A stretch of DNA of 64,000 bases from contig NZ_CP121014.1 in NCBI RefSeq assembly GCF_041468085.1, positions 558,001 through 622,000 on the forward strand, written 5' to 3'. A program made the position numbers and the translations under genes. This document shows, in pieces, positions 1 through 64,000 of this stretch. The notes beneath the pieces were generated by a model, which had not been told where the DNA came from, did not search any database, and saw only the letters and a list, made by a program, of their open reading frames with translations. Origin of the DNA: Tistrella mobilis. GTDB taxonomy: Bacteria; Pseudomonadota; Alphaproteobacteria; Tistrellales; Tistrellaceae. Positions within the stretch are counted from its first letter, which is position 1; every line of letters begins with the position of its first letter.

Positions 1-410
1 CCGACGATGGTGGCGCCTTCGTCCAGCATGCGGGTGACGATGGTCGCATCCAGCGCCGGGATATAGCCTTCCAGCGTCGAGGCGCCGTTCATCATCGGCA
101 CGCCGGCCAGCGCCACATTGTCCTTCAGCACCACGGTCTTGCCGGCGAGCTTGCCGGTGGCGGCGCCCTTCACCTCGGACTTCACATACCAGGCGCCGTA
201 TTTGTTCTCAGCACCTTCCGGGCGATAGCCGGGGGTGCGGGGGTATTTCACGACCGGGATGTTGTCGGGCATCGCGTCGAGCGCGTCATATGCGGCGAAA
301 TTGCCGGCCATCAGGGTGAGATACTCGGCCGCCTCGTCGGCGGAGAGCGTCATGCCGAGATCGGCGGCGAGGTCGATCAGCTGGTCGGTATTCGGGCGGG
401 TGACGGACAT
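1..410 (-). CDS. Amidase (amidase-signature family), N-terminal part, cut by window edge
   Basis: Translating the minus strand from the ATG at 408-410 gives about 136 residues that run off the left edge. It contains GAWYVKSEV, then LAGKTVVLKDNVALAGVPMM, then a DATIVTRMLDEGATIVG stretch. This is the start of the amidase-signature fold; the Lys in VLKDN is the family's catalytic lysine, and the Ser residues would lie outside the window. The long N-terminal extension before the core resembles the amidases linked to nitrile hydratase in Rhodococcus, which turn amides into acid plus ammonia. It is the last visible gene of the minus-strand amide importer module. The family is secure; the substrate is inferred. 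Confidence 0.8.
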   Translation of the reverse strand, partial: MSVTRPNTDQLIDLAADLGMTLSADEAAEYLTLMAGNFAAYDALDAMPDNIPVVKYPRTPGYRPEGAENKYGAWYVKSEVKGAATGKLAGKTVVLKDNVALAGVPMMNGASTLEGYIPALDATIVTRMLDEGATIV

Positions 411-591
411 CTTGGTCTCCGTTGTCCTTGAACGTGAAGCGAAAGACAAAGGGGGAGCGGCCCGGCGCAGAGTCCCTGTTCTCGCGCCGGCGGTCTGCGT
501 GCTCCCCGGGTTCTGGCCCGGTCGTCTCTTGGGGAAAATCGGGCGGGGGCCGTGAGTGTCAGGGGACTGGTGGTCCGAGGTCTCCTGTCGG

Positions 592-1305
592 TCAGGCGTG
601 CATGCCGACGAAATCGGCGATGCGCTCCGGATCCGCCATCAGCTCCGGCGAGACCTCGTCGGTGATCACCCCTTTCTGGATGATCAGCAGCCGGTCCGAG
701 AGGGCGGTCAGGAATTCGAGATTCTGTTCGACCAGGATCATCGCGATCCCGGTCTGGCGACGCAGCTCGTGCAGGGTCTCGACGATCTCGTCCAGGATGT
801 TGGGCTGGATGCCCTCGGTCGGTTCGTCGAGCAGGATCATGCGCGGTTCGGTGCACAGGCAGCGGGCCAGCGCCAGCAGCTGCTGTTCGCCGCCAGAGAG
901 GGCACCACCGCGCCGGTCGAGCAGCCGGGTCAGCCGCGGGAACATGGCCAGCACGCGGTCGATGACCTCGCAACTTTCCCGCGGCTTGCCGGCCTGGCCC
1001 ATGCGCAGGTTTTCGTAGACCGACAGATCCGGGAAGATCTGGCGGCCCTGCGGCACATAGCCCAGACCTGCCGCAGCCTTGGCCGCCGGCTTCGCGGTGG
1101 TGACGTCGCGGCCGTCGAGGGTGATCCTCCCGGCGGTCGCCGGCAGATAGCCCATCAGCGTGCGGATCAGCGTGGTCTTGCCCATGCCGTTATGGCCAAG
1201 GATGCCGAGGAATTCCCCGGCGCCCAGGGCGAAATCGACGCCCATCAGGATCGGGATCCGGCCATAGCCGGATTTCAGCCCCTGCACCTCCAGCAATGCG
1301 GTCAT
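592..1305 (-). CDS. ABC transporter ATP-binding protein, urea/amide type (UrtE/LivF-like)
   Basis: A 237-residue cytoplasmic ATPase of the branched-chain amino acid/urea importer class. It has Walker A GHNGMGKTT, signature LSGGEQQ, Walker B MILLDEP and the PTEGIQPNI stretch typical of LivF/UrtE subunits. A longer reading from 1338 is open, but the ATG at 1303-1305 starts one base after the TGA of the upstream ATPase gene (1307-1309), the usual coupled arrangement, so I chose it. It is the fifth importer gene in transcription order. With the neighbouring amidase and AmiC-like sensor, short amides or urea are the likely cargo; this is inference. Confidence 0.88.
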   Translation of the reverse strand: MTALLEVQGLKSGYGRIPILMGVDFALGAGEFLGILGHNGMGKTTLIRTLMGYLPATAGRITLDGRDVTTAKPAAKAAAGLGYVPQGRQIFPDLSVYENLRMGQAGKPRESCEVIDRVLAMFPRLTRLLDRRGGALSGGEQQLLALARCLCTEPRMILLDEPTEGIQPNILDEIVETLHELRRQTGIAMILVEQNLEFLTALSDRLLIIQKGVITDEVSPELMADPERIADFVGMHA

Positions 1306-1306
1306 G

Positions 1307-2050
1307 TCAGTGCACCTTCTTGCCGAGATAGACGTCACGCACCCGCTGATCCGCCAGAACCTGATCGACCCCCGCCTCGACCAGCACCTTGCCCTGATTG
1401 AAGACGGTGACGGTCTTGGCGATCATCCGGATGAACTGCATATCGTGTTCCACCACGATCAGCGCCTTGGTCCGGTTGATGTCGCGGATGATTTCGGCGG
1501 TGCGCAGCACCTCGTCATGGGTCATGCCGGCGGCGGGCTCGTCGAGCAGGATCAGCTCGGGATCGCCCGCGATCACCATACCGATCTCCACCCATTGCCG
1601 CTGACCATGGGAGAGCCGGCCCACCTGGGCATCGGCCAGACCGGTCATGCGGATCCGCGCCAGCACCTCGTCGGCCACATCGCGGGCCTTGCGGTCCAGA
1701 TGCTGACGGCGGGCAGCCAGCCAGACATGTTCACGCACCGAGAGCCCGTCGAAGACATTGGGCACCTGGGTCTTGATGCCGATGCCGCGCCGGGCGATGG
1801 CATGAGGCTCGTCGCCGGCGATCGGCGCCCCGCGAAAGGCGATCTGGCCGGTCGAGGGCTTGAGCTGGCCGGTCAGCATCTTGAAGAAGGTGCTCTTGCC
1901 GGCGCCGTTGGGGCCGATCAGGCAGCGCAGTTCCAGCTCGCGCAGGGTGAAATCCACCTCCGACACCGCGACCACGCCGCCGAAGCGCATGGTGAGGTCG
2001 CGGGTCTGGAGCAGGATGCCGTCGGACGGGGTGGTTTCCTGGATGGTCAT
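1307..2050 (-). CDS. ABC transporter ATP-binding protein, urea/amide type (UrtD/LivG-like)
   Basis: A 247-residue ATPase, partner of the next gene. Walker A GPNGAGKST, signature LSHGQRQWVEIG, Walker B LILLDEP and VVEHDM (H-loop) are intact. The LSHGQRQW form of the signature is typical of UrtD rather than LivG. The ATG at 2048-2050 sits one base after the permease TGA (2052-2054), so translation is probably coupled; a longer reading to 2104 would overlap the permease by over 50 bases and is less likely. It powers the importer encoded by this operon. Confidence 0.88.
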   Translation of the reverse strand: MTIQETTPSDGILLQTRDLTMRFGGVVAVSEVDFTLRELELRCLIGPNGAGKSTFFKMLTGQLKPSTGQIAFRGAPIAGDEPHAIARRGIGIKTQVPNVFDGLSVREHVWLAARRQHLDRKARDVADEVLARIRMTGLADAQVGRLSHGQRQWVEIGMVIAGDPELILLDEPAAGMTHDEVLRTAEIIRDINRTKALIVVEHDMQFIRMIAKTVTVFNQGKVLVEAGVDQVLADQRVRDVYLGKKVH

Positions 2051-2051
2051 G

Positions 2052-3119
2052 TCACTTCGCCCCCTCGACAGCCGTGGTTTCGGTGTGGGTGGCGTCGGAT
2101 GCACGGGCCTTGCCGGGCAGCAGCCGCATCACCAGCCCGACCAGCCCCAGGCGCATCAGCGGCACCAGCCCCATCGGGATCGCCATCACGAAGCCGAGCA
2201 GGATGGCCCCCATCACCAGATCGGCGTTGAAGGTCTGCTGGGTGCCGATCTGCATCACCAGATACTGCATGATGAAGCAGCCGAGCACCGGGCCGACCAG
2301 GGTGCCGAGGCCGCCGATGGTCACCCAGATGATGATCTGGGCCGCCGTCGAGAGGCTGAACACGGTGGGGCTGACGAAGGCGCCCCAATTGGTGAACAGC
2401 CCGCCGGCCAGCCCCGCCACCGCACCGCCGACCACGAAGACCATCAGCTTATAGATCCGCGGGTCGTAGCCGAGCAGCGCCGCCCGGGTCTCGTTCTCGC
2501 GCACGGCCACCACCACCCGGCCGAAATGGGTGCGCAGCAGCCCCTTCAGCGCCAGATAGACCAGCAGCAGGCAGCCGGCGGAGAGATACCAGTTCTCTTC
2601 CGGTCCGAAGAAGAAATCGGGATCGCCGGGCATCGACAGCCCGGGGACCGCCGGGATGCCGTTGAAGCCGCCGAGCGCCGCAGTGCCGATGGTATAGGCG
2701 TCGCCGGCGGTGCTGTTGACCACGTTGAACAGGATCAGGGTGACGGTCAGGGTGATGACGCCCAGATAGACGTCGCTGATCCGGCCGTAGAACATGAAAT
2801 AGCCGAGCACGGCGGCGAACACCGCCGGCACCAGCACCGCCAGCCCGACCGCGGCCCAGCTGCCGTCGGTGTTGATCGCGGTCACCGCGAAAGTATAGGC
2901 GCCCAGGCCGAAAAAGGCGGTCTGGCCGAAGGAGAGGATGCCGCCGAAGCCCCAGATGAAGCCGAGGCTGAGCGCCAGCACACCCATCACCACGAAGATC
3001 GTGTACTGCATCAGATCGAACAGTTCGACCATCGCCGGCATGAACACGATCAGCAGGGCGGCGATGACCACGCCGATGGTCTGGCCGGTTCTGGAGAGGG
3101 TCCGGATGTCGAGGCCCAT
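2052..3119 (-). CDS. ABC transporter permease, urea/amide type (UrtC/LivM-like)
   Basis: A 355-residue integral membrane protein with about nine to ten hydrophobic segments, the LivM/UrtC subclass. It shows the typical GFGGILSFGQTAFFGLGAY segment near residue 60 and a cytoplasmic EAA-like region (VRENETRAALLGYDPRIYKL) near residue 210. It lies three bases downstream of the other permease gene, so the two are co-expressed. The tail after the last helix is charged and variable. Its role is one half of the transmembrane channel for an amide- or urea-like substrate. Confidence 0.87.
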   Translation of the reverse strand: MGLDIRTLSRTGQTIGVVIAALLIVFMPAMVELFDLMQYTIFVVMGVLALSLGFIWGFGGILSFGQTAFFGLGAYTFAVTAINTDGSWAAVGLAVLVPAVFAAVLGYFMFYGRISDVYLGVITLTVTLILFNVVNSTAGDAYTIGTAALGGFNGIPAVPGLSMPGDPDFFFGPEENWYLSAGCLLLVYLALKGLLRTHFGRVVVAVRENETRAALLGYDPRIYKLMVFVVGGAVAGLAGGLFTNWGAFVSPTVFSLSTAAQIIIWVTIGGLGTLVGPVLGCFIMQYLVMQIGTQQTFNADLVMGAILLGFVMAIPMGLVPLMRLGLVGLVMRLLPGKARASDATHTETTAVEGAK

Positions 3120-3122
3120 GGA

Positions 3123-3989
3123 TCAGAGGCTCCCCCTGAAGAAGCGCCCGGAGATGCCCTGGGGCAGCAGGCGGATCAGGATGATGGCGGCGACGAACAG
3201 AAAGACTTCGCCGATCACCGGGGTGGTGAGATACGACGCGGTCTGGTTGATGAAGCCGAACAGTCCCGAGGCGGTGGCCCCGCCGGCGATGATCGAGGTA
3301 CCGCCCGCGACCACGGTGATGAAGGCCTTGGCGATATAGGCAGCGCCCATTGTCGGCAGTACGCCCGCCACCGGCGCCAGCAGCCCGCCGGCAAGGCCGG
3401 TGATCGCGGCGCCGAGGCCGAAGGTCGCCATATAGACCCGGGGCGGACTGACCCCCATGGCTGCGGCCATGTCGGGGTTCTGCATCGTGGCACGCGCAAT
3501 GAGACCGAAGCGGGTGCGGCGCATCAGCACCCAGAGCCCGCCGAGCAGGGCGATCGCCACCACCACCAGGAAGACGGTGTAGAGGCTGCTGCGATAGGCG
3601 CCGATGGTGAAGCCGCCCAAAGGCGAGGGCACGCTTTTGATCGTGTTGCCGAAGATCGTGGTGATCAGGCCGACGAGGAACAGGCTCAGGCCCCAGGTGG
3701 CGAGCATTGAATCCACCAGCCGGCCATAGAGCAGGCGGATGAAGGTCCGTTCCACCACCAGCCCGACCAGCCCGACGAAGACCGGCGAGATCACGAGCAT
3801 GGCGATCCAGATGTTGATGCCGGCCTCCACCGCGACCACGGTCGCATAGGCGCCCAGCATCAGGAATTCGCCATGGGCGAGGTTGATGATCTTCATCATC
3901 CCGAAGATGACGGCGAGGCCGGTGCAGAGCAGGATCAGCGAGGCCACGCCGTTCAGCACATCCAGGGTCAGGACGGCTGCGAGATCCAT
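3123..3989 (-). CDS. ABC transporter permease, urea/amide type (UrtB/LivH-like)
   Basis: A 288-residue inner-membrane protein of the LivH/UrtB subclass. The N-terminal segment contains INLAHGEFLMLGAYA, a hallmark of this permease family, and GLIARATMQNPDMAAAMGV forms the cytoplasmic coupling loop near residue 165. It follows the binding-protein gene after about 16 bases and precedes the second permease. Length and motif order match complete family members; nothing is truncated. Confidence 0.88.
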   Translation of the reverse strand: MDLAAVLTLDVLNGVASLILLCTGLAVIFGMMKIINLAHGEFLMLGAYATVVAVEAGINIWIAMLVISPVFVGLVGLVVERTFIRLLYGRLVDSMLATWGLSLFLVGLITTIFGNTIKSVPSPLGGFTIGAYRSSLYTVFLVVVAIALLGGLWVLMRRTRFGLIARATMQNPDMAAAMGVSPPRVYMATFGLGAAITGLAGGLLAPVAGVLPTMGAAYIAKAFITVVAGGTSIIAGGATASGLFGFINQTASYLTTPVIGEVFLFVAAIILIRLLPQGISGRFFRGSL

Positions 3990-4005
3990 GAGCCTGTCCC
4001 CCGGG

Positions 4006-5259
4006 TCAGAGCGAGATCACATACTGCTTGTTGTCGTTCGGATTCTTGACCAGGTCGCAGACCGCGGCGGTATCCGAAGGCTTCTGGTCGGGATAGCTCG
4101 CCACCACATCCCAGAGCTTGTCCTTCGCTTCGGCGAGGAAGGCATTGCGCACCGAATGATGGGTCGCCTTGTCCAGCGTGACCTTGCCGGTGGGGCCGTC
4201 GAAGCTGAGCCCGGTTTCCAGCGCCTCGATCACCTTCATGCGGTCGATCGACTTCGCCTGCTGCGCCGCCTTCACCCAGAGATGGAAGCCTTCATAGGTG
4301 CCGGCCGCCAGTTCCGAGATATAGGGGATGCCCGGGAACTTCTCTTTCAGCGCCGAGACGAATTTCACGCTCGCATCGGTCTTCAGCTCTTCGTAATAGC
4401 CATAGCCCGAGACGATGCCGTTGCTTTCCGACGGCTCCAGCGCCGCCAGTTCGTTGACCAGGCCGAAGGTGGTGGACGAAATCGGGATCGAGCCCTTGAG
4501 GCCGGCCGCCGCCCACTGGCGATAAAAGGCGGTGTGGTTGCCGCCGACCAGGGCCGAGAACACCACATCCGGTTTGGCCTGCTGGATCTTGCTGATCGTC
4601 GAGCCGAAATTGGTCACGTCGAGCGGGAAGAAGTCGATGGCCAGCACCTCGCCGCCATTGTCGCGGGTGTACTTTTCCATCCACTTGGCCGTGATCTGGC
4701 CGTAATTGTAGTCGGCGGCAATGATGTAGACCTTCTTGCCCCAGCGCTCCAGCGAATAGGGCACCAGCTTTTCCACCGTCTGGGCCGGGGTGGTGCCGGT
4801 GCAGAAGATGTTGCGGTCGCAGACGCCGCCCTCGTAGAGCGTGTTGTAGAAATAGAGCGTCTTGTAGCGATCGAAGATCGGCCGGATGGCTTCGCGTGAG
4901 GCCGAGGTGATGCCGCCATGGATCACCGCCACCTTGTCTTTGAGCGCGATCTGCTGGGCATACTGGGTATAGAGCTGGATGTTCGACTGGGTGTCGTAAT
5001 GCACCAGCTTGAGCGGCCGGCCGAGCACGCCGCCGGCCGCGTTCACTTCTTCGATCCCCAGCTCCAGCGCCCGCACCATCGGCACGCCCGAGGTGCCCAC
5101 CGGCCCCGACTGATCGTGCAGGCTGCCGATCAGGATCGGATCCTCCGAGCCGAGCGCGGCGTGGCGCATGATCATCGGCGCCGCGATCAGGCCGCCGGTG
5201 GCGAGTGCGGTGCTGCGGAGAAAGCTCCTGCGGGTGAAGTTTGTCCGGTCGTTGGACAT
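4006..5259 (-). CDS. Tat-exported substrate-binding protein of urea/amide ABC importer (UrtA/FmdD-like)
   Basis: A 417-residue periplasmic binding protein of the Leu/Ile/Val-urea-amide family. The N-terminus MSNDRTNFTRRSFLRSTALA carries a twin-arginine signal (TRRSFLR) before a hydrophobic stretch, so export is probably by Tat. The body has LIGSLHDQSGPVGTSG at the start of the mature domain and AADYNYGQITAKWMEKY, like amide- and urea-binding members. I prefer the ATG at 5257-5259 because GGGAG lies about ten bases upstream; an in-frame start at 5280 would be too early. It heads the five-gene importer operon, downstream of the AmiC-like gene. Confidence 0.88.
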   Translation of the reverse strand: MSNDRTNFTRRSFLRSTALATGGLIAAPMIMRHAALGSEDPILIGSLHDQSGPVGTSGVPMVRALELGIEEVNAAGGVLGRPLKLVHYDTQSNIQLYTQYAQQIALKDKVAVIHGGITSASREAIRPIFDRYKTLYFYNTLYEGGVCDRNIFCTGTTPAQTVEKLVPYSLERWGKKVYIIAADYNYGQITAKWMEKYTRDNGGEVLAIDFFPLDVTNFGSTISKIQQAKPDVVFSALVGGNHTAFYRQWAAAGLKGSIPISSTTFGLVNELAALEPSESNGIVSGYGYYEELKTDASVKFVSALKEKFPGIPYISELAAGTYEGFHLWVKAAQQAKSIDRMKVIEALETGLSFDGPTGKVTLDKATHHSVRNAFLAEAKDKLWDVVASYPDQKPSDTAAVCDLVKNPNDNKQYVISL

Positions 5260-5333
5260 GTGTCGGCTGCTCCCTGCCAATGGCCGTCTTTCGGAACGCG
5301 CTCCCCGGGTTCCTCGACGATTCCCTGACAGGC

Positions 5334-5362
5334 ATTTGAAAACGCCCTTATTGAAAAGTCAA
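5334..5362 (-). promoter_or_regulatory. Candidate sigma-70 promoter for the amide importer operon
   Basis: On the minus strand TTGACT (5357-5362) and TCAAAT (5334-5339) are separated by exactly 17 bases, in an AT-rich patch inside very GC-rich DNA. It lies about 75 bases upstream of the importer's first gene and within the 207-base gap after the AmiC-like gene. It could give the transporter its own start independent of the sensor gene. This is a motif match only. Confidence 0.4.
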
Positions 5363-5466
5363 CTATATGACGCGCTGCAAAAATGGTGGATGATCAGACC
5401 AGGACCGGCAGCGCCGGCCGGGCGGGGAAGCCCTTGCGGGTTCGCGTCCGGCGCCGGCCTCTGGTC

Positions 5467-6504
5467 TCAGAACGATGCGACATGTTTGAAGTCAATACCT
5501 TGCACGGTGGCGATATGGACATGACTCGGCATTTCAAGGCTGTCCTCGCTGCGTGCCGACAGATGCGCCAGGTGGAACCGGTCGCGCCGCTTGAACGGGC
5601 CGTGACCGCGGGGCACGGCATCGATCAGGCTCTTCAGGAAGTGCACGCCCTCGTAACACGACTGCCCCAGCATGTTGGGCACGGGGGATCGCGTCCCGAA
5701 GAGCGCCAGATAGCGGTCCAGGAAGCGGTTGTTGGCGCGGGTGTCGAGATTGGCGAAATAGGCCGAGACGCTGTAGAGCCGTTCGGTGTTCTCTTCCCCC
5801 ACCGCATAGAGCAGGTTCTCGTCGAAGGCCAGGCACAGCCGCGCCGCCCGGCCGGCCATGCCCGCCTCGCCGAAGGCGCGGTGGAACATGATCGCATCCT
5901 CGCCCAGCAGCATCACCAGCACGCCATCGGCGCCGCTTGCGCGGATCGCGGCCAGCTCTTCCGAGAAATCGGACCGCTCGGAATAGAGCCAGGGGACATA
6001 GCGCTCCCCCACCAGCCGTGCCCCCGTCCGCGCCGCCAGCGCCTTGACCAGCGCCGCCGAGCGCCTGGGCCAGACATAGTCGTTGCCCAGAATGAACCAG
6101 CGCTGCACCCGTTCATGCTCCGCCACCCAGCCCATGGCCGGCGGCAGCAGTTCACGGCTGGTCTCGCCGATGGTGTAGACGCCGGGATGGCGTTCACCGC
6201 CCTCGTATTGCGGGGTGTAGACATAGGGCACGCGGCCGGCGATGGAGGCGGCGATCCGCGCGCGCAGGTCGCTGGGGTGCATCGCCACCACCGCGTCGAT
6301 GCGCCGCTCGGCCACCGCCTTCGATACCCTTGCCGCCACCTGGTCCGGCGGCAGGCCGGCATCCAGCACTTCGAGCGCGATCTCATGCCCGGCGATACCA
6401 CCGGCCGAATTGATCTCGTGCACCGCCAGCCGGGCACTGGTCTCGCAGGACGGTCCCCAGATGCCGGCGGGACCTTGGAGCTGAATCAGCAGTCCGATGT
6501 TCAT
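5467..6504 (-). CDS. AmiC-like amide-binding sensor/regulator (type 1 periplasmic-binding fold, no signal peptide)
   Basis: A 345-residue protein that starts directly with MNIGLLIQLQGPAGIWGPSC, the first strand of the binding fold, with no export signal. That is the layout of AmiC, the cytoplasmic amide sensor that controls amidase operons by holding the antiterminator AmiR. YVYTPQYEGGERHPGVYTIG and ILGNDYVWPRRSAALVKAL are typical of AmiC and the urea/amide binding proteins. GAGGGAGA lies just upstream of the ATG. It is the first gene of the minus-strand module. No AmiR-type ANTAR gene is visible in the window. A transport-only role is less likely because a separate exported binding protein follows. 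Confidence 0.75.
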   Translation of the reverse strand: MNIGLLIQLQGPAGIWGPSCETSARLAVHEINSAGGIAGHEIALEVLDAGLPPDQVAARVSKAVAERRIDAVVAMHPSDLRARIAASIAGRVPYVYTPQYEGGERHPGVYTIGETSRELLPPAMGWVAEHERVQRWFILGNDYVWPRRSAALVKALAARTGARLVGERYVPWLYSERSDFSEELAAIRASGADGVLVMLLGEDAIMFHRAFGEAGMAGRAARLCLAFDENLLYAVGEENTERLYSVSAYFANLDTRANNRFLDRYLALFGTRSPVPNMLGQSCYEGVHFLKSLIDAVPRGHGPFKRRDRFHLAHLSARSEDSLEMPSHVHIATVQGIDFKHVASF

Positions 6505-6723
6505 CGGCGGGTCTCCCTCGATTGGCAGTCAGGCCCTGAAGCGGCGGCGACTCTTGTTCGGTTTTCCGGTCGCCGGACCGCCCCCCTATCCCCTGTCGTT
6601 CTCGTCCGAAACGCGCAAAGCGCCGCGGTCACTTGCACAGACATGTCGACGTCGGATAAATGATCGCGCGCGTTCCCCCGTGGTCCCACCCGACACGCGC
6701 CGGAAAGAGGGTGCAGATTCTTC

Positions 6724-7143
6724 GTGCCGACGTCCATCGAACATAACGTGGCCTACATCGCCGCCCGCGTCGCCCGCCATCTGGAGCGCGATCTGGAAGA
6801 GGCGTTGCGCCCCGAAAAGATCCCGGTCTCGACGGCGCGCGTGCTGGGCCTGCTGGCCGACGACCAGGGCCGGCCGATGTCGGAACTGGCCGATGCGGTG
6901 CTGGTCGACCCGCCGACCATGACCAAGATGATCGACCGGCTGGTCTCGCAATCCCTGGTCTTTCGCGCCCCCGATCCGGACGACCGGCGACGGGTGCTGA
7001 TCTTCATGGCCCCGCGCGGCGAGGAGCTGTGGCAGCGGATCGCGCCGGCCGTCGCCCGCCAGCAGCAGCGGATCGAGGCGGCGATGGGCACGGCCGAACT
7101 CAACCGGCTCTGCCGCATGCTGGACGATCTGACCCGCACCTGA
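6724..7143 (+). CDS. MarR-family transcriptional regulator
   Basis: A 139-residue winged-helix protein. The core MSELADAVLVDPPTMTKMID is the recognition-helix region, followed by a DPDDRRRVLIFM wing typical of MarR proteins, then a C-terminal dimerisation helix. The start is GTG with AGAGGG about ten bases upstream. It is divergent from the AmiC-like gene, with 219 bases between them, so it may control that operon, possibly by sensing a nitrile, amide or derived acid. It ends five bases before the convergent aldehyde dehydrogenase gene. Confidence 0.85.
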   Translation: MPTSIEHNVAYIAARVARHLERDLEEALRPEKIPVSTARVLGLLADDQGRPMSELADAVLVDPPTMTKMIDRLVSQSLVFRAPDPDDRRRVLIFMAPRGEELWQRIAPAVARQQQRIEAAMGTAELNRLCRMLDDLTRT

Positions 7144-7148
7144 CCGCA

Positions 7149-8606
7149 TCATTCCGTCCCGCCCTCGTTCAGCAGAATGTGCTTGGCCACCGAATACTGG
7201 TCGAGCGCATGGACCGACATGTCATAGCCGAAGCCCGAGCGGCGGCGCCCGCCATGGGGCATTTCGGCCGGGAACACCATGTGGTCGTTGATCCAGACGC
7301 AGCCATAGGCAAGCCCACGGCCAAGCCGCATGGCCCGGCCGATATCGCGGGTCCAGACCGACGCCGCCAGGCCGTGTTCCGACCGGTTGGCAAAGCGCAT
7401 CGCCTCCTCGACATCGGCGCAGCGGGTGACGGTCACCACCGGCCCGAACACCTCGCGCGCCACGATCTCGTCCTGGGGGCTGGCGTTGACGATCAGGGTC
7501 GGCTCGTAAAAGCAGCCATTGCCCGGCACCACCCGGCCGCCGGCCACGACCTCGGCCGTGCCGGCGGCACGGGCGCGTTCTACATAGCTCGCCACCCGGT
7601 CGCGCTGACGCGCGGAAATCAGCGGCCCCATCTCGGTCGCCGGGTCGAAGGGTGATCCGACGCGGATCGCCGCCACCACCTCGGCCAGCCGGGCCACCAG
7701 CCGGTCATGGATGCCGGGTGCCACGAACAGGCGGGCCGCGGCAGTGCAGTCCTGGCCGGCATTGTAGAAGCCCGCGCGGCGGATGCCGGCCACCAGCCGG
7801 TCGAGATCGGCATCCTCGGCCACGATCACCGGGGCGTTGCCGCCCAGTTCCAGCAGGCTGCGCTTCACGCCGAAGGCCGCCCCGTCCAGCACCTTGCGGC
7901 CGGTGACCAGATCGCCGGTGACGGTGACCAGCGCCACGCCCGGATGACGAACCAGGGCCTGGCCCACCACCTCGCCCGAGCCTGCCACCACGTTGAGCAC
8001 GCCGGGCGGCAGCAGGTCGGCCGCCAGCGCCGCCAGCGCCAGCACCGAGAGCGGCGCCTCCTCCCCCGGTTTCAGGACGACAGTATTGCCCGCCGCCAGC
8101 GCCGGGGCCAGCTTCCAGGCCGCGATCATCAGCGGATAGTTCCAGGGGATGATCGCCGCCACCACGCCCAGCGGCTCGCGCAGCAGGATGCTGGTCCGGC
8201 CGGGCAGATAGGCATCGGCGGCCATGTCGGTGCGGGTGCGGGCGGCCCCGGCGAAGAAGCGGAAGACATCCGCCGCCCGCGGCAGCTCGCCATCGCGCGA
8301 CGCCGAAAGCGGCTTGCCGCAATTGCGCGCCTCGATCCCGGCAAGGCGGGGGGTGTGGCGGTCGATGGCATCGGCCAGCGCCAGCAGGGCGCGTGCCCGC
8401 TCGCCGGGGGTCAGCGCCGCCCAGCCGGGTGCGGCCCGCTCTGCCGCCGCCACCGCCTCGTCGACCTGAACCAGCGAGGCGTCGCGAAGCGTTGCGATGC
8501 CGGCACCCGTCGCCGGGTCGATCACCACCCGCCCGGCGCCCTCGCCCGCGACAAGGCGGCCTGCAATCAGCAAGGCGGTGCTGCAATCGCTCTCGATCGG
8601 CGTCAT
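7149..8606 (-). CDS. Aldehyde dehydrogenase, aminobutyraldehyde dehydrogenase (PatD)-like
   Basis: A 485-residue NAD(P)-dependent aldehyde dehydrogenase. The catalytic Glu lies in [11 protein letters not shown] and the catalytic Cys in [14 protein letters not shown]. The GQDCTAA form of the Cys motif is typical of gamma-aminobutyraldehyde/betaine aldehyde types. [14 protein letters not shown] gives the conserved N-binding motif. Its ATG overlaps the stop of the LysR gene by the ATGA arrangement, so the regulator and enzyme form one operon. Likely role: oxidising an amino-aldehyde from polyamine or amine breakdown; the exact substrate is not determined. Confidence 0.85.
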
Positions 8607-9529
8607 GCGGTCACCTCCCCGGCGCGATGGCCCGGCCTCTGGCCCTGGCGGCAGGATTGCAGGAAATGCTCCACCGCCGGCACCCGTTCCAGTCCGCGCC
8701 GCCAGACCACACCCACATCCAGCGCCGGCAGCGGATCGGCGATCGCGCGCACCTCCAGCCGATCGCCCTCCAGCGACCAGGGCCGATAGGCGAGATCGGG
8801 GGCGATGGCGATGCCGGCGCCGGTGGCGACCATGCTGCGCACCGCCTCGACCGATCCGGTCTCGAACAGCACCCGGGGGCTGAGCCCGGCCTTGCGGAAG
8901 ATCCTGGTCAGCGCATCGCCGTAATCATCGGCACCCAGAACGATCAGCGGTTCCTGGCAGACATCGAACAGCGTCACCCGGTCGCGCTTCAGGAAACGGT
9001 GATTGGGCGGCAGCCACAGCCGGTTCTGCGACCGGGCCAGCACCTCATGCGCCAGCGCGGCCTTCTCCTCGATTTCCGAGACGATCAGGATGGCGACGTC
9101 CAGCTCGCCATTGATCAGCAGCTGTTCGATGAACGGCCGCCGGTCTTCCGAGGGCATCACCTCGACCCCTGGAAAGGTGCGCCGGAAGCGCGCCAGCAGA
9201 TCGGCCAGGAAATAGCCCGCCACCATGGGCGACACACCCAGCCCCAGCCGGCCGGTCAGCTTGCGCCCCGCCGCCGAAAGCGTGCGCCCGGCCGCCGTCA
9301 GCGCCTCGATCATCGCATGGGCATGGCGCAGGAACTGGTGCCCTTCATGGGTCAGCGAAACGCCGCGGGGGTGCCGCTGCAGCAGCGGCACCCCCAGCTG
9401 GTGTTCGATCGACTTGATGGCCTCGGTCACCGCCGACTGCGACACGCCGACCAGGGCGGCCGCCCCCGTCACCGAACCGGCTTCCGCGGCGGCGACGAAA
9501 TATCGGATATGACGGAAGGACAGGTCCAT
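8603..9529 (-). CDS. LysR-family transcriptional regulator
   Basis: A 308-residue LysR protein. The N-terminal helix-turn-helix covers roughly residues 1-60 ([20 protein letters not shown]), followed by the linker helix and an effector domain with [20 protein letters not shown]. It is transcribed with the aldehyde dehydrogenase downstream (ATGA overlap), rather than divergent from its target as is more usual. The effector is not predictable. Confidence 0.9.
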
Positions 9530-9590
9530 GGCGCGATGGTCGCCTTTCCGGCCCGGTTTCCCAGGGTGGTTCTCCCCGGGGTGGCAGGGG

Positions 9591-11096
9591 TCAGCCGAGC
9601 GTCACCCAGACGCTCTTGGTCTGCGTATGGGCAAGGACCGCCTCGAAACATTTGTCGCGGCCGTTGCCGGTCTGTTTCCACCCGCCCCAGGGCTGGGTCA
9701 TGTCGCCGTTCATGTAGCCGTTGATCCAGACCATGCCGCACTCCACCCCCGCCGCGAAGCGATGGGCCTTGGTGAGATCCCGGGTCCAGAGCCCCGCCGC
9801 GAGGCCATAGACCGTGTCGTTGGCGATGCGCAATGCCTCGTCCAGCCCGTCGAAGGGGATCACCGCCCCCACCGGACCGAAGATCTCTTCAGATGCAATC
9901 CGCATGCCATTGTCCACGTCCGTGAACAGGGTCGGTGCGACGTAAGCCCCGCCCTCGCCCCCCGGCGGCACCACGCCACCGAAGGCAAGGCGCGCCCCTT
10001 CCGCCCGGCCGGCATCGATATAGTCCAGCACCCGGCGCTGATGGCTGCGGGTGACCAGCGGCCCCAGCGTGGTGGCGGGGTCGAGCGGGTCGCCGACCCG
10101 GACCGTCGCCCAGGTGCGGGCGGCGAAGGCATCCAGGACATCGGGCAGGATCGCCCGTTCGACCAGGATCCGCGAGCCCGCGCTGCACACCTCCCCCTGA
10201 TTGCCGTAAATGCCCGCCACCGCCGTATTTACCGCGGTCTCAAGATCGGGCGCATCGGCCATGATCACATGGGGCGACTTGCCGCCGCATTCGGTCGAGA
10301 CATGCTTGAGGTTGGACCGGCCGGCATATTCCATCATCAGCCCGCCGACCTCGCCCGAGCCGGTGAAGGCGATCTTGTCGACATCCATATGACGGGCGAG
10401 CGCCTGGCCGGCCTCTTCGCCGAAGCCCGGCACCACGTTCAGAATGCCGGCCGGGCCGCCGGCCTCGACGAACAGCCGGCCGAGCAGCAGGGCGCTCAGC
10501 GGTGACTGTTCCGCAGGCTTCAGCACCACCGCATTGCCTGCGGCAAGGGCAGGCGCGATCTTCCACGCCGCCATCATCAGCGGATAATTCCAGGGCACGA
10601 TGCAGCCCACCACCCCCAGCGGCTGCCGCAGGATGTAATGGAGCGCCTGTTCTCCCGTTGAAGTGGTAGATCCGGTGATCTTATCCGCGGCTTCGGCCAT
10701 GAAGCGGAAGCAGGCGAGGCTGCCCGGCACATCGATGGTCAGCATCTCGGCAATCGGTTTGCCCATATCCTGGGCATCCAGCACTGCAAATGCCTCGGCA
10801 TGCGCCTCGATCAGGTCGGCGAAGCGATAGAGCACCTCCATGCGGGCGCGCGGCGGGATACGCGCCCAGGGCGCGGTGCGGAAGGCCCGCCGGGCCGAGG
10901 CGACCGCCCGGTCGATATCGGCGGCACCGCCACGGGCGATTTCGGCCAGAACCGCGTCGGTCGCCGGATTGATCGTGGCGAAGCGGGCACCGCCCCGGGC
11001 CTCGACGAATTCGCCATCGATGAACAGGCCGGTATCGGGTTTGAGCCGGCCGGCGAGCGCCGTCCAGTATCCGGCGGTCTTCAGATCAAAGGGCAT
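9591..11096 (-). CDS. Aldehyde dehydrogenase (PuuC/AldB-like)
   Basis: A 501-residue aldehyde dehydrogenase with all landmarks: IVPWNYPLMMAAWKIAPAL, FTGSGEVGG in the cofactor site, catalytic Glu in STECGGKSPHV and catalytic Cys in GNQGEVCSAGSRILVE. The GEVCSAGSR motif and LFIDGEFVEARGG start resemble gamma-glutamyl-aminobutyraldehyde dehydrogenase and general medium-chain aldehyde enzymes. GAGG lies upstream of the ATG. It follows the small monooxygenase-like gene by ten bases and probably shares its transcript. It is the second aldehyde dehydrogenase in 4 kb. Confidence 0.85.
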   Translation of the reverse strand: MPFDLKTAGYWTALAGRLKPDTGLFIDGEFVEARGGARFATINPATDAVLAEIARGGAADIDRAVASARRAFRTAPWARIPPRARMEVLYRFADLIEAHAEAFAVLDAQDMGKPIAEMLTIDVPGSLACFRFMAEAADKITGSTTSTGEQALHYILRQPLGVVGCIVPWNYPLMMAAWKIAPALAAGNAVVLKPAEQSPLSALLLGRLFVEAGGPAGILNVVPGFGEEAGQALARHMDVDKIAFTGSGEVGGLMMEYAGRSNLKHVSTECGGKSPHVIMADAPDLETAVNTAVAGIYGNQGEVCSAGSRILVERAILPDVLDAFAARTWATVRVGDPLDPATTLGPLVTRSHQRRVLDYIDAGRAEGARLAFGGVVPPGGEGGAYVAPTLFTDVDNGMRIASEEIFGPVGAVIPFDGLDEALRIANDTVYGLAAGLWTRDLTKAHRFAAGVECGMVWINGYMNGDMTQPWGGWKQTGNGRDKCFEAVLAHTQTKSVWVTLG

Positions 11097-11106
11097 GCGG
11101 ACCGCC

Positions 11107-11403
11107 TCACTTCGCCGAGAGTTCTGTGCAGGTTTCCAGGATCACCGGCCCGTCGAAATGCGGCGAGACCGCGGCAAAGAACACCGCCACCGCGTCCGAG
11201 CCGTTATGGCGATCCATGGCCGCGACATCGGTGAAGCGTTCATAGGTCGTGAACCGGCAGGGATTGTCCCGCGACCGGCTGATGAAGAAGTCGACCGTCT
11301 CGGGCTCGTTGGCCCGGACATGCGCCGCCACCTTGAGCAGCTCTGCCTCGGCAAGCGCCTCGGCGCCGGGTGTGACGGTGATGATGGCCGTGATGGTGAT
11401 CAT
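11107..11403 (-). CDS. Antibiotic biosynthesis monooxygenase (ABM)-domain protein, YgiN-like
   Basis: A 98-residue single-domain protein of the dimeric alpha-beta barrel (ABM) family. It begins MITITAIITVTPGAEALAEAE, has NPCRFTTYERFTDVAAMDRH in the middle and a FFAAVSPHFDGPV segment near the C-terminus, all matching the family layout. Members act as cofactor-free quinol monooxygenases or small aldehyde/quinone-handling proteins. It is the first gene of a two-gene minus-strand operon with an aldehyde dehydrogenase. Confidence 0.75.
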   Translation of the reverse strand: MITITAIITVTPGAEALAEAELLKVAAHVRANEPETVDFFISRSRDNPCRFTTYERFTDVAAMDRHNGSDAVAVFFAAVSPHFDGPVILETCTELSAK

Positions 11404-11695
11404 GGTTCTGCGAATGCCTCCCGCGCAGGCCGACAGGCCTCCCCAGACCCGTCCCTCGATCAGCCTGCGGCCGGCGGGGGCGGCATGACCAATTCAAAAT
11501 CCCGGATTGCGCTATCGGAAAAGCCGAACGCACCGGCCTCGCCTCTGACGGACGGTTCCGGCTGCCATCGGCTTTGCCGATATCAGATGCGGCGCGTTTC
11601 CTGTTTTACAGGGCGCATGCGCCTGCGCTCTGCTGGCAGGTGGCCGGAACCCTGTCCGGCCGGCACTGACGGACGACGACGAGGAGATGGCAGAC
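11404..11695. other. Divergent intergenic region between ABM gene and alcohol dehydrogenase gene
   Basis: 292 bases without a supportable gene. It must hold the promoters of the minus-strand ABM/aldehyde dehydrogenase pair and the plus-strand alcohol dehydrogenase. I see a ribosome-binding GAGGAG at 11681-11686 but no convincing operator. Confidence 0.5.
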
Positions 11696-12733
11696 ATGGC
11701 GCGCATGCAGGCGGCAGTGGTCGAACGGCCGGGCGAGGGCTTGCGGATGATGGAAGTCGCACGCCCGGAACCCGGACCGGGTGAGGTGCTGATCCGCGTG
11801 GCGGCCTGCGGTGTCTGCCATTCCGACCTGCACATCGTCGATGGCGACTGGGGCACGCCGCCGAACCTGCCGCTGATCCCCGGTCACGAGGTCACCGGCC
11901 ATGTCGCGGCGCTTGGGGCGGGCGTATCCGACCTTGCCATCGGCGAGGCGGTGGGCGTGCCCTGGATGGCCCATGCCTGCGGACGCTGCGCCTGGTGCCT
12001 GGCCGGCATGGAAACCATCTGCAAGGCCGGCGGCGCCACCGGCTTCAGCCGCGACGGCGGCTATGCCGAGTATATGCTGGCCGAGGCCGCCTTCGTCGCC
12101 CGCCTGCCCGCCGATGCCGATCTGGTGGCGATCGCGCCGATCCTCTGCGCCGGCGTCACCACCTGGCGCGGCCTCAGGCGATCGGAAGCGCGGGCGGGGG
12201 AGCATGTGGCGATCGTGGGCGCGGGCGGGCTCGGCCATGTCGCGATCCAGTATGCCCGGGCGATGGGGCTGCGCCCCGTGGCGGTCGATGTCTCGCCCGC
12301 CCGGCTGGACCATGCGCGCAGGCTTGGTGCCGAAGCCGTGGTCGATGCCGCGGCCGGCGACCCGGTGGCTGCCGTTCAGGCGGCGACCGGCGGCGGCGCC
12401 CACGCCGCGATCGTCACCGCCACCGCACCCGCGGCCTTCGAACAGGCCATCGCCATGACCCGCCCCGGCGGTACCACCGTGTTCATCGGCCTGCCTGGGG
12501 GCGAAAGGGACGCCATCCGGGTGTCGATCGCCCGGATCTCCAACTGGGAACGTTCCATCCGCGGATCCAACGTCGGCACGCGCCGCGACCTTCAGGAGGC
12601 GGTGGATTTCGCCCTCCGCGGCCATGTCCGGGCGGATGTCACCCCCCTGCCTTTCGGCCGCATCGACGAGGCGTTTGCCCGGCTGCGCCGCGGCGAGGTG
12701 ACCGGCCGGCTGGTGCTGACCATGGGCGGCTGA
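11696..12733 (+). CDS. Zinc-dependent alcohol dehydrogenase (MDR family, AdhP-like)
   Basis: A 345-residue medium-chain dehydrogenase. The catalytic zinc site is ACGVCHSDLH plus GHEVTG; the four structural-zinc cysteines are CGRCAWCLAGMETIC. The Rossmann glycine motif is VGAGGLGHVAIQYA. GAGGAG at 11681-11686 sits nine bases before the ATG at 11696 but touches the ATG at 11687, so the later start is favoured. It oxidises a primary or secondary alcohol, or reduces the aldehyde, with NAD(H). It is divergent from an aldehyde dehydrogenase operon, which suggests a shared alcohol-aldehyde-acid route. Confidence 0.88.
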   Translation: MARMQAAVVERPGEGLRMMEVARPEPGPGEVLIRVAACGVCHSDLHIVDGDWGTPPNLPLIPGHEVTGHVAALGAGVSDLAIGEAVGVPWMAHACGRCAWCLAGMETICKAGGATGFSRDGGYAEYMLAEAAFVARLPADADLVAIAPILCAGVTTWRGLRRSEARAGEHVAIVGAGGLGHVAIQYARAMGLRPVAVDVSPARLDHARRLGAEAVVDAAAGDPVAAVQAATGGGAHAAIVTATAPAAFEQAIAMTRPGGTTVFIGLPGGERDAIRVSIARISNWERSIRGSNVGTRRDLQEAVDFALRGHVRADVTPLPFGRIDEAFARLRRGEVTGRLVLTMGG

Positions 12734-12763
12734 AGGCGCGCGCAGAGAGGGCTTGCGCATCAT

Positions 12764-12779
12764 ATAAGTATCTGCTTAT
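12764..12779 (+). promoter_or_regulatory. Candidate ArsR autoregulatory operator and -10 element
   Basis: An inverted repeat, ATAAG (12764-12768), six bases, CTTAT (12775-12779), lies nine bases before the ArsR-family start codon in an AT-rich island. TATAAG at 12763-12768 would serve as a -10 element overlapping the left arm, so binding would block the promoter. This position and symmetry suit ArsR-type autorepression. It is not tested against any known site. Confidence 0.4.
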
Positions 12780-12787
12780 CTATCGGC

Positions 12788-13102
12788 ATGACCGAGACCG
12801 ATGTGTTCAAAGCCCTTGCCGATCCCACGCGCCGCGCCATCTTCGAGAAGCTGGCCGCGGGGCGGATGAATGCCAGTGCACTCAGGGACGGCATGGCCAT
12901 CAGCCAGCCGGCGATGTCGCAGCATCTGGCCGTGCTACGTGCTGCCGGGCTGGTGCGGGAAGAACGACAGGGCCGGTTCGTCGATTACGAGGTCGATCCC
13001 GACGGTCTGGCCGTGGTGGCGGACTGGCTGGCGAAGTATCGCGCATACTGGCCGGCGCGGATCGATGCCCTGAAGGCGCTGCTGAAGGAGATGGATCAAT
13101 GA
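12788..13102 (+). CDS. ArsR-family transcriptional regulator
   Basis: A 104-residue winged-helix protein: FKALADPTRRAIFEKLAAG, then MNASALRDGMAISQPAMSQH as helix-turn-helix, then a DYEVDPDGL wing. No metal-binding ELCVCD-type cysteines are present, so it is not a classic metal sensor. The stop overlaps the next ATG (ATGA), giving the common ArsR-SRPBCC pair. The start is very close to its putative promoter, and no ribosome-binding site is evident, so the message may be nearly leaderless. Confidence 0.87.
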   Translation: MTETDVFKALADPTRRAIFEKLAAGRMNASALRDGMAISQPAMSQHLAVLRAAGLVREERQGRFVDYEVDPDGLAVVADWLAKYRAYWPARIDALKALLKEMDQ

Positions 13103-13431
13103 CCACCCCCACCTCCACGCCGGGCGCCGACCGCATCGTGCAGGACTATGATCTCGACGCCCCGCCGCAGAAGGTCTGGCGGGCGATCAGCATCCCCGAA
13201 CTTCGGGCACACTGGCTGCCGGCCGCGGATCTGGCAGCGGTCGAACCGGCCTCGGTCACGCCCGGGCGCGAACTCAGCTACCGCATGCGGGAGCAGGCTC
13301 CGCCCTTCACCGAAAGCCTGGTGACTTTCACCATCGCCCCCAACACCACCGGCGGCACCCGGCTTCGGGTCATCCATCGCCGCATGGCCGCAGCCAATGA
13401 TCGCAGCGGCGCGATGATGCGCGCCGCCTAG
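13099..13431 (+). CDS. SRPBCC (AHSA1-like) domain protein, short
   Basis: A 110-residue protein beginning with MTTPTSTPGADRIVQ, then the family's opening strand and helix (YDLDAPPQKVWRAISIPELR). AHSA1/SRPBCC proteins bind hydrophobic ligands in a deep cavity. Most relatives paired with ArsR regulators are around 140-160 residues; this one is shorter and lacks the usual long middle and the final conserved W-rich helix. It starts inside the ArsR stop codon. It may be a trimmed variant or a degenerating copy. The function is unknown. Confidence 0.65.
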   Translation: MTTPTSTPGADRIVQDYDLDAPPQKVWRAISIPELRAHWLPAADLAAVEPASVTPGRELSYRMREQAPPFTESLVTFTIAPNTTGGTRLRVIHRRMAAANDRSGAMMRAA

Positions 13432-13477
13432 ACGCGGCACGGCTTTTCCCAAATTCCAATGAGAGCGGAGGTCGCCG

Positions 13478-14074
13478 ATGCGCGGCACGATGCAACTCGT
13501 CCCCATGGTCGTGGAACAATCGGCCCGGGGCGAACGGGCCTTTGACATCTATTCCCGGCTGTTGAAGGAACGGATCATCTTCCTGAACGGCCAGGTCGAC
13601 GACGACGTCGCCGCGCTGGTCTGTGCCCAGCTGCTGTTCCTTGAGGCAGAGGATCCCGGCAAGCCGATCAGCCTGTACATCAACTCGCCCGGCGGCGTGG
13701 TCACCAGCGGCCTCGCGATGTACGATACGATGCGTTACATCCGCGCGCCGGTGCATACGCTGTGCATGGGTACCGCCCGTTCCATGGGCTCGTTCCTGCT
13801 GATGGCCGGCACCGCGGGCCAGCGCGCGGCGCTGCCCAATGCCAGCATCCTGGTCCACCAGCCCTCGGGCGGATTTCAGGGTCAGGCCTCGGACATTCTG
13901 ATCCATGCCGAGGAAACGCTCCGGGTCAAACAGCGCCTGATCCGGCTTTATGCCGAGCACTGCCACCGCACGCCCGAAGAGGTGGAACGCACGCTCGACC
14001 GCGACCGGTTCATGACCGCGGAAGAGGCGCTGGAATGGGGGCTGATCGACCGGATCCTTGACCGGCGGCCCTGA
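13478..14074 (+). CDS. clpP: ATP-dependent Clp protease proteolytic subunit, additional copy
   Basis: A 198-residue ClpP peptidase. The catalytic triad is present as Ser102 (RSMGSFLL), His127 (ILVHQPSGG) and Asp176 (DRDRF). The Ser-motif reads GTARSMG rather than the usual [26 protein letters not shown] gives the oxyanion/handle region. It forms the degradation chamber for a Clp ATPase. No clpX, clpA or tig lies beside it, so this is probably a secondary ClpP, as many Alphaproteobacteria carry. It stands alone between an SRPBCC gene and a diguanylate cyclase. Confidence 0.9.
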
Positions 14075-14181
14075 CGGCACGCACGGCACTTGCGGCAGTC
14101 GGATTCAGGTCGCATCATGCGCTGGCGTCTCCGCCGCCCGGCGGGGGCAGAACCGCAGGAAAGTCAGGCCCCCACCTTCAG

Positions 14182-15615
14182 ATGCCCACCACCGCCGGCA
14201 AGACGGCCGCCCGTCACGACATCGCCGCCGACCCCAACCCGTCGCTCATGGCCGCCCGGCGTGACTGGCACCGGCTTCAGGCCGCGCTGGCGCCCGAGAT
14301 GCGGGACTGGCTGGCCGGGCTGGTCAGCGCCTCGTCCGACGAGCTGGCGCGGGATTTCTACGACGTGCTGATGGCCGATGCCGAGGCGGCGCCGCTGCTG
14401 TCGAACGAAATCGTCCAGACCCGGCTGCGCAGCTCGCTCGCCGGCTGGATCCGAAGCCTGTTTCCGGCGGACCCCGCGCCCGATTTCGAGAACATGGCCA
14501 TCGTGCAGACGAAGGTGGGCGAGGTTCATGCCCGGGTCCGGGTCCCCCTGCACCTGGTCAGCCGGGGCGCCCGGCTGATCAAGGCCGGCATCGCCGGGCG
14601 GATCGCCGGCAGCCGGGTCGGCCGGGACGAGCTGGTCCGGCTGCTGCTGCATGTCGAGACCGTGATCGATATCGCCATCGAGCTGATGGGCACGGTTTTC
14701 GTCTCGGGGCTTGCCCATCAAAGCCGCGACGAGGAAGCCTACCGGCTGTTCTTCCTGAGCCAGGATCTGTCGCTGGAGCGCGAAAGCCAGCGCGCCTCGC
14801 TGCTGGAATGGAACCAGGCGGTGCTGCTGGCGCTGGCCGGCGGCAGCGGGTCGACCGAGCCCCTGCCCCGGATCGGCCGGTCGGATTTCGGCCTCTGGTT
14901 CCATCATCGCGGCGGCATCATGTTCGAGGGCACGCCGGTGCTGGACCGGGTGAACGAGCTGATGCAGCAACTGGACGAGGGCATCCTGCCCGAGACCGAT
15001 GCGGCGCGTGCGGCCGGCAACGGTTTCGGCCCTGCGCTGGGCCCGATCCAGAATGCCGTGAACGAGATTCGCTTCATCCTGAACGATGCCTTCCAGGCCC
15101 TGATCGGCGCCGAGGCCGGCCGCGATGCCCTGACCCGGACGCTCAATCGCCGCTTCCTGCCCGCGATCCTGAAGCGCGAGATCACGCTGGCGATGCGGCG
15201 CGACCAGCCCTTCGCCGTGATCATGGTCGATCTGGATCATTTCAAGGCGATCAACGACAGCCACGGCCACAGTGCGGGCGACGCAGCCCTGCGCCAGGCG
15301 GCGGAGACCATCCTCGGCACCTGCCGCAGCAGTGATCTGGTCTTCCGCTATGGCGGCGAGGAATTCCTGGTCGTCGCAGTGGAAGCCGGCGAAGCGGCCG
15401 CGCGTGCGCTGGCCGAACGGCTGCGCGAAGCCATCGCCCGGACCGAGGTCGTGCTTTCGGGCGACACCCGGATCCGCCTCGGCGCCTCGGTCGGCGTCGC
15501 GGTGTTCGACGGCCATCCCGATTACAATCATCTGGTCGAGGCAGCCGACAGCGCCATGTATCAGGCCAAGCGCGCGGGCCGCAACCGCGTGGTCGTCGCC
15601 GCCGGCAGCCGATAG
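14182..15615 (+). CDS. Globin-coupled diguanylate cyclase (DosC-like oxygen sensor)
   Basis: A 477-residue predicted c-di-GMP synthase. Residues about 25-180 look like a sensor globin: MAIVQTKVGEVHARVRVPLH holds the likely haem-proximal His116. A middle linker domain covers about 185-305. The GGDEF domain runs from about 315, with VDLDHFKAINDSHGH, an RSSD inhibitory site (382-385) and active GGEEF at 391-395. This order matches DosC-type proteins, which make c-di-GMP in response to oxygen. No clear ribosome-binding site precedes ATG 14182; Met23 is an alternative start. The gene is monocistronic. Confidence 0.82.
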   Translation: MPTTAGKTAARHDIAADPNPSLMAARRDWHRLQAALAPEMRDWLAGLVSASSDELARDFYDVLMADAEAAPLLSNEIVQTRLRSSLAGWIRSLFPADPAPDFENMAIVQTKVGEVHARVRVPLHLVSRGARLIKAGIAGRIAGSRVGRDELVRLLLHVETVIDIAIELMGTVFVSGLAHQSRDEEAYRLFFLSQDLSLERESQRASLLEWNQAVLLALAGGSGSTEPLPRIGRSDFGLWFHHRGGIMFEGTPVLDRVNELMQQLDEGILPETDAARAAGNGFGPALGPIQNAVNEIRFILNDAFQALIGAEAGRDALTRTLNRRFLPAILKREITLAMRRDQPFAVIMVDLDHFKAINDSHGHSAGDAALRQAAETILGTCRSSDLVFRYGGEEFLVVAVEAGEAAARALAERLREAIARTEVVLSGDTRIRLGASVGVAVFDGHPDYNHLVEAADSAMYQAKRAGRNRVVVAAGSR

Positions 15616-15696
15616 CCGCCCTCCCTCATCCCGGTTTCCACCCCTCACCCCCGCCCGGCCCCACGGGGCCACATGTCCCCTCCCGAGGAGCGAGAG

Positions 15697-17133
15697 ATGT
15701 ATCCGAATACCAGCCTCTTCATCGACGGTACCTGGGCTCCGGGCTCGACGGGCAAGGACGAGGCCGTCCTGAACCCGGCCACCGCCGAGGAGATCGGCCG
15801 CGTCGCCCATGCGTCGACCGGCGATCTGGACCGCGCACTCGAGGCTGCCGCCCGGGCGTTCAAGACCTGGCGCAAGGTCTCGCCCTATGACCGGTCCAAG
15901 GTGATGCGCAAGGCCGCCGATCTGCTGCGCGAGCGGGCCGACACCATCGCCCGCATCATGACCATGGAACAGGGCAAGCCGCTGGCCGAAGCCAAGGTCG
16001 AGACGCTGGCCGCCGCCGACCTCATCGACTGGTTCGCCGAAGAAGGCCGCCGTACCTATGGCCGGGTGATCCCGTCCCGCGCCGTGGGTCATCTCCAGAC
16101 CGTGACGCGCGAGCCGGTGGGCGTGGTCGCCGCCTTCACCCCCTGGAACTTCCCGATCAACCAGGTGGTCCGCAAGGTTTCGGCGGCGATCGCGACCGGC
16201 TGCACCATCATCGTGAAGGGCCCGGAGGAAACCCCGGCAAGCTGCGCCGAGCTGATCCGCGCCTATGCCGATGCCGGTGTGCCGGCGGGCGTGATCAACC
16301 TGGTCTACGGCATCCCGGCCGAGGTCTCGTCCTATCTGATCCCGCATCCGGTGATCGCCAAGATCTCGTTCACCGGCTCCACCGCGGTCGGCAAGCATCT
16401 GGCGGCGATGGCCGGCCAGCACATGAAGCGCGCGACCATGGAACTGGGCGGCCATGCGCCGGCGATCGTGTTCGGCGATGTCGACGTCTCGAAGGCGGCC
16501 AAGGCGCTGGCGGCGCAGAAGTTCCGCAATGCCGGCCAGGTCTGCGTCTCGCCGACCCGCTTCCTGGTGGAAGAGAGCGTCGCCGACCGCTTCGTCGGCG
16601 AGTTCACCGAGGCGGTGGCCTCGATCAAGGTCGGTGACGGCCTCGATCCCGACACCCGCATGGGGCCGCTGGCCAATGCGCGCCGCGTGGACGCGATGGA
16701 AGCCCTGGTCGCCGACGCCGTCGCCAATGGCGCCACCATCCGCACCGGCGGCGAGCGGATCGGCAACAAGGGCTATTTCTTCCAGCCCACAGTGATGACC
16801 GGCGTGCCGCTCGCGGCCCGGATCATGAACGAAGAGCCCTTCGGCCCGGTGGTGCCGGTTTCGACCTTCAGCGGCTATGACGCGCTGATCGCCGAAGCCA
16901 ACCGCCTGCCCTATGGCCTGGCCGCCTATGCCTACACCTCGTCGTCGAAGACCGCGGCCGCCCTTTCCGCCGATATCGAAAGCGGCATGATCTCGATCAA
17001 CCAGGGCATGCTGGCCCTGCCCGAAGTGCCCTTCGGCGGCATCAAGGATTCCGGCTACGGCTCGGAAGGCGGCATCGAGGCGATGGAACCCTATCTCATC
17101 ACCAAGTTCACCGCCCACAACACGACCTTCTGA
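15697..17133 (+). CDS. NAD-dependent aldehyde dehydrogenase, succinate-semialdehyde dehydrogenase-like
   Basis: A 478-residue dehydrogenase. It has [19 protein letters not shown], catalytic Glu in [12 protein letters not shown] and catalytic Cys in [16 protein letters not shown], with the GQVCVSPTR form seen in succinate-semialdehyde and ketoglutarate-semialdehyde dehydrogenases. GAGGAG at 15685-15690 ends six bases before ATG 15697, so the earlier in-frame ATG at 15673 is rejected. It is transcribed alone and ends in front of a strong hairpin. The substrate is inferred from family resemblance only. Confidence 0.83.
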
Positions 17134-17162
17134 CCGCCCCGGCTTCGGCCGCAGAGACGACG

Positions 17163-17194
17163 AAAGGGCCGGGATGGCGACATCCCGGCCCTTT
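17163..17194. terminator. Hairpin terminator between convergent genes
   Basis: A perfect 14-base-pair stem: AAAGGGCCGGGATG (17163-17176), loop GCGA, then CATCCCGGCCCTTT (17181-17194). It sits between the aldehyde dehydrogenase (plus) and the GntR gene (minus) and can serve both. Only a short T run follows, so strength is uncertain. Confidence 0.75.
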
Positions 17195-17221
17195 CTGCAT
17201 CGTGATGCCGATGCGCTGTGG

Positions 17222-17968
17222 TCAGTCCGTGCCGGTCGCCTGCGCAGGCGCGTCCACGGCCGGATCGCGGGCCAGCGCCGCCACCACCGCGCTGGTGGTG
17301 TGCTCGATATGCCGGCGGATCACCTCGGTGGCGCGGTCGACATTGCGGTCGAGCGCGGCATCCAGCAGGGCGCGATGTTCCAGATGGATGTCGCGGGTCA
17401 TCACGGTCTTGGCGCGCGACAGGCGGCGATAGCGTTCATGGTGGCGGAACATCATCGCCCGCATGCGCAGCAGCCAGGTCGAGGCGCAGGCCGAGACCAG
17501 CGCCTCATGGAAATCGTGGTTCAGCCGCTCCCATTCCGACATCTGCTCCACACCCTGGCGGTCGGCCAGTTCAACCCGCTCCAGCCGGTGATAGGTGGTG
17601 ATGACCCGCTCTTCCCAGGCGACATCGCCGGCCGGGATCGACTGGGCCAGGGCATCGGCTTCGAAGATCTTGCGCAGATGGCCGATCTCGCGGGCATCGG
17701 TCGCCGACATCGGCGCCACCACGAAACCGCGCTGGCCCTGCATCTGGACCAGATATTCCCCGGACAGCCGGGCCAGCGCCTCGCGCAGCGGCCCGGCGCC
17801 GATCTGATAGCGGTCGCGCAGCATCTCGATCTTGAGCTTCAGATCCGGCGGCAGCGCCCCGGTCACGATGTCTTCGCGCATCAGCCGATAGGCGCGTTCG
17901 GCCTGGGTCTTGTCTTCAATATCCGGTCGGGCGGGGCTATCCGGGCGGACGGGCGATTGCTTGTCCAT
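17222..17968 (-). CDS. GntR-family (FCD) transcriptional regulator of the TRAP/meta-cleavage operon
   Basis: A 248-residue FadR-type regulator. An N-terminal winged helix (YRLMREDIVTGALPP, then GAGPLREALARLSGE) precedes an all-helical FCD effector domain from about residue 105 with LNHDFHEALVSAC. The ATG at 17966-17968 is preferred; the longer reading to 18055 would use up the operator region. It is divergent from the TRAP transporter genes, and a perfect palindrome lies in that operon's promoter. It probably represses uptake until the substrate or an intermediate binds. Confidence 0.88.
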   Translation of the reverse strand: MDKQSPVRPDSPARPDIEDKTQAERAYRLMREDIVTGALPPDLKLKIEMLRDRYQIGAGPLREALARLSGEYLVQMQGQRGFVVAPMSATDAREIGHLRKIFEADALAQSIPAGDVAWEERVITTYHRLERVELADRQGVEQMSEWERLNHDFHEALVSACASTWLLRMRAMMFRHHERYRRLSRAKTVMTRDIHLEHRALLDAALDRNVDRATEVIRRHIEHTTSAVVAALARDPAVDAPAQATGTD

Positions 17969-18042
17969 GCGGTGTCGGTTTCCCGGCGAGATTGAAATTC
18001 CAGGCAGGCTAGTGCGACAGCCCAAAAATATCAATTTCCAAA

Positions 18043-18071
18043 TTGACAGCCTCAAAATATCGATATTTTAT
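18043..18071 (+). promoter_or_regulatory. Promoter of TRAP operon with overlapping palindromic operator
   Basis: TTGACA at 18043-18048, then 17 bases, then TTTTAT at 18066-18071 form a likely sigma-70 promoter. AAAATATCGATATTTT at 18054-18069 is a perfect 16-base palindrome lying across the spacer and -10 element. A related half, AAAATATCAATTT, lies just upstream (18024-18036). This is a typical repression layout for the divergent GntR-family gene. GGAGGAAT upstream of ATG 18092 is the ribosome-binding site. Confidence 0.65.
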
Positions 18072-18091
18072 GCCGACAGGGAGGAATATCG

Positions 18092-18709
18092 ATGACAAAA
18101 ACCCTCGAAGAAGCCGGCGCGTCGCAGTCCCCGCTGCACACCGGCACCCGCGGCGTCCCTGGTCCGGTCGCCTGCCTGCAGACACTCAGCAACCGCATCG
18201 CCGGGATAGAGACCTGGGCGGCGGGGCTGACGGTGTTCGGCATCTTCTGCCTGCTGCTCGGCAACGTCGTCTCGCGCAGCCTGGGCAATCCGCTGATCTG
18301 GACCGACGAACTGGCCGTGTTCCTGATGGCCTGGGCGGCCTTCATCGGCGCCTCGCTCGGCCTCGCCCGGCGCCAGCATATCGCGATCACCCTGCTGCCC
18401 GATGCCCTCGGCCCCAGGGCGCAACGGCAGCTGGCCATCCTGGTCGATGTGGCCCTGCTGGTCTTCCTGGTCGTGCTCTCGGTGCAGATCTGGCGCTGGT
18501 TCGATCCGGTCGGCGTGCTTCAGGCCCCGTCGATCGAGGCGTTCACCTCTTCGACCTTCAACTTCATCTATCAGGAGCCGACGGTGACGCTTGGCATGCA
18601 CAAGGTCTGGTTCTGGCTGGTGATGCCGCTGTTCTGCATCACCGCCACCATCCACGTGCTGGCCGCACTTGCCGGCCGCCTGACCGGCGTGGCGGAGACG
18701 GCGGCATGA
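18092..18709 (+). CDS. TRAP transporter small permease (DctQ-like)
   Basis: A 205-residue inner-membrane protein with four hydrophobic segments: around residues 40-60, 75-95, 115-135 and 170-190. WTDELAVFLMAWAAFIGASL is the hallmark of TRAP small subunits. A strong GGAGG lies upstream. The gene overlaps the large permease by ATGA. It couples the substrate-binding protein to the large channel subunit in sodium-driven uptake of carboxylic acids. Confidence 0.9.
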   Translation: MTKTLEEAGASQSPLHTGTRGVPGPVACLQTLSNRIAGIETWAAGLTVFGIFCLLLGNVVSRSLGNPLIWTDELAVFLMAWAAFIGASLGLARRQHIAITLLPDALGPRAQRQLAILVDVALLVFLVVLSVQIWRWFDPVGVLQAPSIEAFTSSTFNFIYQEPTVTLGMHKVWFWLVMPLFCITATIHVLAALAGRLTGVAETAA

Positions 18710-19977
18710 TCGCGGGCGTCTCTTTCCTCGCCATGCTGGCGGTCGGCATGCCGATCGCCTTCGCGCTCGCCGCCCTCGGCCTGATCTACATCTTCGCCAC
18801 CGGCAATCTGATCCTGCTCCAGTCCTATGGTCAGCAGATGTTCGGCGGGCTGGAGAATTACGGCCTGCTGGCCCTGCCGCTGTTCATCCTGCTCGGCGAG
18901 TTCATGAATGCCGGCGGCATCGGCCGGCGGCTGATGGCGCTGGCGCTGGCCATGCTGGGCTCGATCCGCGGCGGGCTCGCCTATGTCAACCTGGTCGCCA
19001 ATATGATGATGGCGGCGATCCTGGGCTCGACGGTGGCGCAGATCACCATCATGTCGCGGCTGGCGGTGCCCGAGATGGAAAAGGCCGGCTATCCGCGCGA
19101 CGTGTCGGTGGCGATCACCGCCGCCGGCGGTCTGCTGGCGCCGATCATCCCGCCCTCGATGCTGTTCATCATCTTCGGCGTGATCGCCCAGATCCCGATC
19201 GGCGACCTGTTCATCTCGGGCATTGTGCCGGGCCTGCTGATCTTCTTCGCCTTCATCGGCGTGATCATGTGGCTGGGCCGCCGCCATGGCTTTCCGGCCA
19301 CCGAGGCGATGCCGATGCGCGCCCGTGTCCGGGCGGTGCTCGATGCCCTGCCGGCCGCGGCCATCCCGGTGATCATCGTCGGCTCGATCCTGGGCGGCCT
19401 TGCCACCCCCACCGAATCGGCCGCGATCGCCAGTCTCGCCGCGGTGCTGATCGGCCTGTTCGTCTATCGCGAGATGACGCTGGCCGACATCCTCCCCGCC
19501 TTCCTGAATGCCGCGCGCGGCTCGGCGACCGTGCTGTTCCTGATTGCGGCCGCCCAGGTGTTCAGCTGGGTCATCACCTTCGAAAACCTGCCGGCCCTGG
19601 TCGCCGAGGCCATGCAGGCGATGACCGCCTCGCCGATCGTCTTCCTGCTGCTGCTGAACGTGCTGCTGCTGGTGCTGGGCATGATCAGCGACCCGATCCC
19701 GGCCATCATCCTGATCGTCCCGGTCTTCCTGCCGGTCGCGACCGGCGTCTACGGCATCGATCCCTTCCATTTCGGCGTGGTGCTCTGCCTGAACCTGACG
19801 CTGGGTCTGCTGACACCGCCGGTCGGCACAGGGCTGTTCGTCGCGTCGCTGATGGGCAAGGTGAAGGCCGAACGTCTGGCCGTGCTGCTGGTGCCCTTCT
19901 TCCTGGCGGTGCTGTCGGTCCTGCTGCTGCTGGTCGTCTTCCCCGTTCTTTCCACCGGCCTCAAGGATCTGCTCTGA
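18706..19977 (+). CDS. TRAP transporter large permease (DctM-like)
   Basis: A 423-residue membrane protein with about twelve hydrophobic segments; length and features match complete DctM proteins. GGLLAPIIPPSMLFIIFGV is the conserved central motif and the C-terminal half has the LTLGLLTPPVGTGLF repeat. The ATG lies within the stop region of the small permease, so translation is coupled. The next gene, a dehydrogenase, starts on its stop codon (TGATG). Confidence 0.92.
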   Translation: MIAGVSFLAMLAVGMPIAFALAALGLIYIFATGNLILLQSYGQQMFGGLENYGLLALPLFILLGEFMNAGGIGRRLMALALAMLGSIRGGLAYVNLVANMMMAAILGSTVAQITIMSRLAVPEMEKAGYPRDVSVAITAAGGLLAPIIPPSMLFIIFGVIAQIPIGDLFISGIVPGLLIFFAFIGVIMWLGRRHGFPATEAMPMRARVRAVLDALPAAAIPVIIVGSILGGLATPTESAAIASLAAVLIGLFVYREMTLADILPAFLNAARGSATVLFLIAAAQVFSWVITFENLPALVAEAMQAMTASPIVFLLLLNVLLLVLGMISDPIPAIILIVPVFLPVATGVYGIDPFHFGVVLCLNLTLGLLTPPVGTGLFVASLMGKVKAERLAVLLVPFFLAVLSVLLLLVVFPVLSTGLKDLL

Positions 19978-20930
19978 TGGCGCGCATCTGGATCCTGGGC
20001 GGCGGGCTGATCGGCTGCGGCTGGGCCGCGGCCTTCGCCGGCGCCGGCCATGAGGTGACGGTGATCGACCCCGATCCGGCGGTGGCCGATCGCATCGCCA
20101 CCGTCCAGGCGCAGGCATTGCCGGTGCTGCAGGGCCTGGGCACCCTCAATCCCCTGGCGACCACGCCCCGCCATGTCGTGAGCGCGGCCGAGGCCGGCCC
20201 GCCGCCGGTGCTGGTGCAGGAGAACCTGCCGGAACGGCTCGATCTGAAGCGCCGGGCGCTGGCGGCACTGGAACCGCATCTGGCCCCGGACACCATCATC
20301 GCGTCGTCCTCGTCGGGTCTCTCGCCCGACGACATGGCCGAAGGGCTGGCCCGGCCCGAGCGGCTGCTGATCGCCCACCCTTGCAACCCGCCTTATCTGA
20401 TGCCGGTGGTGGAATTGTCGGGCGGTGCCCTGACCGCACCCGAGGTGGTCGTCCGCACCGCCGATCTCTTCCGTGCCATGGGCAAGACGGTGCTGACCCT
20501 CACCCGGCCGGTGCCGGGCCATCTGGTCAACCGCCTTCAGGCCGCGCTCTGGCGCGAGGCGGTGCATCTGGCAAGCGAGGGCATCGCCAGCCTGGCCGAT
20601 ATCGAGCAGGCGGTGATCCAGGGTCTGGCACCGCGCTGGTGCATCGTCGGCCCCTCCACCGTCTTCCATCTGGCGGGTGCCGAGGGCGGCATCGGGCGCT
20701 TCGTCGATGCGCTCGGCCCCGAATTCGAGCGCTGGTGGGCAACGCTGGGCGATCCCAGGCTGGACGCCGCCACCCGCGCCCGCCTCGTCTCCGGCATGGC
20801 CGCGGCGGATCCGCGACCGGTCGCGGAAATCGCCGCCGGCCGCGATGCCGGCCTGACCGAACTCATGGTCTTCCTCTCCAAGAAGGAAGCCACCCCCCAT
20901 AACGAGACCCCGAGAGGAAACCAGGGATGA
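19977..20930 (+). CDS. 3-hydroxyacyl-CoA dehydrogenase family (lambda-crystallin/gulonate dehydrogenase-like)
   Basis: A 317-residue NAD-dependent dehydrogenase. Residues 1-185 form a Rossmann domain: ILGGGLIGCGWAAAFAGAGH, then ASSSSGLSPDDMA and AHPCNPPYLMPVVELSGG, where the conserved HPxNPP motif holds the catalytic His. The C-terminal helical domain starts about PGHLVNRLQAALWREAVH. CNPPYLMPVVE is typical of the lambda-crystallin branch, which acts on free hydroxyacids (gulonate, carnitine) rather than CoA esters. The gene is wedged between the permease and binding-protein genes of a TRAP system, so it probably oxidises the imported hydroxyacid. Confidence 0.82.
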   Translation: MARIWILGGGLIGCGWAAAFAGAGHEVTVIDPDPAVADRIATVQAQALPVLQGLGTLNPLATTPRHVVSAAEAGPPPVLVQENLPERLDLKRRALAALEPHLAPDTIIASSSSGLSPDDMAEGLARPERLLIAHPCNPPYLMPVVELSGGALTAPEVVVRTADLFRAMGKTVLTLTRPVPGHLVNRLQAALWREAVHLASEGIASLADIEQAVIQGLAPRWCIVGPSTVFHLAGAEGGIGRFVDALGPEFERWWATLGDPRLDAATRARLVSGMAAADPRPVAEIAAGRDAGLTELMVFLSKKEATPHNETPRGNQG

Positions 20931-21898
20931 AAGCAGCACGCATCCTGACCGCCGCAGCCGCATTGATGGTCGGCCTGATCGGCGCCGAGGCCCAGGCCGA
21001 ACAGTACCGGCTGGGCCTGATCACCCCGCCGCCGCATCAGTGGTCGAAAAGCGCGGTGACGGTCGCAGACCGTATCAAAGAAGCCACCAACGGCCGGGTC
21101 GAGATTCTGGTCTTCCCCTCGGGCCAGCTTGGCAACGAGGCGCAGATGCTCCAGCAACTGCAGACCGGCGCGCTCGACTTCGCCTTCCTGACCCTGGGTG
21201 AATTCGCCAACCGCGATGCCGATTACGGTGTCTTCCTTGCCCCCTATATCGTCAAGGATGCCGCCGGCGCGCGGCAGATCCTGAAGGGCGGCGTGGCGCA
21301 GAAACTGCTGGGCGGGGTGTCCAAATTCGCGCTCAAGGGCTTCGGCTGGGGCATGGCCGGCATGCGCCAGATCGTGATGCGCGGCCCCGTGGCCTCGGTT
21401 GCGGATCTGTCGGGCAAGAAGGTCCGCACCGTGCCCTTCGCCCAGGAGCTGGATTTCTGGACCCGGCTGGGTGCGGCCCCCACCCCCATGCCGCTGCCGG
21501 CACTGTATGACGCCTTCGCCAACGGCCAGGTCGACGGCATGCAGATCGATTTCGAGGGCAGCTGGAACTCGAAGTATTACGAGCATGCCGGCGCGATCGT
21601 GGCCTCGAACCACATGATGTTCCCGATGATCGCAGTGGGTTCGGGCCGCAAGTGGCAGACCGTGCCCAAGGAAGATCAGGCGGTGATCGAAAAGATCATG
21701 GCCGAGGAACTGGACGGCATCGTCGGTGCCTATGCCGAGATCGACGCCACCTATCTCGACAAGCTGAAGACCACCAGCGTGCCGGTGGTGAACGCCGACC
21801 GCGCCTTCTTCGGCGGCGCCGTCGACCTCTGGTACCAGTCCTGGCGGGAGAAGACCCCGCTGCTGAAGGAGCTGGAGAAGGAAGCCGCGGGTCTCTGA
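20927..21898 (+). CDS. TRAP transporter substrate-binding protein (DctP-like)
   Basis: A 323-residue periplasmic binding protein with a Sec signal (MKAARILTAAAALMVGLIGA, cleavage near AQA-EQ). The mature part has LGLITPPPHQWSKSAV, and the conserved ligand-carboxylate Arg is expected in GMAGMRQIVMRGPV-type context, as in DctP proteins. It starts within the stop codon of the dehydrogenase gene (ATGA). It delivers a carboxylate to the DctQM permease. The ligand cannot be read from sequence; the aromatic pathway genes just downstream suggest an aromatic or hydroxy acid. Confidence 0.9.
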   Translation: MKAARILTAAAALMVGLIGAEAQAEQYRLGLITPPPHQWSKSAVTVADRIKEATNGRVEILVFPSGQLGNEAQMLQQLQTGALDFAFLTLGEFANRDADYGVFLAPYIVKDAAGARQILKGGVAQKLLGGVSKFALKGFGWGMAGMRQIVMRGPVASVADLSGKKVRTVPFAQELDFWTRLGAAPTPMPLPALYDAFANGQVDGMQIDFEGSWNSKYYEHAGAIVASNHMMFPMIAVGSGRKWQTVPKEDQAVIEKIMAEELDGIVGAYAEIDATYLDKLKTTSVPVVNADRAFFGGAVDLWYQSWREKTPLLKELEKEAAGL

Positions 21899-21931
21899 TC
21901 CGCTCGGGCCTGCTTCCCCACTGCCACGGCC

Positions 21932-21957
21932 GCCGCCCCCTCCTCCCCGGGGGCGGC
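21932..21957 (+). terminator. Stem-loop between TRAP genes and ring-cleavage genes
   Basis: GCCGCCCCC (21932-21940), eight-base loop, GGGGGCGGC (21949-21957): a perfect nine-base-pair GC stem without a U-tract. It may stabilise the upstream mRNA or cause partial termination after dctP. GGCCAGGAGG follows as the ribosome-binding site of the next gene. Confidence 0.45.
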
Positions 21958-21977
21958 CGGCCAGGAGGACGATCGAG

Positions 21978-22871
21978 ATGACCGATATCTACCGGGATCT
22001 GCGCTATCTGCGTGTGCCCGTCGAGGATCTGGATGGTGCGGCGGCCTTCGCCACCGGCATTTTCGGCCTGCAGGCGGGCGATCACGACGATGCCAATCGC
22101 CGCTTCCGTTCAGACGCGCGCAATTACGCGATCTGCTACACGGCCGAGGCCGGCCCCGCCGCGGTGGCGCTGACCGTGGCCCATGCCCGCGAACTGGACG
22201 AGGCCGAGGCACGGCTTGCCGCCGCCTGTCCCGGCCTGCCCCGCCAGCGGCTGGATGCGGCGGCCTGCGCCGCGCGGCAGATCAAGGCCGGGCTGTCGGT
22301 GCTGGCGCCCAATGGTGTCGCGGTCGAGATCGTCTGGCGCCCGCTCACCTCGGGCTGGCGCTATCACGGCGCGCGCGATGCCGGCATCACCGGCCTGCAA
22401 TCGGTTCAGCTCGCCTGCACCGATATGGCGGCGAACGAGGATTTCTGGACCCGGGGCATCGGTGCCGGGGTCTCGGACTGGGCGGGCGATGCCGTCTTCC
22501 TGCGCATCGACGACGCCCATCACCGCATCGCCCTCTACCCGTCGGATCGCGACGGCCTGCTGGGTGCGGTGTGGGAGGTGGACGGCATCAATGCGGTGAT
22601 GCAGGGCTGGTATCTGTTCCAGGCCCGCCAGGTGCCGGTGGTCCACGGGCCGGGCCGTCAGCCCACTTCGGGCGCCATGTTCGTCACCGCCCGCGGCCCC
22701 GGCGGCCTGCTCCATTCCTATGCCCATGGCATGGAACGGGGTGAGGCGGTAACCGGCCGCGGCCCCCGCCAGTTCGCCGATGCCGCCCTGTCGCATTGCG
22801 CCTGGGGGTCACCCTGCACGGCCCCCGAATTTCTTGGAAAGGACGAATTCCTGGGGAGGGATGAGAGGTGA
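21978..22871 (+). CDS. VOC-family protein, extradiol dioxygenase-like with all metal ligands lost
   Basis: A 297-residue two-domain VOC protein, paralogous to the next gene (both share YHG-RDAGITG, WT-G, GPGRxPTSxAxF). By hand alignment to that neighbour, the three iron ligands of extradiol dioxygenases are replaced: H140 by S142, H194 by G196 and E245 by H246. The fold should persist but iron-dependent ring cleavage is unlikely from this chain alone. It overlaps the paralogue by four bases (GTGA), which suggests equal co-expression and possibly a heteromer. A divergent metal site or a non-catalytic role remains possible. Confidence 0.75.
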   Translation: MTDIYRDLRYLRVPVEDLDGAAAFATGIFGLQAGDHDDANRRFRSDARNYAICYTAEAGPAAVALTVAHARELDEAEARLAAACPGLPRQRLDAAACAARQIKAGLSVLAPNGVAVEIVWRPLTSGWRYHGARDAGITGLQSVQLACTDMAANEDFWTRGIGAGVSDWAGDAVFLRIDDAHHRIALYPSDRDGLLGAVWEVDGINAVMQGWYLFQARQVPVVHGPGRQPTSGAMFVTARGPGGLLHSYAHGMERGEAVTGRGPRQFADAALSHCAWGSPCTAPEFLGKDEFLGRDER

Positions 22872-23725
22872 TCGGTCTCAAGGACGTCGTCTATTGCCGT
22901 CTCGGCACCCGCGATCTGGCCGGTGCCGAATGGTTCGCGGTCAACATTCTGGGGCTTGAGGTGGCCGAGCGCCGCAAGGGCGCGATCTACTTCAAGTCCG
23001 ACTCCCGCGCCCACACGCTGTGCTATGTCGAGGGCGGCCGCGAGCAGGAGGCGACGGCCTTCGAGATCGCGACCTCCGCCGATCTGCAGAAAGCGGGGGC
23101 GGTGCTGGAGGATCTGGGCCATGCCGTCCATTACGGCACCCCGGCCGAATGCGATGCCCGCCATGTCCGCGAATTCATCCGCTTCGACGACCCGAGCGGC
23201 AACCATATCGAATTCGTGGTCCGGCCGGAAACCACGGCGCAGCGCTATCACGGCAGCCGCGATGCCGGCATCACCGGCTTTTCCCATGTCGGGCTCTGCT
23301 CCACCGACCCCGCCCGCGACGAGCTGTTCTGGACCGATGTCTGCAAGGCGCGGGTGTCGGACCGGATCGGCGATGCGCCGCTGATGCGCTTCGGCACCAT
23401 CCATCATTCGGTGGCGCTGTTCCCCTTCCACCAGCCGGGCATCCAGCACGTCAACCATCAGGTGGCGAGCACCGACGACATCCAGCGCTCGCTGGCGCAT
23501 CTGCGCCGCAACCAGGTGACGGTGACCTTCGGCCCCGGCCGGCACCCGACCTCTTCGGCGCAGTTCCTGTATTTTGCCGGCCCCGACGGCATGACCTTCG
23601 AATATTCGACCGGGGTCTGCGAAATCCACGACGAGCCGCTGTGGCGGGACCGCCAGTTCCATTTCGCGCCCAAGGGCTTCTGCCAGTGGGGTTCGGCACC
23701 GAACATCGCCGCCTTCAAGGACTGA
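22868..23725 (+). CDS. Extradiol ring-cleavage dioxygenase, VOC family (HpaD/BphC-type)
   Basis: A 285-residue type I extradiol dioxygenase. The putative 2-His-1-carboxylate site is complete: H140 (GFSHVGLCST), H194 (GIQHVNHQV) and E245 (GMTFEYSTG). An N-terminal VOC repeat covers residues 1-120 and the catalytic repeat covers 133-275. The start is GTG, overlapping the previous gene's stop; GAGAGG precedes it. It should cleave a catechol-type ring next to the hydroxyls. The downstream HpaE-, HpaH- and HpaI-like genes give the aldehyde-to-aldolase steps. The aromatic substrate is unknown. Confidence 0.82.
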   Translation: MIGLKDVVYCRLGTRDLAGAEWFAVNILGLEVAERRKGAIYFKSDSRAHTLCYVEGGREQEATAFEIATSADLQKAGAVLEDLGHAVHYGTPAECDARHVREFIRFDDPSGNHIEFVVRPETTAQRYHGSRDAGITGFSHVGLCSTDPARDELFWTDVCKARVSDRIGDAPLMRFGTIHHSVALFPFHQPGIQHVNHQVASTDDIQRSLAHLRRNQVTVTFGPGRHPTSSAQFLYFAGPDGMTFEYSTGVCEIHDEPLWRDRQFHFAPKGFCQWGSAPNIAAFKD

Positions 23726-23729
23726 CATC

Positions 23730-24434
23730 ATGACCGATCGTCTTGCCGCCACCGTCCGGGTCGCCGCCCGCGCACTCGGACGGGCCGGGCTGGTGCATGC
23801 CTATGGCCACTGTTCGGCGCGGATCGATGCCAACACCTTCCTGGTCTGCCCCTCGCGACCGATGGGGCTGGTCCGCCCGGGCGAGGCCTGCACCGTGGTG
23901 CCGGTGGATGGCCCGCTGCCGGCGGGGGTGCTGGGCGAAGTGCGGCTGCATCAGCGCATCTATGCAAAGCGGCCCGAGGCGCAGGGCGTGGTGCGTTTCA
24001 TGTCGCCCAACATGATGGCTCTGGCCGCTCTCGGCCGGGTGCCGCGCATGCGCCACGGTTTCGGCACCTATTTCGCCCCCGGCGTCGGGCTCTGGAACGA
24101 TGTCCAGCTGGTCCGCGACGACGAAAAGGCGGCGGGCGTGATCGAGGCGATGGGCGAGAGCGCGGGCGTGCTGATGCGCGGCAACGGCGCGGTCGTCGCC
24201 GGCGCCAGCCTGGAAGAGGCCGTGGGCCTTGCCTGGTATCTGGAAGACGTCTGCCGGATCGAGCTTGCCGCCCTCTCCACCGGCCTTGGCGACACGGCGC
24301 CGGTGATCGACCCCGAGGCCGCCGCCGCCCGCGCCACCCGCGCCGGCCTGATCTTCGAACGCATGTGGGACTATCTGACCGACGGCGATCCCGAGCGCGA
24401 CATCGCCACGCCGCCGGCCGACCGAAAGGAATGA
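23730..24434 (+). CDS. Class II aldolase/adducin-family protein lacking the zinc ligands
   Basis: A 234-residue protein with the family fold: GRAGLVHAYGHCSARID at the start and GEVRLHQRIYAKRPE in the middle. Relative to fuculose-phosphate aldolase the catalytic Glu is kept (E70), but both His of the HxH zinc pair are R89 and M91 (VVRFMSP), and the third zinc His is N152 (RGNGAVV). All three zinc ligands are therefore gone. Relatives in aromatic pathways decarboxylate ring-cleavage products (CmtD type). Here the mechanism, or whether it is an enzyme at all, is open. It sits between the dioxygenase and the semialdehyde dehydrogenase with an ATGA overlap. Confidence 0.78.
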   Translation: MTDRLAATVRVAARALGRAGLVHAYGHCSARIDANTFLVCPSRPMGLVRPGEACTVVPVDGPLPAGVLGEVRLHQRIYAKRPEAQGVVRFMSPNMMALAALGRVPRMRHGFGTYFAPGVGLWNDVQLVRDDEKAAGVIEAMGESAGVLMRGNGAVVAGASLEEAVGLAWYLEDVCRIELAALSTGLGDTAPVIDPEAAAARATRAGLIFERMWDYLTDGDPERDIATPPADRKE

Positions 24435-25894
24435 CCGACTTGACCCGTTTCCTGAACTTCATCGACGGCGAATTCGTCGCGGGCAGCGGCGAGGCCTTCG
24501 CCAATCATTTTCCGACCACGGGTGAAGTCATCGGCGAGGTCTCCGCGGCCGGCCGGGCAGAGGTCGATGCGGCGGTGGGCGCCGCAAAGGCGGCGCTGAA
24601 AGGCCCCTGGGGCCGGATGTCGATCCCCGAACGGGTGGCCCTGCTGCGCAAGCTGGCCGACGGCATCAACGCCCGCTTCGACGAGTTCCTGGCGGCCGAG
24701 ATCCGCGACACCGGCAAGCCGCGCTCGATCGCCTCGCATATCGACATCCCGCGCGGCGCCGCCAATTTCAACGTCTTCGCCGACCAGATCCTGACCGCCT
24801 CCACCGAAACCTTCGAGATGGCGACCCCCGACGGGGCCGGCGCGCTCAACTATGCACTCCGCCTGCCGCGCGGCGTGATCGCGGTGGTCTGCCCCTGGAA
24901 CCTGCCGCTGCTGCTGATGACCTGGAAGGTCGCCCCGGCGCTCGCCTGCGGCAATACCGTGGTCGTGAAGCCCTCGGAAGAAACCCCCGCCACGGCCACC
25001 CTGCTGGGCGAGGTGATGAATGCGGTCGGCATCCCGCGCGGCGTCTACAACGTCGTCCACGGCATGGGGCCGGGTGCGGCGGGTGAATTCCTGACCACCC
25101 ACCCGGACGTCAACGGCATCACCTTTACCGGCGAGACCCGCACGGGCGAGGCGATCATGCGCGCGGCGGCCGGCGGCATCCGCCCGGTCTCGCTCGAACT
25201 CGGCGGCAAGAATGCCGGCATCGTCTTCGACGACGCCGATCTGGAGGCGACGCTGGAAGGGCTGGGCCGCGCCTGCTTCGCCAATACCGGCCAGGTGTGC
25301 CTGGGGACCGAGCGGCTTTATGTCCAGCGCGGCATCTTCGACCGCTTCGTCGAGGGGCTGGCGGCCAAGGCGCGCAGCTACCGCTTCGGCGACCCCTTCG
25401 ACCCCGCCACCACCATGGGCCCGGTGATCAGCGCCGAACATCGCGCCAAGGTGCTGTCCTATTACGACAAGGCGCGGGCGGCCGGCGCGACGCTCGTCGC
25501 CGGCGGCGGCACGCCGGATGTCGCGGGCTATGCCGGCGGCTACTGGGTGGAGCCCACCGTCTGGACCGGCCTGCCCCAGGATGCGGCCGTGGTGCGCGAC
25601 GAGATCTTCGGCCCCTGCACCCATGTGACGCCCTTCGACACCGAAGACGAGGCGCTCGCGCTCGCCAACGACACCCCTTACGGCCTCGCCACCTCGATCT
25701 GGACCACCAATCTGGGGCGTGCCCATCGCGCCGCCAAGGGGATCGAGGTCGGCATCGCCTGGGTGAACTGCTGGTTCCTGCGCGATCTGCGCACGCCCTT
25801 CGGCGGTTCCAAGGCCTCGGGCATCGGCCGCGAGGGCGGCATCCATTCGATGGAGTTCTATACCGAACTCCGCAACGTCTGCATCAAGCTCTGA
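24431..25894 (+). CDS. 2-hydroxymuconic/5-carboxymethyl-2-hydroxymuconic semialdehyde dehydrogenase-like
   Basis: A 487-residue aldehyde dehydrogenase of the HpaE/XylG/DmpC group: FLNFIDGEFVAGSG at the start, VVCPWNLPLLLMTWKVAPAL, catalytic Glu in LELGGKNAGIVF, catalytic Cys in NTGQVCLGTERLYVQ and the closing GGIHSMEFYTELRNVCIKL typical of this group. It oxidises the semialdehyde made by extradiol cleavage to the dicarboxylate. ATG 24431 overlaps the previous stop. I call it HpaE-like rather than XylG because HpaH- and HpaI-like genes follow. Confidence 0.85.
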   Translation: MTDLTRFLNFIDGEFVAGSGEAFANHFPTTGEVIGEVSAAGRAEVDAAVGAAKAALKGPWGRMSIPERVALLRKLADGINARFDEFLAAEIRDTGKPRSIASHIDIPRGAANFNVFADQILTASTETFEMATPDGAGALNYALRLPRGVIAVVCPWNLPLLLMTWKVAPALACGNTVVVKPSEETPATATLLGEVMNAVGIPRGVYNVVHGMGPGAAGEFLTTHPDVNGITFTGETRTGEAIMRAAAGGIRPVSLELGGKNAGIVFDDADLEATLEGLGRACFANTGQVCLGTERLYVQRGIFDRFVEGLAAKARSYRFGDPFDPATTMGPVISAEHRAKVLSYYDKARAAGATLVAGGGTPDVAGYAGGYWVEPTVWTGLPQDAAVVRDEIFGPCTHVTPFDTEDEALALANDTPYGLATSIWTTNLGRAHRAAKGIEVGIAWVNCWFLRDLRTPFGGSKASGIGREGGIHSMEFYTELRNVCIKL

Positions 25895-25913
25895 GAGAGG
25901 GATCGGGTTTCCC

Positions 25914-26696
25914 ATGCTGACCGAAGAACAGCGCGCACGCTGCGTCGAAAGCCTGCTTGAAAGCCACCGCACCAAGGTGCAGGGCCAGCGCCCGTCCGAG
26001 ATGTTCCCCGAGATCGAGATCGCCGACAGCTATGCGATTTCCTCGGCCGTGGCCGCCGCGAAGGTGAAGGCCGGGGCGAAGATCATCGGCCACAAGATCG
26101 GCCTCACCTCCAAGGCCATGCAGGCGGCATCGAAGATCGACGAGCCGGATTACGGCTACATGTTCGACGATCTGGTGCTCGCCGACGGCGCCAAGGTGCG
26201 GTTCGAGGATTTCTGCGTGCCCCGCGTCGAGCCGGAGCTGACCTTCATCCTGAAGGAGCCGCTGAAGGGCCCGAATGTCGGCCTGGTCGACGTGCTGCGC
26301 GCCACCGAATGGGTCGTGCCCTCGATCGAGATCATTGACGCCCGGGTGACCGAACCGCGCCGGATCTTCGACACGGTTGCCGATAACGGTGCTGCCGCCG
26401 GCCTGGTGCTGGGCGGCCGGCCGGTGCGGCCGACCGATGTCGACCTGCGCTGGGTGGGGGCCATCTTCTACCGCAATTCCGAGATCGAGGAGACGGGGCT
26501 CGCGGCCGGCGTGCTCGGCCATCCGGCGATGGCGGTGGCCTGGCTCGCCAACAAGCTCGCCCCCTTCGACGTGACGCTGGAGCCCGGCCATATGCTGCTG
26601 TCGGGCAGCTTCACCCGGCCGGTCTGGGCGAAGAAGGGCGACACGCTGCATGCCGATTTCGGCCCGCTCGGCGCCGTCGCCGTGCAGTTCGTCTGA
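25914..26696 (+). CDS. 2-oxo-hepta-4-ene-1,7-dioate hydratase (HpaH-like)
   Basis: A 260-residue member of the FAH-fold hydratase/decarboxylase family. GHKIGLTSKAMQAASKIDEP is the hallmark of HpaH; metal ligands are probably E106 and E108 (RVEPEL) with E139 (SIEIIDAR). It adds water to the 2-oxo-enoate from the meta pathway, making the aldolase substrate. Related family members act as 4-oxalocrotonate decarboxylase or 2-oxopent-4-enoate hydratase; the KIGLTSKAMQ signature favours HpaH. It is followed by the aldolase after nine bases. Confidence 0.83.
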   Translation: MLTEEQRARCVESLLESHRTKVQGQRPSEMFPEIEIADSYAISSAVAAAKVKAGAKIIGHKIGLTSKAMQAASKIDEPDYGYMFDDLVLADGAKVRFEDFCVPRVEPELTFILKEPLKGPNVGLVDVLRATEWVVPSIEIIDARVTEPRRIFDTVADNGAAAGLVLGGRPVRPTDVDLRWVGAIFYRNSEIEETGLAAGVLGHPAMAVAWLANKLAPFDVTLEPGHMLLSGSFTRPVWAKKGDTLHADFGPLGAVAVQFV

Positions 26697-26705
26697 GGTG
26701 CGGCG

Positions 26706-27473
26706 ATGAAGGCCCCGCGCAACGATTTCAAGCGCCGGCTCACCGCCGGCGAGACCCTGAACGGCTTCTGGTTGTCGCTGGCAAGCCCCGTCGCCTCGGA
26801 AGCCCTGTCGCTCGCCGGCTTCGACTGGCTGCTCTTCGACGGCGAGCATTCACCGGTGGACGTGGCCGGCGTGCAGCCGCTGCTGCAGGCGGCCGCCACC
26901 GGCACCGCCTCGGCCGTGGTCCGGCCGGCCTGGAACGACAAGGTGCTGATCAAGCGCCTGCTCGACATCGGCGCCCAGACCCTGCTGGTACCCTTCGTCC
27001 AGTCGGCGGAGGAAGCCGCCGCCGCCGTGCTGGCCTCGCGCTATCCGCCCCATGGCGTGCGCGGCGTCGCCGGTGCCACCCGCGCCAGCCGCTACGGCCA
27101 GACCGAGGATTATTTCGCGGTCGCCAATCAGGAGATCTGCGTCCTGGTTCAGGTGGAAACCGGCGAGGCGCTGGGCCGGCTGGAAGAGATCGCGGCGGTC
27201 GACGGTGTCGACGGCGTGTTCATCGGCCCGTCCGACCTCGCCGCCTCGATGGGCCATCTGGGCAGGCCCGGCCATCCCGAGGTGCAGGCGGCGCTGAAGG
27301 ACGCCGCTGCCCGCATCGCCGCCACCGGCAAGGCCCCCGGCATCCTGGCCACCAGCGCCGCCGATGCCCGGCGCTATGTCGACTGGGGCTATCGCTTCGT
27401 CGCCGCCGGGGTCGATATCGGCGTGCTGATGGCCGGTGCGAAGGCCATGCTGGCCGAGGTCCGCGGCAGCTGA
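26706..27473 (+). CDS. 4-hydroxy-2-oxo-heptane-1,7-dioate aldolase (HpaI-like)
   Basis: A 255-residue class II (metal-dependent) pyruvate aldolase. H48 in DGEHSPVDV is the expected general base, with VQVETGEAL and GPSDLAASMG supplying the Glu and Asp metal ligands and GVRGVAGATRASRYG in the substrate loop. It splits the hydrated acid into pyruvate and a semialdehyde. It is the last gene of the operon and ends just before a hairpin and short tandem repeats. Confidence 0.87.
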   Translation: MKAPRNDFKRRLTAGETLNGFWLSLASPVASEALSLAGFDWLLFDGEHSPVDVAGVQPLLQAAATGTASAVVRPAWNDKVLIKRLLDIGAQTLLVPFVQSAEEAAAAVLASRYPPHGVRGVAGATRASRYGQTEDYFAVANQEICVLVQVETGEALGRLEEIAAVDGVDGVFIGPSDLAASMGHLGRPGHPEVQAALKDAAARIAATGKAPGILATSAADARRYVDWGYRFVAAGVDIGVLMAGAKAMLAEVRGS

Positions 27474-27499
27474 CATCCGACGCGATCGGAACGAGGCGC

Positions 27500-27528
27500 G
27501 GGGGAGGATGGCATGGCCATTCTCCCCC
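27500..27528. terminator. Hairpin between convergent hpaI-like and paaX-like genes
   Basis: GGGGGAGGATGGC (27500-27512), loop ATG, GCCATTCTCCCCC (27516-27528): a 13-position stem with one G-T mismatch. It lies between two convergent genes and can end both transcripts, though no long T run is present on either side. Confidence 0.65.
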
Positions 27529-27567
27529 GTTTCCCATTCTCCCCCGTTTCCCATTCTCCCCCCTTTT
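27518..27567 (+). repeat. Tandem 17-base repeat, about three copies
   Basis: CATTCTCCCCCGTTTCC occurs at 27518-27534 and 27535-27551, with a third, degenerate copy from 27552. The first copy forms the right arm of the intergenic hairpin, so additional copies can also pair with its left arm. It looks like slippage expansion of terminator DNA. Confidence 0.8.
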
Positions 27568-27576
27568 CGGTCACAT

Positions 27577-28446
27577 TCAGCCGCCCGCCGCCCACTGGTC
27601 GAGCAGGCTGATCCAGAGCGCCTTGGCGCGGAGCTGATAGGCGATCATGCCCGCGGTCAGCCGCCGCCGGGTTTCGCCCGGGCGAAGCGCATCGGGCAGC
27701 AGCGGATCGCGCACCAGGTTGCGGATCACCGTGCGGCCGATGGCGAGCGAGTCCGCCGCAACCGGTTCGGGTGACGCCTCCCCCCGCTCCACCGCATCCT
27801 GCGCCGCATTGCCAAGCACCAGCAGCCGGTCGAGATCCGCCTCCACCCGATCCATGGAGGCGCCATCCCAGAGGGCGCGGGCGCGCGCCTCGTCGTCGGG
27901 CGCCAGATCATCCAGGCGGAACACGGTTGCCGGGGGGGCCAGACCCAGCTGCATCAGATCATCCCGCAGCGCCGCGGTCCCGCCCGCCAGGTTGTCGGGC
28001 CGGATCCACACCCCCTGGGTCAGCTGCCGGAAGCCGCGCAGCCTGAGCGCGCGATCATGGCGGCGCAGCTGCGGCCGGTCGGTCCGGTCGATCGCCGCAT
28101 CGGCGACGCCGATCCAGGCACCGGACCAGGCGACCAGACGCCCTTCCCGCCGCCGCCAGCCTTCAACCTCGCGCACCAGCGCGCCGGCCGCGGCCAGCGC
28201 ATGAACACCGCGGGCGGGCGAGGTGATCACCCCATCCGCCTTCAGCCGGCTGAGCGCCACCCGCACCGTCTGATCGGTATAGCCGAACAGATTGCCGGCC
28301 CGGACCAGCGCCTTCAGCGGCAGTTCATGGGCGTCATGTGTCGTCAGAAGATCCAGAACCATCTCCCGTGCGTTGGGCGGGGTTGGATTCGTGACCGTTT
28401 CGGTGGAAACTGGAGCGTCGGCTTGCGATGTTTCGTCGATCGTCAT
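27577..28446 (-). CDS. PaaX-family transcriptional regulator
   Basis: A 289-residue protein of the phenylacetate-repressor family. A winged-helix domain near residues 30-95 holds LFGYTDQTVRVALSRLKADG, the best family signature, followed by the PaaX central domain (GVWIRPDNL) and a C-terminal helical domain. PaaX proteins bind aryl-CoA esters. Here it is divergent from a crotonase and acyl-CoA ligase pair, which would make and use such thioesters, so those two genes are the likely target. It is convergent with the meta-cleavage operon. Confidence 0.85.
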   Translation of the reverse strand: MTIDETSQADAPVSTETVTNPTPPNAREMVLDLLTTHDAHELPLKALVRAGNLFGYTDQTVRVALSRLKADGVITSPARGVHALAAAGALVREVEGWRRREGRLVAWSGAWIGVADAAIDRTDRPQLRRHDRALRLRGFRQLTQGVWIRPDNLAGGTAALRDDLMQLGLAPPATVFRLDDLAPDDEARARALWDGASMDRVEADLDRLLVLGNAAQDAVERGEASPEPVAADSLAIGRTVIRNLVRDPLLPDALRPGETRRRLTAGMIAYQLRAKALWISLLDQWAAGG

Positions 28447-28465
28447 TAAATACCATGAACTGAAG

Positions 28466-28476
28466 CAAACGGTTTG
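28466..28476. promoter_or_regulatory. Candidate operator in paaX-crotonase intergenic region
   Basis: CAAAC-G-GTTTG is a small odd-length palindrome in the AT-rich 48-base gap between the divergent PaaX-type and crotonase genes. The shortness of the gap means any bound regulator would affect both promoters. No match to a characterised PaaX site is claimed. Confidence 0.3.
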
Positions 28477-28494
28477 ATCCGACGGAGGCGCCCG

Positions 28495-29298
28495 ATGAGC
28501 ACAGATGATACCACGTCCGAACGCCAGGCGGTCAGAGTCGACACCACCGCCGGGATTTCAACCATCATCCTGGATCGCCCCGAACGGCGCAATGCGGTGG
28601 ACCGTCCCACGGCCGAGGCGCTGCGCGCCGCCTTCGCCGCCGCCGATGCTGATCCGGAGGTGCGGGTGATCGTGCTCTGGGGGGATGGTGGCACCTTCTG
28701 TGCCGGTGCCGATCTGCGCGCCCTGGGTGATCCTGAGCTGCGTAACGAGGTGGAGCCGACCGGCACCGGCCCCGGGCCGATGGGGCCCAGCCGGATGGTG
28801 ATCGACAAGCCGGTCATCGCCGCGGTTGCCGGCCATGCCGTGGCCGGCGGGCTGGAACTGGCCCTGATGTGCGACCTGCGGATTGCGGAAGAGGATGCGG
28901 TGTTCGGCGTGTTCTGCCGCCGCTGGGGCGTGCCTCTGATCGATGGCGGTACGGTACGTCTGCCGCGGATCGTGGGCCATGGCCGGGCCATGGACATGAT
29001 CCTGACCGGCCGCCCGGTCAATGCGGCAGAGGCGCTGGCGATCGGCCTCGCCAACCGTGTGGTGCCGAAGGGAGAGTCCCGCGCCGCGGCAGAGGCGCTC
29101 GCCCGCCAGATTGCCGCCTTCCCGCAGGCCTGCATGCGCGCCGACCGGCGATCGGCGATCGGCCAATGGGATCTGCCGATGGCCGAGGCCTTGGCGCGCG
29201 AAGGCGCCGGCGGCTATCCGATCGTGTTCGAGGAAGCCATCGCCGGGGCCGGCCGTTTCGCCGCCGGGGCCGGGCGCCATGGCAGTTTCGAGGACTGA
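28495..29298 (+). CDS. Enoyl-CoA hydratase/isomerase (crotonase) family protein
   Basis: A 267-residue crotonase. The CoA/oxyanion motifs FCAGADLRAL and GHAVAGGLELALMCDLRIAE are present. By hand alignment with mitochondrial hydratase, the two catalytic glutamates are replaced: the first by Cys (in GVFCRRWG) and the second by Asp (in GRAMDMILTG). Classical hydration is therefore doubtful; isomerase, hydrolase or lyase chemistry is possible. GGAGG lies eight bases before ATG 28495. It forms a short operon with the acyl-CoA ligase. Confidence 0.82.
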   Translation: MSTDDTTSERQAVRVDTTAGISTIILDRPERRNAVDRPTAEALRAAFAAADADPEVRVIVLWGDGGTFCAGADLRALGDPELRNEVEPTGTGPGPMGPSRMVIDKPVIAAVAGHAVAGGLELALMCDLRIAEEDAVFGVFCRRWGVPLIDGGTVRLPRIVGHGRAMDMILTGRPVNAAEALAIGLANRVVPKGESRAAAEALARQIAAFPQACMRADRRSAIGQWDLPMAEALAREGAGGYPIVFEEAIAGAGRFAAGAGRHGSFED

Positions 29299-29391
29299 CG
29301 GAAGAACCCCGGACCTCACCGGGGCAGAACCATGCAACCATGCCGGCCGCGCCCAAGCCCGCGGCCCCGTGACAGGGAGACCAGACGTCCG

Positions 29392-30957
29392 ATGTCCGCC
29401 ACCACCTGTGGACCTCTCTACCGCGACCTGATCGACCAGGGTGCGCGCTGGCACGGCCCGCGCACCGCCATCGAGTTCGAAGGCCGGAGCCTGACCTTCA
29501 CCGAGGTCGACCAGCTCTCCGCCCGGCTCGCCAATGCCTTCCATGCCGCAGGGCTCGGGCACCGCACCCGCGTGGCCCTGCTGCTCGACAACGGGCTGAT
29601 GAGCGTGCCGGTCGATTTCGCCTGCGTGCGCGCCGGCATCGACCGCGTGCCGCTGAATTCCAGGCTGTCGCTGCGCGAACACGCCCATATGCTGCGCGAA
29701 ACCCGGGTCGGCGCCCTGGTCTACGGGCCGGAACTCGCGGGGCGGGCGGCAGAGCTTGCCGCCGAGCTGCCCGATCTCACCCTGCTCGGCCTTGGCACGA
29801 CCGAGGGCGGTGGCAGCGACATCGTGGCGGCGGCGGCCGACCAGCCCACCACCCCGCCCGCGATCCGGGTTGAAGCCGACGACGTGGTGCTGACCCTCTT
29901 CACCTCGGGCACCACCGGCACGCTCAAGGCCGCCCAGCACACCCAGGCCTCCTATGCCGCGATCTGCCGCAATGTGCTGCTGAACCTGCTGCCGGCCGGG
30001 CCCGACGACGCCATGCTCCATGCCGCCTCGCTGATCCATGCGAGCGGCGTGTTCGTTCTGCCCTTCTGGCTGCGCGGCGGCCGCACGGTGATCATGCGCG
30101 GCTTCGAGCCCGACGCCTATCTGGCCCGGATCGTCGAGGACGGCATCACCGCGATCAACATGGTGCCGACCATGCTGGGCATGCTGCTCGACCGGCCGGG
30201 GGCGGCCGCCGTGGCGGACAGCCGGCTGAAAACGATCATCTACGGCGCCTCGCCCATGCCGCGGCCGGTGATCGAGCGGGCGATGGCGATGTGGGGGCAG
30301 CACCGCTTCTGGCAGTATTACGGCCAGACCGAATGCCCGCTGACCATCTCGGTGCTGCGCCCCGAAGACCATGTGCCGGAGCTGCTGGGCGCCGCCGGCC
30401 GGCCGGCGCTGGATGTAGAACTCCGCATCGTCGATGCCGCCGGCCAGGACGTGCCGGCAGGTGAACCCGGCGAGATCGCGGTCCGCGCGCCCCAGCGGAT
30501 GAAGGGCTATCTGGACGCGCCGGCGCTCAACGCCGAAACCCTGCTGCCCGAGGGCTGGATGCGCACCCGCGATATCGGCCGGATCTGCGACCGCGGCTAT
30601 CTGCACCTTCTGGACCGAACCTCGGACATGATCGTCACCGGCGGCTACAACGTCTATCCGCGCGAGGTGGAAGACGTGCTGGCAGCCCATCCGGCCGTCG
30701 CCGAATGCGCGGTGATCGGCCTCAGCGATCCGCAATGGGTTGAGGCGGTGACCGCGGTGGTGGCGCTCCGCCCCGACCACCGCGCCCGCGCCGCGGCCGA
30801 TCCTGACGCCTTTACCGAGGAACTCCGCAGCTTCGCGGGCGAGCGCCTCGCCGGCTATAAGAAGCCGCGCCGGGTGATCGTGGTGGATGCGATCCCCAAA
30901 ACCGCGGTCGGCAAGCTGAACCGCAAGGCTCTGCGCGACACGCATCGGGCGGGCTGA
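29392..30957 (+). CDS. AMP-forming acyl-CoA synthetase (ligase)
   Basis: A 521-residue adenylate-forming enzyme. Core motifs are FTSGTTGTLKAAQHT (P-loop), YYGQTE, TRDIG and the C-terminal GGYNVYPREVEDVL with PKTAVGKLNRKALR, which holds the acyl-adenylate Lys. The P-loop ends TLKAA instead of the usual PKG. It activates a carboxylic acid, probably aromatic or medium-chain, to a CoA thioester for the crotonase upstream. The first Met of the longer reading (29332) is unlikely; MSATTCGPLYRDLI starts at the family's usual place. Confidence 0.87.
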   Translation: MSATTCGPLYRDLIDQGARWHGPRTAIEFEGRSLTFTEVDQLSARLANAFHAAGLGHRTRVALLLDNGLMSVPVDFACVRAGIDRVPLNSRLSLREHAHMLRETRVGALVYGPELAGRAAELAAELPDLTLLGLGTTEGGGSDIVAAAADQPTTPPAIRVEADDVVLTLFTSGTTGTLKAAQHTQASYAAICRNVLLNLLPAGPDDAMLHAASLIHASGVFVLPFWLRGGRTVIMRGFEPDAYLARIVEDGITAINMVPTMLGMLLDRPGAAAVADSRLKTIIYGASPMPRPVIERAMAMWGQHRFWQYYGQTECPLTISVLRPEDHVPELLGAAGRPALDVELRIVDAAGQDVPAGEPGEIAVRAPQRMKGYLDAPALNAETLLPEGWMRTRDIGRICDRGYLHLLDRTSDMIVTGGYNVYPREVEDVLAAHPAVAECAVIGLSDPQWVEAVTAVVALRPDHRARAAADPDAFTEELRSFAGERLAGYKKPRRVIVVDAIPKTAVGKLNRKALRDTHRAG

Positions 30958-30980
30958 CGCAGGCGCCCGCGCCATCGATC

Positions 30981-31016
30981 ATCGGGCCGGCTGCGATCCG
31001 TCGCAGCCGGCCCGAT
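30981..31016. terminator. Strong hairpin terminator between convergent genes
   Basis: ATCGGGCCGGCTGCGA (30981-30996), loop TCCG, TCGCAGCCGGCCCGAT (31001-31016): a perfect 16-base-pair stem. It separates the acyl-CoA ligase (plus) from the GntR gene (minus). No long T tract follows. Confidence 0.75.
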
Positions 31017-31051
31017 CTCGTTCGGGGGACCGATGCCGCCCGGAGGTCACA

Positions 31052-31816
31052 TCACTTCCGCCCGGTCTCGATCCCCAGCCGTTCGATTATCCGGCCGGTG
31101 TCGCGCAGATGGGCGGTCAGCAGCTCCACCGCGGTCGGGGCGTCGCGGGCGATGGCGGCGTCCATGATCGCCTTGTGCTCGGCCTCGATGTCGCGGCCAG
31201 CTGCGCCCCCGCTACCGACCCCACCCTCGTCATCCGGGGCGGCGCCGGCGCGCATCAGGGCCGGGCGGCGGTAGCGCTCGGTCTGGACATAGAGCATTTC
31301 CGACAGCTCCCGCGTCCAGCGCGAGGGGCAGGCGGCGATCAGGGCGCGGTGAAAGGCCTGGTGGCGGCGCTCGATCTCTTCGATCGCCGGCTCGCTCGGC
31401 CAGTCGCCGGCGGCGCGCAGCCGCTTGCTGCAATGGCTGAGGGCGTGGAAGGCCTGGACGATGCCGATTTCCCAGTCGTCGCCGCCGCGGGCGATCGCCG
31501 CGGTCAGGGCCTCGCGCTCGATCATGATGCGGGTTTCGATCGTGTCCCACATCTCGTCGACCGACATTTCGGCGACGCGGAAGCCGCGGAGCGCATAGGC
31601 CGTCACCAGCCGTTCGCTCTGCAACCGCGCCAGCGCCTCGCGCAGCGGCGAGAAACTCAGCCCGTAGGTCTCCTTCAGATACTCGAACCGCATCGGCTGG
31701 CCCGGCGCCAGCCGGCCCGCGACGATGTCGCGGCGGATGGCACGATAGGCCTGTTCGGCCAGCGTCTGGGCGGGCTCGGCATCGGCGTCGGCACGGATGG
31801 CGGCGGTGTCGGCCAT
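31052..31816 (-). CDS. GntR-family (FCD) regulator next to gentisate operon
   Basis: A 254-residue FadR-type regulator: AYRAIRRDIVAGRLAPGQPM and FSPLREALARLQSERLV form the winged helix, and an FCD helical domain follows with FHRALIAACPSRW. It closely resembles the other GntR protein of this window in layout. It is divergent from the gentisate dioxygenase gene across a 335-base gap and so is the likely repressor of that catabolic operon. GGAGCC precedes its ATG. Confidence 0.87.
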   Translation of the reverse strand: MADTAAIRADADAEPAQTLAEQAYRAIRRDIVAGRLAPGQPMRFEYLKETYGLSFSPLREALARLQSERLVTAYALRGFRVAEMSVDEMWDTIETRIMIEREALTAAIARGGDDWEIGIVQAFHALSHCSKRLRAAGDWPSEPAIEEIERRHQAFHRALIAACPSRWTRELSEMLYVQTERYRRPALMRAGAAPDDEGGVGSGGAAGRDIEAEHKAIMDAAIARDAPTAVELLTAHLRDTGRIIERLGIETGRK

Positions 31817-32151
31817 GGCGGCTCCGGGGGTGGCGGGTCTGGATCAGGGCTTCGGCCCGTCTGAGCGGGGCATTCGCCCATGGGATATGAACCCGGCGCG
31901 CGATCTTGTCCAGACCGCTTTCGCAGGGCCTGTTCATCCTCGCCAATTTGCATGATCGACGCAAGCTTTCAGGATTTTCGACAATCCGTTTGACTTTCTA
32001 CGGACCGGGTCCTAGCGTTTGAACAGGACGCAGGCCGGGGCATGAGGTTTCATCGGAACCGCGCGCCCCCCAAGGCCGCAGGAAGCCGGCGCGGGAGAGA
32101 CGCCGGCATCGAACAGACGGGGAAAATCCGGTCCGCAGGGAGAACCGATCG
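31817..32151. other. 335-base divergent control region, gntR / gentisate operon
   Basis: No gene is supportable. The centre is AT-rich (CAAGCTTTCAGGATTTTCGA region) and holds a candidate plus-strand promoter described separately. The part from about 32020 to 32151 is GC-rich leader with no clear structure. Confidence 0.6.
31990..32018 (+). promoter_or_regulatory. Candidate promoter with palindrome for gentisate operon
   Basis: TTGACT (31990-31995), 17 bases, TAGCGT (32013-32018) form a weak sigma-70 match. The spacer contains GGACC-G-GGTCC (32002-32012), a perfect arm palindrome where a divergent GntR repressor could sit. The -10 element is poor, so activation or another start is possible. 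Confidence 0.35.
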
Positions 32152-33267
32152 ATGCGGGAAGACATTCCCGGCCGGGCAAATGTCGCCGACACGCCCGAAC
32201 TTGCCGCCTATTACGACGAGCTGGCCGCCCGCGAGATGGGTGCGCTGTGGACGGTCGCCAACGAGATCGAGCCCTGGTTCCCGAAGCCGAAATCGGTGCC
32301 GGTGATCTGGCGCTGGCAGGATGTGCGGCCCTTCGTCGACCGTGCGCCCGGCCTGGTGCGGCCTGAAGACGCCGGCCGGCGGGTGGTGATGCTGGTCAAT
32401 CCGGGCCGGCGCGACATCTCGGCCGCGGTGGGCCTGCTCTATACCGGCGTGCAGGTGATGGACCCGGGCGAATGCGCCAGTGCCCATCGCCACATGGCGA
32501 GCGCGCTGCGCTTCATCATGGAAGGCTCCGGCGCCTATACCATCGTCGAGGGGGAGCGGATGACCCTCGGCGCCCGGGATTTCGTCCTCACCCCCAACGG
32601 CACCTGGCATGAGCACGGCGTGGCCGAGGGCGGCACCCGCAGCATCTGGCAGGACGGGCTCGACATCCCGCTGATGAACGCGCTCGACGCCAATTTCTAC
32701 GCGGTCCATCCCGATCTGCACCAGGGTGAAACCAGGCCGGTCGACGGCTCCGCGGCGCTCTGGTCGGGCGGCATCATCCAGCCGACGGAGCTGCGGAAGA
32801 ACTGGCAGAAACCCTGGTCGCCGGTGCTGAAATACGCCTTCGAGCCGGCCTTCGAGGCGCTGACCCGCGCCGCGAAGGTTCATGAGGGCTCCCCCTTCGA
32901 CGGGGTGATCATGGAATATGTGAACCCGCTGACCGGCGGGCCGGTGATGCCGACCATCGGGGCCAGCCTGCAGCTGCTCCGCCCCGGTCAGCATACCCGT
33001 GCCCACCGCCATACCGGATCGATCGTCTATCAGGTGGCCAGGGGCCGCGGCTTCTCGGTGATCGACGGCAAGCGCTACGACTGGTCGGAGAAGGACATCT
33101 TCGTGGTGCCCTCGTGGTCGCTGCACGAGCACGGCAATGCGTCGGAGAGCGAGGAGGCCTGCCTGTTCTCGTTCAACGATCTGCCGGTGATGCGCGCGCT
33201 CGGCATCTATCACGAAGAGGCCTATACCGGCACATCCGACGGCCGCCAGGCGATCATCGCCGGCTGA
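32152..33267 (+). CDS. Gentisate 1,2-dioxygenase
   Basis: A 371-residue bicupin dioxygenase. The N-terminal cupin has ASAHRHMASALRFIMEG, with the His pair that binds ferrous iron, and the matching ligand His in GTWHEHGV; the C-terminal cupin has HTRAHRHTGSIVYQV and SLHEHGN. These are classic gentisate dioxygenase features. It opens the gentisate ring to maleylpyruvate. It leads a long plus-strand series with a FAH-family hydrolase, an ABC importer and a nitrilase. 1-Hydroxy-2-naphthoate dioxygenases are close relatives and cannot be excluded. Confidence 0.88.
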   Translation: MREDIPGRANVADTPELAAYYDELAAREMGALWTVANEIEPWFPKPKSVPVIWRWQDVRPFVDRAPGLVRPEDAGRRVVMLVNPGRRDISAAVGLLYTGVQVMDPGECASAHRHMASALRFIMEGSGAYTIVEGERMTLGARDFVLTPNGTWHEHGVAEGGTRSIWQDGLDIPLMNALDANFYAVHPDLHQGETRPVDGSAALWSGGIIQPTELRKNWQKPWSPVLKYAFEPAFEALTRAAKVHEGSPFDGVIMEYVNPLTGGPVMPTIGASLQLLRPGQHTRAHRHTGSIVYQVARGRGFSVIDGKRYDWSEKDIFVVPSWSLHEHGNASESEEACLFSFNDLPVMRALGIYHEEAYTGTSDGRQAIIAG

Positions 33268-33407
33268 GGCGCTCCCCAGACGAACATCCTCTTCCCCCCA
33301 CCGGTCGCCCGCCCCCGCGCGGCCGGTCGCGGGAGGGCGCGTGCCCGCTCTCCCGCCCTCTCCCTTCCGCAACATCCCCCCCACATCGACGTCTTTTCGA
33401 GGACCTG

Positions 33408-34313
33408 ATGAAGCTCGTCACCTTTGACCGGGACGGTACGGCGCGGCTCGGTGCCGTGGCCGGCGACCTGATCGTCGACCTCTGTGCGCTGGCAGCCGCC
33501 GCAGGCGAAACCTGCCCCCCAACCATGCTCGCCCTGATCGAGGCCGGCCCCGAGGCGCTGGACGGCGTGAAGCGGCTGATGGCCGCCCATGACGGCGCCT
33601 GGCCGGCCGGCACCACGGCCAGGCTGGCGGATACCCGCCTGCTCGCCCCCATCCAGCGCCTGCCCAAGGGCGTGATCGGCGTCGGCCTCAACTACTCCGA
33701 GCATGTCGAGGAGAGCAGCCGGACGATGGACACCGATCGCGACATGCCCTCGCATCCGGTGATCTTCTTCAAGCCGCCGACCGCCGTGATCGGGCCTGAG
33801 GACAGCATCGTCCACAACCAGGCCCAGACCTCGCAGCTCGACTGGGAAAGCGAGCTGGGTGTGGTGATCGGCCGCCGCTGCCGCGACGTGGCGCCCGGCG
33901 ACGCGCTGGGCCAGGTCTTCGGCTATACCTGCGTCAACGACATCTCGGCGCGCGACCTGCGCCATGGCGGCCAGTGGTGCTTCGCCAAGGGCCAGGACAC
34001 CTTCGCGCCGATGGGCCCCTGGATCGTCACCGCCGACGAGATCGAGGATCCGCATGCCCTGCGCATCGGCCTGCGCGTCAACGGCGTCACCAAGCAGGAC
34101 GGCAACACCCGCCAGATGATCTTCCGGGTGCCGGCGCTGATCGCGCATCTCTCCTCTGGCATCACGCTGGAACCCGGCGATGTGATCGCCACCGGCTCGC
34201 CGGCCGGCGTCGGCATTTCCTATGTGCCGCCGCAATTCCTGAAGCCGGGTGACGTGGTCGAAGTCGATATCGAGAAGATCGGCGTCCTGCGCAATCAAGT
34301 CATCGCCGGCTGA
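33408..34313 (+). CDS. Fumarylacetoacetate hydrolase-family protein, probable fumaryl/maleylpyruvate hydrolase
   Basis: A 301-residue FAH-fold hydrolase. KGVIGVGLNYSEHVEE opens the catalytic domain; the metal site is in LDWESELGVVIGR with the Asp of YTCVNDISARDL; TGSPAGVGISYVPPQFLKPG closes it. Downstream of gentisate dioxygenase it should hydrolyse maleyl- or fumarylpyruvate to pyruvate plus a C4 acid. No maleylpyruvate isomerase is visible, so direct maleylpyruvate hydrolysis is one option. The start ATG 33408 gives the usual length. Confidence 0.83.
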   Translation: MKLVTFDRDGTARLGAVAGDLIVDLCALAAAAGETCPPTMLALIEAGPEALDGVKRLMAAHDGAWPAGTTARLADTRLLAPIQRLPKGVIGVGLNYSEHVEESSRTMDTDRDMPSHPVIFFKPPTAVIGPEDSIVHNQAQTSQLDWESELGVVIGRRCRDVAPGDALGQVFGYTCVNDISARDLRHGGQWCFAKGQDTFAPMGPWIVTADEIEDPHALRIGLRVNGVTKQDGNTRQMIFRVPALIAHLSSGITLEPGDVIATGSPAGVGISYVPPQFLKPGDVVEVDIEKIGVLRNQVIAG

Positions 34314-34386
34314 GCGTTTGGTTTGCCCTCGCCGGGCGAGCGCTGCACGCGCCGCCTGTCGCCTTCCCCTCCCCGCACCCGGTGCA

Positions 34387-34413
34387 GGGCCGGCCGCGCG
34401 AACGAGCCGGCCC
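34387..34413 (+). terminator. Intergenic stem-loop before ABC binding-protein gene
   Basis: GGGCCGGC (34387-34394), 11-base loop, GCCGGCCC (34406-34413). It lies between the FAH-family gene and the importer's binding-protein gene and may separate expression levels. AGGAGG nine bases before the next ATG shows strong translation of the binding protein. Confidence 0.45.
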
Positions 34414-34452
34414 GCGCCATCCGTCTCAAGCCATGACAGGAGGCCAGACATC

Positions 34453-35640
34453 ATGCGGACCAGGATCACCGCCTTTACGCTCGGCCTGACCGCCGCGACC
34501 GCGCTTTCGGGCGTGCTGCTCGCCGCACCGGCCGATGCCGCCGACCCGCTGCGGATCGGCTTCATCACCACCCTTTCCACCCCCGCCGGCTATATCGGCG
34601 AGGATGAGCGCGACGGCTTCAAACTCGCCATCACCCAGGAAGACGGCAAGCTCGGCGGCGTGCCGGTGGAGCTGGTGGTCGAAGACGACGCGCTGAAACC
34701 CGCCAATGCCAAACAGATCGCCGAACGCATGACCGGCGAGGGCATCCGGCTGTTCACCGGCGTGAACTTCTCGAACGTGATCTCGGCCGTCGCCCCCACC
34801 GTGCTCAAGACCGGCGCCTTCTATGTCAGCCTCAACCCCGGCCCCTCGGTCTTTGCCGGGGGCGGCTGCAGCCCCAACTATTTCGTCGCCTCGTATCAGA
34901 ACGACAATTTCCACGAGGCCGGCGGCCTTGCCGCGAACGAGCTGGGTTACAAGAAGGTCGTGATCCTGGCGCCGAACTATCAGGCCGGCCGCGACGCGCT
35001 GGAAGGTTTCAAGCGCACCTATAAGGGCCAGGTGGTCTCGGAGATCTACACCAAACTCGACCAGACCGATTTCTCGGTGGAACTGGCGCGGATCCGCTCG
35101 GCGGCGCCGGATGCGATCTATCAGTTCCATCCGGGCGGTGCCGGCATCAACTTCGCCAAGCAGTACGCCAATTCGGGCCTCGCCAAGGAGATCCCGATGG
35201 TGCTGCCGGTATTCTCGATGGATGCGCGGATGATGGCGGCCACCGGCGATGCGGCCGAAGGCTATTACATCGCCAGCAACTGGAGCGCCGGGCTCGACAA
35301 CCCCGCCAACAAGGATTTCGTCGCCACCTTCGAGAAGACCTATGGCCGCAAGCCGACCATCTATGCCGCACAGGCCTACGACACCGCGAAGCTGATCGCC
35401 TCGGGGCTCGACAAGGTCGATGGCGACATCGAGAAGCAGGATGCGTTCCGCGCCGCACTCAAGGCCGCCGACTTCACCTCGGTGCGCGGCAGCTTCGCCT
35501 TCGGCCAGAACCAGCACCCGATCCTCGACTGGTATCTGATGCGGGTGGAGCGCGGCGCCGACGGCCAGCTGGCCCAGACGGTGGTGCGCAAGGTGGCGAC
35601 GGCCATGCAGGACGCCTATGCCGCCGAGTGCAAGATGTGA
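34453..35640 (+). CDS. Branched-chain/aromatic-acid-type ABC transporter substrate-binding protein (LivK-like)
   Basis: A 395-residue periplasmic protein with a Sec signal (about residues 1-27, ending PADA-ADPL). The mature start IGFITTLSTPAGYIGEDERD and VILAPNYQAGRDALEGFKR are typical of the type I binding proteins that bring aromatic acids into soil bacteria. AGGAGG precedes the ATG. It is followed by both permeases and both ATPases. Given the gentisate genes upstream, an aromatic carboxylate is the likely ligand. Confidence 0.87.
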   Translation: MRTRITAFTLGLTAATALSGVLLAAPADAADPLRIGFITTLSTPAGYIGEDERDGFKLAITQEDGKLGGVPVELVVEDDALKPANAKQIAERMTGEGIRLFTGVNFSNVISAVAPTVLKTGAFYVSLNPGPSVFAGGGCSPNYFVASYQNDNFHEAGGLAANELGYKKVVILAPNYQAGRDALEGFKRTYKGQVVSEIYTKLDQTDFSVELARIRSAAPDAIYQFHPGGAGINFAKQYANSGLAKEIPMVLPVFSMDARMMAATGDAAEGYYIASNWSAGLDNPANKDFVATFEKTYGRKPTIYAAQAYDTAKLIASGLDKVDGDIEKQDAFRAALKAADFTSVRGSFAFGQNQHPILDWYLMRVERGADGQLAQTVVRKVATAMQDAYAAECKM

Positions 35641-35688
35641 CGTCGGGCAAGATATGACGTCCGGCAAGATATGACGTCCGGCAAGATG
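35638..35688 (+). repeat. Three tandem 17-base repeats starting at a stop codon
   Basis: Units TGACGTCGGGCAAGATA (35638-35654), TGACGTCCGGCAAGATA (35655-35671) and TGACGTCCGGCAAGATG (35672-35688), then TGACATCC. Each unit starts with TGA; the first TGA is the binding-protein stop codon, and the coding end GCAAGATG-TGA resembles the unit itself. This looks like duplication of the gene's 3' end. Confidence 0.85.
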
Positions 35689-35773
35689 TGACATCCTGCT
35701 CGGGCGGCACCCGACGACCGGGCGGCGGCGCATCGCGCCGCCGCCGCACTTCCTCTCGCATGCGGAAGGGCCC

Positions 35774-36691
35774 ATGTCCACGCTGCTGATCGAGCAGATC
35801 CTGAATGGTCTGCAATACGGCGCGATGCTGTTCCTGCTCGCTTCCGGTCTCACCCTGATCTTCGGGATCATGGGGGTGATCAATCTCACCCACGGTTCGT
35901 TCTACATGGTCGGCGCCTTCTGCGCCGCCTATGCCGCCACCGCCACCGGCTCCTTCGCCGCAGCGGTGCTGGCGGCGCTGGTCGGCGCCGGGCTGTACGG
36001 GCTGGTGATGGAGCTGGTCGTCATCCGCCGGCTGTATGCCCGCGACCATCTGGATCAGGTGCTCGCCACCTTCGGCATGATCCTGTTCACCAATGAACTG
36101 GTGAGCGTGGTCTTCGGCCGCACACCACCCTTCATGGACATCCCGTCCTTCCTGACCGGCACCGTCGCCCTGCTGCCCGGCCTCTCCTATCCGGTGGTGC
36201 GGCTGGCCTTCATCCTGGTCGGCGCCGTGGTCGCGGTCGGGCTCTGGCTGCTGATCACCCGCACCCGGATCGGCATGCTGATCCGCGCCGGCGCCGATGA
36301 CCGCGCGATGGTCGATGCGCTGGGGGTCGACATCCGCCGGCTGTTCAGCCTGGTCTTCGCGCTGGGCGCGGTGCTCTGCGGCCTTGCCGGCGTGATGACG
36401 GCGCCGCTGCTCGCGGTCGAGATCGGCATGGGAGAGCGCATCCTGATCACCACCTTCGTGGTCATCGTGGTCGGCGGGGTCGGATCCGTGCGCGGTGCGG
36501 CCGTGGGTGCGCTGATCGTCGGCATGATCGACAGCCTGGGCCGGGCCTATATCCCGATCACCCTTTACGAACTGCTGCCGCCCGAGATCGCGAGCACGCT
36601 CGCGGCCGGCCTGGTCTCTGCCAGCATCTATGTCGCCATGGCGGCGATCCTGCTGGTCCGGCCCCGCGGCCTGCTGCCCGCCCGAGGATAG
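35774..36691 (+). CDS. ABC transporter permease (LivH-like)
   Basis: A 305-residue inner-membrane protein with about eight hydrophobic segments. MGVINLTHGSFYMVGAFCAA near residue 35 is the LivH hallmark, and IRAGADDRAMVDALGVDIRR forms the cytoplasmic coupling loop. It follows the binding-protein gene across the repeat-containing gap and precedes the LivM-type permease by 11 bases. Confidence 0.9.
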   Translation: MSTLLIEQILNGLQYGAMLFLLASGLTLIFGIMGVINLTHGSFYMVGAFCAAYAATATGSFAAAVLAALVGAGLYGLVMELVVIRRLYARDHLDQVLATFGMILFTNELVSVVFGRTPPFMDIPSFLTGTVALLPGLSYPVVRLAFILVGAVVAVGLWLLITRTRIGMLIRAGADDRAMVDALGVDIRRLFSLVFALGAVLCGLAGVMTAPLLAVEIGMGERILITTFVVIVVGGVGSVRGAAVGALIVGMIDSLGRAYIPITLYELLPPEIASTLAAGLVSASIYVAMAAILLVRPRGLLPARG

Positions 36692-36702
36692 GAAGGCATC
36701 CC

Positions 36703-37725
36703 ATGTCCGACAGCCTTACCCATAGCGCGGCGGCAGCGGCCGCACCCCGCCCCGGCCCCGGGCGGCGGCTGGTGGTCCATGGCCTGGGCCTTGCCATCTT
36801 CGCCGCCATGCCCGCCATCGCCGCCGCGGCCGGCGACCCCTTCGTCGTCAGCCTGTTCACCCGCTTCCTGATCTATGCCATCGCCGCCGTGGCGCTGGAT
36901 CTGGTGATGGGCTATGGCGCGCTGATCAGCTTCGGCCATGCCGCCTTTTTCGGGCTGGGCGGCTATGTCGTCGGCATCATCGCCCATCATGCCGCCGAAA
37001 CCGGCACGATCTTCGGACTGGCGACCAGCAATTCGGCCCTGGTGGTCTGGCCGGTCGCGATCGGGCTGTCGGCCCTGCTGGCGCTGATCATCGGTGCCCT
37101 GTCTCTGCGCACCCAGGGTGTGCAGTTCATCATGATCACCCTCGCCTTCGGCCAGATGGTCTATTTCATGCTGGTCTCGCTGGAGGTCTATGGCGGCGAT
37201 GACGGGCTGCTGATCATGGAGCGCAACACCCTGCCCGGGCTCGATCTCTCCGACCCGACGGTCTTCTATTATCTCTGCCTTGCCGTGCTTGCCTGCTGGC
37301 TGCTGCTCTGCCGGCGGCTGGTCGGGTCGCGCTTCGGCATGGTGCTGCGCGGGCTGAAGCAGAACGAGCGCCGGGCGGTCAATCTTGGCTTCGCGCCGCT
37401 GCCGCACCGCCTGGCCGCCTTCGTGATCTCGGGCGCGGGCACCGGCCTTGCCGGCGTGCTCTGGGCCAATTACGCGCTCTATGTCAGCCCCGACATGGCC
37501 GCCTGGTCGAAATCCGGCGAATTCATGTCGATCGTGATCCTGGGCGGGGTGGGCACGCTGTTCGGCCCGGTGATCGGCGCTGCGGTGTTCCTGGGCCTTG
37601 AACAGCTGCTGGCGATCTGGACCGAACACTGGATGCTGGTGATGGGGCCGGTGCTGGTGGCGGTGGTGCTGTTCGCCCGCCGCGGCCTCTATGGTTTCCT
37701 CGTCGGGGAGAGGTCCCATGACTGA
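36703..37725 (+). CDS. ABC transporter permease (LivM-like)
   Basis: A 340-residue membrane protein. It has VMGYGALISFGHAAFFGLGG and GLKQNERRAVNLGFAPLPHR, the LivM motifs, and about nine hydrophobic stretches. A short Ala/Pro-rich N-terminus precedes the first helix. It overlaps the following ATPase gene by eight bases. Confidence 0.9.
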   Translation: MSDSLTHSAAAAAAPRPGPGRRLVVHGLGLAIFAAMPAIAAAAGDPFVVSLFTRFLIYAIAAVALDLVMGYGALISFGHAAFFGLGGYVVGIIAHHAAETGTIFGLATSNSALVVWPVAIGLSALLALIIGALSLRTQGVQFIMITLAFGQMVYFMLVSLEVYGGDDGLLIMERNTLPGLDLSDPTVFYYLCLAVLACWLLLCRRLVGSRFGMVLRGLKQNERRAVNLGFAPLPHRLAAFVISGAGTGLAGVLWANYALYVSPDMAAWSKSGEFMSIVILGGVGTLFGPVIGAAVFLGLEQLLAIWTEHWMLVMGPVLVAVVLFARRGLYGFLVGERSHD

Positions 37726-38485
37726 CGCCACCGCCGCCGACCTGCCCCGGCTGGCCATCGAGGGGCTGCACAAGCGCTTCGGCGCCGTCGCCGCCACGGC
37801 CGGTGTCGATCTGGAGGTGCGCCCGCGCGAGCTGCACGCCCTGATCGGCCCCAACGGTGCCGGCAAGACCACGCTGATTTCCCAGATCGCCGGCGAGATC
37901 TTCCCCGACCAGGGCCGGATCCTGATCGACGGTCGCGACGTCACCCGCATGTCCGCCCATGCCCGGGCCGGCCAGGGGCTGGCCCGATCATTCCAGATCA
38001 CCCAGCTGTTCACCGATTTCACCGCGCTCGACAATGTCGCAATGGCCATCCAGGCCCGGCAGGGCGGCAACTGGCGCTGCTTCGGCTCTGCGCGGCGGGA
38101 TCGCAGCCTGCGCGATCCGGCGATGGCCCACCTGACCGCGGTCGGCCTGGGTCATCGCGCCGACGAGGTGGTGGCAGATCTCGCCCATGGCGAATGCCGC
38201 CAGCTGGAACTGGCGGTGGCGCTGGCCGCCAAGGCCTCGCTGCTGCTGCTCGACGAGCCGATGGCCGGGCTTGGGCCGGAAGAGAGCCGGCAGATGACCC
38301 GGATCCTGCAGGGGCTGAAGGGGCGCTATGCCATCCTGCTGGTCGAACACGACATGGATGCGGTCTTCGCGCTGGCCGACCGGGTGACGGTGCTGGTCTA
38401 TGGCCGCACCCTGTTCACCGGCACGCCCGACGAGGTCCGCGCCCATCCCGAGGTGCGGGCTGCCTATCTGGGAGACGGTGTCTGA
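37718..38485 (+). CDS. ABC transporter ATP-binding protein (LivG-like)
   Basis: A 255-residue ATPase. Walker A is GPNGAGKTT and Walker B LLLLDEP. The signature segment reads LAHGECRQLELAVAL; the third residue of the usual LSHGxxR is retained as H. VEHDMDAVF carries the H-loop. GAGAGG precedes the ATG at 37718, inside the livM-like reading frame; a longer start at 37691 is rejected for deeper overlap. It pairs with the next ATPase. Confidence 0.88.
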   Translation: MTDATAADLPRLAIEGLHKRFGAVAATAGVDLEVRPRELHALIGPNGAGKTTLISQIAGEIFPDQGRILIDGRDVTRMSAHARAGQGLARSFQITQLFTDFTALDNVAMAIQARQGGNWRCFGSARRDRSLRDPAMAHLTAVGLGHRADEVVADLAHGECRQLELAVALAAKASLLLLDEPMAGLGPEESRQMTRILQGLKGRYAILLVEHDMDAVFALADRVTVLVYGRTLFTGTPDEVRAHPEVRAAYLGDGV

Positions 38486-39180
38486 TGCTGAAAGTCGATG
38501 GACTCGAAGCCGGCTATGGCCGGTCCCAGGTGCTGTTCGGCATGACGCTGGCGGCCGAAGAGGGTGAGGTCATCTCGCTGGTCGGCCGCAACGGCATGGG
38601 CAAGACCACCACGGTCAATACGCTGATGGGCCTGCTGCCGGTGCGCCGCGGCCGGATCGGCTTCGACGGCGCCGACATCGCCGGCCGCGCGCCCAACCGC
38701 ATCGCCCGCGCCGGCATCGGCCTGGTGCCGGAAGGGCGGCGGGTCTTCGCCTCGCTGTCGGTGGAAGAAAACCTGGTCGCGACCGCCCGCCGCGGCGCCG
38801 GGGCCCGCTGGGGCCTCGCCGATGTCTTCGGCCTGTTCCCGCGGCTTCAGGAACGCCGCCGGCAATCGGCCCGCACGCTCTCGGGCGGTGAACAGCAGAT
38901 GCTGGCGATCGGCCGGGCGCTGCTCACCAACCCCCGCCTGCTGATCCTGGACGAGGCGACCGAGGGCCTGGCACCGATCATCCGCCAGGAGATCTGGGCC
39001 TGTCTCGGCCGGCTGAAGGCCGAGGGCCAGACCATTCTGGTGATCGACAAGAACCTGAAGGAGATGGCCCGCCTGGTCGACCGCCATCACCTCATCGAGA
39101 AGGGCCGTGTGGTCTGGGCCGGCTCCCCCGAAGCGCTGGCCCGGGACCCCGAACTCGCCCATCGCCATCTCGGCCTCTGA
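38485..39180 (+). CDS. ABC transporter ATP-binding protein (LivF-like)
   Basis: A 231-residue ATPase of the LivF type: Walker A GRNGMGKTT, GLVPEGRRVFASLSVEENL (the LivF hallmark), signature LSGGEQQM, Walker B LILDEATEGLAP. The Walker B ends DEA rather than DEP, as in some LivF proteins. Near the H-loop it reads VIDKNLKEM, with Lys-Asn in place of the usual Gln-Asn. It starts on the previous stop codon (TGATG). Confidence 0.88.
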   Translation: MLKVDGLEAGYGRSQVLFGMTLAAEEGEVISLVGRNGMGKTTTVNTLMGLLPVRRGRIGFDGADIAGRAPNRIARAGIGLVPEGRRVFASLSVEENLVATARRGAGARWGLADVFGLFPRLQERRRQSARTLSGGEQQMLAIGRALLTNPRLLILDEATEGLAPIIRQEIWACLGRLKAEGQTILVIDKNLKEMARLVDRHHLIEKGRVVWAGSPEALARDPELAHRHLGL

Positions 39181-39194
39181 CGGAGCCTTTGCCG

Positions 39195-40142
39195 ATGTCC
39201 TCTTCCCTCCCCTTCGTGGCGGGCGTCGCCCAGATCGGCGCCGATCCCTTCGACCCCATGGCCTCGGCCGCGAAGGTCGCCGCCACCATCCGCCGGGCCG
39301 CCGGTGACGGCGTCGCCCTGCTGGTCTTCCCCGAAGCCTGTATCGGCGGCTACCCCAAGGGCGCCAGCTTCTCGACGCCGGTCGGCATGCGCCTGCCCGA
39401 GGGTCGCGAGGCCTTCCGCCGCTATCACGAAGCCGCCATCGATCTCCACGGCCCCGAGCTGGCGCTGGTGGCAGAGGCCGCGGCGGAGACCGGCATGGTG
39501 GTGGTGCTGGGCGTGATCGAGCGCGAGGGCGGCACGCTCTACTGCACGGCGCTCACCTTCGACGGTGCGCGCGGCCTGGCCGGCCGGCACCGCAAGCTGA
39601 TGCCGACCGCGGCCGAACGGCTGATCTGGGGTTTCGGCGACGGCTCGACCATGGAGGCGGTGCAAACCCGTCTCGGCACGGTCGGCGCGGTGATCTGCTG
39701 GGAGAATTACATGCCGGCGCTGCGCATGCACATGTACGCACAGGGCGTGACGCTCTACTGCGCGCCGACCGCGGATGACCGCGACAGCTGGCTCTCGTCC
39801 ATGCGTCATATCGCGCTGGAAGGCCGCTGTTTCGTGCTCACCGCCTGCCAGTTCATCCGCCGCGGTGCCTATCCGGCCGATTACGACTGCGCGCTGGGGA
39901 ATGACCCCGAAACCGTGCTGATGCGCGGCGGCAGCGCGATCGTGGGGCCGCTCGGCCAGGTGCTGGCGGGCCCCGATTTCGACGGCGAGGCCGTGCTCAC
40001 CGCGCAGATCGACCCGGCCGAAATCCTGCGCGGCAAGTATGATTTCGATGCGACCGGCCATTATGCCCGCCCCGACATCTTCCGGCTGGAGGTCGACACG
40101 GCGGCAAAGCCCGCGGTGCTGCGCCGCGACGGCGGGCTTTGA
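39195..40142 (+). CDS. Nitrilase (carbon-nitrogen hydrolase family)
   Basis: A 315-residue nitrilase. The catalytic triad is visible as E47 (VFPEACIGGYP), K134 (HRKLMPT) and C168 (VICWENYMP). The CWENYMP form around the Cys is typical of true nitrilases rather than amidases of the superfamily. It should convert a nitrile, probably an aryl- or arylacetonitrile, to the acid and ammonia. The start ATG 39195 has GGAG nine bases upstream. Its place after an aromatic-acid importer suggests that imported nitriles or their acids feed the gentisate route. Confidence 0.87.
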   Translation: MSSSLPFVAGVAQIGADPFDPMASAAKVAATIRRAAGDGVALLVFPEACIGGYPKGASFSTPVGMRLPEGREAFRRYHEAAIDLHGPELALVAEAAAETGMVVVLGVIEREGGTLYCTALTFDGARGLAGRHRKLMPTAAERLIWGFGDGSTMEAVQTRLGTVGAVICWENYMPALRMHMYAQGVTLYCAPTADDRDSWLSSMRHIALEGRCFVLTACQFIRRGAYPADYDCALGNDPETVLMRGGSAIVGPLGQVLAGPDFDGEAVLTAQIDPAEILRGKYDFDATGHYARPDIFRLEVDTAAKPAVLRRDGGL

Positions 40143-40154
40143 GGGGCGGATCGG

Positions 40155-40799
40155 ATGGAATTCGATTTCGCAACGCTCGACACCGCCCACCGCTACAAGG
40201 TGCTGGCCTCCACCGTGGTGCCGCGGCCGATCGCCTGGGTGACCAGCCGGGCGGCCGACGGCACCGCCAATGCCGCCCCCTACAGCTTTTTCAACGTGAT
40301 GGGATCGAACCCGCCGATCGTGGCGCTGGGCATTCTGGCGCGCCCCGACGGCACGCTGAAGGACACGGCGGCAAACATCGTCGCCGGTGGTGCGTTCATC
40401 GTTCATCTGGTGTCGGAAGCGCTGGCGCCGGCCATGAACCTGACCTGCATCGACGCGCCGCCCGGCGTGGACGAGATTGCGCTCGCGGGCCTCGCCACCA
40501 CCCCCGGCACCAGGACCGGGCTGCCGCGGCTGGTCGATGCCCCGGTCGCGTTCGAGTGCGTCAGCCGTGCCGCCATCGCCACCGGCCCGTCGCAGATGCT
40601 GGTGGTGGGCGAGGTGCTGACGGCACATATCCGCGACGATGCCGTGCTCGATGCCGGCCGCTGCCATTTTGCCACCGAACGGCTGGGCCTCGTGGCCCGC
40701 ATGCATGGCGCCGGCTGGTACGACCGCGCCGGCACCGACATGTTCCAGCTCGACCGGCCGGTCTGGGCCGATCGCCTGCTTGCGGAGACTGCATCTTGA
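40155..40799 (+). CDS. Flavin reductase-like (DIM6/NTAB) FMN-binding protein
   Basis: A 214-residue split-barrel flavoprotein. VVPRPIAWVTSRAADGTANA is the family's opening motif, followed by NAAPYSFFNVMGSNPP and a conserved IVHLVSEALAPAMN helix. Such proteins bind FMN and often act as the reductase partner of a monooxygenase, or as stand-alone oxidoreductases. No partner oxygenase is visible nearby. It is co-transcribed with the nitrilase (12-base gap) and the hydrolase that follows. Confidence 0.8.
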   Translation: MEFDFATLDTAHRYKVLASTVVPRPIAWVTSRAADGTANAAPYSFFNVMGSNPPIVALGILARPDGTLKDTAANIVAGGAFIVHLVSEALAPAMNLTCIDAPPGVDEIALAGLATTPGTRTGLPRLVDAPVAFECVSRAAIATGPSQMLVVGEVLTAHIRDDAVLDAGRCHFATERLGLVARMHGAGWYDRAGTDMFQLDRPVWADRLLAETAS

Positions 40800-41710
40800 T
40801 CGCCCTGCCGCCCACCGACCGCCTCTGGCGCGGCTTTGACCGCACCGCACTGGACCATCAGTACGATGCCCGCGGCACCGTCACCGATTACGAGGCAGAG
40901 GCCCGCGCCTATGCCGAAGACAGCGTGGCGGCGATGACGACCCTCGACCGTCGCGCCGATCTGGTCTTCGATGCGGCCTCGGGCTCGGCGCTCGACCTCT
41001 ACCCGGCCGCCGCGGGGCCGGGGCCGCATCCGGTCTTCGTCTGGGTGCATGGCGGCTACTGGCGGGCGCTGTCGAAACAGGAAAATGCCTTCATCGCCCC
41101 GGCGCTGGTGGCGGCCGGCATCAGCGTCGCGGTGATCGACTACACTCTTGCCCCGGCGGCGACGCTGGAAGAGATCACCCGCCAGACCCGTGCGGCGGTC
41201 ACCTGGGTTCATCGCCATGCCACGGAGCACGGCATCGATCCCGGCCGGATCTTCGTCGGCGGCTCTTCGGCCGGCGGGCATCTGACCGGCATGCTGCTCG
41301 CCGCCGATGGCTGGCGGGCGGAAGCCGGGCTGCCGCGCGACGTGATCAAGGGGGCGGTGTCGCTGAGCGGGCTTTACGAGCTGGAGCCGGTGCGGCTCGG
41401 CCGGGTCAATGACTGGCTGGGGCTGGATGCGGCCCGCGCCCGCAGATTGAGCCCGCTGCATCTGCTGCCGACCGACCCCGCGGATGGCTGCCCGCTGATC
41501 GTCTCTTACGGCGGGTCCGAGACGGCGGAATTCAAGCGCCAGACCGAGGACTATCTGGCCGCCTGGACCGGCCATGGCCATCCGGGCCGGTTCGTGGCCA
41601 TGGAGGACTGCAACCATTTCGACATTGCCCGCCGTCTGGGAACACCCGGCACGCCGCTGGCCGGGGCCGCAATCCGCCTGATCTGCGGCGACGTCACCGG
41701 CAATCCCTGA
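40796..41710 (+). CDS. Alpha/beta hydrolase, arylformamidase (KynB)-like
   Basis: A 304-residue esterase/amidase-like hydrolase. HGGYWRALSKQENAF supplies the oxyanion HGG(Y/F)W motif, GGSSAGGHLTGM the nucleophile Ser elbow and DCNHFDIA the catalytic His. HGGYW proteins include bacterial kynurenine formamidases. The only start that fits the overlap is TTG at 40796, which begins on the flavin reductase's last codon (TTGA). It ends the nitrilase operon. It could hydrolyse an ester or formamide of the same substrate family. Confidence 0.78.
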   Translation: MIALPPTDRLWRGFDRTALDHQYDARGTVTDYEAEARAYAEDSVAAMTTLDRRADLVFDAASGSALDLYPAAAGPGPHPVFVWVHGGYWRALSKQENAFIAPALVAAGISVAVIDYTLAPAATLEEITRQTRAAVTWVHRHATEHGIDPGRIFVGGSSAGGHLTGMLLAADGWRAEAGLPRDVIKGAVSLSGLYELEPVRLGRVNDWLGLDAARARRLSPLHLLPTDPADGCPLIVSYGGSETAEFKRQTEDYLAAWTGHGHPGRFVAMEDCNHFDIARRLGTPGTPLAGAAIRLICGDVTGNP

Positions 41711-41813
41711 CCTTCCGGAGTGGCGCCTCGGGCACGCCACAGGCATGATGCGGGTCTGGCACGAAGGTGCCCCAGGGTGCACGACACCCCCCCGGGAAGG
41801 AAAGGTCCGCATC

Positions 41814-42446
41814 ATGATCGACTGGATGGAGAAGGCACGTCGGCTGCAGGATTTCTATGCCGGGCGGCTTTCCGCCGACGAGGCCGAGGCCCTGCGCCGT
41901 GATCTTGGCTGGCCCGCGTTGATGCCTGCCGGTGGCGCCGGGGCCGGCATGCAGGATGCCTGGAGCCGGGGCCTTGCCGCCCAAAAGGCGATGTTGGACG
42001 CGATGACCACGACCCCGGGCGGCATGGCCGATCCGGCCCGGATGAGCGCCGCCGCCATGGCCATGGCCACCGCCGCAGCACCGGCGATGGAGGCCTGGCG
42101 CCAGGCTGCCGCCGCCACGCTGCGCGGCTTCGGCGGCTTCGAGAGCACCGCACAGCCGGCACCCGAGGCGCCGGCCACGAAGCCGGAACCCGCGCCCCGG
42201 CCGGCCACGCCCGCCGAAGCGGCGCCCGCCACGGATATCGAGACCCGGCGCCAGCAGCTCGAAACCCTGAACCGCGAGCTTCAGGCGGCGGTAGCGACGC
42301 TCCGCAGCCTTCAGGAGACGCCCGACGTCGATCCGGCGGCCGTAGAGGCGACGCTGAAGCGGCTGCAGGAGCTGAATGCGGCGGCAACCGACGCCATGCA
42401 GGCCTATCACGCGGCCCTCGCCGCCGAGGCGGCCCGGCACGGCTGA
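41814..42446 (+). CDS. Ala-rich coiled-coil protein, phasin/PhaE-like (tentative)
   Basis: A 210-residue protein I do not firmly recognise. It starts MIDWMEKARRLQDFYAGRLS, has an Ala/Met-rich middle (residues 60-110), a Pro/Ala-rich linker (about 120-145) and a heptad-like C-terminal helix with repeated Leu (RRQQLETLNRELQAAVATLR). That layout resembles PHA-granule proteins such as phasins or the PhaE synthase subunit, but no family signature is decisive. AAGGAAAGG precedes the ATG. It stands alone between the nitrilase operon and the convergent Crp/Fnr gene. Confidence 0.6.
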   Translation: MIDWMEKARRLQDFYAGRLSADEAEALRRDLGWPALMPAGGAGAGMQDAWSRGLAAQKAMLDAMTTTPGGMADPARMSAAAMAMATAAAPAMEAWRQAAAATLRGFGGFESTAQPAPEAPATKPEPAPRPATPAEAAPATDIETRRQQLETLNRELQAAVATLRSLQETPDVDPAAVEATLKRLQELNAAATDAMQAYHAALAAEAARHG

Positions 42447-42462
42447 CATCAGGCCGCGGCTC

Positions 42463-43167
42463 TCAGAAGATATCCTCGTCGGCGTCGATCAGCACGCTCG
42501 GCCGGCAGAAACGCTTCACCGCCTCGGGCTCAGTGATATCGATGGTGTTGCCGTCGACCACGACGCCATACTTCCTGAGAGCCGCGAAGCTGCGCGACAG
42601 ATTTTCAGGCGTCATGCCCAGAATCGAGGCGAGCGTCTTCTTGTCATAGGGCAGGACGACCCGGCCGGTGGCGCCCTGGGCGTCGTTCTGGATCAGCAGC
42701 CGTGCCGCCAGCCGCTCGGTGCCCGACCGCAGCTTCAAGGCCTTGTATTCCTTGACCATCGTCCGGAATCCCACCGCCAGTTCGGTGACGATCGCCCGGG
42801 CGAAGGCGGCATCCTTTTCAAAGGCCGCGCGGATGTTTTCCGACGGGATCATCAGCAGACGCGACGCCTCGGTGGTGCGCGCCGACATCAGATAGACCGC
42901 GTCGCGGATCACCGCCGCCAGGATGAAGGACCGGACCGGCCTGACCATGGCGAGCGTGGTTTCGCGTGCGGCATGGCGGCTGAACAGTTCCACGCAGCCT
43001 TCGACCACGATGTAGAGGAAATCCGCCGGCTCGCCCTCGAAGATCAGATCGACCTGGCGGGGGAAGCGCTGCAGATAGGCCGCGTTCATCAGCTCGGAGA
43101 AGTTCTCCGGTTCCATACTCCGGAACAGCGGCAGCGCACGCACCTCCGGCAGGTCATTCGGTCGCAT
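42463..43167 (-). CDS. Crp/Fnr-family regulator (Dnr/NnrR-like), nitrate respiration control
   Basis: A 234-residue protein: a cyclic-nucleotide-like sensor domain (residues 15-125), a long dimer helix and a C-terminal winged helix. The recognition helix TPENLSRSF carries E-x-x-S-R, the residues that read TTGAT in FNR sites. The N-terminal cysteine cluster that binds iron-sulfur in true FNR is absent; only isolated Cys remain, so it is probably a Dnr/NnrR-type sensor of NO or redox state. AGAGG precedes ATG 43165-43167. A perfect FNR-type box lies immediately upstream. It is divergent from narK. Confidence 0.85.
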   Translation of the reverse strand: MRPNDLPEVRALPLFRSMEPENFSELMNAAYLQRFPRQVDLIFEGEPADFLYIVVEGCVELFSRHAARETTLAMVRPVRSFILAAVIRDAVYLMSARTTEASRLLMIPSENIRAAFEKDAAFARAIVTELAVGFRTMVKEYKALKLRSGTERLAARLLIQNDAQGATGRVVLPYDKKTLASILGMTPENLSRSFAALRKYGVVVDGNTIDITEPEAVKRFCRPSVLIDADEDIF

Positions 43168-43177
43168 GACGGTCCTC

Positions 43178-43191
43178 TTGATTTTTATCAA
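43178..43191. promoter_or_regulatory. Perfect FNR/DNR-type box next to the regulator gene
   Basis: TTGAT-TTTT-ATCAA, an exact match to TTGAT-N4-ATCAA. It lies 11-24 bases upstream of the regulator's ATG and just before its ribosome-binding site, so binding would probably block its own expression (negative feedback). Confidence 0.75.
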
Positions 43192-43314
43192 GCCCTGCTT
43201 TGACGGATATATATCGCGGGGATGCGCGCCTGTAAATCACAGAACCACGAGAATCAATTTCCAGTCCTTCATAATCATACGGGCGATTTATTTCGGACCA
43301 TGTAGCCACGCTTC

Positions 43315-43328
43315 TTGATCTGGATCAA
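43315..43328 (+). promoter_or_regulatory. Perfect FNR/DNR-type box upstream of narK
   Basis: TTGAT-CTGG-ATCAA, an exact match. With the box centre at -41.5 the start would fall at 43363 and the -10 window (43351-43356) reads TAACGT, a plausible weak -10. This is the classic class II activation layout, so the narK-narGHJI operon should be switched on under low oxygen or NO. Confidence 0.78.
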
Positions 43329-43413
43329 CATTCGATCCGGATCCGGCACCTAACGTCGGCGCATCCCCACATGCGGGCCGCAGATGGCCTGCCAATCCAG
43401 GTGGATGACTTCG

Positions 43414-46107
43414 ATGCAGGCACCCGGCACCCCCGTCCCGAAACAGGCGGGCCGGATACTCGGCATGAGTACTCTGGCTTTCACCACATCCTTTGCCGTC
43501 TGGACGATCTTCTCGATCATCGGAATCCGCATCCAGCAGGAGCTGGGGCTGAGCGATACCCAGTTCGGCCTGCTCGCCGGAACCCCCATCCTGACCGGAT
43601 CGCTGGTCCGCATCGTGCTGGGCGTCTGGGCCGACCAGTATGGCGGGCGCACCGTCTTTGCGCTCACCATGCTCGCCGCCGCGGGGGCGACCGCGCTGCT
43701 CTCGCTGGCCGACAGCTACGAAACCATGCTGCTGGCCGCCCTCGGCGTCGGCCTGGCCGGCGGCACCTTCGCGGTCGGCGTCGCCTATGTCTCCAGATGG
43801 TATCCGCGCGGTCGGCAGGGCACGGCGCTCGGCATCTTCGGCGCCGGCAATGTCGGCGCGGCGGTGACCAAATTCGTCGCCCCTTTCGTGATGGTCGCCT
43901 TCGGCTGGACCACGGTCGCCCTGGTCTGGGCGGCGGCGCTGGCGGTGATGGCGGTGGTGTTCTGGCTGACCACGGCCGACGACCCTGAAACCGTCGCCCG
44001 CCGTGCGCGGGGCGAACGGCCGCGCAGCGCCTTCCTGGAACTGGCGCCGCTGAAGCGGCTGCAGGTCTGGCGGTTCGCGCTCTACTACTTCTTCGTCTTC
44101 GGCGCCTTCGTGTCGCTGGCGCTGTGGCTGCCGCACTATCTGGTCGGCGTCTACGGGCTCGACATCAAGACCGCCGGCATGCTCGCCGCCTTCTATTCCG
44201 TGCCGGCCAGCGTCTTCCGGGCCTATGGCGGCCATCTGTCGGACCGCAAGGGCGCGCGCACGATCATGTACTGGACCTTCGGGGTCTCGGTCATCGCCAC
44301 CTTCATGCTGTCCTATCCGCCGACCGACTACGTCATCCATGGTCTGGCCGGCCCGATCGCCTTTTCGACCAGCATGGGCCTCGTGCCCTTCGTGATCCTG
44401 ATCTTCGTGCTGGGCTTCTTCATGTCGCTGGGCAAGGCGGCGGTCTACAAGCACATCCCCGTCTACTATCCCGACAATGTCGGCGCGGTGGGCGGCCTGG
44501 TCGGCCTGATCGGCGGCCTGGGCGGTTTCATCCTGCCGCTCACCTTCGGCGTGATGCTCGACCTGACGGGCATCTGGACCAGCTGCTTCATGCTGCTGTT
44601 CGCGATCGTCGCCGTCGCCTTCATGTGGATGCATCTCTCGATCCGGCAGATGGAGCGCCAGGCGCTTTCCGCCGAACTCGACGCCCTGCCCGACCTGCCG
44701 GAAATGCGCGAAATCCACGGGCCCGACCAGCGCGCCGAAACCGGGCGCGTGATCGAGGACTGGCGGCCCGAGGATCAGGATTTCTGGACGACCACCGGCC
44801 GGCGCATCGCCCGGCGCAATCTCTGGATCTCCATCCCCTGCCTGCTGCTCGCCTTCGCGGTCTGGATGGTGTGGAGCATGGTGGTGGCCAGGCTGCCGGC
44901 GATCGGCTTCGCCTATTCGACCGAACAGCTGTTCTGGCTCGCCGCCCTGCCCGGCCTGTCGGGCGCCACGCTCCGGATCTTCTATGCCTTCATGGTTCCG
45001 GTCTTCGGCGGCCGGCTCTGGACCACGCTTTCCACCGCGTCGCTGCTGATCCCGGCCTTCGGCATCGGCTATGCCGTGCAGAACCCCGAAACCCCCTATC
45101 TGATCTTCCTGGTCCTTGCCCTGCTCTGCGGCTTCGGTGGCGGCAACTTCGCCTCGTCGATGGCCAATATCAGCTTCTTCTTCCCGAAGAGCGAGAAGGG
45201 CAACGCCCTCGCCCTCAATGCCGGGCTCGGCAATCTGGGCGTCAGCGTCATGCAGTTCCTGGTGCCGCTGGTCATCACCATGGGCGTGTTCGGCGCCATG
45301 GGCGGCGGGGCGCGACCGACCGCGGCGGGCGATATGCTCTGGCTGCAGAATGCCGGCTTCGTCTGGGTGCCCTTCATCCTGGCCGCGACCGTCGCCGCCT
45401 GGTTCGGCATGAACGACATCGCCGCGGCCCGCGCCTCGTTCCGCGATCAGGCGGCCATCTTCGGCCGCTCGCATACCTGGATCATGTGCTGGCTCTATAC
45501 CGGCACCTTCGGGTCCTTCATCGGCTACGCGGCGGCCTTCCCCCTGCTCACCCGTACCCAGTTCCCCGAGGTCGACGCGCTGCAGTTCGTTTTCCTGGGC
45601 CCGCTGGTCGGCGCCCTCTCCCGCGCCGGCACCGGCTGGATCTCCGACCGCTTCGGCGGCGGCCGGGTCACTCTCTGGACCTTCGTGCTGATGATCGCAG
45701 GCACCGCGGGCGTGATCTGGTTCCTGGGCATGAAAGATCAGCCGGGCGCGTTCCAGGGCTTCTTCGCGATGTTCATGGTGCTGTTCTTCGCCACCGGCGT
45801 GGGCAATGCCTCCACCTTCCAGATGATCCCCGCGATCATGCGCACGGTGATCGACCGCACCGCACCGGCCGGCCTCGCCCCCGCCGAGCGGCTGCGCCGG
45901 GCCGAGCGCGAATCGGCCGCGATGATCGGCTTCACCTCGGCCATCGCCGCCTATGGCGCCTTCTTCATCCCCAAGGCTTATGGCAGCTCGATCGCGGCCA
46001 CCGGCGGTGCCGAAGCGGCGCTTCTGGGCTTCCTCGGCTTCTACGTCACCTGCGTCGCCGTCACCTGGTTCTTCTACACCCGGAAGAACGCCCCGGTGCG
46101 CTGCTGA
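43414..46107 (+). CDS. narK: Fused nitrate transporter NarK1-NarK2
   Basis: An 897-residue membrane protein made of two 12-helix MFS transporters in tandem. The first half (residues 1-420) has GLAGGTFAVGVAYVSRWYP and the second GFGGGNFASSMANISFFFP, each a nitrate-porter signature ending in a GxGNxG motif. A charged linker with EDWRPEDQDFWTTTGRR joins them. Fused NarK1 (proton-nitrate symport) and NarK2 (nitrate-nitrite exchange) are known in Paracoccus and relatives. I chose ATG 43414 because AGGTGG ends nine bases earlier; ATG 43384 is also open. It heads the nitrate-respiration operon. Confidence 0.92.
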   Translation: MQAPGTPVPKQAGRILGMSTLAFTTSFAVWTIFSIIGIRIQQELGLSDTQFGLLAGTPILTGSLVRIVLGVWADQYGGRTVFALTMLAAAGATALLSLADSYETMLLAALGVGLAGGTFAVGVAYVSRWYPRGRQGTALGIFGAGNVGAAVTKFVAPFVMVAFGWTTVALVWAAALAVMAVVFWLTTADDPETVARRARGERPRSAFLELAPLKRLQVWRFALYYFFVFGAFVSLALWLPHYLVGVYGLDIKTAGMLAAFYSVPASVFRAYGGHLSDRKGARTIMYWTFGVSVIATFMLSYPPTDYVIHGLAGPIAFSTSMGLVPFVILIFVLGFFMSLGKAAVYKHIPVYYPDNVGAVGGLVGLIGGLGGFILPLTFGVMLDLTGIWTSCFMLLFAIVAVAFMWMHLSIRQMERQALSAELDALPDLPEMREIHGPDQRAETGRVIEDWRPEDQDFWTTTGRRIARRNLWISIPCLLLAFAVWMVWSMVVARLPAIGFAYSTEQLFWLAALPGLSGATLRIFYAFMVPVFGGRLWTTLSTASLLIPAFGIGYAVQNPETPYLIFLVLALLCGFGGGNFASSMANISFFFPKSEKGNALALNAGLGNLGVSVMQFLVPLVITMGVFGAMGGGARPTAAGDMLWLQNAGFVWVPFILAATVAAWFGMNDIAAARASFRDQAAIFGRSHTWIMCWLYTGTFGSFIGYAAAFPLLTRTQFPEVDALQFVFLGPLVGALSRAGTGWISDRFGGGRVTLWTFVLMIAGTAGVIWFLGMKDQPGAFQGFFAMFMVLFFATGVGNASTFQMIPAIMRTVIDRTAPAGLAPAERLRRAERESAAMIGFTSAIAAYGAFFIPKAYGSSIAATGGAEAALLGFLGFYVTCVAVTWFFYTRKNAPVRC

Positions 46108-46134
46108 GCCGCCGCACGCAAGGACTTCGTCCCG

Positions 46135-49100
46135 ATGAGCAATCTCCTCGACCGCCTCAACTTCCTGTCAGAGAAGACCGTCGGCCGGTTCTCGAACGGC
46201 CACGGCGTCACCACCACCGAAAGCCGCGCCTGGGAAGAGGCCTATCGCAAGCGCTGGCAGCACGACAAGATCGTGCGCTCTACGCACGGTGTGAACTGCA
46301 CGGGCTCGTGCTCGTGGAAGATCTACGTCAAGGGCGGCATCGTCACCTGGGAGACCCAGCAGACCGATTATCCGCGCACCCGGCCGGACCTGCCCAACCA
46401 CGAACCCCGCGGCTGCGCCCGCGGCGCCAGTTACAGCTGGTACATGTATTCGGCCAACCGGGTGAAGCATCCGCTGATCCGCGGCCGGCTGCTCAAGGCC
46501 TGGCGCGCCGCCCGCGCCGGTCTGCCGCCGGTGGCGGCCTGGGCCTCGATCGTGAACGACCCGGCGGCCCGCGCCTCCTATACGAAGCTCCGCGGCCTGG
46601 GCGGCTTCGTGCGGGCCGAGTGGGACGAGGTGAACGAGATCATCGCCGCCGCCAATGCCCATACCGTCAAGGCCCACGGCCCCGACCGGGTGATCGGCTT
46701 CTCGCCGATCCCGGCGATGTCGATGGTCTCCTACGCCGCCGGCTCGCGCTACCTGTCGCTGCTGGGCGGGGTGTGCCTGTCCTTCTACGACTGGTACTGC
46801 GACCTGCCGCCGGCCTCGCCGATGACCTGGGGGGAGCAGACCGACGTGCCGGAATCGGCGGACTGGTACAATGCCGGCTTCCTGATGCTCTGGGGATCGA
46901 ACGTGCCCCAGACCCGCACGCCCGACGCCCATTTCTATACCGAGGTGCGCTACAAGGGCGCCAAATCGGTGGTGGTCTCGCCCGACTATTCCGAGGCGGC
47001 CAAATTCGCCGATCTCTGGCTGCACCCCAAACAGGGCACCGATGCGGCGCTGGCCATGGCGCTGGGCCATGTGGTGCTGCGCGAATTCCATCTGGACCGC
47101 ACCACGCCCTATTTCGAGGACTACTGCCGGCGGTACACCGACATGCCGATGCTGGTGCGGCTGGAGCGGCGCGGCGACCGGCTGGTTCCCGGCCGGCTGC
47201 TGCGCGCCTCGGATTTCAAGGATGCGTTGGGCGAGACGGCCAACACCGAGTGGAAGACCGTGGCCCTGGACCGGCGCTCGGGCGAGATCGTGGTGCCGCA
47301 GGGCTCCGCCGGCTTCCGCTGGGGGGATGCCGGGCGCTGGAATCTGGAGCCGCGCGACGGCCGGGGCCGCGAGATCGAACCGGTGATGACCCTGCTGGCA
47401 GGTCCGCTGCATGACGAGGTGGTCGAGGTCGGCTTCCCCTATTTCGGCAACCGTAAGCACGACCATTTCGAAGGCACCGATCATGCCGACGTGCTCGACC
47501 GCCGGGTGCCGGCGCGGCGGGTGCAGCTGGCGGGGGGCGAGGCGCTGGTCGCCACCGTCTTTGATCTGCTGGTCGCCAATTACGGCCTGGATCGCGGCCT
47601 GGGCGGCACCAATGTCGCCCGCGACTACGATCTGAACGAGCCCTATACCCCCGCCTGGGCGGAACGCATCACCGGTGTGCCGCGCGGTCATATCATCACG
47701 GTGGCGCGCGAATTCGCCCGCAATGCCGAAAAGACCAATGGCCGGTCGATGGTCATCCTGGGCGCCGGACTGAACCACTGGTACCACATGGACATGAACT
47801 ATCGGGGGATCATCAATCTCCTGATCATGTGCGGCTGCATCGGCCAGTCCGGCGGCGGCTGGAGCCACTATGTCGGCCAGGAAAAGCTCCGCCCGCAGAC
47901 CGGCTGGCTGCCGCTCGCCTTCGGGCTGGACTGGAACCGGCCGCCGCGGCAGATGAACGGCACGTCCTTCTTCTATGCCCATACCGATCAATGGCGCTAC
48001 GAGACGCTCGACGTCGCCTCGATCCTGTCGCCGACGGCGCCTGAGGGCGACTGGTCGGGCAGCCTGATCGACTACAACATCCGCGCCGAGCGCATGGGCT
48101 GGCTGCCGTCCGCCCCGCAGCTCGCCACCAACCCGCTGACGCTCGCCGCCGCGGCGAGCAAGGCCGGCCGGGGGGTCAAAGACTACATCGTCGACGGCCT
48201 GGCCGACGGCTCGCTGAAGATGTCGGCCGAGGATCCGGATGCGCCCGAGAACTGGCCACGCAACCTGTTCGTCTGGCGCTCCAACCTGCTCGGCTCGTCG
48301 GGCAAGGGCCATGAATACTTCCTGAAACACCTGCTCGGCACCTCGCATGGCGTGCTGGGCAAGGATCTGGGCGAAGAGGGCCGGCGGCGCTCGACCGAGG
48401 CGGCGTGGCACGACCGGGCACCCGAGGGCAAGCTCGACCTGCTGGTGACGCTCGACTTCCGCATGTCGACCACCTGCGTCTATTCCGACATCGTTCTGCC
48501 CACCGCCACCTGGTACGAGAAGAACGACCTCAACACCTCGGACATGCACCCCTTCATCCACCCGCTGTCGGCCGCGGCCGATCCGGCCTGGGAGGCGCGG
48601 AGCGACTGGGAGATCTTCAAGGGTCTGGCGCGCGCCTTCTCGAAAGTGGCGCCAGAGGTGCTGGGGGTGGAGACCGATGTCGTACTGACGCCGATCCTGC
48701 ACGACACCGCGGGCGAAATGGCCCAGCCCTTCGACGTGCATGACTGGAAGCGCGCGGGCGCGAAGCCGGTGCCCGGCCGCACCGCGCCGCAGATCGCGGT
48801 GGTGGAGCGCGACTATCCGGGGCTCTACGACCGCTTCACCGCTCTCGGGCCGCTGATGGACACGCTCGGCAATGGCGGCAAGGGGATCGGCTGGAAGACC
48901 AGCCACGAGGTGGAGGCGCTGGGCCGGCTGAACGGCACCTGGCCCGAGGGCCGCAGCACGGCCGGCCGGCCCCGGATCGACACCGATATCGACGCGACCG
49001 AAGTCATCCTGATGCTGGCGCCCGAGACCAATGGCGAGGTGGCGGTGAAGGCCTGGGAGGCGCTGTCGAAGGCGACAGGCCGCGACCATGCCCATCTGGC

Positions 49101-49871
49101 CCTGCCCAAGGAAGACGAGAAGATCCGCTTCCGCGACATCGTCGCCCAGCCGCGCAAGATCATCTCGTCGCCGACCTGGTCGGGCATCGAGTCGGAAAGC
49201 GTCTGCTACAACGCCGGCTATACCAATGTCCACGAGCTGATCCCCTGGCGCACGCTGACCGGCCGGCAGCAGCTCTATCAGGATCATCTCTGGATGCGGG
49301 CCTTCGGCGAGGGCTTCTGCCTCTACCGGCCGCCGATCGACACCCGCTCGATCGATCCGGTGATCCGGGAGAAGGATGACGGCACGCCGCAGGTGGTGCT
49401 GAACTTCATCACCCCGCACCAGAAATGGGGCATCCACTCCACCTATTCCGACAATCTGCTGATGCTCACGCTCAATCGCGGCGGGCCGGTGGTCTGGATG
49501 TCCGAGACCGATGCCGCCCGGGCCGGCATCACCGACAACGACTGGGTGGAGGTCTACAACGCCAATGGCGCGCTGGTCGCGCGGGCGGTCGTGTCCCAGC
49601 GCATGAAGCAGGGCACGCTCTACATGTACCACGCCCAGGAAAAGATCGTGAATACGCCGGGATCGAAGGTCACCGGCCAGCGCGGCGGCATCCACAACTC
49701 GGTAACCCGCGCCATCACCAAGCCGACACACATGATCGGCGGCTATGTGCAGCAGTCTTACGGCTTCAATTACTACGGCACGGTCGGCTCCAACCGCGAC
49801 GAATTCGTCATCGTCCGGCGGCTGGACAAGATCGACTGGCTGGAAGGGCCGTATCGTGAGGAGGCGGCGGA

Positions 49872-49875
<4 letters not shown>
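46135..49875 (+). CDS. narG: Respiratory nitrate reductase alpha subunit
   Basis: A 1246-residue molybdopterin enzyme, full length. The N-terminal FS0 cluster is bound by H51, C55, C59 (HGVNCTGSC) and C94. The molybdenum-ligand Asp is D223 in WYCDLPPASP, and GSNVPQTRTPDAHF follows. The absence of a Tat signal and the His/Cys FS0 pattern mark it as cytoplasmic, membrane-bound NarG. It reduces nitrate to nitrite with electrons passed from quinol through NarI and NarH. It overlaps narH by four bases (ATGA). Confidence 0.97.
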
Positions 49876-51410
<1,535 letters not shown>

Positions 51411-51414
51411 CACC

Positions 51415-52146
51415 ATGTCCCGGATCTTCAAGATCGTCTCGGTGCTGCTCACCTATCCGACGCCCGAGATTCAGGCCGGAGCGCCGGAGCTTCGCGCCGC
51501 CATCGCGGCGGAAACCGGACTTCCGGCCGCATTGCGCACGGCGCTCGACGCGCTGGTCGGCACGATCGCCGATCGCGACATCTATGCGGCGCAGGAAGAC
51601 TATGTCCTGCTCTTCGACCGCACCCGGTCGCTGTCGCTGAACCTGTTCGAGCATGTCCATGGCGAAAGCCGCGACCGCGGCCAGGCCATGGTCGACCTGC
51701 TCGGCATGTACGAGGCGGCGGGCCTCGTGCTCGGCGCGCGCGAGCTGCCCGATCACCTGCCGGCCTTCCTTGAATACCTCTCGACCCGCAGCGCGGCCGA
51801 GGCCACGGAGCTGGCGGGCGGCATCGGCCATATCGTCGAAGCCCTGCACGAACGGCTGATCGCCCGCAACAGCCCCTATGCCGCGATCTTCGCCGCGCTG
51901 ATCGCGGCCGGCGCCACCGCCGAAGATCGCGAGGCGGTCGCGATGGTGATGGGCCTGCCCGACGACGACCCGACCGATCTGGCCGCTCTCGACCGGGCCT
52001 GGGAGGAAGAGGCGGTGCGCTTCGCCGGTGCGGCGGCAGGGGACGGGGAATGCGGCCCCGACCGGCTGCGCCGCCGCCTGCGCGCCGCAGCCCGCCCCGC
52101 CACGGACCACGCCCCCATGCCGGCCGCAACAGAGGAGGTTTCGTGA
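51415..52146 (+). CDS. narJ: Nitrate reductase molybdenum cofactor assembly chaperone
   Basis: A 243-residue cytoplasmic chaperone of the NarJ family. YVLLFDRTRSLSLNLFEHVHGESRDRG is the conserved central region, here at residues about 61-87. It keeps NarG competent for cofactor insertion and is not part of the mature enzyme. The C-terminal tail is Ala/Arg-rich. It starts four bases after narH and overlaps narI (TGATG). Confidence 0.93.
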   Translation: MSRIFKIVSVLLTYPTPEIQAGAPELRAAIAAETGLPAALRTALDALVGTIADRDIYAAQEDYVLLFDRTRSLSLNLFEHVHGESRDRGQAMVDLLGMYEAAGLVLGARELPDHLPAFLEYLSTRSAAEATELAGGIGHIVEALHERLIARNSPYAAIFAALIAAGATAEDREAVAMVMGLPDDDPTDLAALDRAWEEEAVRFAGAAAGDGECGPDRLRRRLRAAARPATDHAPMPAATEEVS

Positions 52147-52907
52147 TGGCCAGCTACATCCACGGCGCCGTGTTCGGCGTCTATCCCTATGTGGCACTGG
52201 CGGTGCTGTTTCTGGGCAGCGCGCTGCGCTATGACCGCGACCCCTATACCTGGCGCTCGGGATCCAGCCAGCTGCTCCGCCGCCGCCAGCTGATCTGGGG
52301 CTCGGTGCTGTTTCATCTGGGCGTGCTGGTGATCTTCGCCGGCCATCTGGTCGGGCTGCTGACCCCGATCCAGGTCTTCGATGCGCTGGGCATCAGCCAC
52401 GGCGCCAAGCAGTTGCTGGCGATCGTGGCGGGTGGCGTGGCCGGCATCGCCGCGATCATCGGCGCCAGCCTGCTGATCCATCGCCGCTTCTTCGACCCGC
52501 GCATCCGCCGCACCTCCAGCACCAGCGATCTGCTGATCATCGTGCTGCTCTGGCTGCAGCTGGCCCTGGGCCTCGCCACCATCCCGCTCTCGCTCGGCCA
52601 TCTGGACGGGCACGAGATGGTGAAATTCATGAGCTGGGCGCAGGGCATCTTCACCTTCGACACCGCAGCCGCCGGCTACATCGCCGATGTCCACCCGATC
52701 TTCAAGGCGCACCTCTTCCTGGGGCTGACGATCCTGTTGCTCTTCCCTTTCACGCGGCTCGTCCACATGCTCAGCGCCCCCATCCGCTATGTCTGGCGCC
52801 CCGGCTATCAGGTGGTGCGGACGCGCCGCCGGCCCGTCGGCAACCACCCCGTCGGCAACCACCCCGGCGCCAGCCATCCCGCGGCCACCCGGCCCGGCAC
52901 CCGTTGA
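52146..52907 (+). CDS. narI: Respiratory nitrate reductase gamma subunit (cytochrome b)
   Basis: A 253-residue membrane protein with five transmembrane helices. The four haem-ligand His are H57 and H67 in the second helix and H189 and H207 in the fifth, matching the spacing of E. coli NarI. It oxidises quinol at the periplasmic side. The final 30 residues are an unusual His/Pro-rich tail (VGNHP twice, GASHPAATRPG), made partly by a 15-base duplication. AGGAGG lies before the ATG. Confidence 0.95.
   Translation: MASYIHGAVFGVYPYVALAVLFLGSALRYDRDPYTWRSGSSQLLRRRQLIWGSVLFHLGVLVIFAGHLVGLLTPIQVFDALGISHGAKQLLAIVAGGVAGIAAIIGASLLIHRRFFDPRIRRTSSTSDLLIIVLLWLQLALGLATIPLSLGHLDGHEMVKFMSWAQGIFTFDTAAAGYIADVHPIFKAHLFLGLTILLLFPFTRLVHMLSAPIRYVWRPGYQVVRTRRRPVGNHPVGNHPGASHPAATRPGTR
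52833..52862 (+). repeat. 15-base tandem duplication in the narI 3' end
   Basis: CCCGTCGGCAACCAC occurs at 52833-52847 and 52848-52862, adding one PVGNH unit to the NarI C-terminal tail. The copy is in frame, so NarI is lengthened without disruption. Confidence 0.8.
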
Positions 52908-52919
52908 ACGGAGGCAAAG

Positions 52920-53810
52920 ATGGTCGTGATCCGTCAGAGCCCGCGTGTCGCAGCGGCCAGGTCCGCCGCCGCCCGGCATGCCCACCACGCCGCCAGCCAT
53001 ATGCACATGGCCGACCCCGTCCCCGTATCGGTTGACGGGCGGGACATCCCCGAAGAGGAGATCCGGGCCGAGATGCACAATCATCCGGGTCCCGACCCGG
53101 ACACCGCCCGCAACGCCGCGGCGCAGGCGCTGGTGATCCGCGAGCTGCTGCTGAATGCCGCCCGGGCCCGCGACATCACAGCCCGGCCCGGTACGGACGG
53201 CCAGGGCCGGCAGGAGCTGGACGACGAGGCGATGATCCGCGCCCTGCTGGACGCCGAGGTCACCACGCCCCGGGCCGACACCGCGGCCTGCCGGCGCCAT
53301 TACGACAGCCATCCCGGGCGCTTCACCACATCCCCGGTCTGGGAGGCGCGGCACATCCTGCTCGCCGTCACAGAGACCGACGCGGCCGGCCGCAAAGCGG
53401 CGCGCGACCGGGCGCAGGCGATCCTGGCCGAGCTGGCGAGCGATCCCGACCGCTTCGCGGACCTCGCCACCGCTTTTTCCGCCTGCCCGTCCCGGGCGGA
53501 GGGCGGCCGTCTGGGCCAGCTGGTCCGCGGCTCCACCGTGCCCGAATTCGAAGCGGCGCTCGCCCGGATGAGCCCGGGGGAGATTGCACCCGCACCGGTC
53601 GAGACCCGGTTCGGGGTCCATGTGGTGGCGCTGGACCGCCACCTGCCCGGCGCGGTGCTGCCCTTCGAGGCGGTGGAGGCCCGCATCGCCGCCTGGCTGG
53701 AAGCCGCGAGCTGGAGCCGGGGGGTGGCGCAGTTCATTTCGGTGCTGGCGGCCGATGCCGAGATCCGCGGCGTCGCGCTGGCAACGGCGGAGGGGCCGCT
53801 GGTGCGCTGA
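52920..53810 (+). CDS. Parvulin-type peptidyl-prolyl cis-trans isomerase
   Basis: A 296-residue protein with a SurA/NifM-like helical N-terminal half and a rotamase domain at about residues 140-240: EARHILLAVTE, FADLATAFSACPSRAEGGRLG and FGVHVVALDR. An Ala/His-rich start (HAHHAASHMHMADP) replaces a signal peptide, so it is probably cytoplasmic. Isomerases of this kind often follow narGHJI and are thought to help fold nitrate reductase; that role is inferred. GGAGG precedes the ATG, 13 bases after narI. Confidence 0.85.
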   Translation: MVVIRQSPRVAAARSAAARHAHHAASHMHMADPVPVSVDGRDIPEEEIRAEMHNHPGPDPDTARNAAAQALVIRELLLNAARARDITARPGTDGQGRQELDDEAMIRALLDAEVTTPRADTAACRRHYDSHPGRFTTSPVWEARHILLAVTETDAAGRKAARDRAQAILAELASDPDRFADLATAFSACPSRAEGGRLGQLVRGSTVPEFEAALARMSPGEIAPAPVETRFGVHVVALDRHLPGAVLPFEAVEARIAAWLEAASWSRGVAQFISVLAADAEIRGVALATAEGPLVR

Positions 53811-53859
53811 CCCGGCGGCCGGCCCTTGATGGCTGGCGGAGGAAGGAGGTGCGGGGAGC

Positions 53860-54414
53860 ATGGAAACCGACCGGATCGCCCTTGGTGCCCTGACCGAGGG
53901 CCTGCCGCCCACCCTGTTCCTCTCGCCGCTCGACCGGATCTTCGCCGATCATTTCCGGCAGCGGGCGCTGTTCCGCAGCCTGGACCGGATCGCCGCCGGC
54001 CCCGAGGTCGACCCGGCACTGATCACCGCGGTCACCGGCTTCCTGGCGACCGAGGTCGACCCCCACTGGACGGATGAAGAGGACGACCTCTTCCCCCTGC
54101 TCCGTGCCAGGGCGCACCGCGAAGACCGGATCCGGCAGCTGCTGGCCCGGCTTGGCCGGGACCACCAGGCTGCCCGCAGCGCGCGGGTGGCGATCATCCG
54201 CGGCCTGCCGGACCCCGCCACCCGCCGCGATCCGGCCTTCCGCGAAATGCTGGCGGGCTTCGCGGCGGAGGAGCGCCGGCATCTCTGCCTGGAGAATGCG
54301 GTGGTCCTGCCGATTGCCCGGGCCCGGCTCGGCCATCAGGATCTGATGGTTCTGGGCCAGCGCATGGCCGCGCGGCGCGGCGTGCCCATCGCCATGACGG
54401 AGTATGTGACATGA
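53860..54414 (+). CDS. Hemerythrin-like (HHE) domain protein
   Basis: A 184-residue helical-bundle protein with candidate di-iron ligands: H31 (ADHFRQR), H69 with E73/E74 (DPHWTDEEDDLFP), H102 (GRDHQAAR), and the His and Glu of ERRHLCLEN. Hemerythrin-like proteins in denitrifiers bind oxygen or NO or repair damaged iron-sulfur clusters. Its position between the nar genes and cofactor synthesis fits protection of the pathway. It overlaps moeA by four bases. Confidence 0.8.
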   Translation: METDRIALGALTEGLPPTLFLSPLDRIFADHFRQRALFRSLDRIAAGPEVDPALITAVTGFLATEVDPHWTDEEDDLFPLLRARAHREDRIRQLLARLGRDHQAARSARVAIIRGLPDPATRRDPAFREMLAGFAAEERRHLCLENAVVLPIARARLGHQDLMVLGQRMAARRGVPIAMTEYVT

Positions 54415-55682
54415 CCTCGCCCGCAGGATGCAGTTGCGACGGCCCCGGATTGCTTGCCCTCGACGAGGCGGTGGCCCGCGCCACGGCCCTCTGCCGACCG
54501 GTCACCGAGACCGCAGACGTGACGCTGGCAGAGGCGGCGGGCCGGATCACCGCCGCCCCGCTTACCGCGCCCGAGCCGATGCCCCGCTTCGACCATGCCG
54601 CCATGGACGGCTACGCCCTGCGCGCGGGCGACCTGGCCGGCTGCGGGCCGTGGCAGCTACCGGTGGCGGGCCTTGCCGCCGCGGGTGGCGCCGCACCGGC
54701 GGTGGAGCGCGCGCCGCATGCCCTGCGCATCCTGACCGGCGCCCCGATACCCGCGGGTTTCGACCGGGTGGTGATGCAGGAGGATTGCACGGCCGGGGAC
54801 GGTATCGTGACCATCCGCCGCGACCCGGGCCCCGGCGCCAATATCCGCCGGGCAGGAGAGGATGCCCGGTCCGGCCAGGTTCTGTTTCCGGCCGGGCGGC
54901 GGATCGATTCCGTTGCGGTGGCGCTCGCCGCCATCGCCGGCCGGCCGCTGCTGCCGGTGGTGCGGCAGATCCGGGTGGGCGTGATGACCTTCGGCGACGA
55001 GCTGGTGGCACCGGGCGCCACGCCCGGCCCGGCGGCGATCCATGATTCCAACCGGCCGATGCTGCTGGCGGCGCTGGCGCGGCCCGATGTCGCGGCGGCC
55101 GATCTGGGCGCCCTGCCCGACGATCAGGCGGTCATCACCGCCGCCATCACCGATGCCGCGGACCGCTTCGATCTGATCGTTTCCACCGGCGGCGCCTCGG
55201 TCGGCGATCGCGATCATCTGAAACCCGCCTTCCTGGCGGCAGGCGGCAGAATCGAGGGCTGGCGCGTGGCGATGAAACCCGGCAAGCCGGTGATGTTCGG
55301 CCGGATCGGGGCCGCCGTCTTTCTTGGCCTGCCGGGCAATCCCGTGGCAGCACTGCTGGGCCTGCGCCTGTTCGGCACGGCGATGATCCGCCGGTTGCAG
55401 GGCCGCACTGCCGAACCCGCCCCGGCCATGATCGCCTCAGGCTTCACCCATGGCCGCCGGGCCGGGCGCACCGAATTCCTGCCCGCCCGCCTTGTCTTCG
55501 GCCGGCCGGGCACCCCGCCCGTCGCCGTCACCACCGGCGGCAGCGGTGCCGCCCGGCTGGTGCCGCTTGTCACCGCCACCGGCTTCGCCGTCATCCCCGC
55601 CACGCAGGATATGGTGGTGCCCGGGGACCCGGTCGGCTGGCTGCCTTTCGCCGAAACCGAGATCTGGGGAGATCCGTCATGA
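54411..55682 (+). CDS. moeA: Molybdopterin molybdotransferase
   Basis: A 423-residue MoeA. It has [17 protein letters not shown] near residue 60, the [15 protein letters not shown] motif of the MPT-binding domain and [10 protein letters not shown] in the catalytic region, then a C-terminal beta-barrel. It inserts molybdate into adenylylated molybdopterin, which NarG needs. Starts and stops overlap with both neighbours (ATGA), so it is translated with the operon. Confidence 0.93.
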
Positions 55683-56206
55683 CCGCCATCCCCGGCACGG
55701 CGCCGCGCATGGCCGTGATCCTGGTCGATCGCGGCGTCCCCGCCGATGCCGTCTTCGACCGGGTGGTCGCCCGGCTCAGGGCCGAGGGCCTTCGGGTCGG
55801 CGGCCTGGTTCAGCGCGAGGGGCCGGCCCCCGAAGGCTGCTGTGCCGCCATGGATCTGGAAGAGCTGGACAGCGGCCGGCTGATCCGGATCTCGCAGGAT
55901 CTGGGCCCCGGCGCCCGCGGCTGCCGGCTGGATCCGCGCGGCCTGGCGGAGGCGGCGGTCGCGGCCGAAACCGCGCTGGCCCGCGGGCTCGACCTCCTGG
56001 TCATCAACCGCTTCGGCAAGGGCGAGGCCGATGGCGGCGGGCTGCGCGCGGTGATGGCCGCCGCACTCGATGCCGGCGTGCCGGTGCTGACCGCCGTCCG
56101 TCCGCCCTATGCCGGGGCCTGCACCGCCTTCCATGGCGGCATGGCGGCAGAGCTGCCGGCCGACGAGGCCGCCGTGCTCGCCTGGTTCGCGGAGGCCCGG
56201 TCATGA
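55679..56206 (+). CDS. DUF2478 protein (NTPase-like, molybdenum-associated)
   Basis: A 175-residue protein beginning [19 protein letters not shown] and containing [20 protein letters not shown], the core of the DUF2478 family. These proteins have a degenerate NTP-binding fold and usually lie beside molybdate transport or cofactor genes. The Walker A Lys/Gly pattern is not recognisable here, so nucleotide binding is uncertain. It overlaps moeA and moaA by four bases each. Confidence 0.72.
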
Positions 56207-57249
56207 GCATCCTTCACCCGCGACCGCGCCGGTCGGGCATGGCAGACGCGGCCCGGGCCTGCCCCCTGATCGACGGCTTCGGCCGCCAGGTGCGCTATCT
56301 GCGGCTTTCGGTCACCGATCGCTGCGATCTGCGCTGCGTCTATTGCCTGCCGGCGCGGGCGAGCTTTCTGCCGCGCGCCGCCATCCCCTCGCTCGACGAA
56401 CTGGCGACGCTCGCCGACGTCTTCATCGCGGCCGGAATCCGCCGCATCCGCCTCACCGGCGGCGAACCGCTGGCCCGGCGCGGCGTGATGACCCTGGTGG
56501 CGCGGCTGGGCCGTCTGGTCGCCCGCGGTACGCTCGACGAGCTGACGCTCACCACCAACGGCACCCAGCTCGACCACCATGCCGAAGCCCTTGCGGCCGC
56601 CGGGGTGCGGCGGGTGAACGTCTCGCTCGACAGCCTCGATCCCGGCCGCTTCGCCGCCCTCACCCGCGGCGGCAGGCTCGATCGGGTGCTGGCCGGCATC
56701 GACGCTGCGCAGGCCGCCGGGCTACATGTGAAGCTCAACACCGTGGCGCTGGCGGGCGAGATCGAGCACGAGATCGACCGGCTGATCCGCTTCGCCCATG
56801 GCCGGGGCATGGACCTGACCCTGATCGAAGTGATGCCGCTGGGTGACACCGGCGCCGACCGCCGCGACCAGCATCTGCCGCTTGGCCGCGTTCGTGCGGA
56901 TCTGGCCCGCCGCTGGACGCTGACCGATCTGCCCGACCGCACGGCCGGCCCGGCCCGCTATGTCCGCATCGCCGAGACCGGCGGTCGGCTCGGCTTCATC
57001 ACCCCGCTCAGCCACAATTTCTGCGAAAGCTGCGACCGGGTGCGGGTCTCGGCCGCCGGCCGGCTTTACACCTGCCTCGGCCATGAAGGGTCGGTCGACC
57101 TGCTGCCGGCGCTGCGTGCCGGCGGTGCCATCGCGGCCGACGATGTAATCCGCCGGGCGCTGCTGCTCAAACCCCGCGGCCACGACTTCGTCGTCGACCG
57201 CACCCGCGTGCAGGGCATCGGCCGCCATATGGCGGCGCTCGGCGGCTGA
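56203..57249 (+). CDS. moaA: GTP 3',8-cyclase (molybdenum cofactor step 1)
   Basis: A 348-residue radical-SAM enzyme. The SAM cluster is bound by CDLRCVYC, the C-terminal [4Fe-4S] by [13 protein letters not shown] and a later Cys (LYTC), and the protein ends in GG as active MoaA must. [13 protein letters not shown] is the SAM-binding glycine motif. It makes the cyclic pterin precursor from GTP. The partners moaC, moaD and moaE are not in the window. It starts within the DUF2478 stop. Confidence 0.95.
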
Positions 57250-57277
57250 CCCGCGCCCCTTCTGAAAGGCGCCCTTC

Positions 57278-57784
57278 ATGCGCATCGGCATCCTGACCAT
57301 CTCGGACCGCGCGGCCGACGGCCGATACCAGGACCAGGGCGGCCCGGCCATCCAGGCCTGGCTCGCCGCCCGGATCACCAGCCCCTGGACGCCCGACCGG
57401 CGGATCGTGCCCGACGGGATCGAGCCGGTCTCGGCCGCCCTGATCGATCTGGCCGACCGGGCCGGCGCCGGTCTGATCCTGACCACCGGCGGCACCGGAC
57501 CGGCACCGCGCGACCTCACCCCCGAAGCCCTCGCCCGGGTGATCGACCGCGAGATGCCGGGCTTCGGCGAGGCGATGCGTGCCGCCAGCCTGAAGACCGT
57601 GCCCACTGCCATCCTGTCGCGCCAGACGGCCGGTCTGCGCGGGTCGACGCTGATCGTCACCCTGCCCGGCAAGCCGGCCGCGATCGGTGCCTGTCTCGAC
57701 GCCGTCTTCCCCGCCATCCCCTGGTGCCTGGAGCTGACCGGGGCCGGGCGGATCGAGGCCGCCGGCGCTTTCCGACCGGCATGA
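57278..57784 (+). CDS. mogA: Molybdopterin adenylyltransferase (MogA/MoaB family)
   Basis: A 168-residue protein: GILTISDRAADGRYQDQGG and TTGGTGPAPRDLTPEAL are the MPT-binding signatures and LPGKPAAIGACLDAV closes the site. It adenylylates molybdopterin for MoeA. Length and motifs favour MogA over the smaller MoaB. It starts 28 bases after moaA and ends 19 bases before nnrS. Confidence 0.9.
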   Translation: MRIGILTISDRAADGRYQDQGGPAIQAWLAARITSPWTPDRRIVPDGIEPVSAALIDLADRAGAGLILTTGGTGPAPRDLTPEALARVIDREMPGFGEAMRAASLKTVPTAILSRQTAGLRGSTLIVTLPGKPAAIGACLDAVFPAIPWCLELTGAGRIEAAGAFRPA

Positions 57785-57803
57785 TGCAAGGAAGGAAGAT
57801 CCG

Positions 57804-59012
57804 ATGACCAGCCGCCCCTCCGGCGCCGCCCTCAGGCGGGCGGGACCGCCGATCCTGCACGGTTTCCGCCTGTTCTTCCTCACCGCCTCGATCTGGGCGG
57901 TGCTGGCGATGGCGATCTGGGTGCCGCTGCTGCGCGGGATCTTCATCCTGCCCGGCAGGCTGGCACCGGTGGACTGGCACGCCCATGAAATGGTCTTCGG
58001 CTATGTCTTCGCCGTAATGGCGGGCTTCCTGCTGACGGCGGTGCCCAACTGGACCGGACGTCTGCCGCTGACCGGCCGGCCGATCGCGGTGCTGGGCCTG
58101 CTCTGGCTGGCGGGGCGCATTGCCATGGCGGCGGCGGGCCTGGCCGGCCCGGCGGGCCCGTGGATCGCCGCCGCGCTCGATCTCGTCTTTCCGGTGGTTC
58201 TGGCAGCGGCGATCGGCCGCGAGATCCTGGCCGCCCGCAATCACCGCAATCTGAAGGTCCTGGTTCTGCTCGGCCTGATGATCGCCGCCGATGCGGGCTT
58301 TCATGCCGCGCTGATCCTGGAGGTCGACACCCGGCCCTGGCTGCGCGCCGGGCTTGGGCTCACCCTGCTGCTGATCATGCTGGTCGGGGGGCGGATCGTG
58401 CCCAGCTTCACCCGCAACTGGCTGGCAAAGCAGCCCGGAACCGGCCCCCTGCCCGTGCCCTTCAACCGCGTCGATGCGATCTGCATGGCGGTTGCGGCCG
58501 TCGCCCTGGCGCTCTGGGCCATCCTGCCGGAGGCGCCGGTCACCGCCTGGACCGCGCTTCTGGCCGGGCTGCTGCACCTGGTCCGCGTCGCCCGCTGGGC
58601 CGGCTGGCGAACCGGTGGCGAGGCGCTGGTGCTGGTCCTGCACCTGGCCTATGTCTTCGTGCCGATCGGCTTTCTGGCGGTCGCGCTGCCGGTCCTGCTG
58701 GCGGGCAGCCTCACCCCGCAGGCGGCTTTGCATGCCTGGAGCACCGGCGCGGTCGGGCTGATGACGCTGGCGGTGATGAGCCGCGCGGCGCTCGGCCATG
58801 GGGGGCTGCCGCTGACGGCGGGGCCCGCCGCGCGCATGGCCTATGCCTGCCTGACGGTCGCGACCCTGGCGCGGATCGCCGCCGGCAGCAGCCTTGCCGG
58901 CGATCTGACCATGCCGCTCACCGATCTGGCCGCGGTCTGCTGGATCGCGGGCTTCCTGGTCTTCGTCATCGGCTACCGTCGCGTCCTGACCGGCCGCAGC
59001 GCAAAGGCCTGA
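57804..59012 (+). CDS. nnrS: NnrS family membrane haem-copper protein
   Basis: A 402-residue membrane protein with about twelve hydrophobic segments. WHAHEMVFGYVFAVMAGFLLT (residues 58-78) is the signature with the His likely to bind metal. NnrS relieves NO stress, keeping iron pools safe during denitrification, and is often FNR/NNR controlled. It is the last gene of the nitrate-respiration block and ends nine bases before the convergent cyclase gene. Confidence 0.9.
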   Translation: MTSRPSGAALRRAGPPILHGFRLFFLTASIWAVLAMAIWVPLLRGIFILPGRLAPVDWHAHEMVFGYVFAVMAGFLLTAVPNWTGRLPLTGRPIAVLGLLWLAGRIAMAAAGLAGPAGPWIAAALDLVFPVVLAAAIGREILAARNHRNLKVLVLLGLMIAADAGFHAALILEVDTRPWLRAGLGLTLLLIMLVGGRIVPSFTRNWLAKQPGTGPLPVPFNRVDAICMAVAAVALALWAILPEAPVTAWTALLAGLLHLVRVARWAGWRTGGEALVLVLHLAYVFVPIGFLAVALPVLLAGSLTPQAALHAWSTGAVGLMTLAVMSRAALGHGGLPLTAGPAARMAYACLTVATLARIAAGSSLAGDLTMPLTDLAAVCWIAGFLVFVIGYRRVLTGRSAKA

Positions 59013-59021
59013 TCGCGGCCA

Positions 59022-60476
59022 TCACGCCATCTCCACCCGGTTGCGGCCGTTCTGCTTGGCGCGATACATGGCGCGGTCGGCCGCGGCAAGCGCCGCCTCC
59101 AGCCCGGCGCCGTCGGGGATGACCAGCGCCACCCCCAGGCTGGCCGAGCCGCAATAGGGATCGGCGCCGGGGCCGAGCGGCACCTCGACGCTGCGGATGG
59201 CGTCGAGCAGCCGGGTGGCGATCTTCCGCGCCTCCACCCCGTCGACATCGGCCAGCAGCACGGCGAATTCCTCGCCGCCGATGCGGCCCAGCAGATCCTC
59301 AGCGCGCAGGCCGGCCTGCATCACCCCTGCAAGCGTCGCCAGCACCCGGTCTCCGGCCGGGTGGCCCCAGCCGTCGTTGATTCGCTTGAAATGATCGGCA
59401 TCGATGCTGATCACGGCGGCCGGCCGGCCTTCGGCAACCAGCAGATCCGTGAGCGCCTTCGCCTTTTCCATGAAGGCCTTGCGCGCAAGCACCCCGGTCA
59501 GCCCGTCATGGGTGGCGGCATGCTGCAGGCGTCCCATCAGCTCTTCGCGGCTGGCGGTGACCGCAACGACGGTGAGGGGGGCAAGGGCGGTGAGGGTGAT
59601 GCCGATTCGGATCGAGATCATGTCCTCGCGCGGGATCGGGGGCACGAGATGGACCTGCCCCACCGACACCATCAGCACCATGGCCAGCGCCGCCACCAGC
59701 ACCAGAACCGCCGTGCCGAAGGGCGGGTAGCGCAGCGCGCACCAGAGCAGCGCCGGCACCGGAAAGGTCAGCGCCCCGGCACCGCCGACCAGGGCGGTGG
59801 CGAGCAGCGACAGGGCCAGCGCCGCCGCGGGTGCCCAGCGCCAGGGATCAGCCTCTTCCGGGCAGGAGATCGGCGGCCGCCGCCGGCGCTCGGGGCGTGG
59901 CGGCATGGGTTGGGGCACGGGTGCCGCGCCGATCCGTTCGGGCATGGTGAGGATGACCGGCAGGATGGCCATCACATTCAACAGATCGGCCCCGAACCAG
60001 TTGCCGAAGGCCACGAGCGGCGACCGGTCGAACAGCACGGCTTCGGCCCAGCACCCGAGCCCGGCGCCCACGGTCGCCACCGCCAGCGCCGTGCCCGCCA
60101 GCGCGATCACCCCGGATGATCGGGTGAGTGCCAGCTCCGCGGGCGTGAGCCGCCGGAGCAGCAGCAGCCCCACCCCCACCCCGGCCATGTTGGCCGCCGT
60201 CATCCACAGGCTGACATCCAGCGGCGATCCGGTGAGGCAATCGGCCAGAACGTAACCGATGGCCGCCCCGATCCACCCCGCCGGGCCGGCCGTCCCCTTC
60301 CAGCGGAGCATCAGGCCCAGCAGGATGGCATTGGCCGGCCATATGGCCGCAAGGAAGCCCACCGGCCGGGTGAAGATCCCGAACAGGGCCGCGATGAAGA
60401 TGATCAGAAAGACGATCCCGGCCCGGGCGGGATGGCGCAGCCAGGCCGGCAGCAGACCGCCCGGCGGCCCTGACAT
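59022..60476 (-). CDS. Membrane diguanylate cyclase (MASE1-GGDEF)
   Basis: A 484-residue protein. The N-terminal third to half is an eight- or nine-helix MASE1-type sensor (WPANAILLGLMLRWKG), followed at about residue 325 by a GGDEF domain with HDGLTGVLAR, SIDADHFKRINDGWGH, an RAED inhibitory site and active GGEEF. It makes c-di-GMP in response to an unknown signal. AGGGGA ends six bases before ATG 60474-60476, so the longer start at 60575 is rejected. It is divergent from darT with 182 bases between. Confidence 0.87.
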   Translation of the reverse strand: MSGPPGGLLPAWLRHPARAGIVFLIIFIAALFGIFTRPVGFLAAIWPANAILLGLMLRWKGTAGPAGWIGAAIGYVLADCLTGSPLDVSLWMTAANMAGVGVGLLLLRRLTPAELALTRSSGVIALAGTALAVATVGAGLGCWAEAVLFDRSPLVAFGNWFGADLLNVMAILPVILTMPERIGAAPVPQPMPPRPERRRRPPISCPEEADPWRWAPAAALALSLLATALVGGAGALTFPVPALLWCALRYPPFGTAVLVLVAALAMVLMVSVGQVHLVPPIPREDMISIRIGITLTALAPLTVVAVTASREELMGRLQHAATHDGLTGVLARKAFMEKAKALTDLLVAEGRPAAVISIDADHFKRINDGWGHPAGDRVLATLAGVMQAGLRAEDLLGRIGGEEFAVLLADVDGVEARKIATRLLDAIRSVEVPLGPGADPYCGSASLGVALVIPDGAGLEAALAAADRAMYRAKQNGRNRVEMA

Positions 60477-60658
60477 CGTCGTCCCCTGCGGCGGCATTGC
60501 CCCCATCCCCCCGTATCCCGTGCCGATGTATCGCCGAGGCGTTCTATCACCGTTTTGGTTTGGAAGCCAAAGCACACGTGACGCATCTTCTCAGGTGCTC
60601 GGCCTTCCCGGAATTCTGTGCGAGGATCGGCAAAGGACGGGTCCGCCGGGATGACGAC
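60477..60658. other. Intergenic region between cyclase gene and darT
   Basis: 182 bases without a gene. TTTGG-AAG-CCAAA (60559-60571) is a small inverted repeat that could be an operator for the darT-darG pair. No clear -35/-10 pair is visible. The sequence becomes less GC-rich from here. Confidence 0.35.
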
Positions 60659-61348
60659 ATGCCTCAACCCCCAGTTTCTCCGAAGATCTATCATATTGTC
60701 CACGTCGACCGATTGGCCTCCATCATTCAGGACGGGGTCATCTGGTCGGACGCAGAGGTGCAGCGGCGCCGATGCGCCGGTACGACCATCGGCATGGGGC
60801 ATATCAAACGGCGCAGACTGGAGGAGAATTGGCTGAACAGTCATCCGGAACTGACCGTCGGCCAGTGCACACCCTTCTACTTCTGTCCGCGATCCGTGAT
60901 GCTCTATGCCATACACAGACAGACCCAGGGCCTGTCCTACGCAGGCGGCCAGGATCCGATCATCCACCTGAAAGCCGATTTGCAGGCAACGGTGCAGTGG
61001 GCCGAGGCAAACCGGCGCCGCTGGGCCTTCACCGACACAAATGCCGGATCACGTCTCTTCAACGACTGGTGCGATCTCGATCGCCTGGACAAGATCCGTT
61101 GGGATGTGATCAACGCGCGAAACTGGTCGTCGGAACGTGAATGGAAGCAGGCGGAGTTCCTGATCGAGCACAGCTTCCCATGGTCGTTGGTCAGCCGCAT
61201 CGGCGTTAAATCTCAGGCCGTTGTCCGGCAGGTTGCCAATGCCCTGCCATCGTCACTGGCTCCGCAGGGAGCGAACATGCTATCTGAGTTCGAGCCTGCC
61301 GTGCACCATCGTCCAAAGATCGAGATCCGCGCGGATTGGTACTATTGA
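60659..61348 (+). CDS. darT: DarT-type DNA ADP-ribosyltransferase toxin
   Basis: A 229-residue DUF4433/DarT protein. YHIVHVDRLASIIQDG is the N-terminal NAD-binding strand, TPFYFCPRSVMLYAIHR the second motif, and E166 in EWKQAEFLIEHSFPW the catalytic Glu. DarT attaches ADP-ribose to thymine on single-stranded DNA and stops replication; it works as a toxin and in phage defence. The ATG at 60659 gives the family length; the reading frame stays open upstream to 60497, which I reject. It is followed after seven bases by the macro-domain antitoxin. Confidence 0.87.
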   Translation: MPQPPVSPKIYHIVHVDRLASIIQDGVIWSDAEVQRRRCAGTTIGMGHIKRRRLEENWLNSHPELTVGQCTPFYFCPRSVMLYAIHRQTQGLSYAGGQDPIIHLKADLQATVQWAEANRRRWAFTDTNAGSRLFNDWCDLDRLDKIRWDVINARNWSSEREWKQAEFLIEHSFPWSLVSRIGVKSQAVVRQVANALPSSLAPQGANMLSEFEPAVHHRPKIEIRADWYY

Positions 61349-61355
61349 GGTGCGC

Positions 61356-62393
61356 ATGATGATCAAGTTCACCACCGGAGACATCCTGGCCGCAGATGCC
61401 GATGCGCTCGTCAACACGGTGAACTGCGTCGGCGTGATGGGGCGCGGCATTGCCCTCCAGTTCCGGAATGCCTTCCCCGCAAACTTCGAAGCCTATGCCA
61501 CAGCCTGCAAGCTTGGGGATGTCCGACCGGGTCGCATGTTCGTCTTCGAGACGGGCGCGTTGACCAGTCCCCGATACATCATCAACTTCCCGACCAAGCG
61601 CCATTGGCGGGGGAAAAGCCGGATGGAAGACATCGAGGCTGGCCTTCAGGCGCTGGTCGAAACCATCCGGCGCCTGGAATTGCGCTCGATCGCCATCCCC
61701 CCGCTCGGCGCCGGCTTAGGCGGCCTGCCGTGGGATGCGGTCCGCGCACGCATTGTCGAGGCGGTTTCGCCCCTGACCGAGGTCCAGGTCATCGTCTTTG
61801 AACCGAGGGACGCACCCGCGCCGACCCGCGCGACCGAGGTTCCGGCCATGACACCGGGGCGTGCCGCTCTGGTGATGCTGATGGATCGTTATCTGCGTGG
61901 TCTGATGGACCCCTTCGTCACCCTGATCGAAGTCCAGAAACTGATGTACTTCATGCAGGCCGCAGGCGAAGGACTTCGCCTGAACTACGTAAAGCATCAC
62001 TACGGGCCCTATGCCGAGAACCTTCGTCATGTCCTCAGGCGGATCGAAGGACACATGGTCACGGGCTATCACGATGGTGGCGACGCACCGTCCAAGCAGC
62101 TGGAACTCGTGCCCGGCGCGGTCGGCGACGCGTCGGCGCTCCTCGACACATCACCAGAGACACGCGAGCGCCTGGATCGTGTGGCAAGGCTCGTGGATGG
62201 CTTCGAAACCCCGTTCGGGCTGGAACTTCTTGCCACGGTGCATTGGGTGGTCTGCGAAGAAGGCGCCAGCGGCCTTGATCAGACGGTCGCCCGGATCCAC
62301 GGGTGGAACGACCGCAAGCGCATGTTCTCCCCGCGTCAGATCACGCTGGCCTATGACCACCTCAAAGCCCGGGGCTGGCTGAACGCCGCCTGA
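61356..62393 (+). CDS. darG: DarG-type macro-domain antitoxin
   Basis: A 345-residue antitoxin. Residues 1-155 are a DarG macro domain: GDILAADADALVNTVNCVGV, MGRGIALQF and INFPTKRHWRGKS, whose first Lys (K81, or K80 from the second Met) is where the family's catalytic Lys sits. It removes ADP-ribose from DNA. Residues about 165-345 form a separate domain with VTLIEVQKLMYFMQAAGEG and VKHHYGPYAENLRHVL, which look like the Panacea/DUF4065 type and probably bind DarT. GAGG precedes the ATG. Confidence 0.87.
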   Translation: MMIKFTTGDILAADADALVNTVNCVGVMGRGIALQFRNAFPANFEAYATACKLGDVRPGRMFVFETGALTSPRYIINFPTKRHWRGKSRMEDIEAGLQALVETIRRLELRSIAIPPLGAGLGGLPWDAVRARIVEAVSPLTEVQVIVFEPRDAPAPTRATEVPAMTPGRAALVMLMDRYLRGLMDPFVTLIEVQKLMYFMQAAGEGLRLNYVKHHYGPYAENLRHVLRRIEGHMVTGYHDGGDAPSKQLELVPGAVGDASALLDTSPETRERLDRVARLVDGFETPFGLELLATVHWVVCEEGASGLDQTVARIHGWNDRKRMFSPRQITLAYDHLKARGWLNAA

Positions 62394-62422
62394 CGGCGCG
62401 CGCCCTTCGCATCTGCGTAATC

Positions 62423-62434
62423 CTGCGTACGCAG
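62423..62434. promoter_or_regulatory. Palindrome upstream of urtA
   Basis: CTGCGTACGCAG is a perfect 12-base palindrome, with a half-copy CTGCGTAA at 62413-62420 ten bases before it. It lies in the 146-base gap between darG and urtA and may be an operator for the urea operon. It does not match an NtrC or sigma-54 site. Confidence 0.35.
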
Positions 62435-62539
62435 CCCACCGTATTTCCGCAGCGCAACAAATCCCCGACCATTCGATGGCGCGATGCGGACCGTTCCCCC
62501 GGCGGCCGTGTCCCGAAGCTCCATCGATCAGGAGGGGAC

Positions 62540-63814
62540 ATGACCCTGACCCATTCAGCGGGCCACGCGCCCCGGTTCGGCCTGAAGCGGCTGGCGGCCG
62601 CGGTGGCCGTGTCCGTCACCACCTCGCTGGCCGCCATGGCCGGCATCGGCGGCGGTGTCGCGCAGGCGGCACCGGCCACCGCCGAGGTCAACACCACCGG
62701 CCTGGCCGTCACCGATACCGAGGTCACCGTCGGCATCCTGCACTCGGTCACCGGCACCATGGCGATCTCGGAAACCGGGTCGGTTCAGGCGGAAAAGCTC
62801 GCCATCGAGCAGATCAACGCCTCGGGCGGCATCCTGGGCCGGCAGATCAAGATCATCCAGGAAGACGGCGCCAGCGACTGGCCGACCTTTGCCGAAAAGG
62901 CGCGCAAGCTGCTGGTCAACGACAAGACCGCGGCGGTGTTCGGCTGCTGGACCTCGGCCAGTCGCAAGGCGGTGCTGCCGGTGTTCGAGAAGGAAAACGG
63001 CCTGCTCTACTACCCGACCTTCTATGAAGGCCTGGAGCAGTCACCCAACGTGTTCTACACCGGCCAGGAAGCCACCCAGCAGATCCTGGCGGGCATCGAC
63101 TGGGTGATGAAGGACAAGGGGGCGAAGTCGTTCTATCTGCTCGGCTCCGACTATATCTGGCCGCGGACCTCGAACAAGATCGCCCGCAAGCATATCGAGA
63201 TGAACGGCGCCCAGGTTCTGGGTGAAGAATACTTCCCCCTGGGTCACACCCAGTTCAATTCGGTCATCAACAAGATCAAGCTGCGCAAGCCCGACGTGAT
63301 CTACGCCATCATCGTCGGCGGCAGCAACGTCGCCTTCTACAAGCAGCTTAAGGCCGCCGGCATCGACCTGTCCAAGCAGACCCTGCTGACCATCTCGGTG
63401 ACCGAAGACGAGGTCCGCGGCATCGGCGGCGAGAACATCGCCGGCGCCTATGCGGCGATGAAGTACTTCCAGTCGCTGGACAACGAGAACAACAAGGCAT
63501 TCGTCAAGGCCTTCAAGGACATGTGGGGCCAGGACATGGTGATCGGCGACGTCACCCAGGCCGCCTATCTGGGCCCCTGGCTGTGGAAGGCCGCGGTCGA
63601 GAAGGCCGGTTCCTTCGACGTCGACAAGGTTCGTGAGGCCTCGGCCGGGATCGAGCTGACCACCGCCCCCGAAGGCTATGTCAAGATCCACCCGAACCAT
63701 CATCTGTGGAGCAAGACCCGCATCGGCCTCGCCAAGGCCGACGGCCAGTTCGAGGTGCTCTACGAGACTGCCGAGCTGATGGAGCCCGATCCCTTCCCCA
63801 AGGGCTATCAGTAA
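62540..63814 (+). CDS. urtA: Urea ABC transporter substrate-binding protein
   Basis: A 424-residue periplasmic protein. A long Sec signal (residues about 15-45, ending GVAQA) leads to VTVGILHSVTGTMAISETGS, and FYLLGSDYIWPRTSNKIARK with FNSVINKIKLRKPDVIY, all strongly typical of UrtA. It binds urea for the UrtBCDE importer. AGGAGGGG lies just upstream of the ATG. It is a different, closer match to true UrtA than the Tat-exported homologue at 4006-5259. The rest of the operon lies beyond the right edge. Confidence 0.92.
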   Translation: MTLTHSAGHAPRFGLKRLAAAVAVSVTTSLAAMAGIGGGVAQAAPATAEVNTTGLAVTDTEVTVGILHSVTGTMAISETGSVQAEKLAIEQINASGGILGRQIKIIQEDGASDWPTFAEKARKLLVNDKTAAVFGCWTSASRKAVLPVFEKENGLLYYPTFYEGLEQSPNVFYTGQEATQQILAGIDWVMKDKGAKSFYLLGSDYIWPRTSNKIARKHIEMNGAQVLGEEYFPLGHTQFNSVINKIKLRKPDVIYAIIVGGSNVAFYKQLKAAGIDLSKQTLLTISVTEDEVRGIGGENIAGAYAAMKYFQSLDNENNKAFVKAFKDMWGQDMVIGDVTQAAYLGPWLWKAAVEKAGSFDVDKVREASAGIELTTAPEGYVKIHPNHHLWSKTRIGLAKADGQFEVLYETAELMEPDPFPKGYQ

Positions 63815-63953
63815 GCGCAGGTCGGCGGCCGGGCCGGGTCGTGCTTCCCCCGGCCGGTGCCCTGCCGCCGCAACCGCTCCCTTCGCGCCCGCGCCCGCCC
63901 CCTCCTCCCGCTCTCCCCCCACCCGTTCCTGTCCATCCCACCACGGCGTGCGC

Positions 63954-63969
63954 CGCCCCGATCGGGGCG
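63954..63969 (+). terminator. Palindromic stem between urtA and the next gene
   Basis: CGCCCCGATCGGGGCG is a perfect 16-base palindrome in the 183-base gap after urtA. The stem may lower read-through so that urtA is made in excess over the membrane parts. No U-tract follows. Confidence 0.4.
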
Positions 63970-63997
63970 CTGCCGCCGTCCGTCCGGGAGGTGTCGC

Positions 63998-64000
63998 ATG
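63998..64000 (+). CDS. Start codon of probable urtB, cut by window edge
   Basis: The window ends on ATG with GGGAGG about six to ten bases upstream. In urt operons the gene after urtA is the permease urtB, so this is its probable start. Only the first codon is visible, so identity is inferred from order alone. Confidence 0.4.

Follow-up and report, generated by a model that had tools for sequence, protein, structure and literature searches.

In the alphaproteobacterium Tistrella mobilis, the gene for an intact type I extradiol dioxygenase (VOC2) directly follows the gene for a paralogue (VOC1) in which all three metal ligands are replaced. The arrangement recurs in other Alphaproteobacteria, where the chain without ligands keeps its place upstream of the active one, is co-inherited with it, evolves under purifying selection and has the predicted fold of the enzyme. 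We consider it probable that VOC1 and VOC2 assemble, as distinct subunits, into a single heteromeric type I extradiol dioxygenase with a carboxylated catechol as substrate; the physical complex, its stoichiometry, its substrate and the role of VOC1 are what we infer from that evidence.

A tandem pair of paralogous VOC genes

The window, that is the whole stretch of 64,000 nucleotides analysed (contig NZ_CP121014.1, positions 558,001 to 622,000), contains both open reading frames on the same strand (Table 1), in agreement with the first-pass annotation of tandem paralogous VOC genes overlapping by GTGA. More specifically, the TGA stop codon of VOC1 occupies 22869-22871 and the GTG start codon of VOC2 occupies 22868-22870. 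The two proteins are 36% identical over 279 columns (BLASTP, E 3e-49), each matches the Pfam Glyoxalase/Dioxygenase family, and a search of the genome with VOC1 at E<=0.001 returns two matches, VOC1 itself and VOC2. The nearest named record of VOC1 is a 96% identical copy on plasmid pTM2 of T. mobilis KA081020-065. In the two annotated records (T. mobilis pTM2 and a Pseudosulfitobacter plasmid), both genes are labelled solely 'VOC family protein'. VOC2 falls under the NCBIfam cut-offs for HpaD (82.9 versus 321 bits), HsaC (95.4 versus 450), biphenyl-2,3-diol dioxygenase (91.9 versus 366) and catechol 2,3-dioxygenase (66.6 versus 320), and VOC1 scores below VOC2 for all four of these equivalogs.

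Table 1. Features of the VOC1/VOC2 locus, in window coordinates
Feature	Position	Strand	Remark
TRAP transporter small permease DctQ	18092..18709	+	
TRAP transporter large permease DctM	18706..19977	+	
3-hydroxyacyl-CoA dehydrogenase-type NAD-dependent dehydrogenase	19977..20930	+	
TRAP transporter substrate-binding protein DctP	20927..21898	+	
VOC1 (P0001, 297 aa)	21978..22871	+	metal-site-dead paralogue of type I extradiol dioxygenase
VOC1 S142	22401-22403	+	place of VOC2 H140
VOC1 G196	22563-22565	+	place of VOC2 H194
VOC1 S247	22716-22718	+	place of VOC2 E245
GTGA stop/start overlap VOC1/VOC2	22868..22871	+	
VOC2 (P0002, 285 aa)	22868..23725	+	intact type I extradiol dioxygenase
VOC2 H140	23285-23287	+	metal ligand place
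VOC2 H194	23447-23449	+	metal ligand place
VOC2 E245	23600-23602	+	metal ligand place
Class II aldolase/adducin family protein	23730..24434	+	all NCBIfam scores under cut-off
2-Hydroxymuconic semialdehyde (HMS) dehydrogenase	24431..25894	+	TIGR03216, 826 bits, cut-off 693
HpaH-like hydratase	25914..26696	+	TIGR02312, 349.2 bits, just below cut-off 351.5
HpaI-like aldolase	26706..27473	+	TIGR02311, 335.7 bits, below cut-off 368.8
PaaX-like transcriptional regulator, cluster end	27577..28446	-	33.7 bits, far below cut-off

Relatives of the pair

Two queries served to find relatives: VOC1 and a profile (A1) built from dead copies, meaning copies without the metal site. Matches were obtained in 22/385 genomes of the class and 3/59 relatives at E<=1e-10, in 3/43 and 4/7 genomes of the orders of G378 and G265 and in 7/398 genomes of the phylum at 1e-25, and with A1 at 1e-35 in 11/198 (family of G686), 1/54 (order of G681) and 8/248 genomes (family of G593). 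These genome sets overlap; the class, relatives and phylum sets include the genome of the window, and some matches are not dead copies. The fetched loci, window included, yielded 26 dead and 46 intact VOC chains for alignment, the latter comprising 26 partners and 20 that are solo or belong to an intact-intact doublet (G208, G297, G375). Eight further dead copies came from the family-of-G593 search, giving 34 metal-site-dead copies in 33 alphaproteobacterial genomes or records. The dead copies found are confined to Alphaproteobacteria; intact genes with no dead neighbour occur in Alphaproteobacteria, Betaproteobacteria and one genome of another class (G681).

L003, which is the same record as G162, was left out of the alignment, and a distant intact VOC (L074:1398-2336) fell outside the E-value cut-off. 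The Pseudosulfitobacter plasmid is represented by a single record out of 38, and the counts extend neither to another match in the C. necator N-1 record nor to a partial Leisingera match.

The metal site is lost completely in the upstream copy

The ligand places of VOC2 were set by alignment with Mn(II)-bound 3b59 and homoprotocatechuate 2,3-dioxygenase (HPCD). Both references align their ligands with H140, H194 and E245, the residues originally proposed for the second copy. In the multiple alignment, S142, G196 and S247 of VOC1 lie opposite these three. The first-pass assignment for VOC1 was accordingly right in S142 and G196 and is corrected at the third site, given there as H246: the true change is from glutamate to serine at S247, and H246 lies one residue earlier, opposite VOC2 F244, and is not conserved among relatives.

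The absence of three given residues from one sequence of 36% identity is weak evidence by itself, because the chance is about 0.64 cubed, a quarter. Once truncated, N-bearing and duplicate rows had been removed, the triad behaves in an all-or-none manner across the relatives: of 87 full-length chains, the complete triad is present in 53 and wholly absent from 34, and no chain retains one or two of its residues. Not one of the 102 ligand cells in the 34 dead copies holds the native residue, which lends good support to the earlier reading that the first copy cannot bind iron in the usual way. The place of H140 is taken by A, S, G, C or D, that of H194 by A, G, N, Y, S or E and that of E245 by S, T, G or A; counted by reading, 83/102 cells are A, S or G.

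The loss extends to part of the second shell. H179, H226 and Y235 of VOC2, which we take to correspond to H200, H248 and Y257 of HPCD, are each present in all 46 chains with the full triad. VOC1 has V198, Q228 and T237 at the places of VOC2 N196, H226 and Y235, and among the dead copies the native residue is found at the H226 place in 0/34 and at the Y235 place in 1/34. VOC1 H181 and H182, at the places of VOC2 H179 and H180, are kept in 34/34 dead copies. Four columns alone are dead-specific by the cut-offs used (L140, R183, Q209 and S278), and R183, beside the two histidines, is Arg in 24/26 dead copies versus 13/46 intact chains. R133, D134, R264, C274 and W276 (VOC1 numbers) are invariant in all 34 dead and 53 intact chains.

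Dead and active genes stay together

That the two genes form a conserved unit is well supported: a partner gene lies beside each of the 34 dead copies, with order and adjacency preserved. By script, the dead gene precedes the active one on the same strand in 25/25 fetched pairs; this also holds in the window, and reading gives the same order for 8/8 further copies, a total of 34/34. The 4-base overlap is present in 13 of the 25 fetched pairs (14/26 with the window), the other genes being 9 to 228 bases apart. In family f171, 11/198 genomes matched, each with exactly two matches in tandem and none with a single one. The first-pass annotation had named conserved metal ligands, or relatives in which the first copy acts alone with iron, as grounds for abandoning its reading; none of the 34 dead copies retains a ligand at its place, and none lies without a partner gene beside it.

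The partner is intact beside 32/34 dead copies. In G1109, a run of 109 N crosses the partner on contig C3, and a complete second pair lies on C4. In G1104, the dead copy on contig C12 adjoins an active gene (L135:2930-3367) from which the central portion is missing in frame; another active copy, which is intact, stands alone on contig C50 (L136:6700-7548), near Rieske oxygenase-like ORFs. This lone copy is 74% identical to the paired G593 enzyme and counts against a strict dependence on an adjacent dead gene. No dead neighbour was found in the fetched stretches around six intact relatives with His at position 197. That position, His in paired actives and Phe in many solo enzymes, was tried as a mark of pairing and rejected, because the solo enzymes of Cupriavidus, Paraburkholderia, Caballeronia and G681 also carry H197.

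Intact-intact tandem doublets with all three ligands in both chains occur in G208, G297 and G375 (L044:9171-10926, L045:8956-10695 and L046:9293-11034) and offer a natural comparison for the dead-active pair.

Phylogeny and selection

A maximum-likelihood tree of 76 rows was built with the ligand columns and column 197 removed, using L020, L021, L022 and L025 as outgroup and leaving out two distant relatives, L023 and L024. The eight further dead copies enter neither this tree nor the Mantel test nor the dN/dS comparison. The tree gathers the 26 dead copies into a single clade (97/96); the paired actives, also 26, make up another (100/96), inside the H197 group and beside solo betaproteobacterial enzymes. 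When the four longest dead branches were dropped in a quick rerun, the SH-aLRT values were 96 for the dead and 99 for the paired active clade.

Distances in the dead tree follow those in the partner tree (Mantel r 0.84 over 26 pairs, with 0/20000 permutations as high), and 16/23 splits are common to both, compared with at most 3 in 2000 shuffles. Such congruence can also arise when both genes travel on one replicon, and it would follow from joint transfer as well; more telling is that order and adjacency stay constant amid differing surroundings. Dead copies are 2.35 times as far from each other as their partners are (median ratio, tree). In ten genome pairs, some of which share genomes and are thus not all independent, dN/dS is 0.057-0.377 for the dead copy and 0-0.236 for the active one, the dead value being higher in 9/10. 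These values indicate that the dead chain is constrained, though more loosely than its partner.

The dead clade falls outside all intact chains on the tree, with long branches involved, and an origin of the dead copy within the paired clade gives an AU p of 0.259. Duplication of the active gene in situ as the source of VOC1 is thereby neither shown nor excluded.

Both chains are predicted to share the dioxygenase fold

Structure prediction, which the first-pass annotation had proposed as a check, was run on single chains with AlphaFold2 and gave for each the type I extradiol dioxygenase fold over nearly its full length (pLDDT 90.8 for VOC1, 92.6 for VOC2). The two-domain VOC fold of the VOC1 model superimposes on BphC 1kw3 (Z 32.8, rmsd 2.0, 269 residues). 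That of VOC2 superimposes on 6l3w (Z 33.1, rmsd 2.1, 275 residues) and on BphC, HsaC, HPCD and XylE with Z 32-33 and rmsd 2.1-2.4 over 270-281 residues. Among the VIA-align rows shown, 3b59 (from Novosphingobium aromaticivorans), BphC, HsaC and HPCD share the fold of VOC1/VOC2 with Z of about 30-33 over about 262-290 residues at 11-25% identity; these entries are titled as enzymes, and a dead partner is named in none.

The weakest blocks of the VOC1 model are the linker (121-130 at 79, 131-140 at 81) and the C-terminal tail (261-297 at 68, 79, 75 and 46), and those of VOC2 are the tail (251-285 at 79, 77, 82 and 67) and 121-130 (79); VOC2 block 131-140, which holds R131/D132, reaches 89. Yet the invariant R133, D134, R264, C274 and W276 lie in or near this low-confidence linker and tail, a combination that we read as a putative shared subunit interface; the weak scores of the tail may also be due to something else.

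Genomic context and likely pathway

The window operon looks like a meta-cleavage pathway of the 2,3-dihydroxybenzoate/p-cumate type. The product of the gene directly after VOC2 is likely, by analogy with the DhbB/CmtD proteins in the available parts of two reports (PMC6362003, PMC5224996), to be the decarboxylase of a carboxylated ring-cleavage product. As far as the accessible text of PMC6362003 describes them, DhbA of Pseudomonas reinekei MT1 and OpaC of Pseudomonas sp. PTH10 are 2,3-dihydroxybenzoate 3,4-dioxygenases of type I, OpaC having 285 aa like VOC2, and their cluster holds a product decarboxylase, an HMS dehydrogenase and a TRAP transporter. Of this context, the window shows a TRAP transporter, a TIGR03216 match above cut-off and, as putative decarboxylase, a member of the class II aldolase family that stays under every NCBIfam cut-off. 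The same source assigns the decarboxylation step of the opa pathway to OpaD, of the metallo-dependent hydrolase superfamily, and that of MT1 to DhbB, a class II aldolase (PMC6362003, in part). Because this gene logic is similar to that of the opa pathway, the substrate class would be a 2,3-dihydroxybenzoate- or p-cumate-like catechol.

OpaC is a single gene product, unlike the VOC1/VOC2 pair, and the comparison rests on its description and not on sequence identity; in E. coli extract it converts 2,3-dihydroxybenzoate with no partner (PMC6362003, available part). That part of the report names no second extradiol dioxygenase in the opa operon, which also encodes a 300-aa hypothetical protein, OpaO. 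It also gives PsbC2 (BAA82122) of Rhodopseudomonas palustris no. 7, a 2,3-dihydroxy-p-cumate 3,4-dioxygenase, as 51% identical to OpaC. The numeral in its name suggests that a PsbC1 exists, in which case GenBank may already contain a pair of this kind that has gone unnoticed. P. putida cmtI was considered as a dead copy and dropped, cmtI having been renamed cmtR according to the accessible portion of PMC5224996.

The surroundings of the pair vary (TRAP transporter and class II aldolase, Rieske oxygenase and SDR, or unrelated-looking genes), yet the VOC genes stay adjacent. In Tistrella, UBA6062 and G378/G392/G394, a TRAP transporter lies upstream and a class II aldolase-type protein downstream, and these clusters also hold HMS dehydrogenase-like, hydratase-like and aldolase-like genes. 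On the Pseudosulfitobacter plasmid, the pair is preceded by a ring-hydroxylating dioxygenase, an SDR and an ABC transporter, and followed by an amidohydrolase, a fumarylacetoacetate hydrolase family protein, an acetaldehyde dehydrogenase, an aldolase and an alpha/beta hydrolase. ORFs of the same oxygenase-alpha family are found in G265, G593, G892, G905, G907 and G424. In G957 and G966, no pathway gene is evident beside the pair, the neighbours having been judged without family searches.

The gene table of the matching T. mobilis cluster, which may be incomplete, lists no oxalocrotonate tautomerase; the ORFs considered here were those of at least 90 aa. The hydratase and aldolase that follow the HMS dehydrogenase (25914-27473) could form a route to pyruvate and a semialdehyde without the usual decarboxylation. 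The dctP gene is a single frame in the window (20927-21898) and two annotated pieces in T. mobilis KA081020-065 pTM2 (L079:13078-14050). The ORF at 17174-17995 (+) was rejected as a gene: Pfam and NCBIfam return nothing for it, and the T. mobilis record has an FCD-domain protein on the other strand. Elsewhere in the window lie a nitrate reductase region (43384-51410) and a Protoglobin-GGDEF protein (14182-15615), likely an oxygen-sensing diguanylate cyclase (DosC-like). In the nitrate reductase region, NarG-like and NarH-like proteins come after an MFS protein of 907 aa, which matches MFS over three stretches and may consist of two fused NarK units.

Discussion

In the enzyme that we propose, in line with the first-pass suggestion of a heteromeric dioxygenase, VOC2 would hold the metal through H140, H194 and E245 and cleave the ring of a substrate such as 2,3-dihydroxybenzoate; the product of the next gene would decarboxylate the ring-cleavage product, which would then pass down the meta-cleavage route. 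VOC1, which has neither the metal ligands nor the second-shell residues at the H226 and Y235 places, should be incapable of the reaction. Having kept the two-domain VOC fold, the interdomain linker and the C-terminal tail, it would probably replace some chains in the oligomer, where it may stabilise, position or tune the active ones. The activity of OpaC by itself and the six H197 relatives with no dead neighbour indicate that the partner is unneeded for the chemistry in general.

Other roles for VOC1 can be envisaged. It could be a separate, metal-independent enzyme of the pathway, such as a tautomerase, an isomerase or a second decarboxylase, co-transcribed with VOC2 and outside any complex. 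Such an enzyme might use the histidines H181/H182, retained in all dead copies, since H181 aligns with VOC2 H179, a position that we presume to be that of the catalytic H200 of HPCD; the enrichment of Arg at R183 in dead copies and the missing tautomerase annotation, where the opa pathway has one, would fit as well. However, the HH motif is equally present in all intact chains, so its retention may be structural, only four columns are dead-specific, and elsewhere the pair has a more complete set of genes behind it (Pseudosulfitobacter plasmid) or neighbours that seem unrelated (G957); we regard this reading as unlikely. Somewhat less likely again is a regulator or protector that binds a ligand and contacts VOC2 transiently, sensing substrate or product, retaining iron or preventing inactivation. 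Separate reactivating proteins are known for some catechol dioxygenases, the pairing is strict, and small residues (A, S or G) at most ligand places would leave a cavity; a full-length homologue with the linker and tail of VOC2 would nevertheless more readily share its oligomer interface than make a passing contact.

Two further readings carry very little weight with us. A metal or cofactor at a shifted site, suggested by H246 of Tistrella VOC1 beside the lost glutamate place and another His four residues further, is very improbable: neither His is conserved in other dead copies, which, apart from H181/H182, have no near-invariant set of His, Asp, Glu or Cys unique to them. Least credible of all is a decaying duplicate without function, which could be read into the faster evolution of the dead copy and the damaged partner gene of G1104, since dN/dS is well below 1 (<0.4) in 10/10 genome pairs and the frame is open in 34 copies from many genera, each upstream of a partner gene.

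Heteromeric ring-cleaving enzymes are known from folds other than VOC, namely hydroquinone dioxygenase and LigAB, whose subunits differ in size. In 2-aminophenol 1,6-dioxygenase (AmnAB), a metal-free LigB-fold subunit is paired with a metal-bearing homologue; AmnAB is the closest architectural analogue of VOC1/VOC2, in the LigB rather than the VOC fold. VOC1 and VOC2 are full-length paralogues, unlike the unequal subunits of hydroquinone dioxygenase and LigAB. To our knowledge, the well-known type I extradiol dioxygenases (BphC, XylE and HpaD) are oligomers of one active chain. Two subunit kinds, as proposed here, are described for the heterotetrameric hydroquinone dioxygenase, and a heteromeric make-up for the LigAB-type protocatechuate 4,5-dioxygenase, in the available part of PMC3222310. 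A literature search of partial coverage, over titles and the openings of abstracts, returned no type I enzyme that is heteromeric or has a dead partner.

On balance, we lean slightly towards regarding VOC1/VOC2 as the first heteromeric VOC extradiol dioxygenase, with a pseudoenzyme subunit that arose once, lost its metal site and became the near-obligate alphaproteobacterial partner of a 2,3-dihydroxybenzoate/p-cumate-type enzyme, a parallel within the VOC fold to LigAB and AmnAB. The annotation of both genes would be sharpened in comparison with their present 'VOC family protein' labels. Solo and paired versions of one enzyme would provide a natural system for asking what a pseudoenzyme subunit contributes, and a conserved metal-free sister chain, if true, would mean that the VOC fold too has evolved heteromeric dioxygenases.
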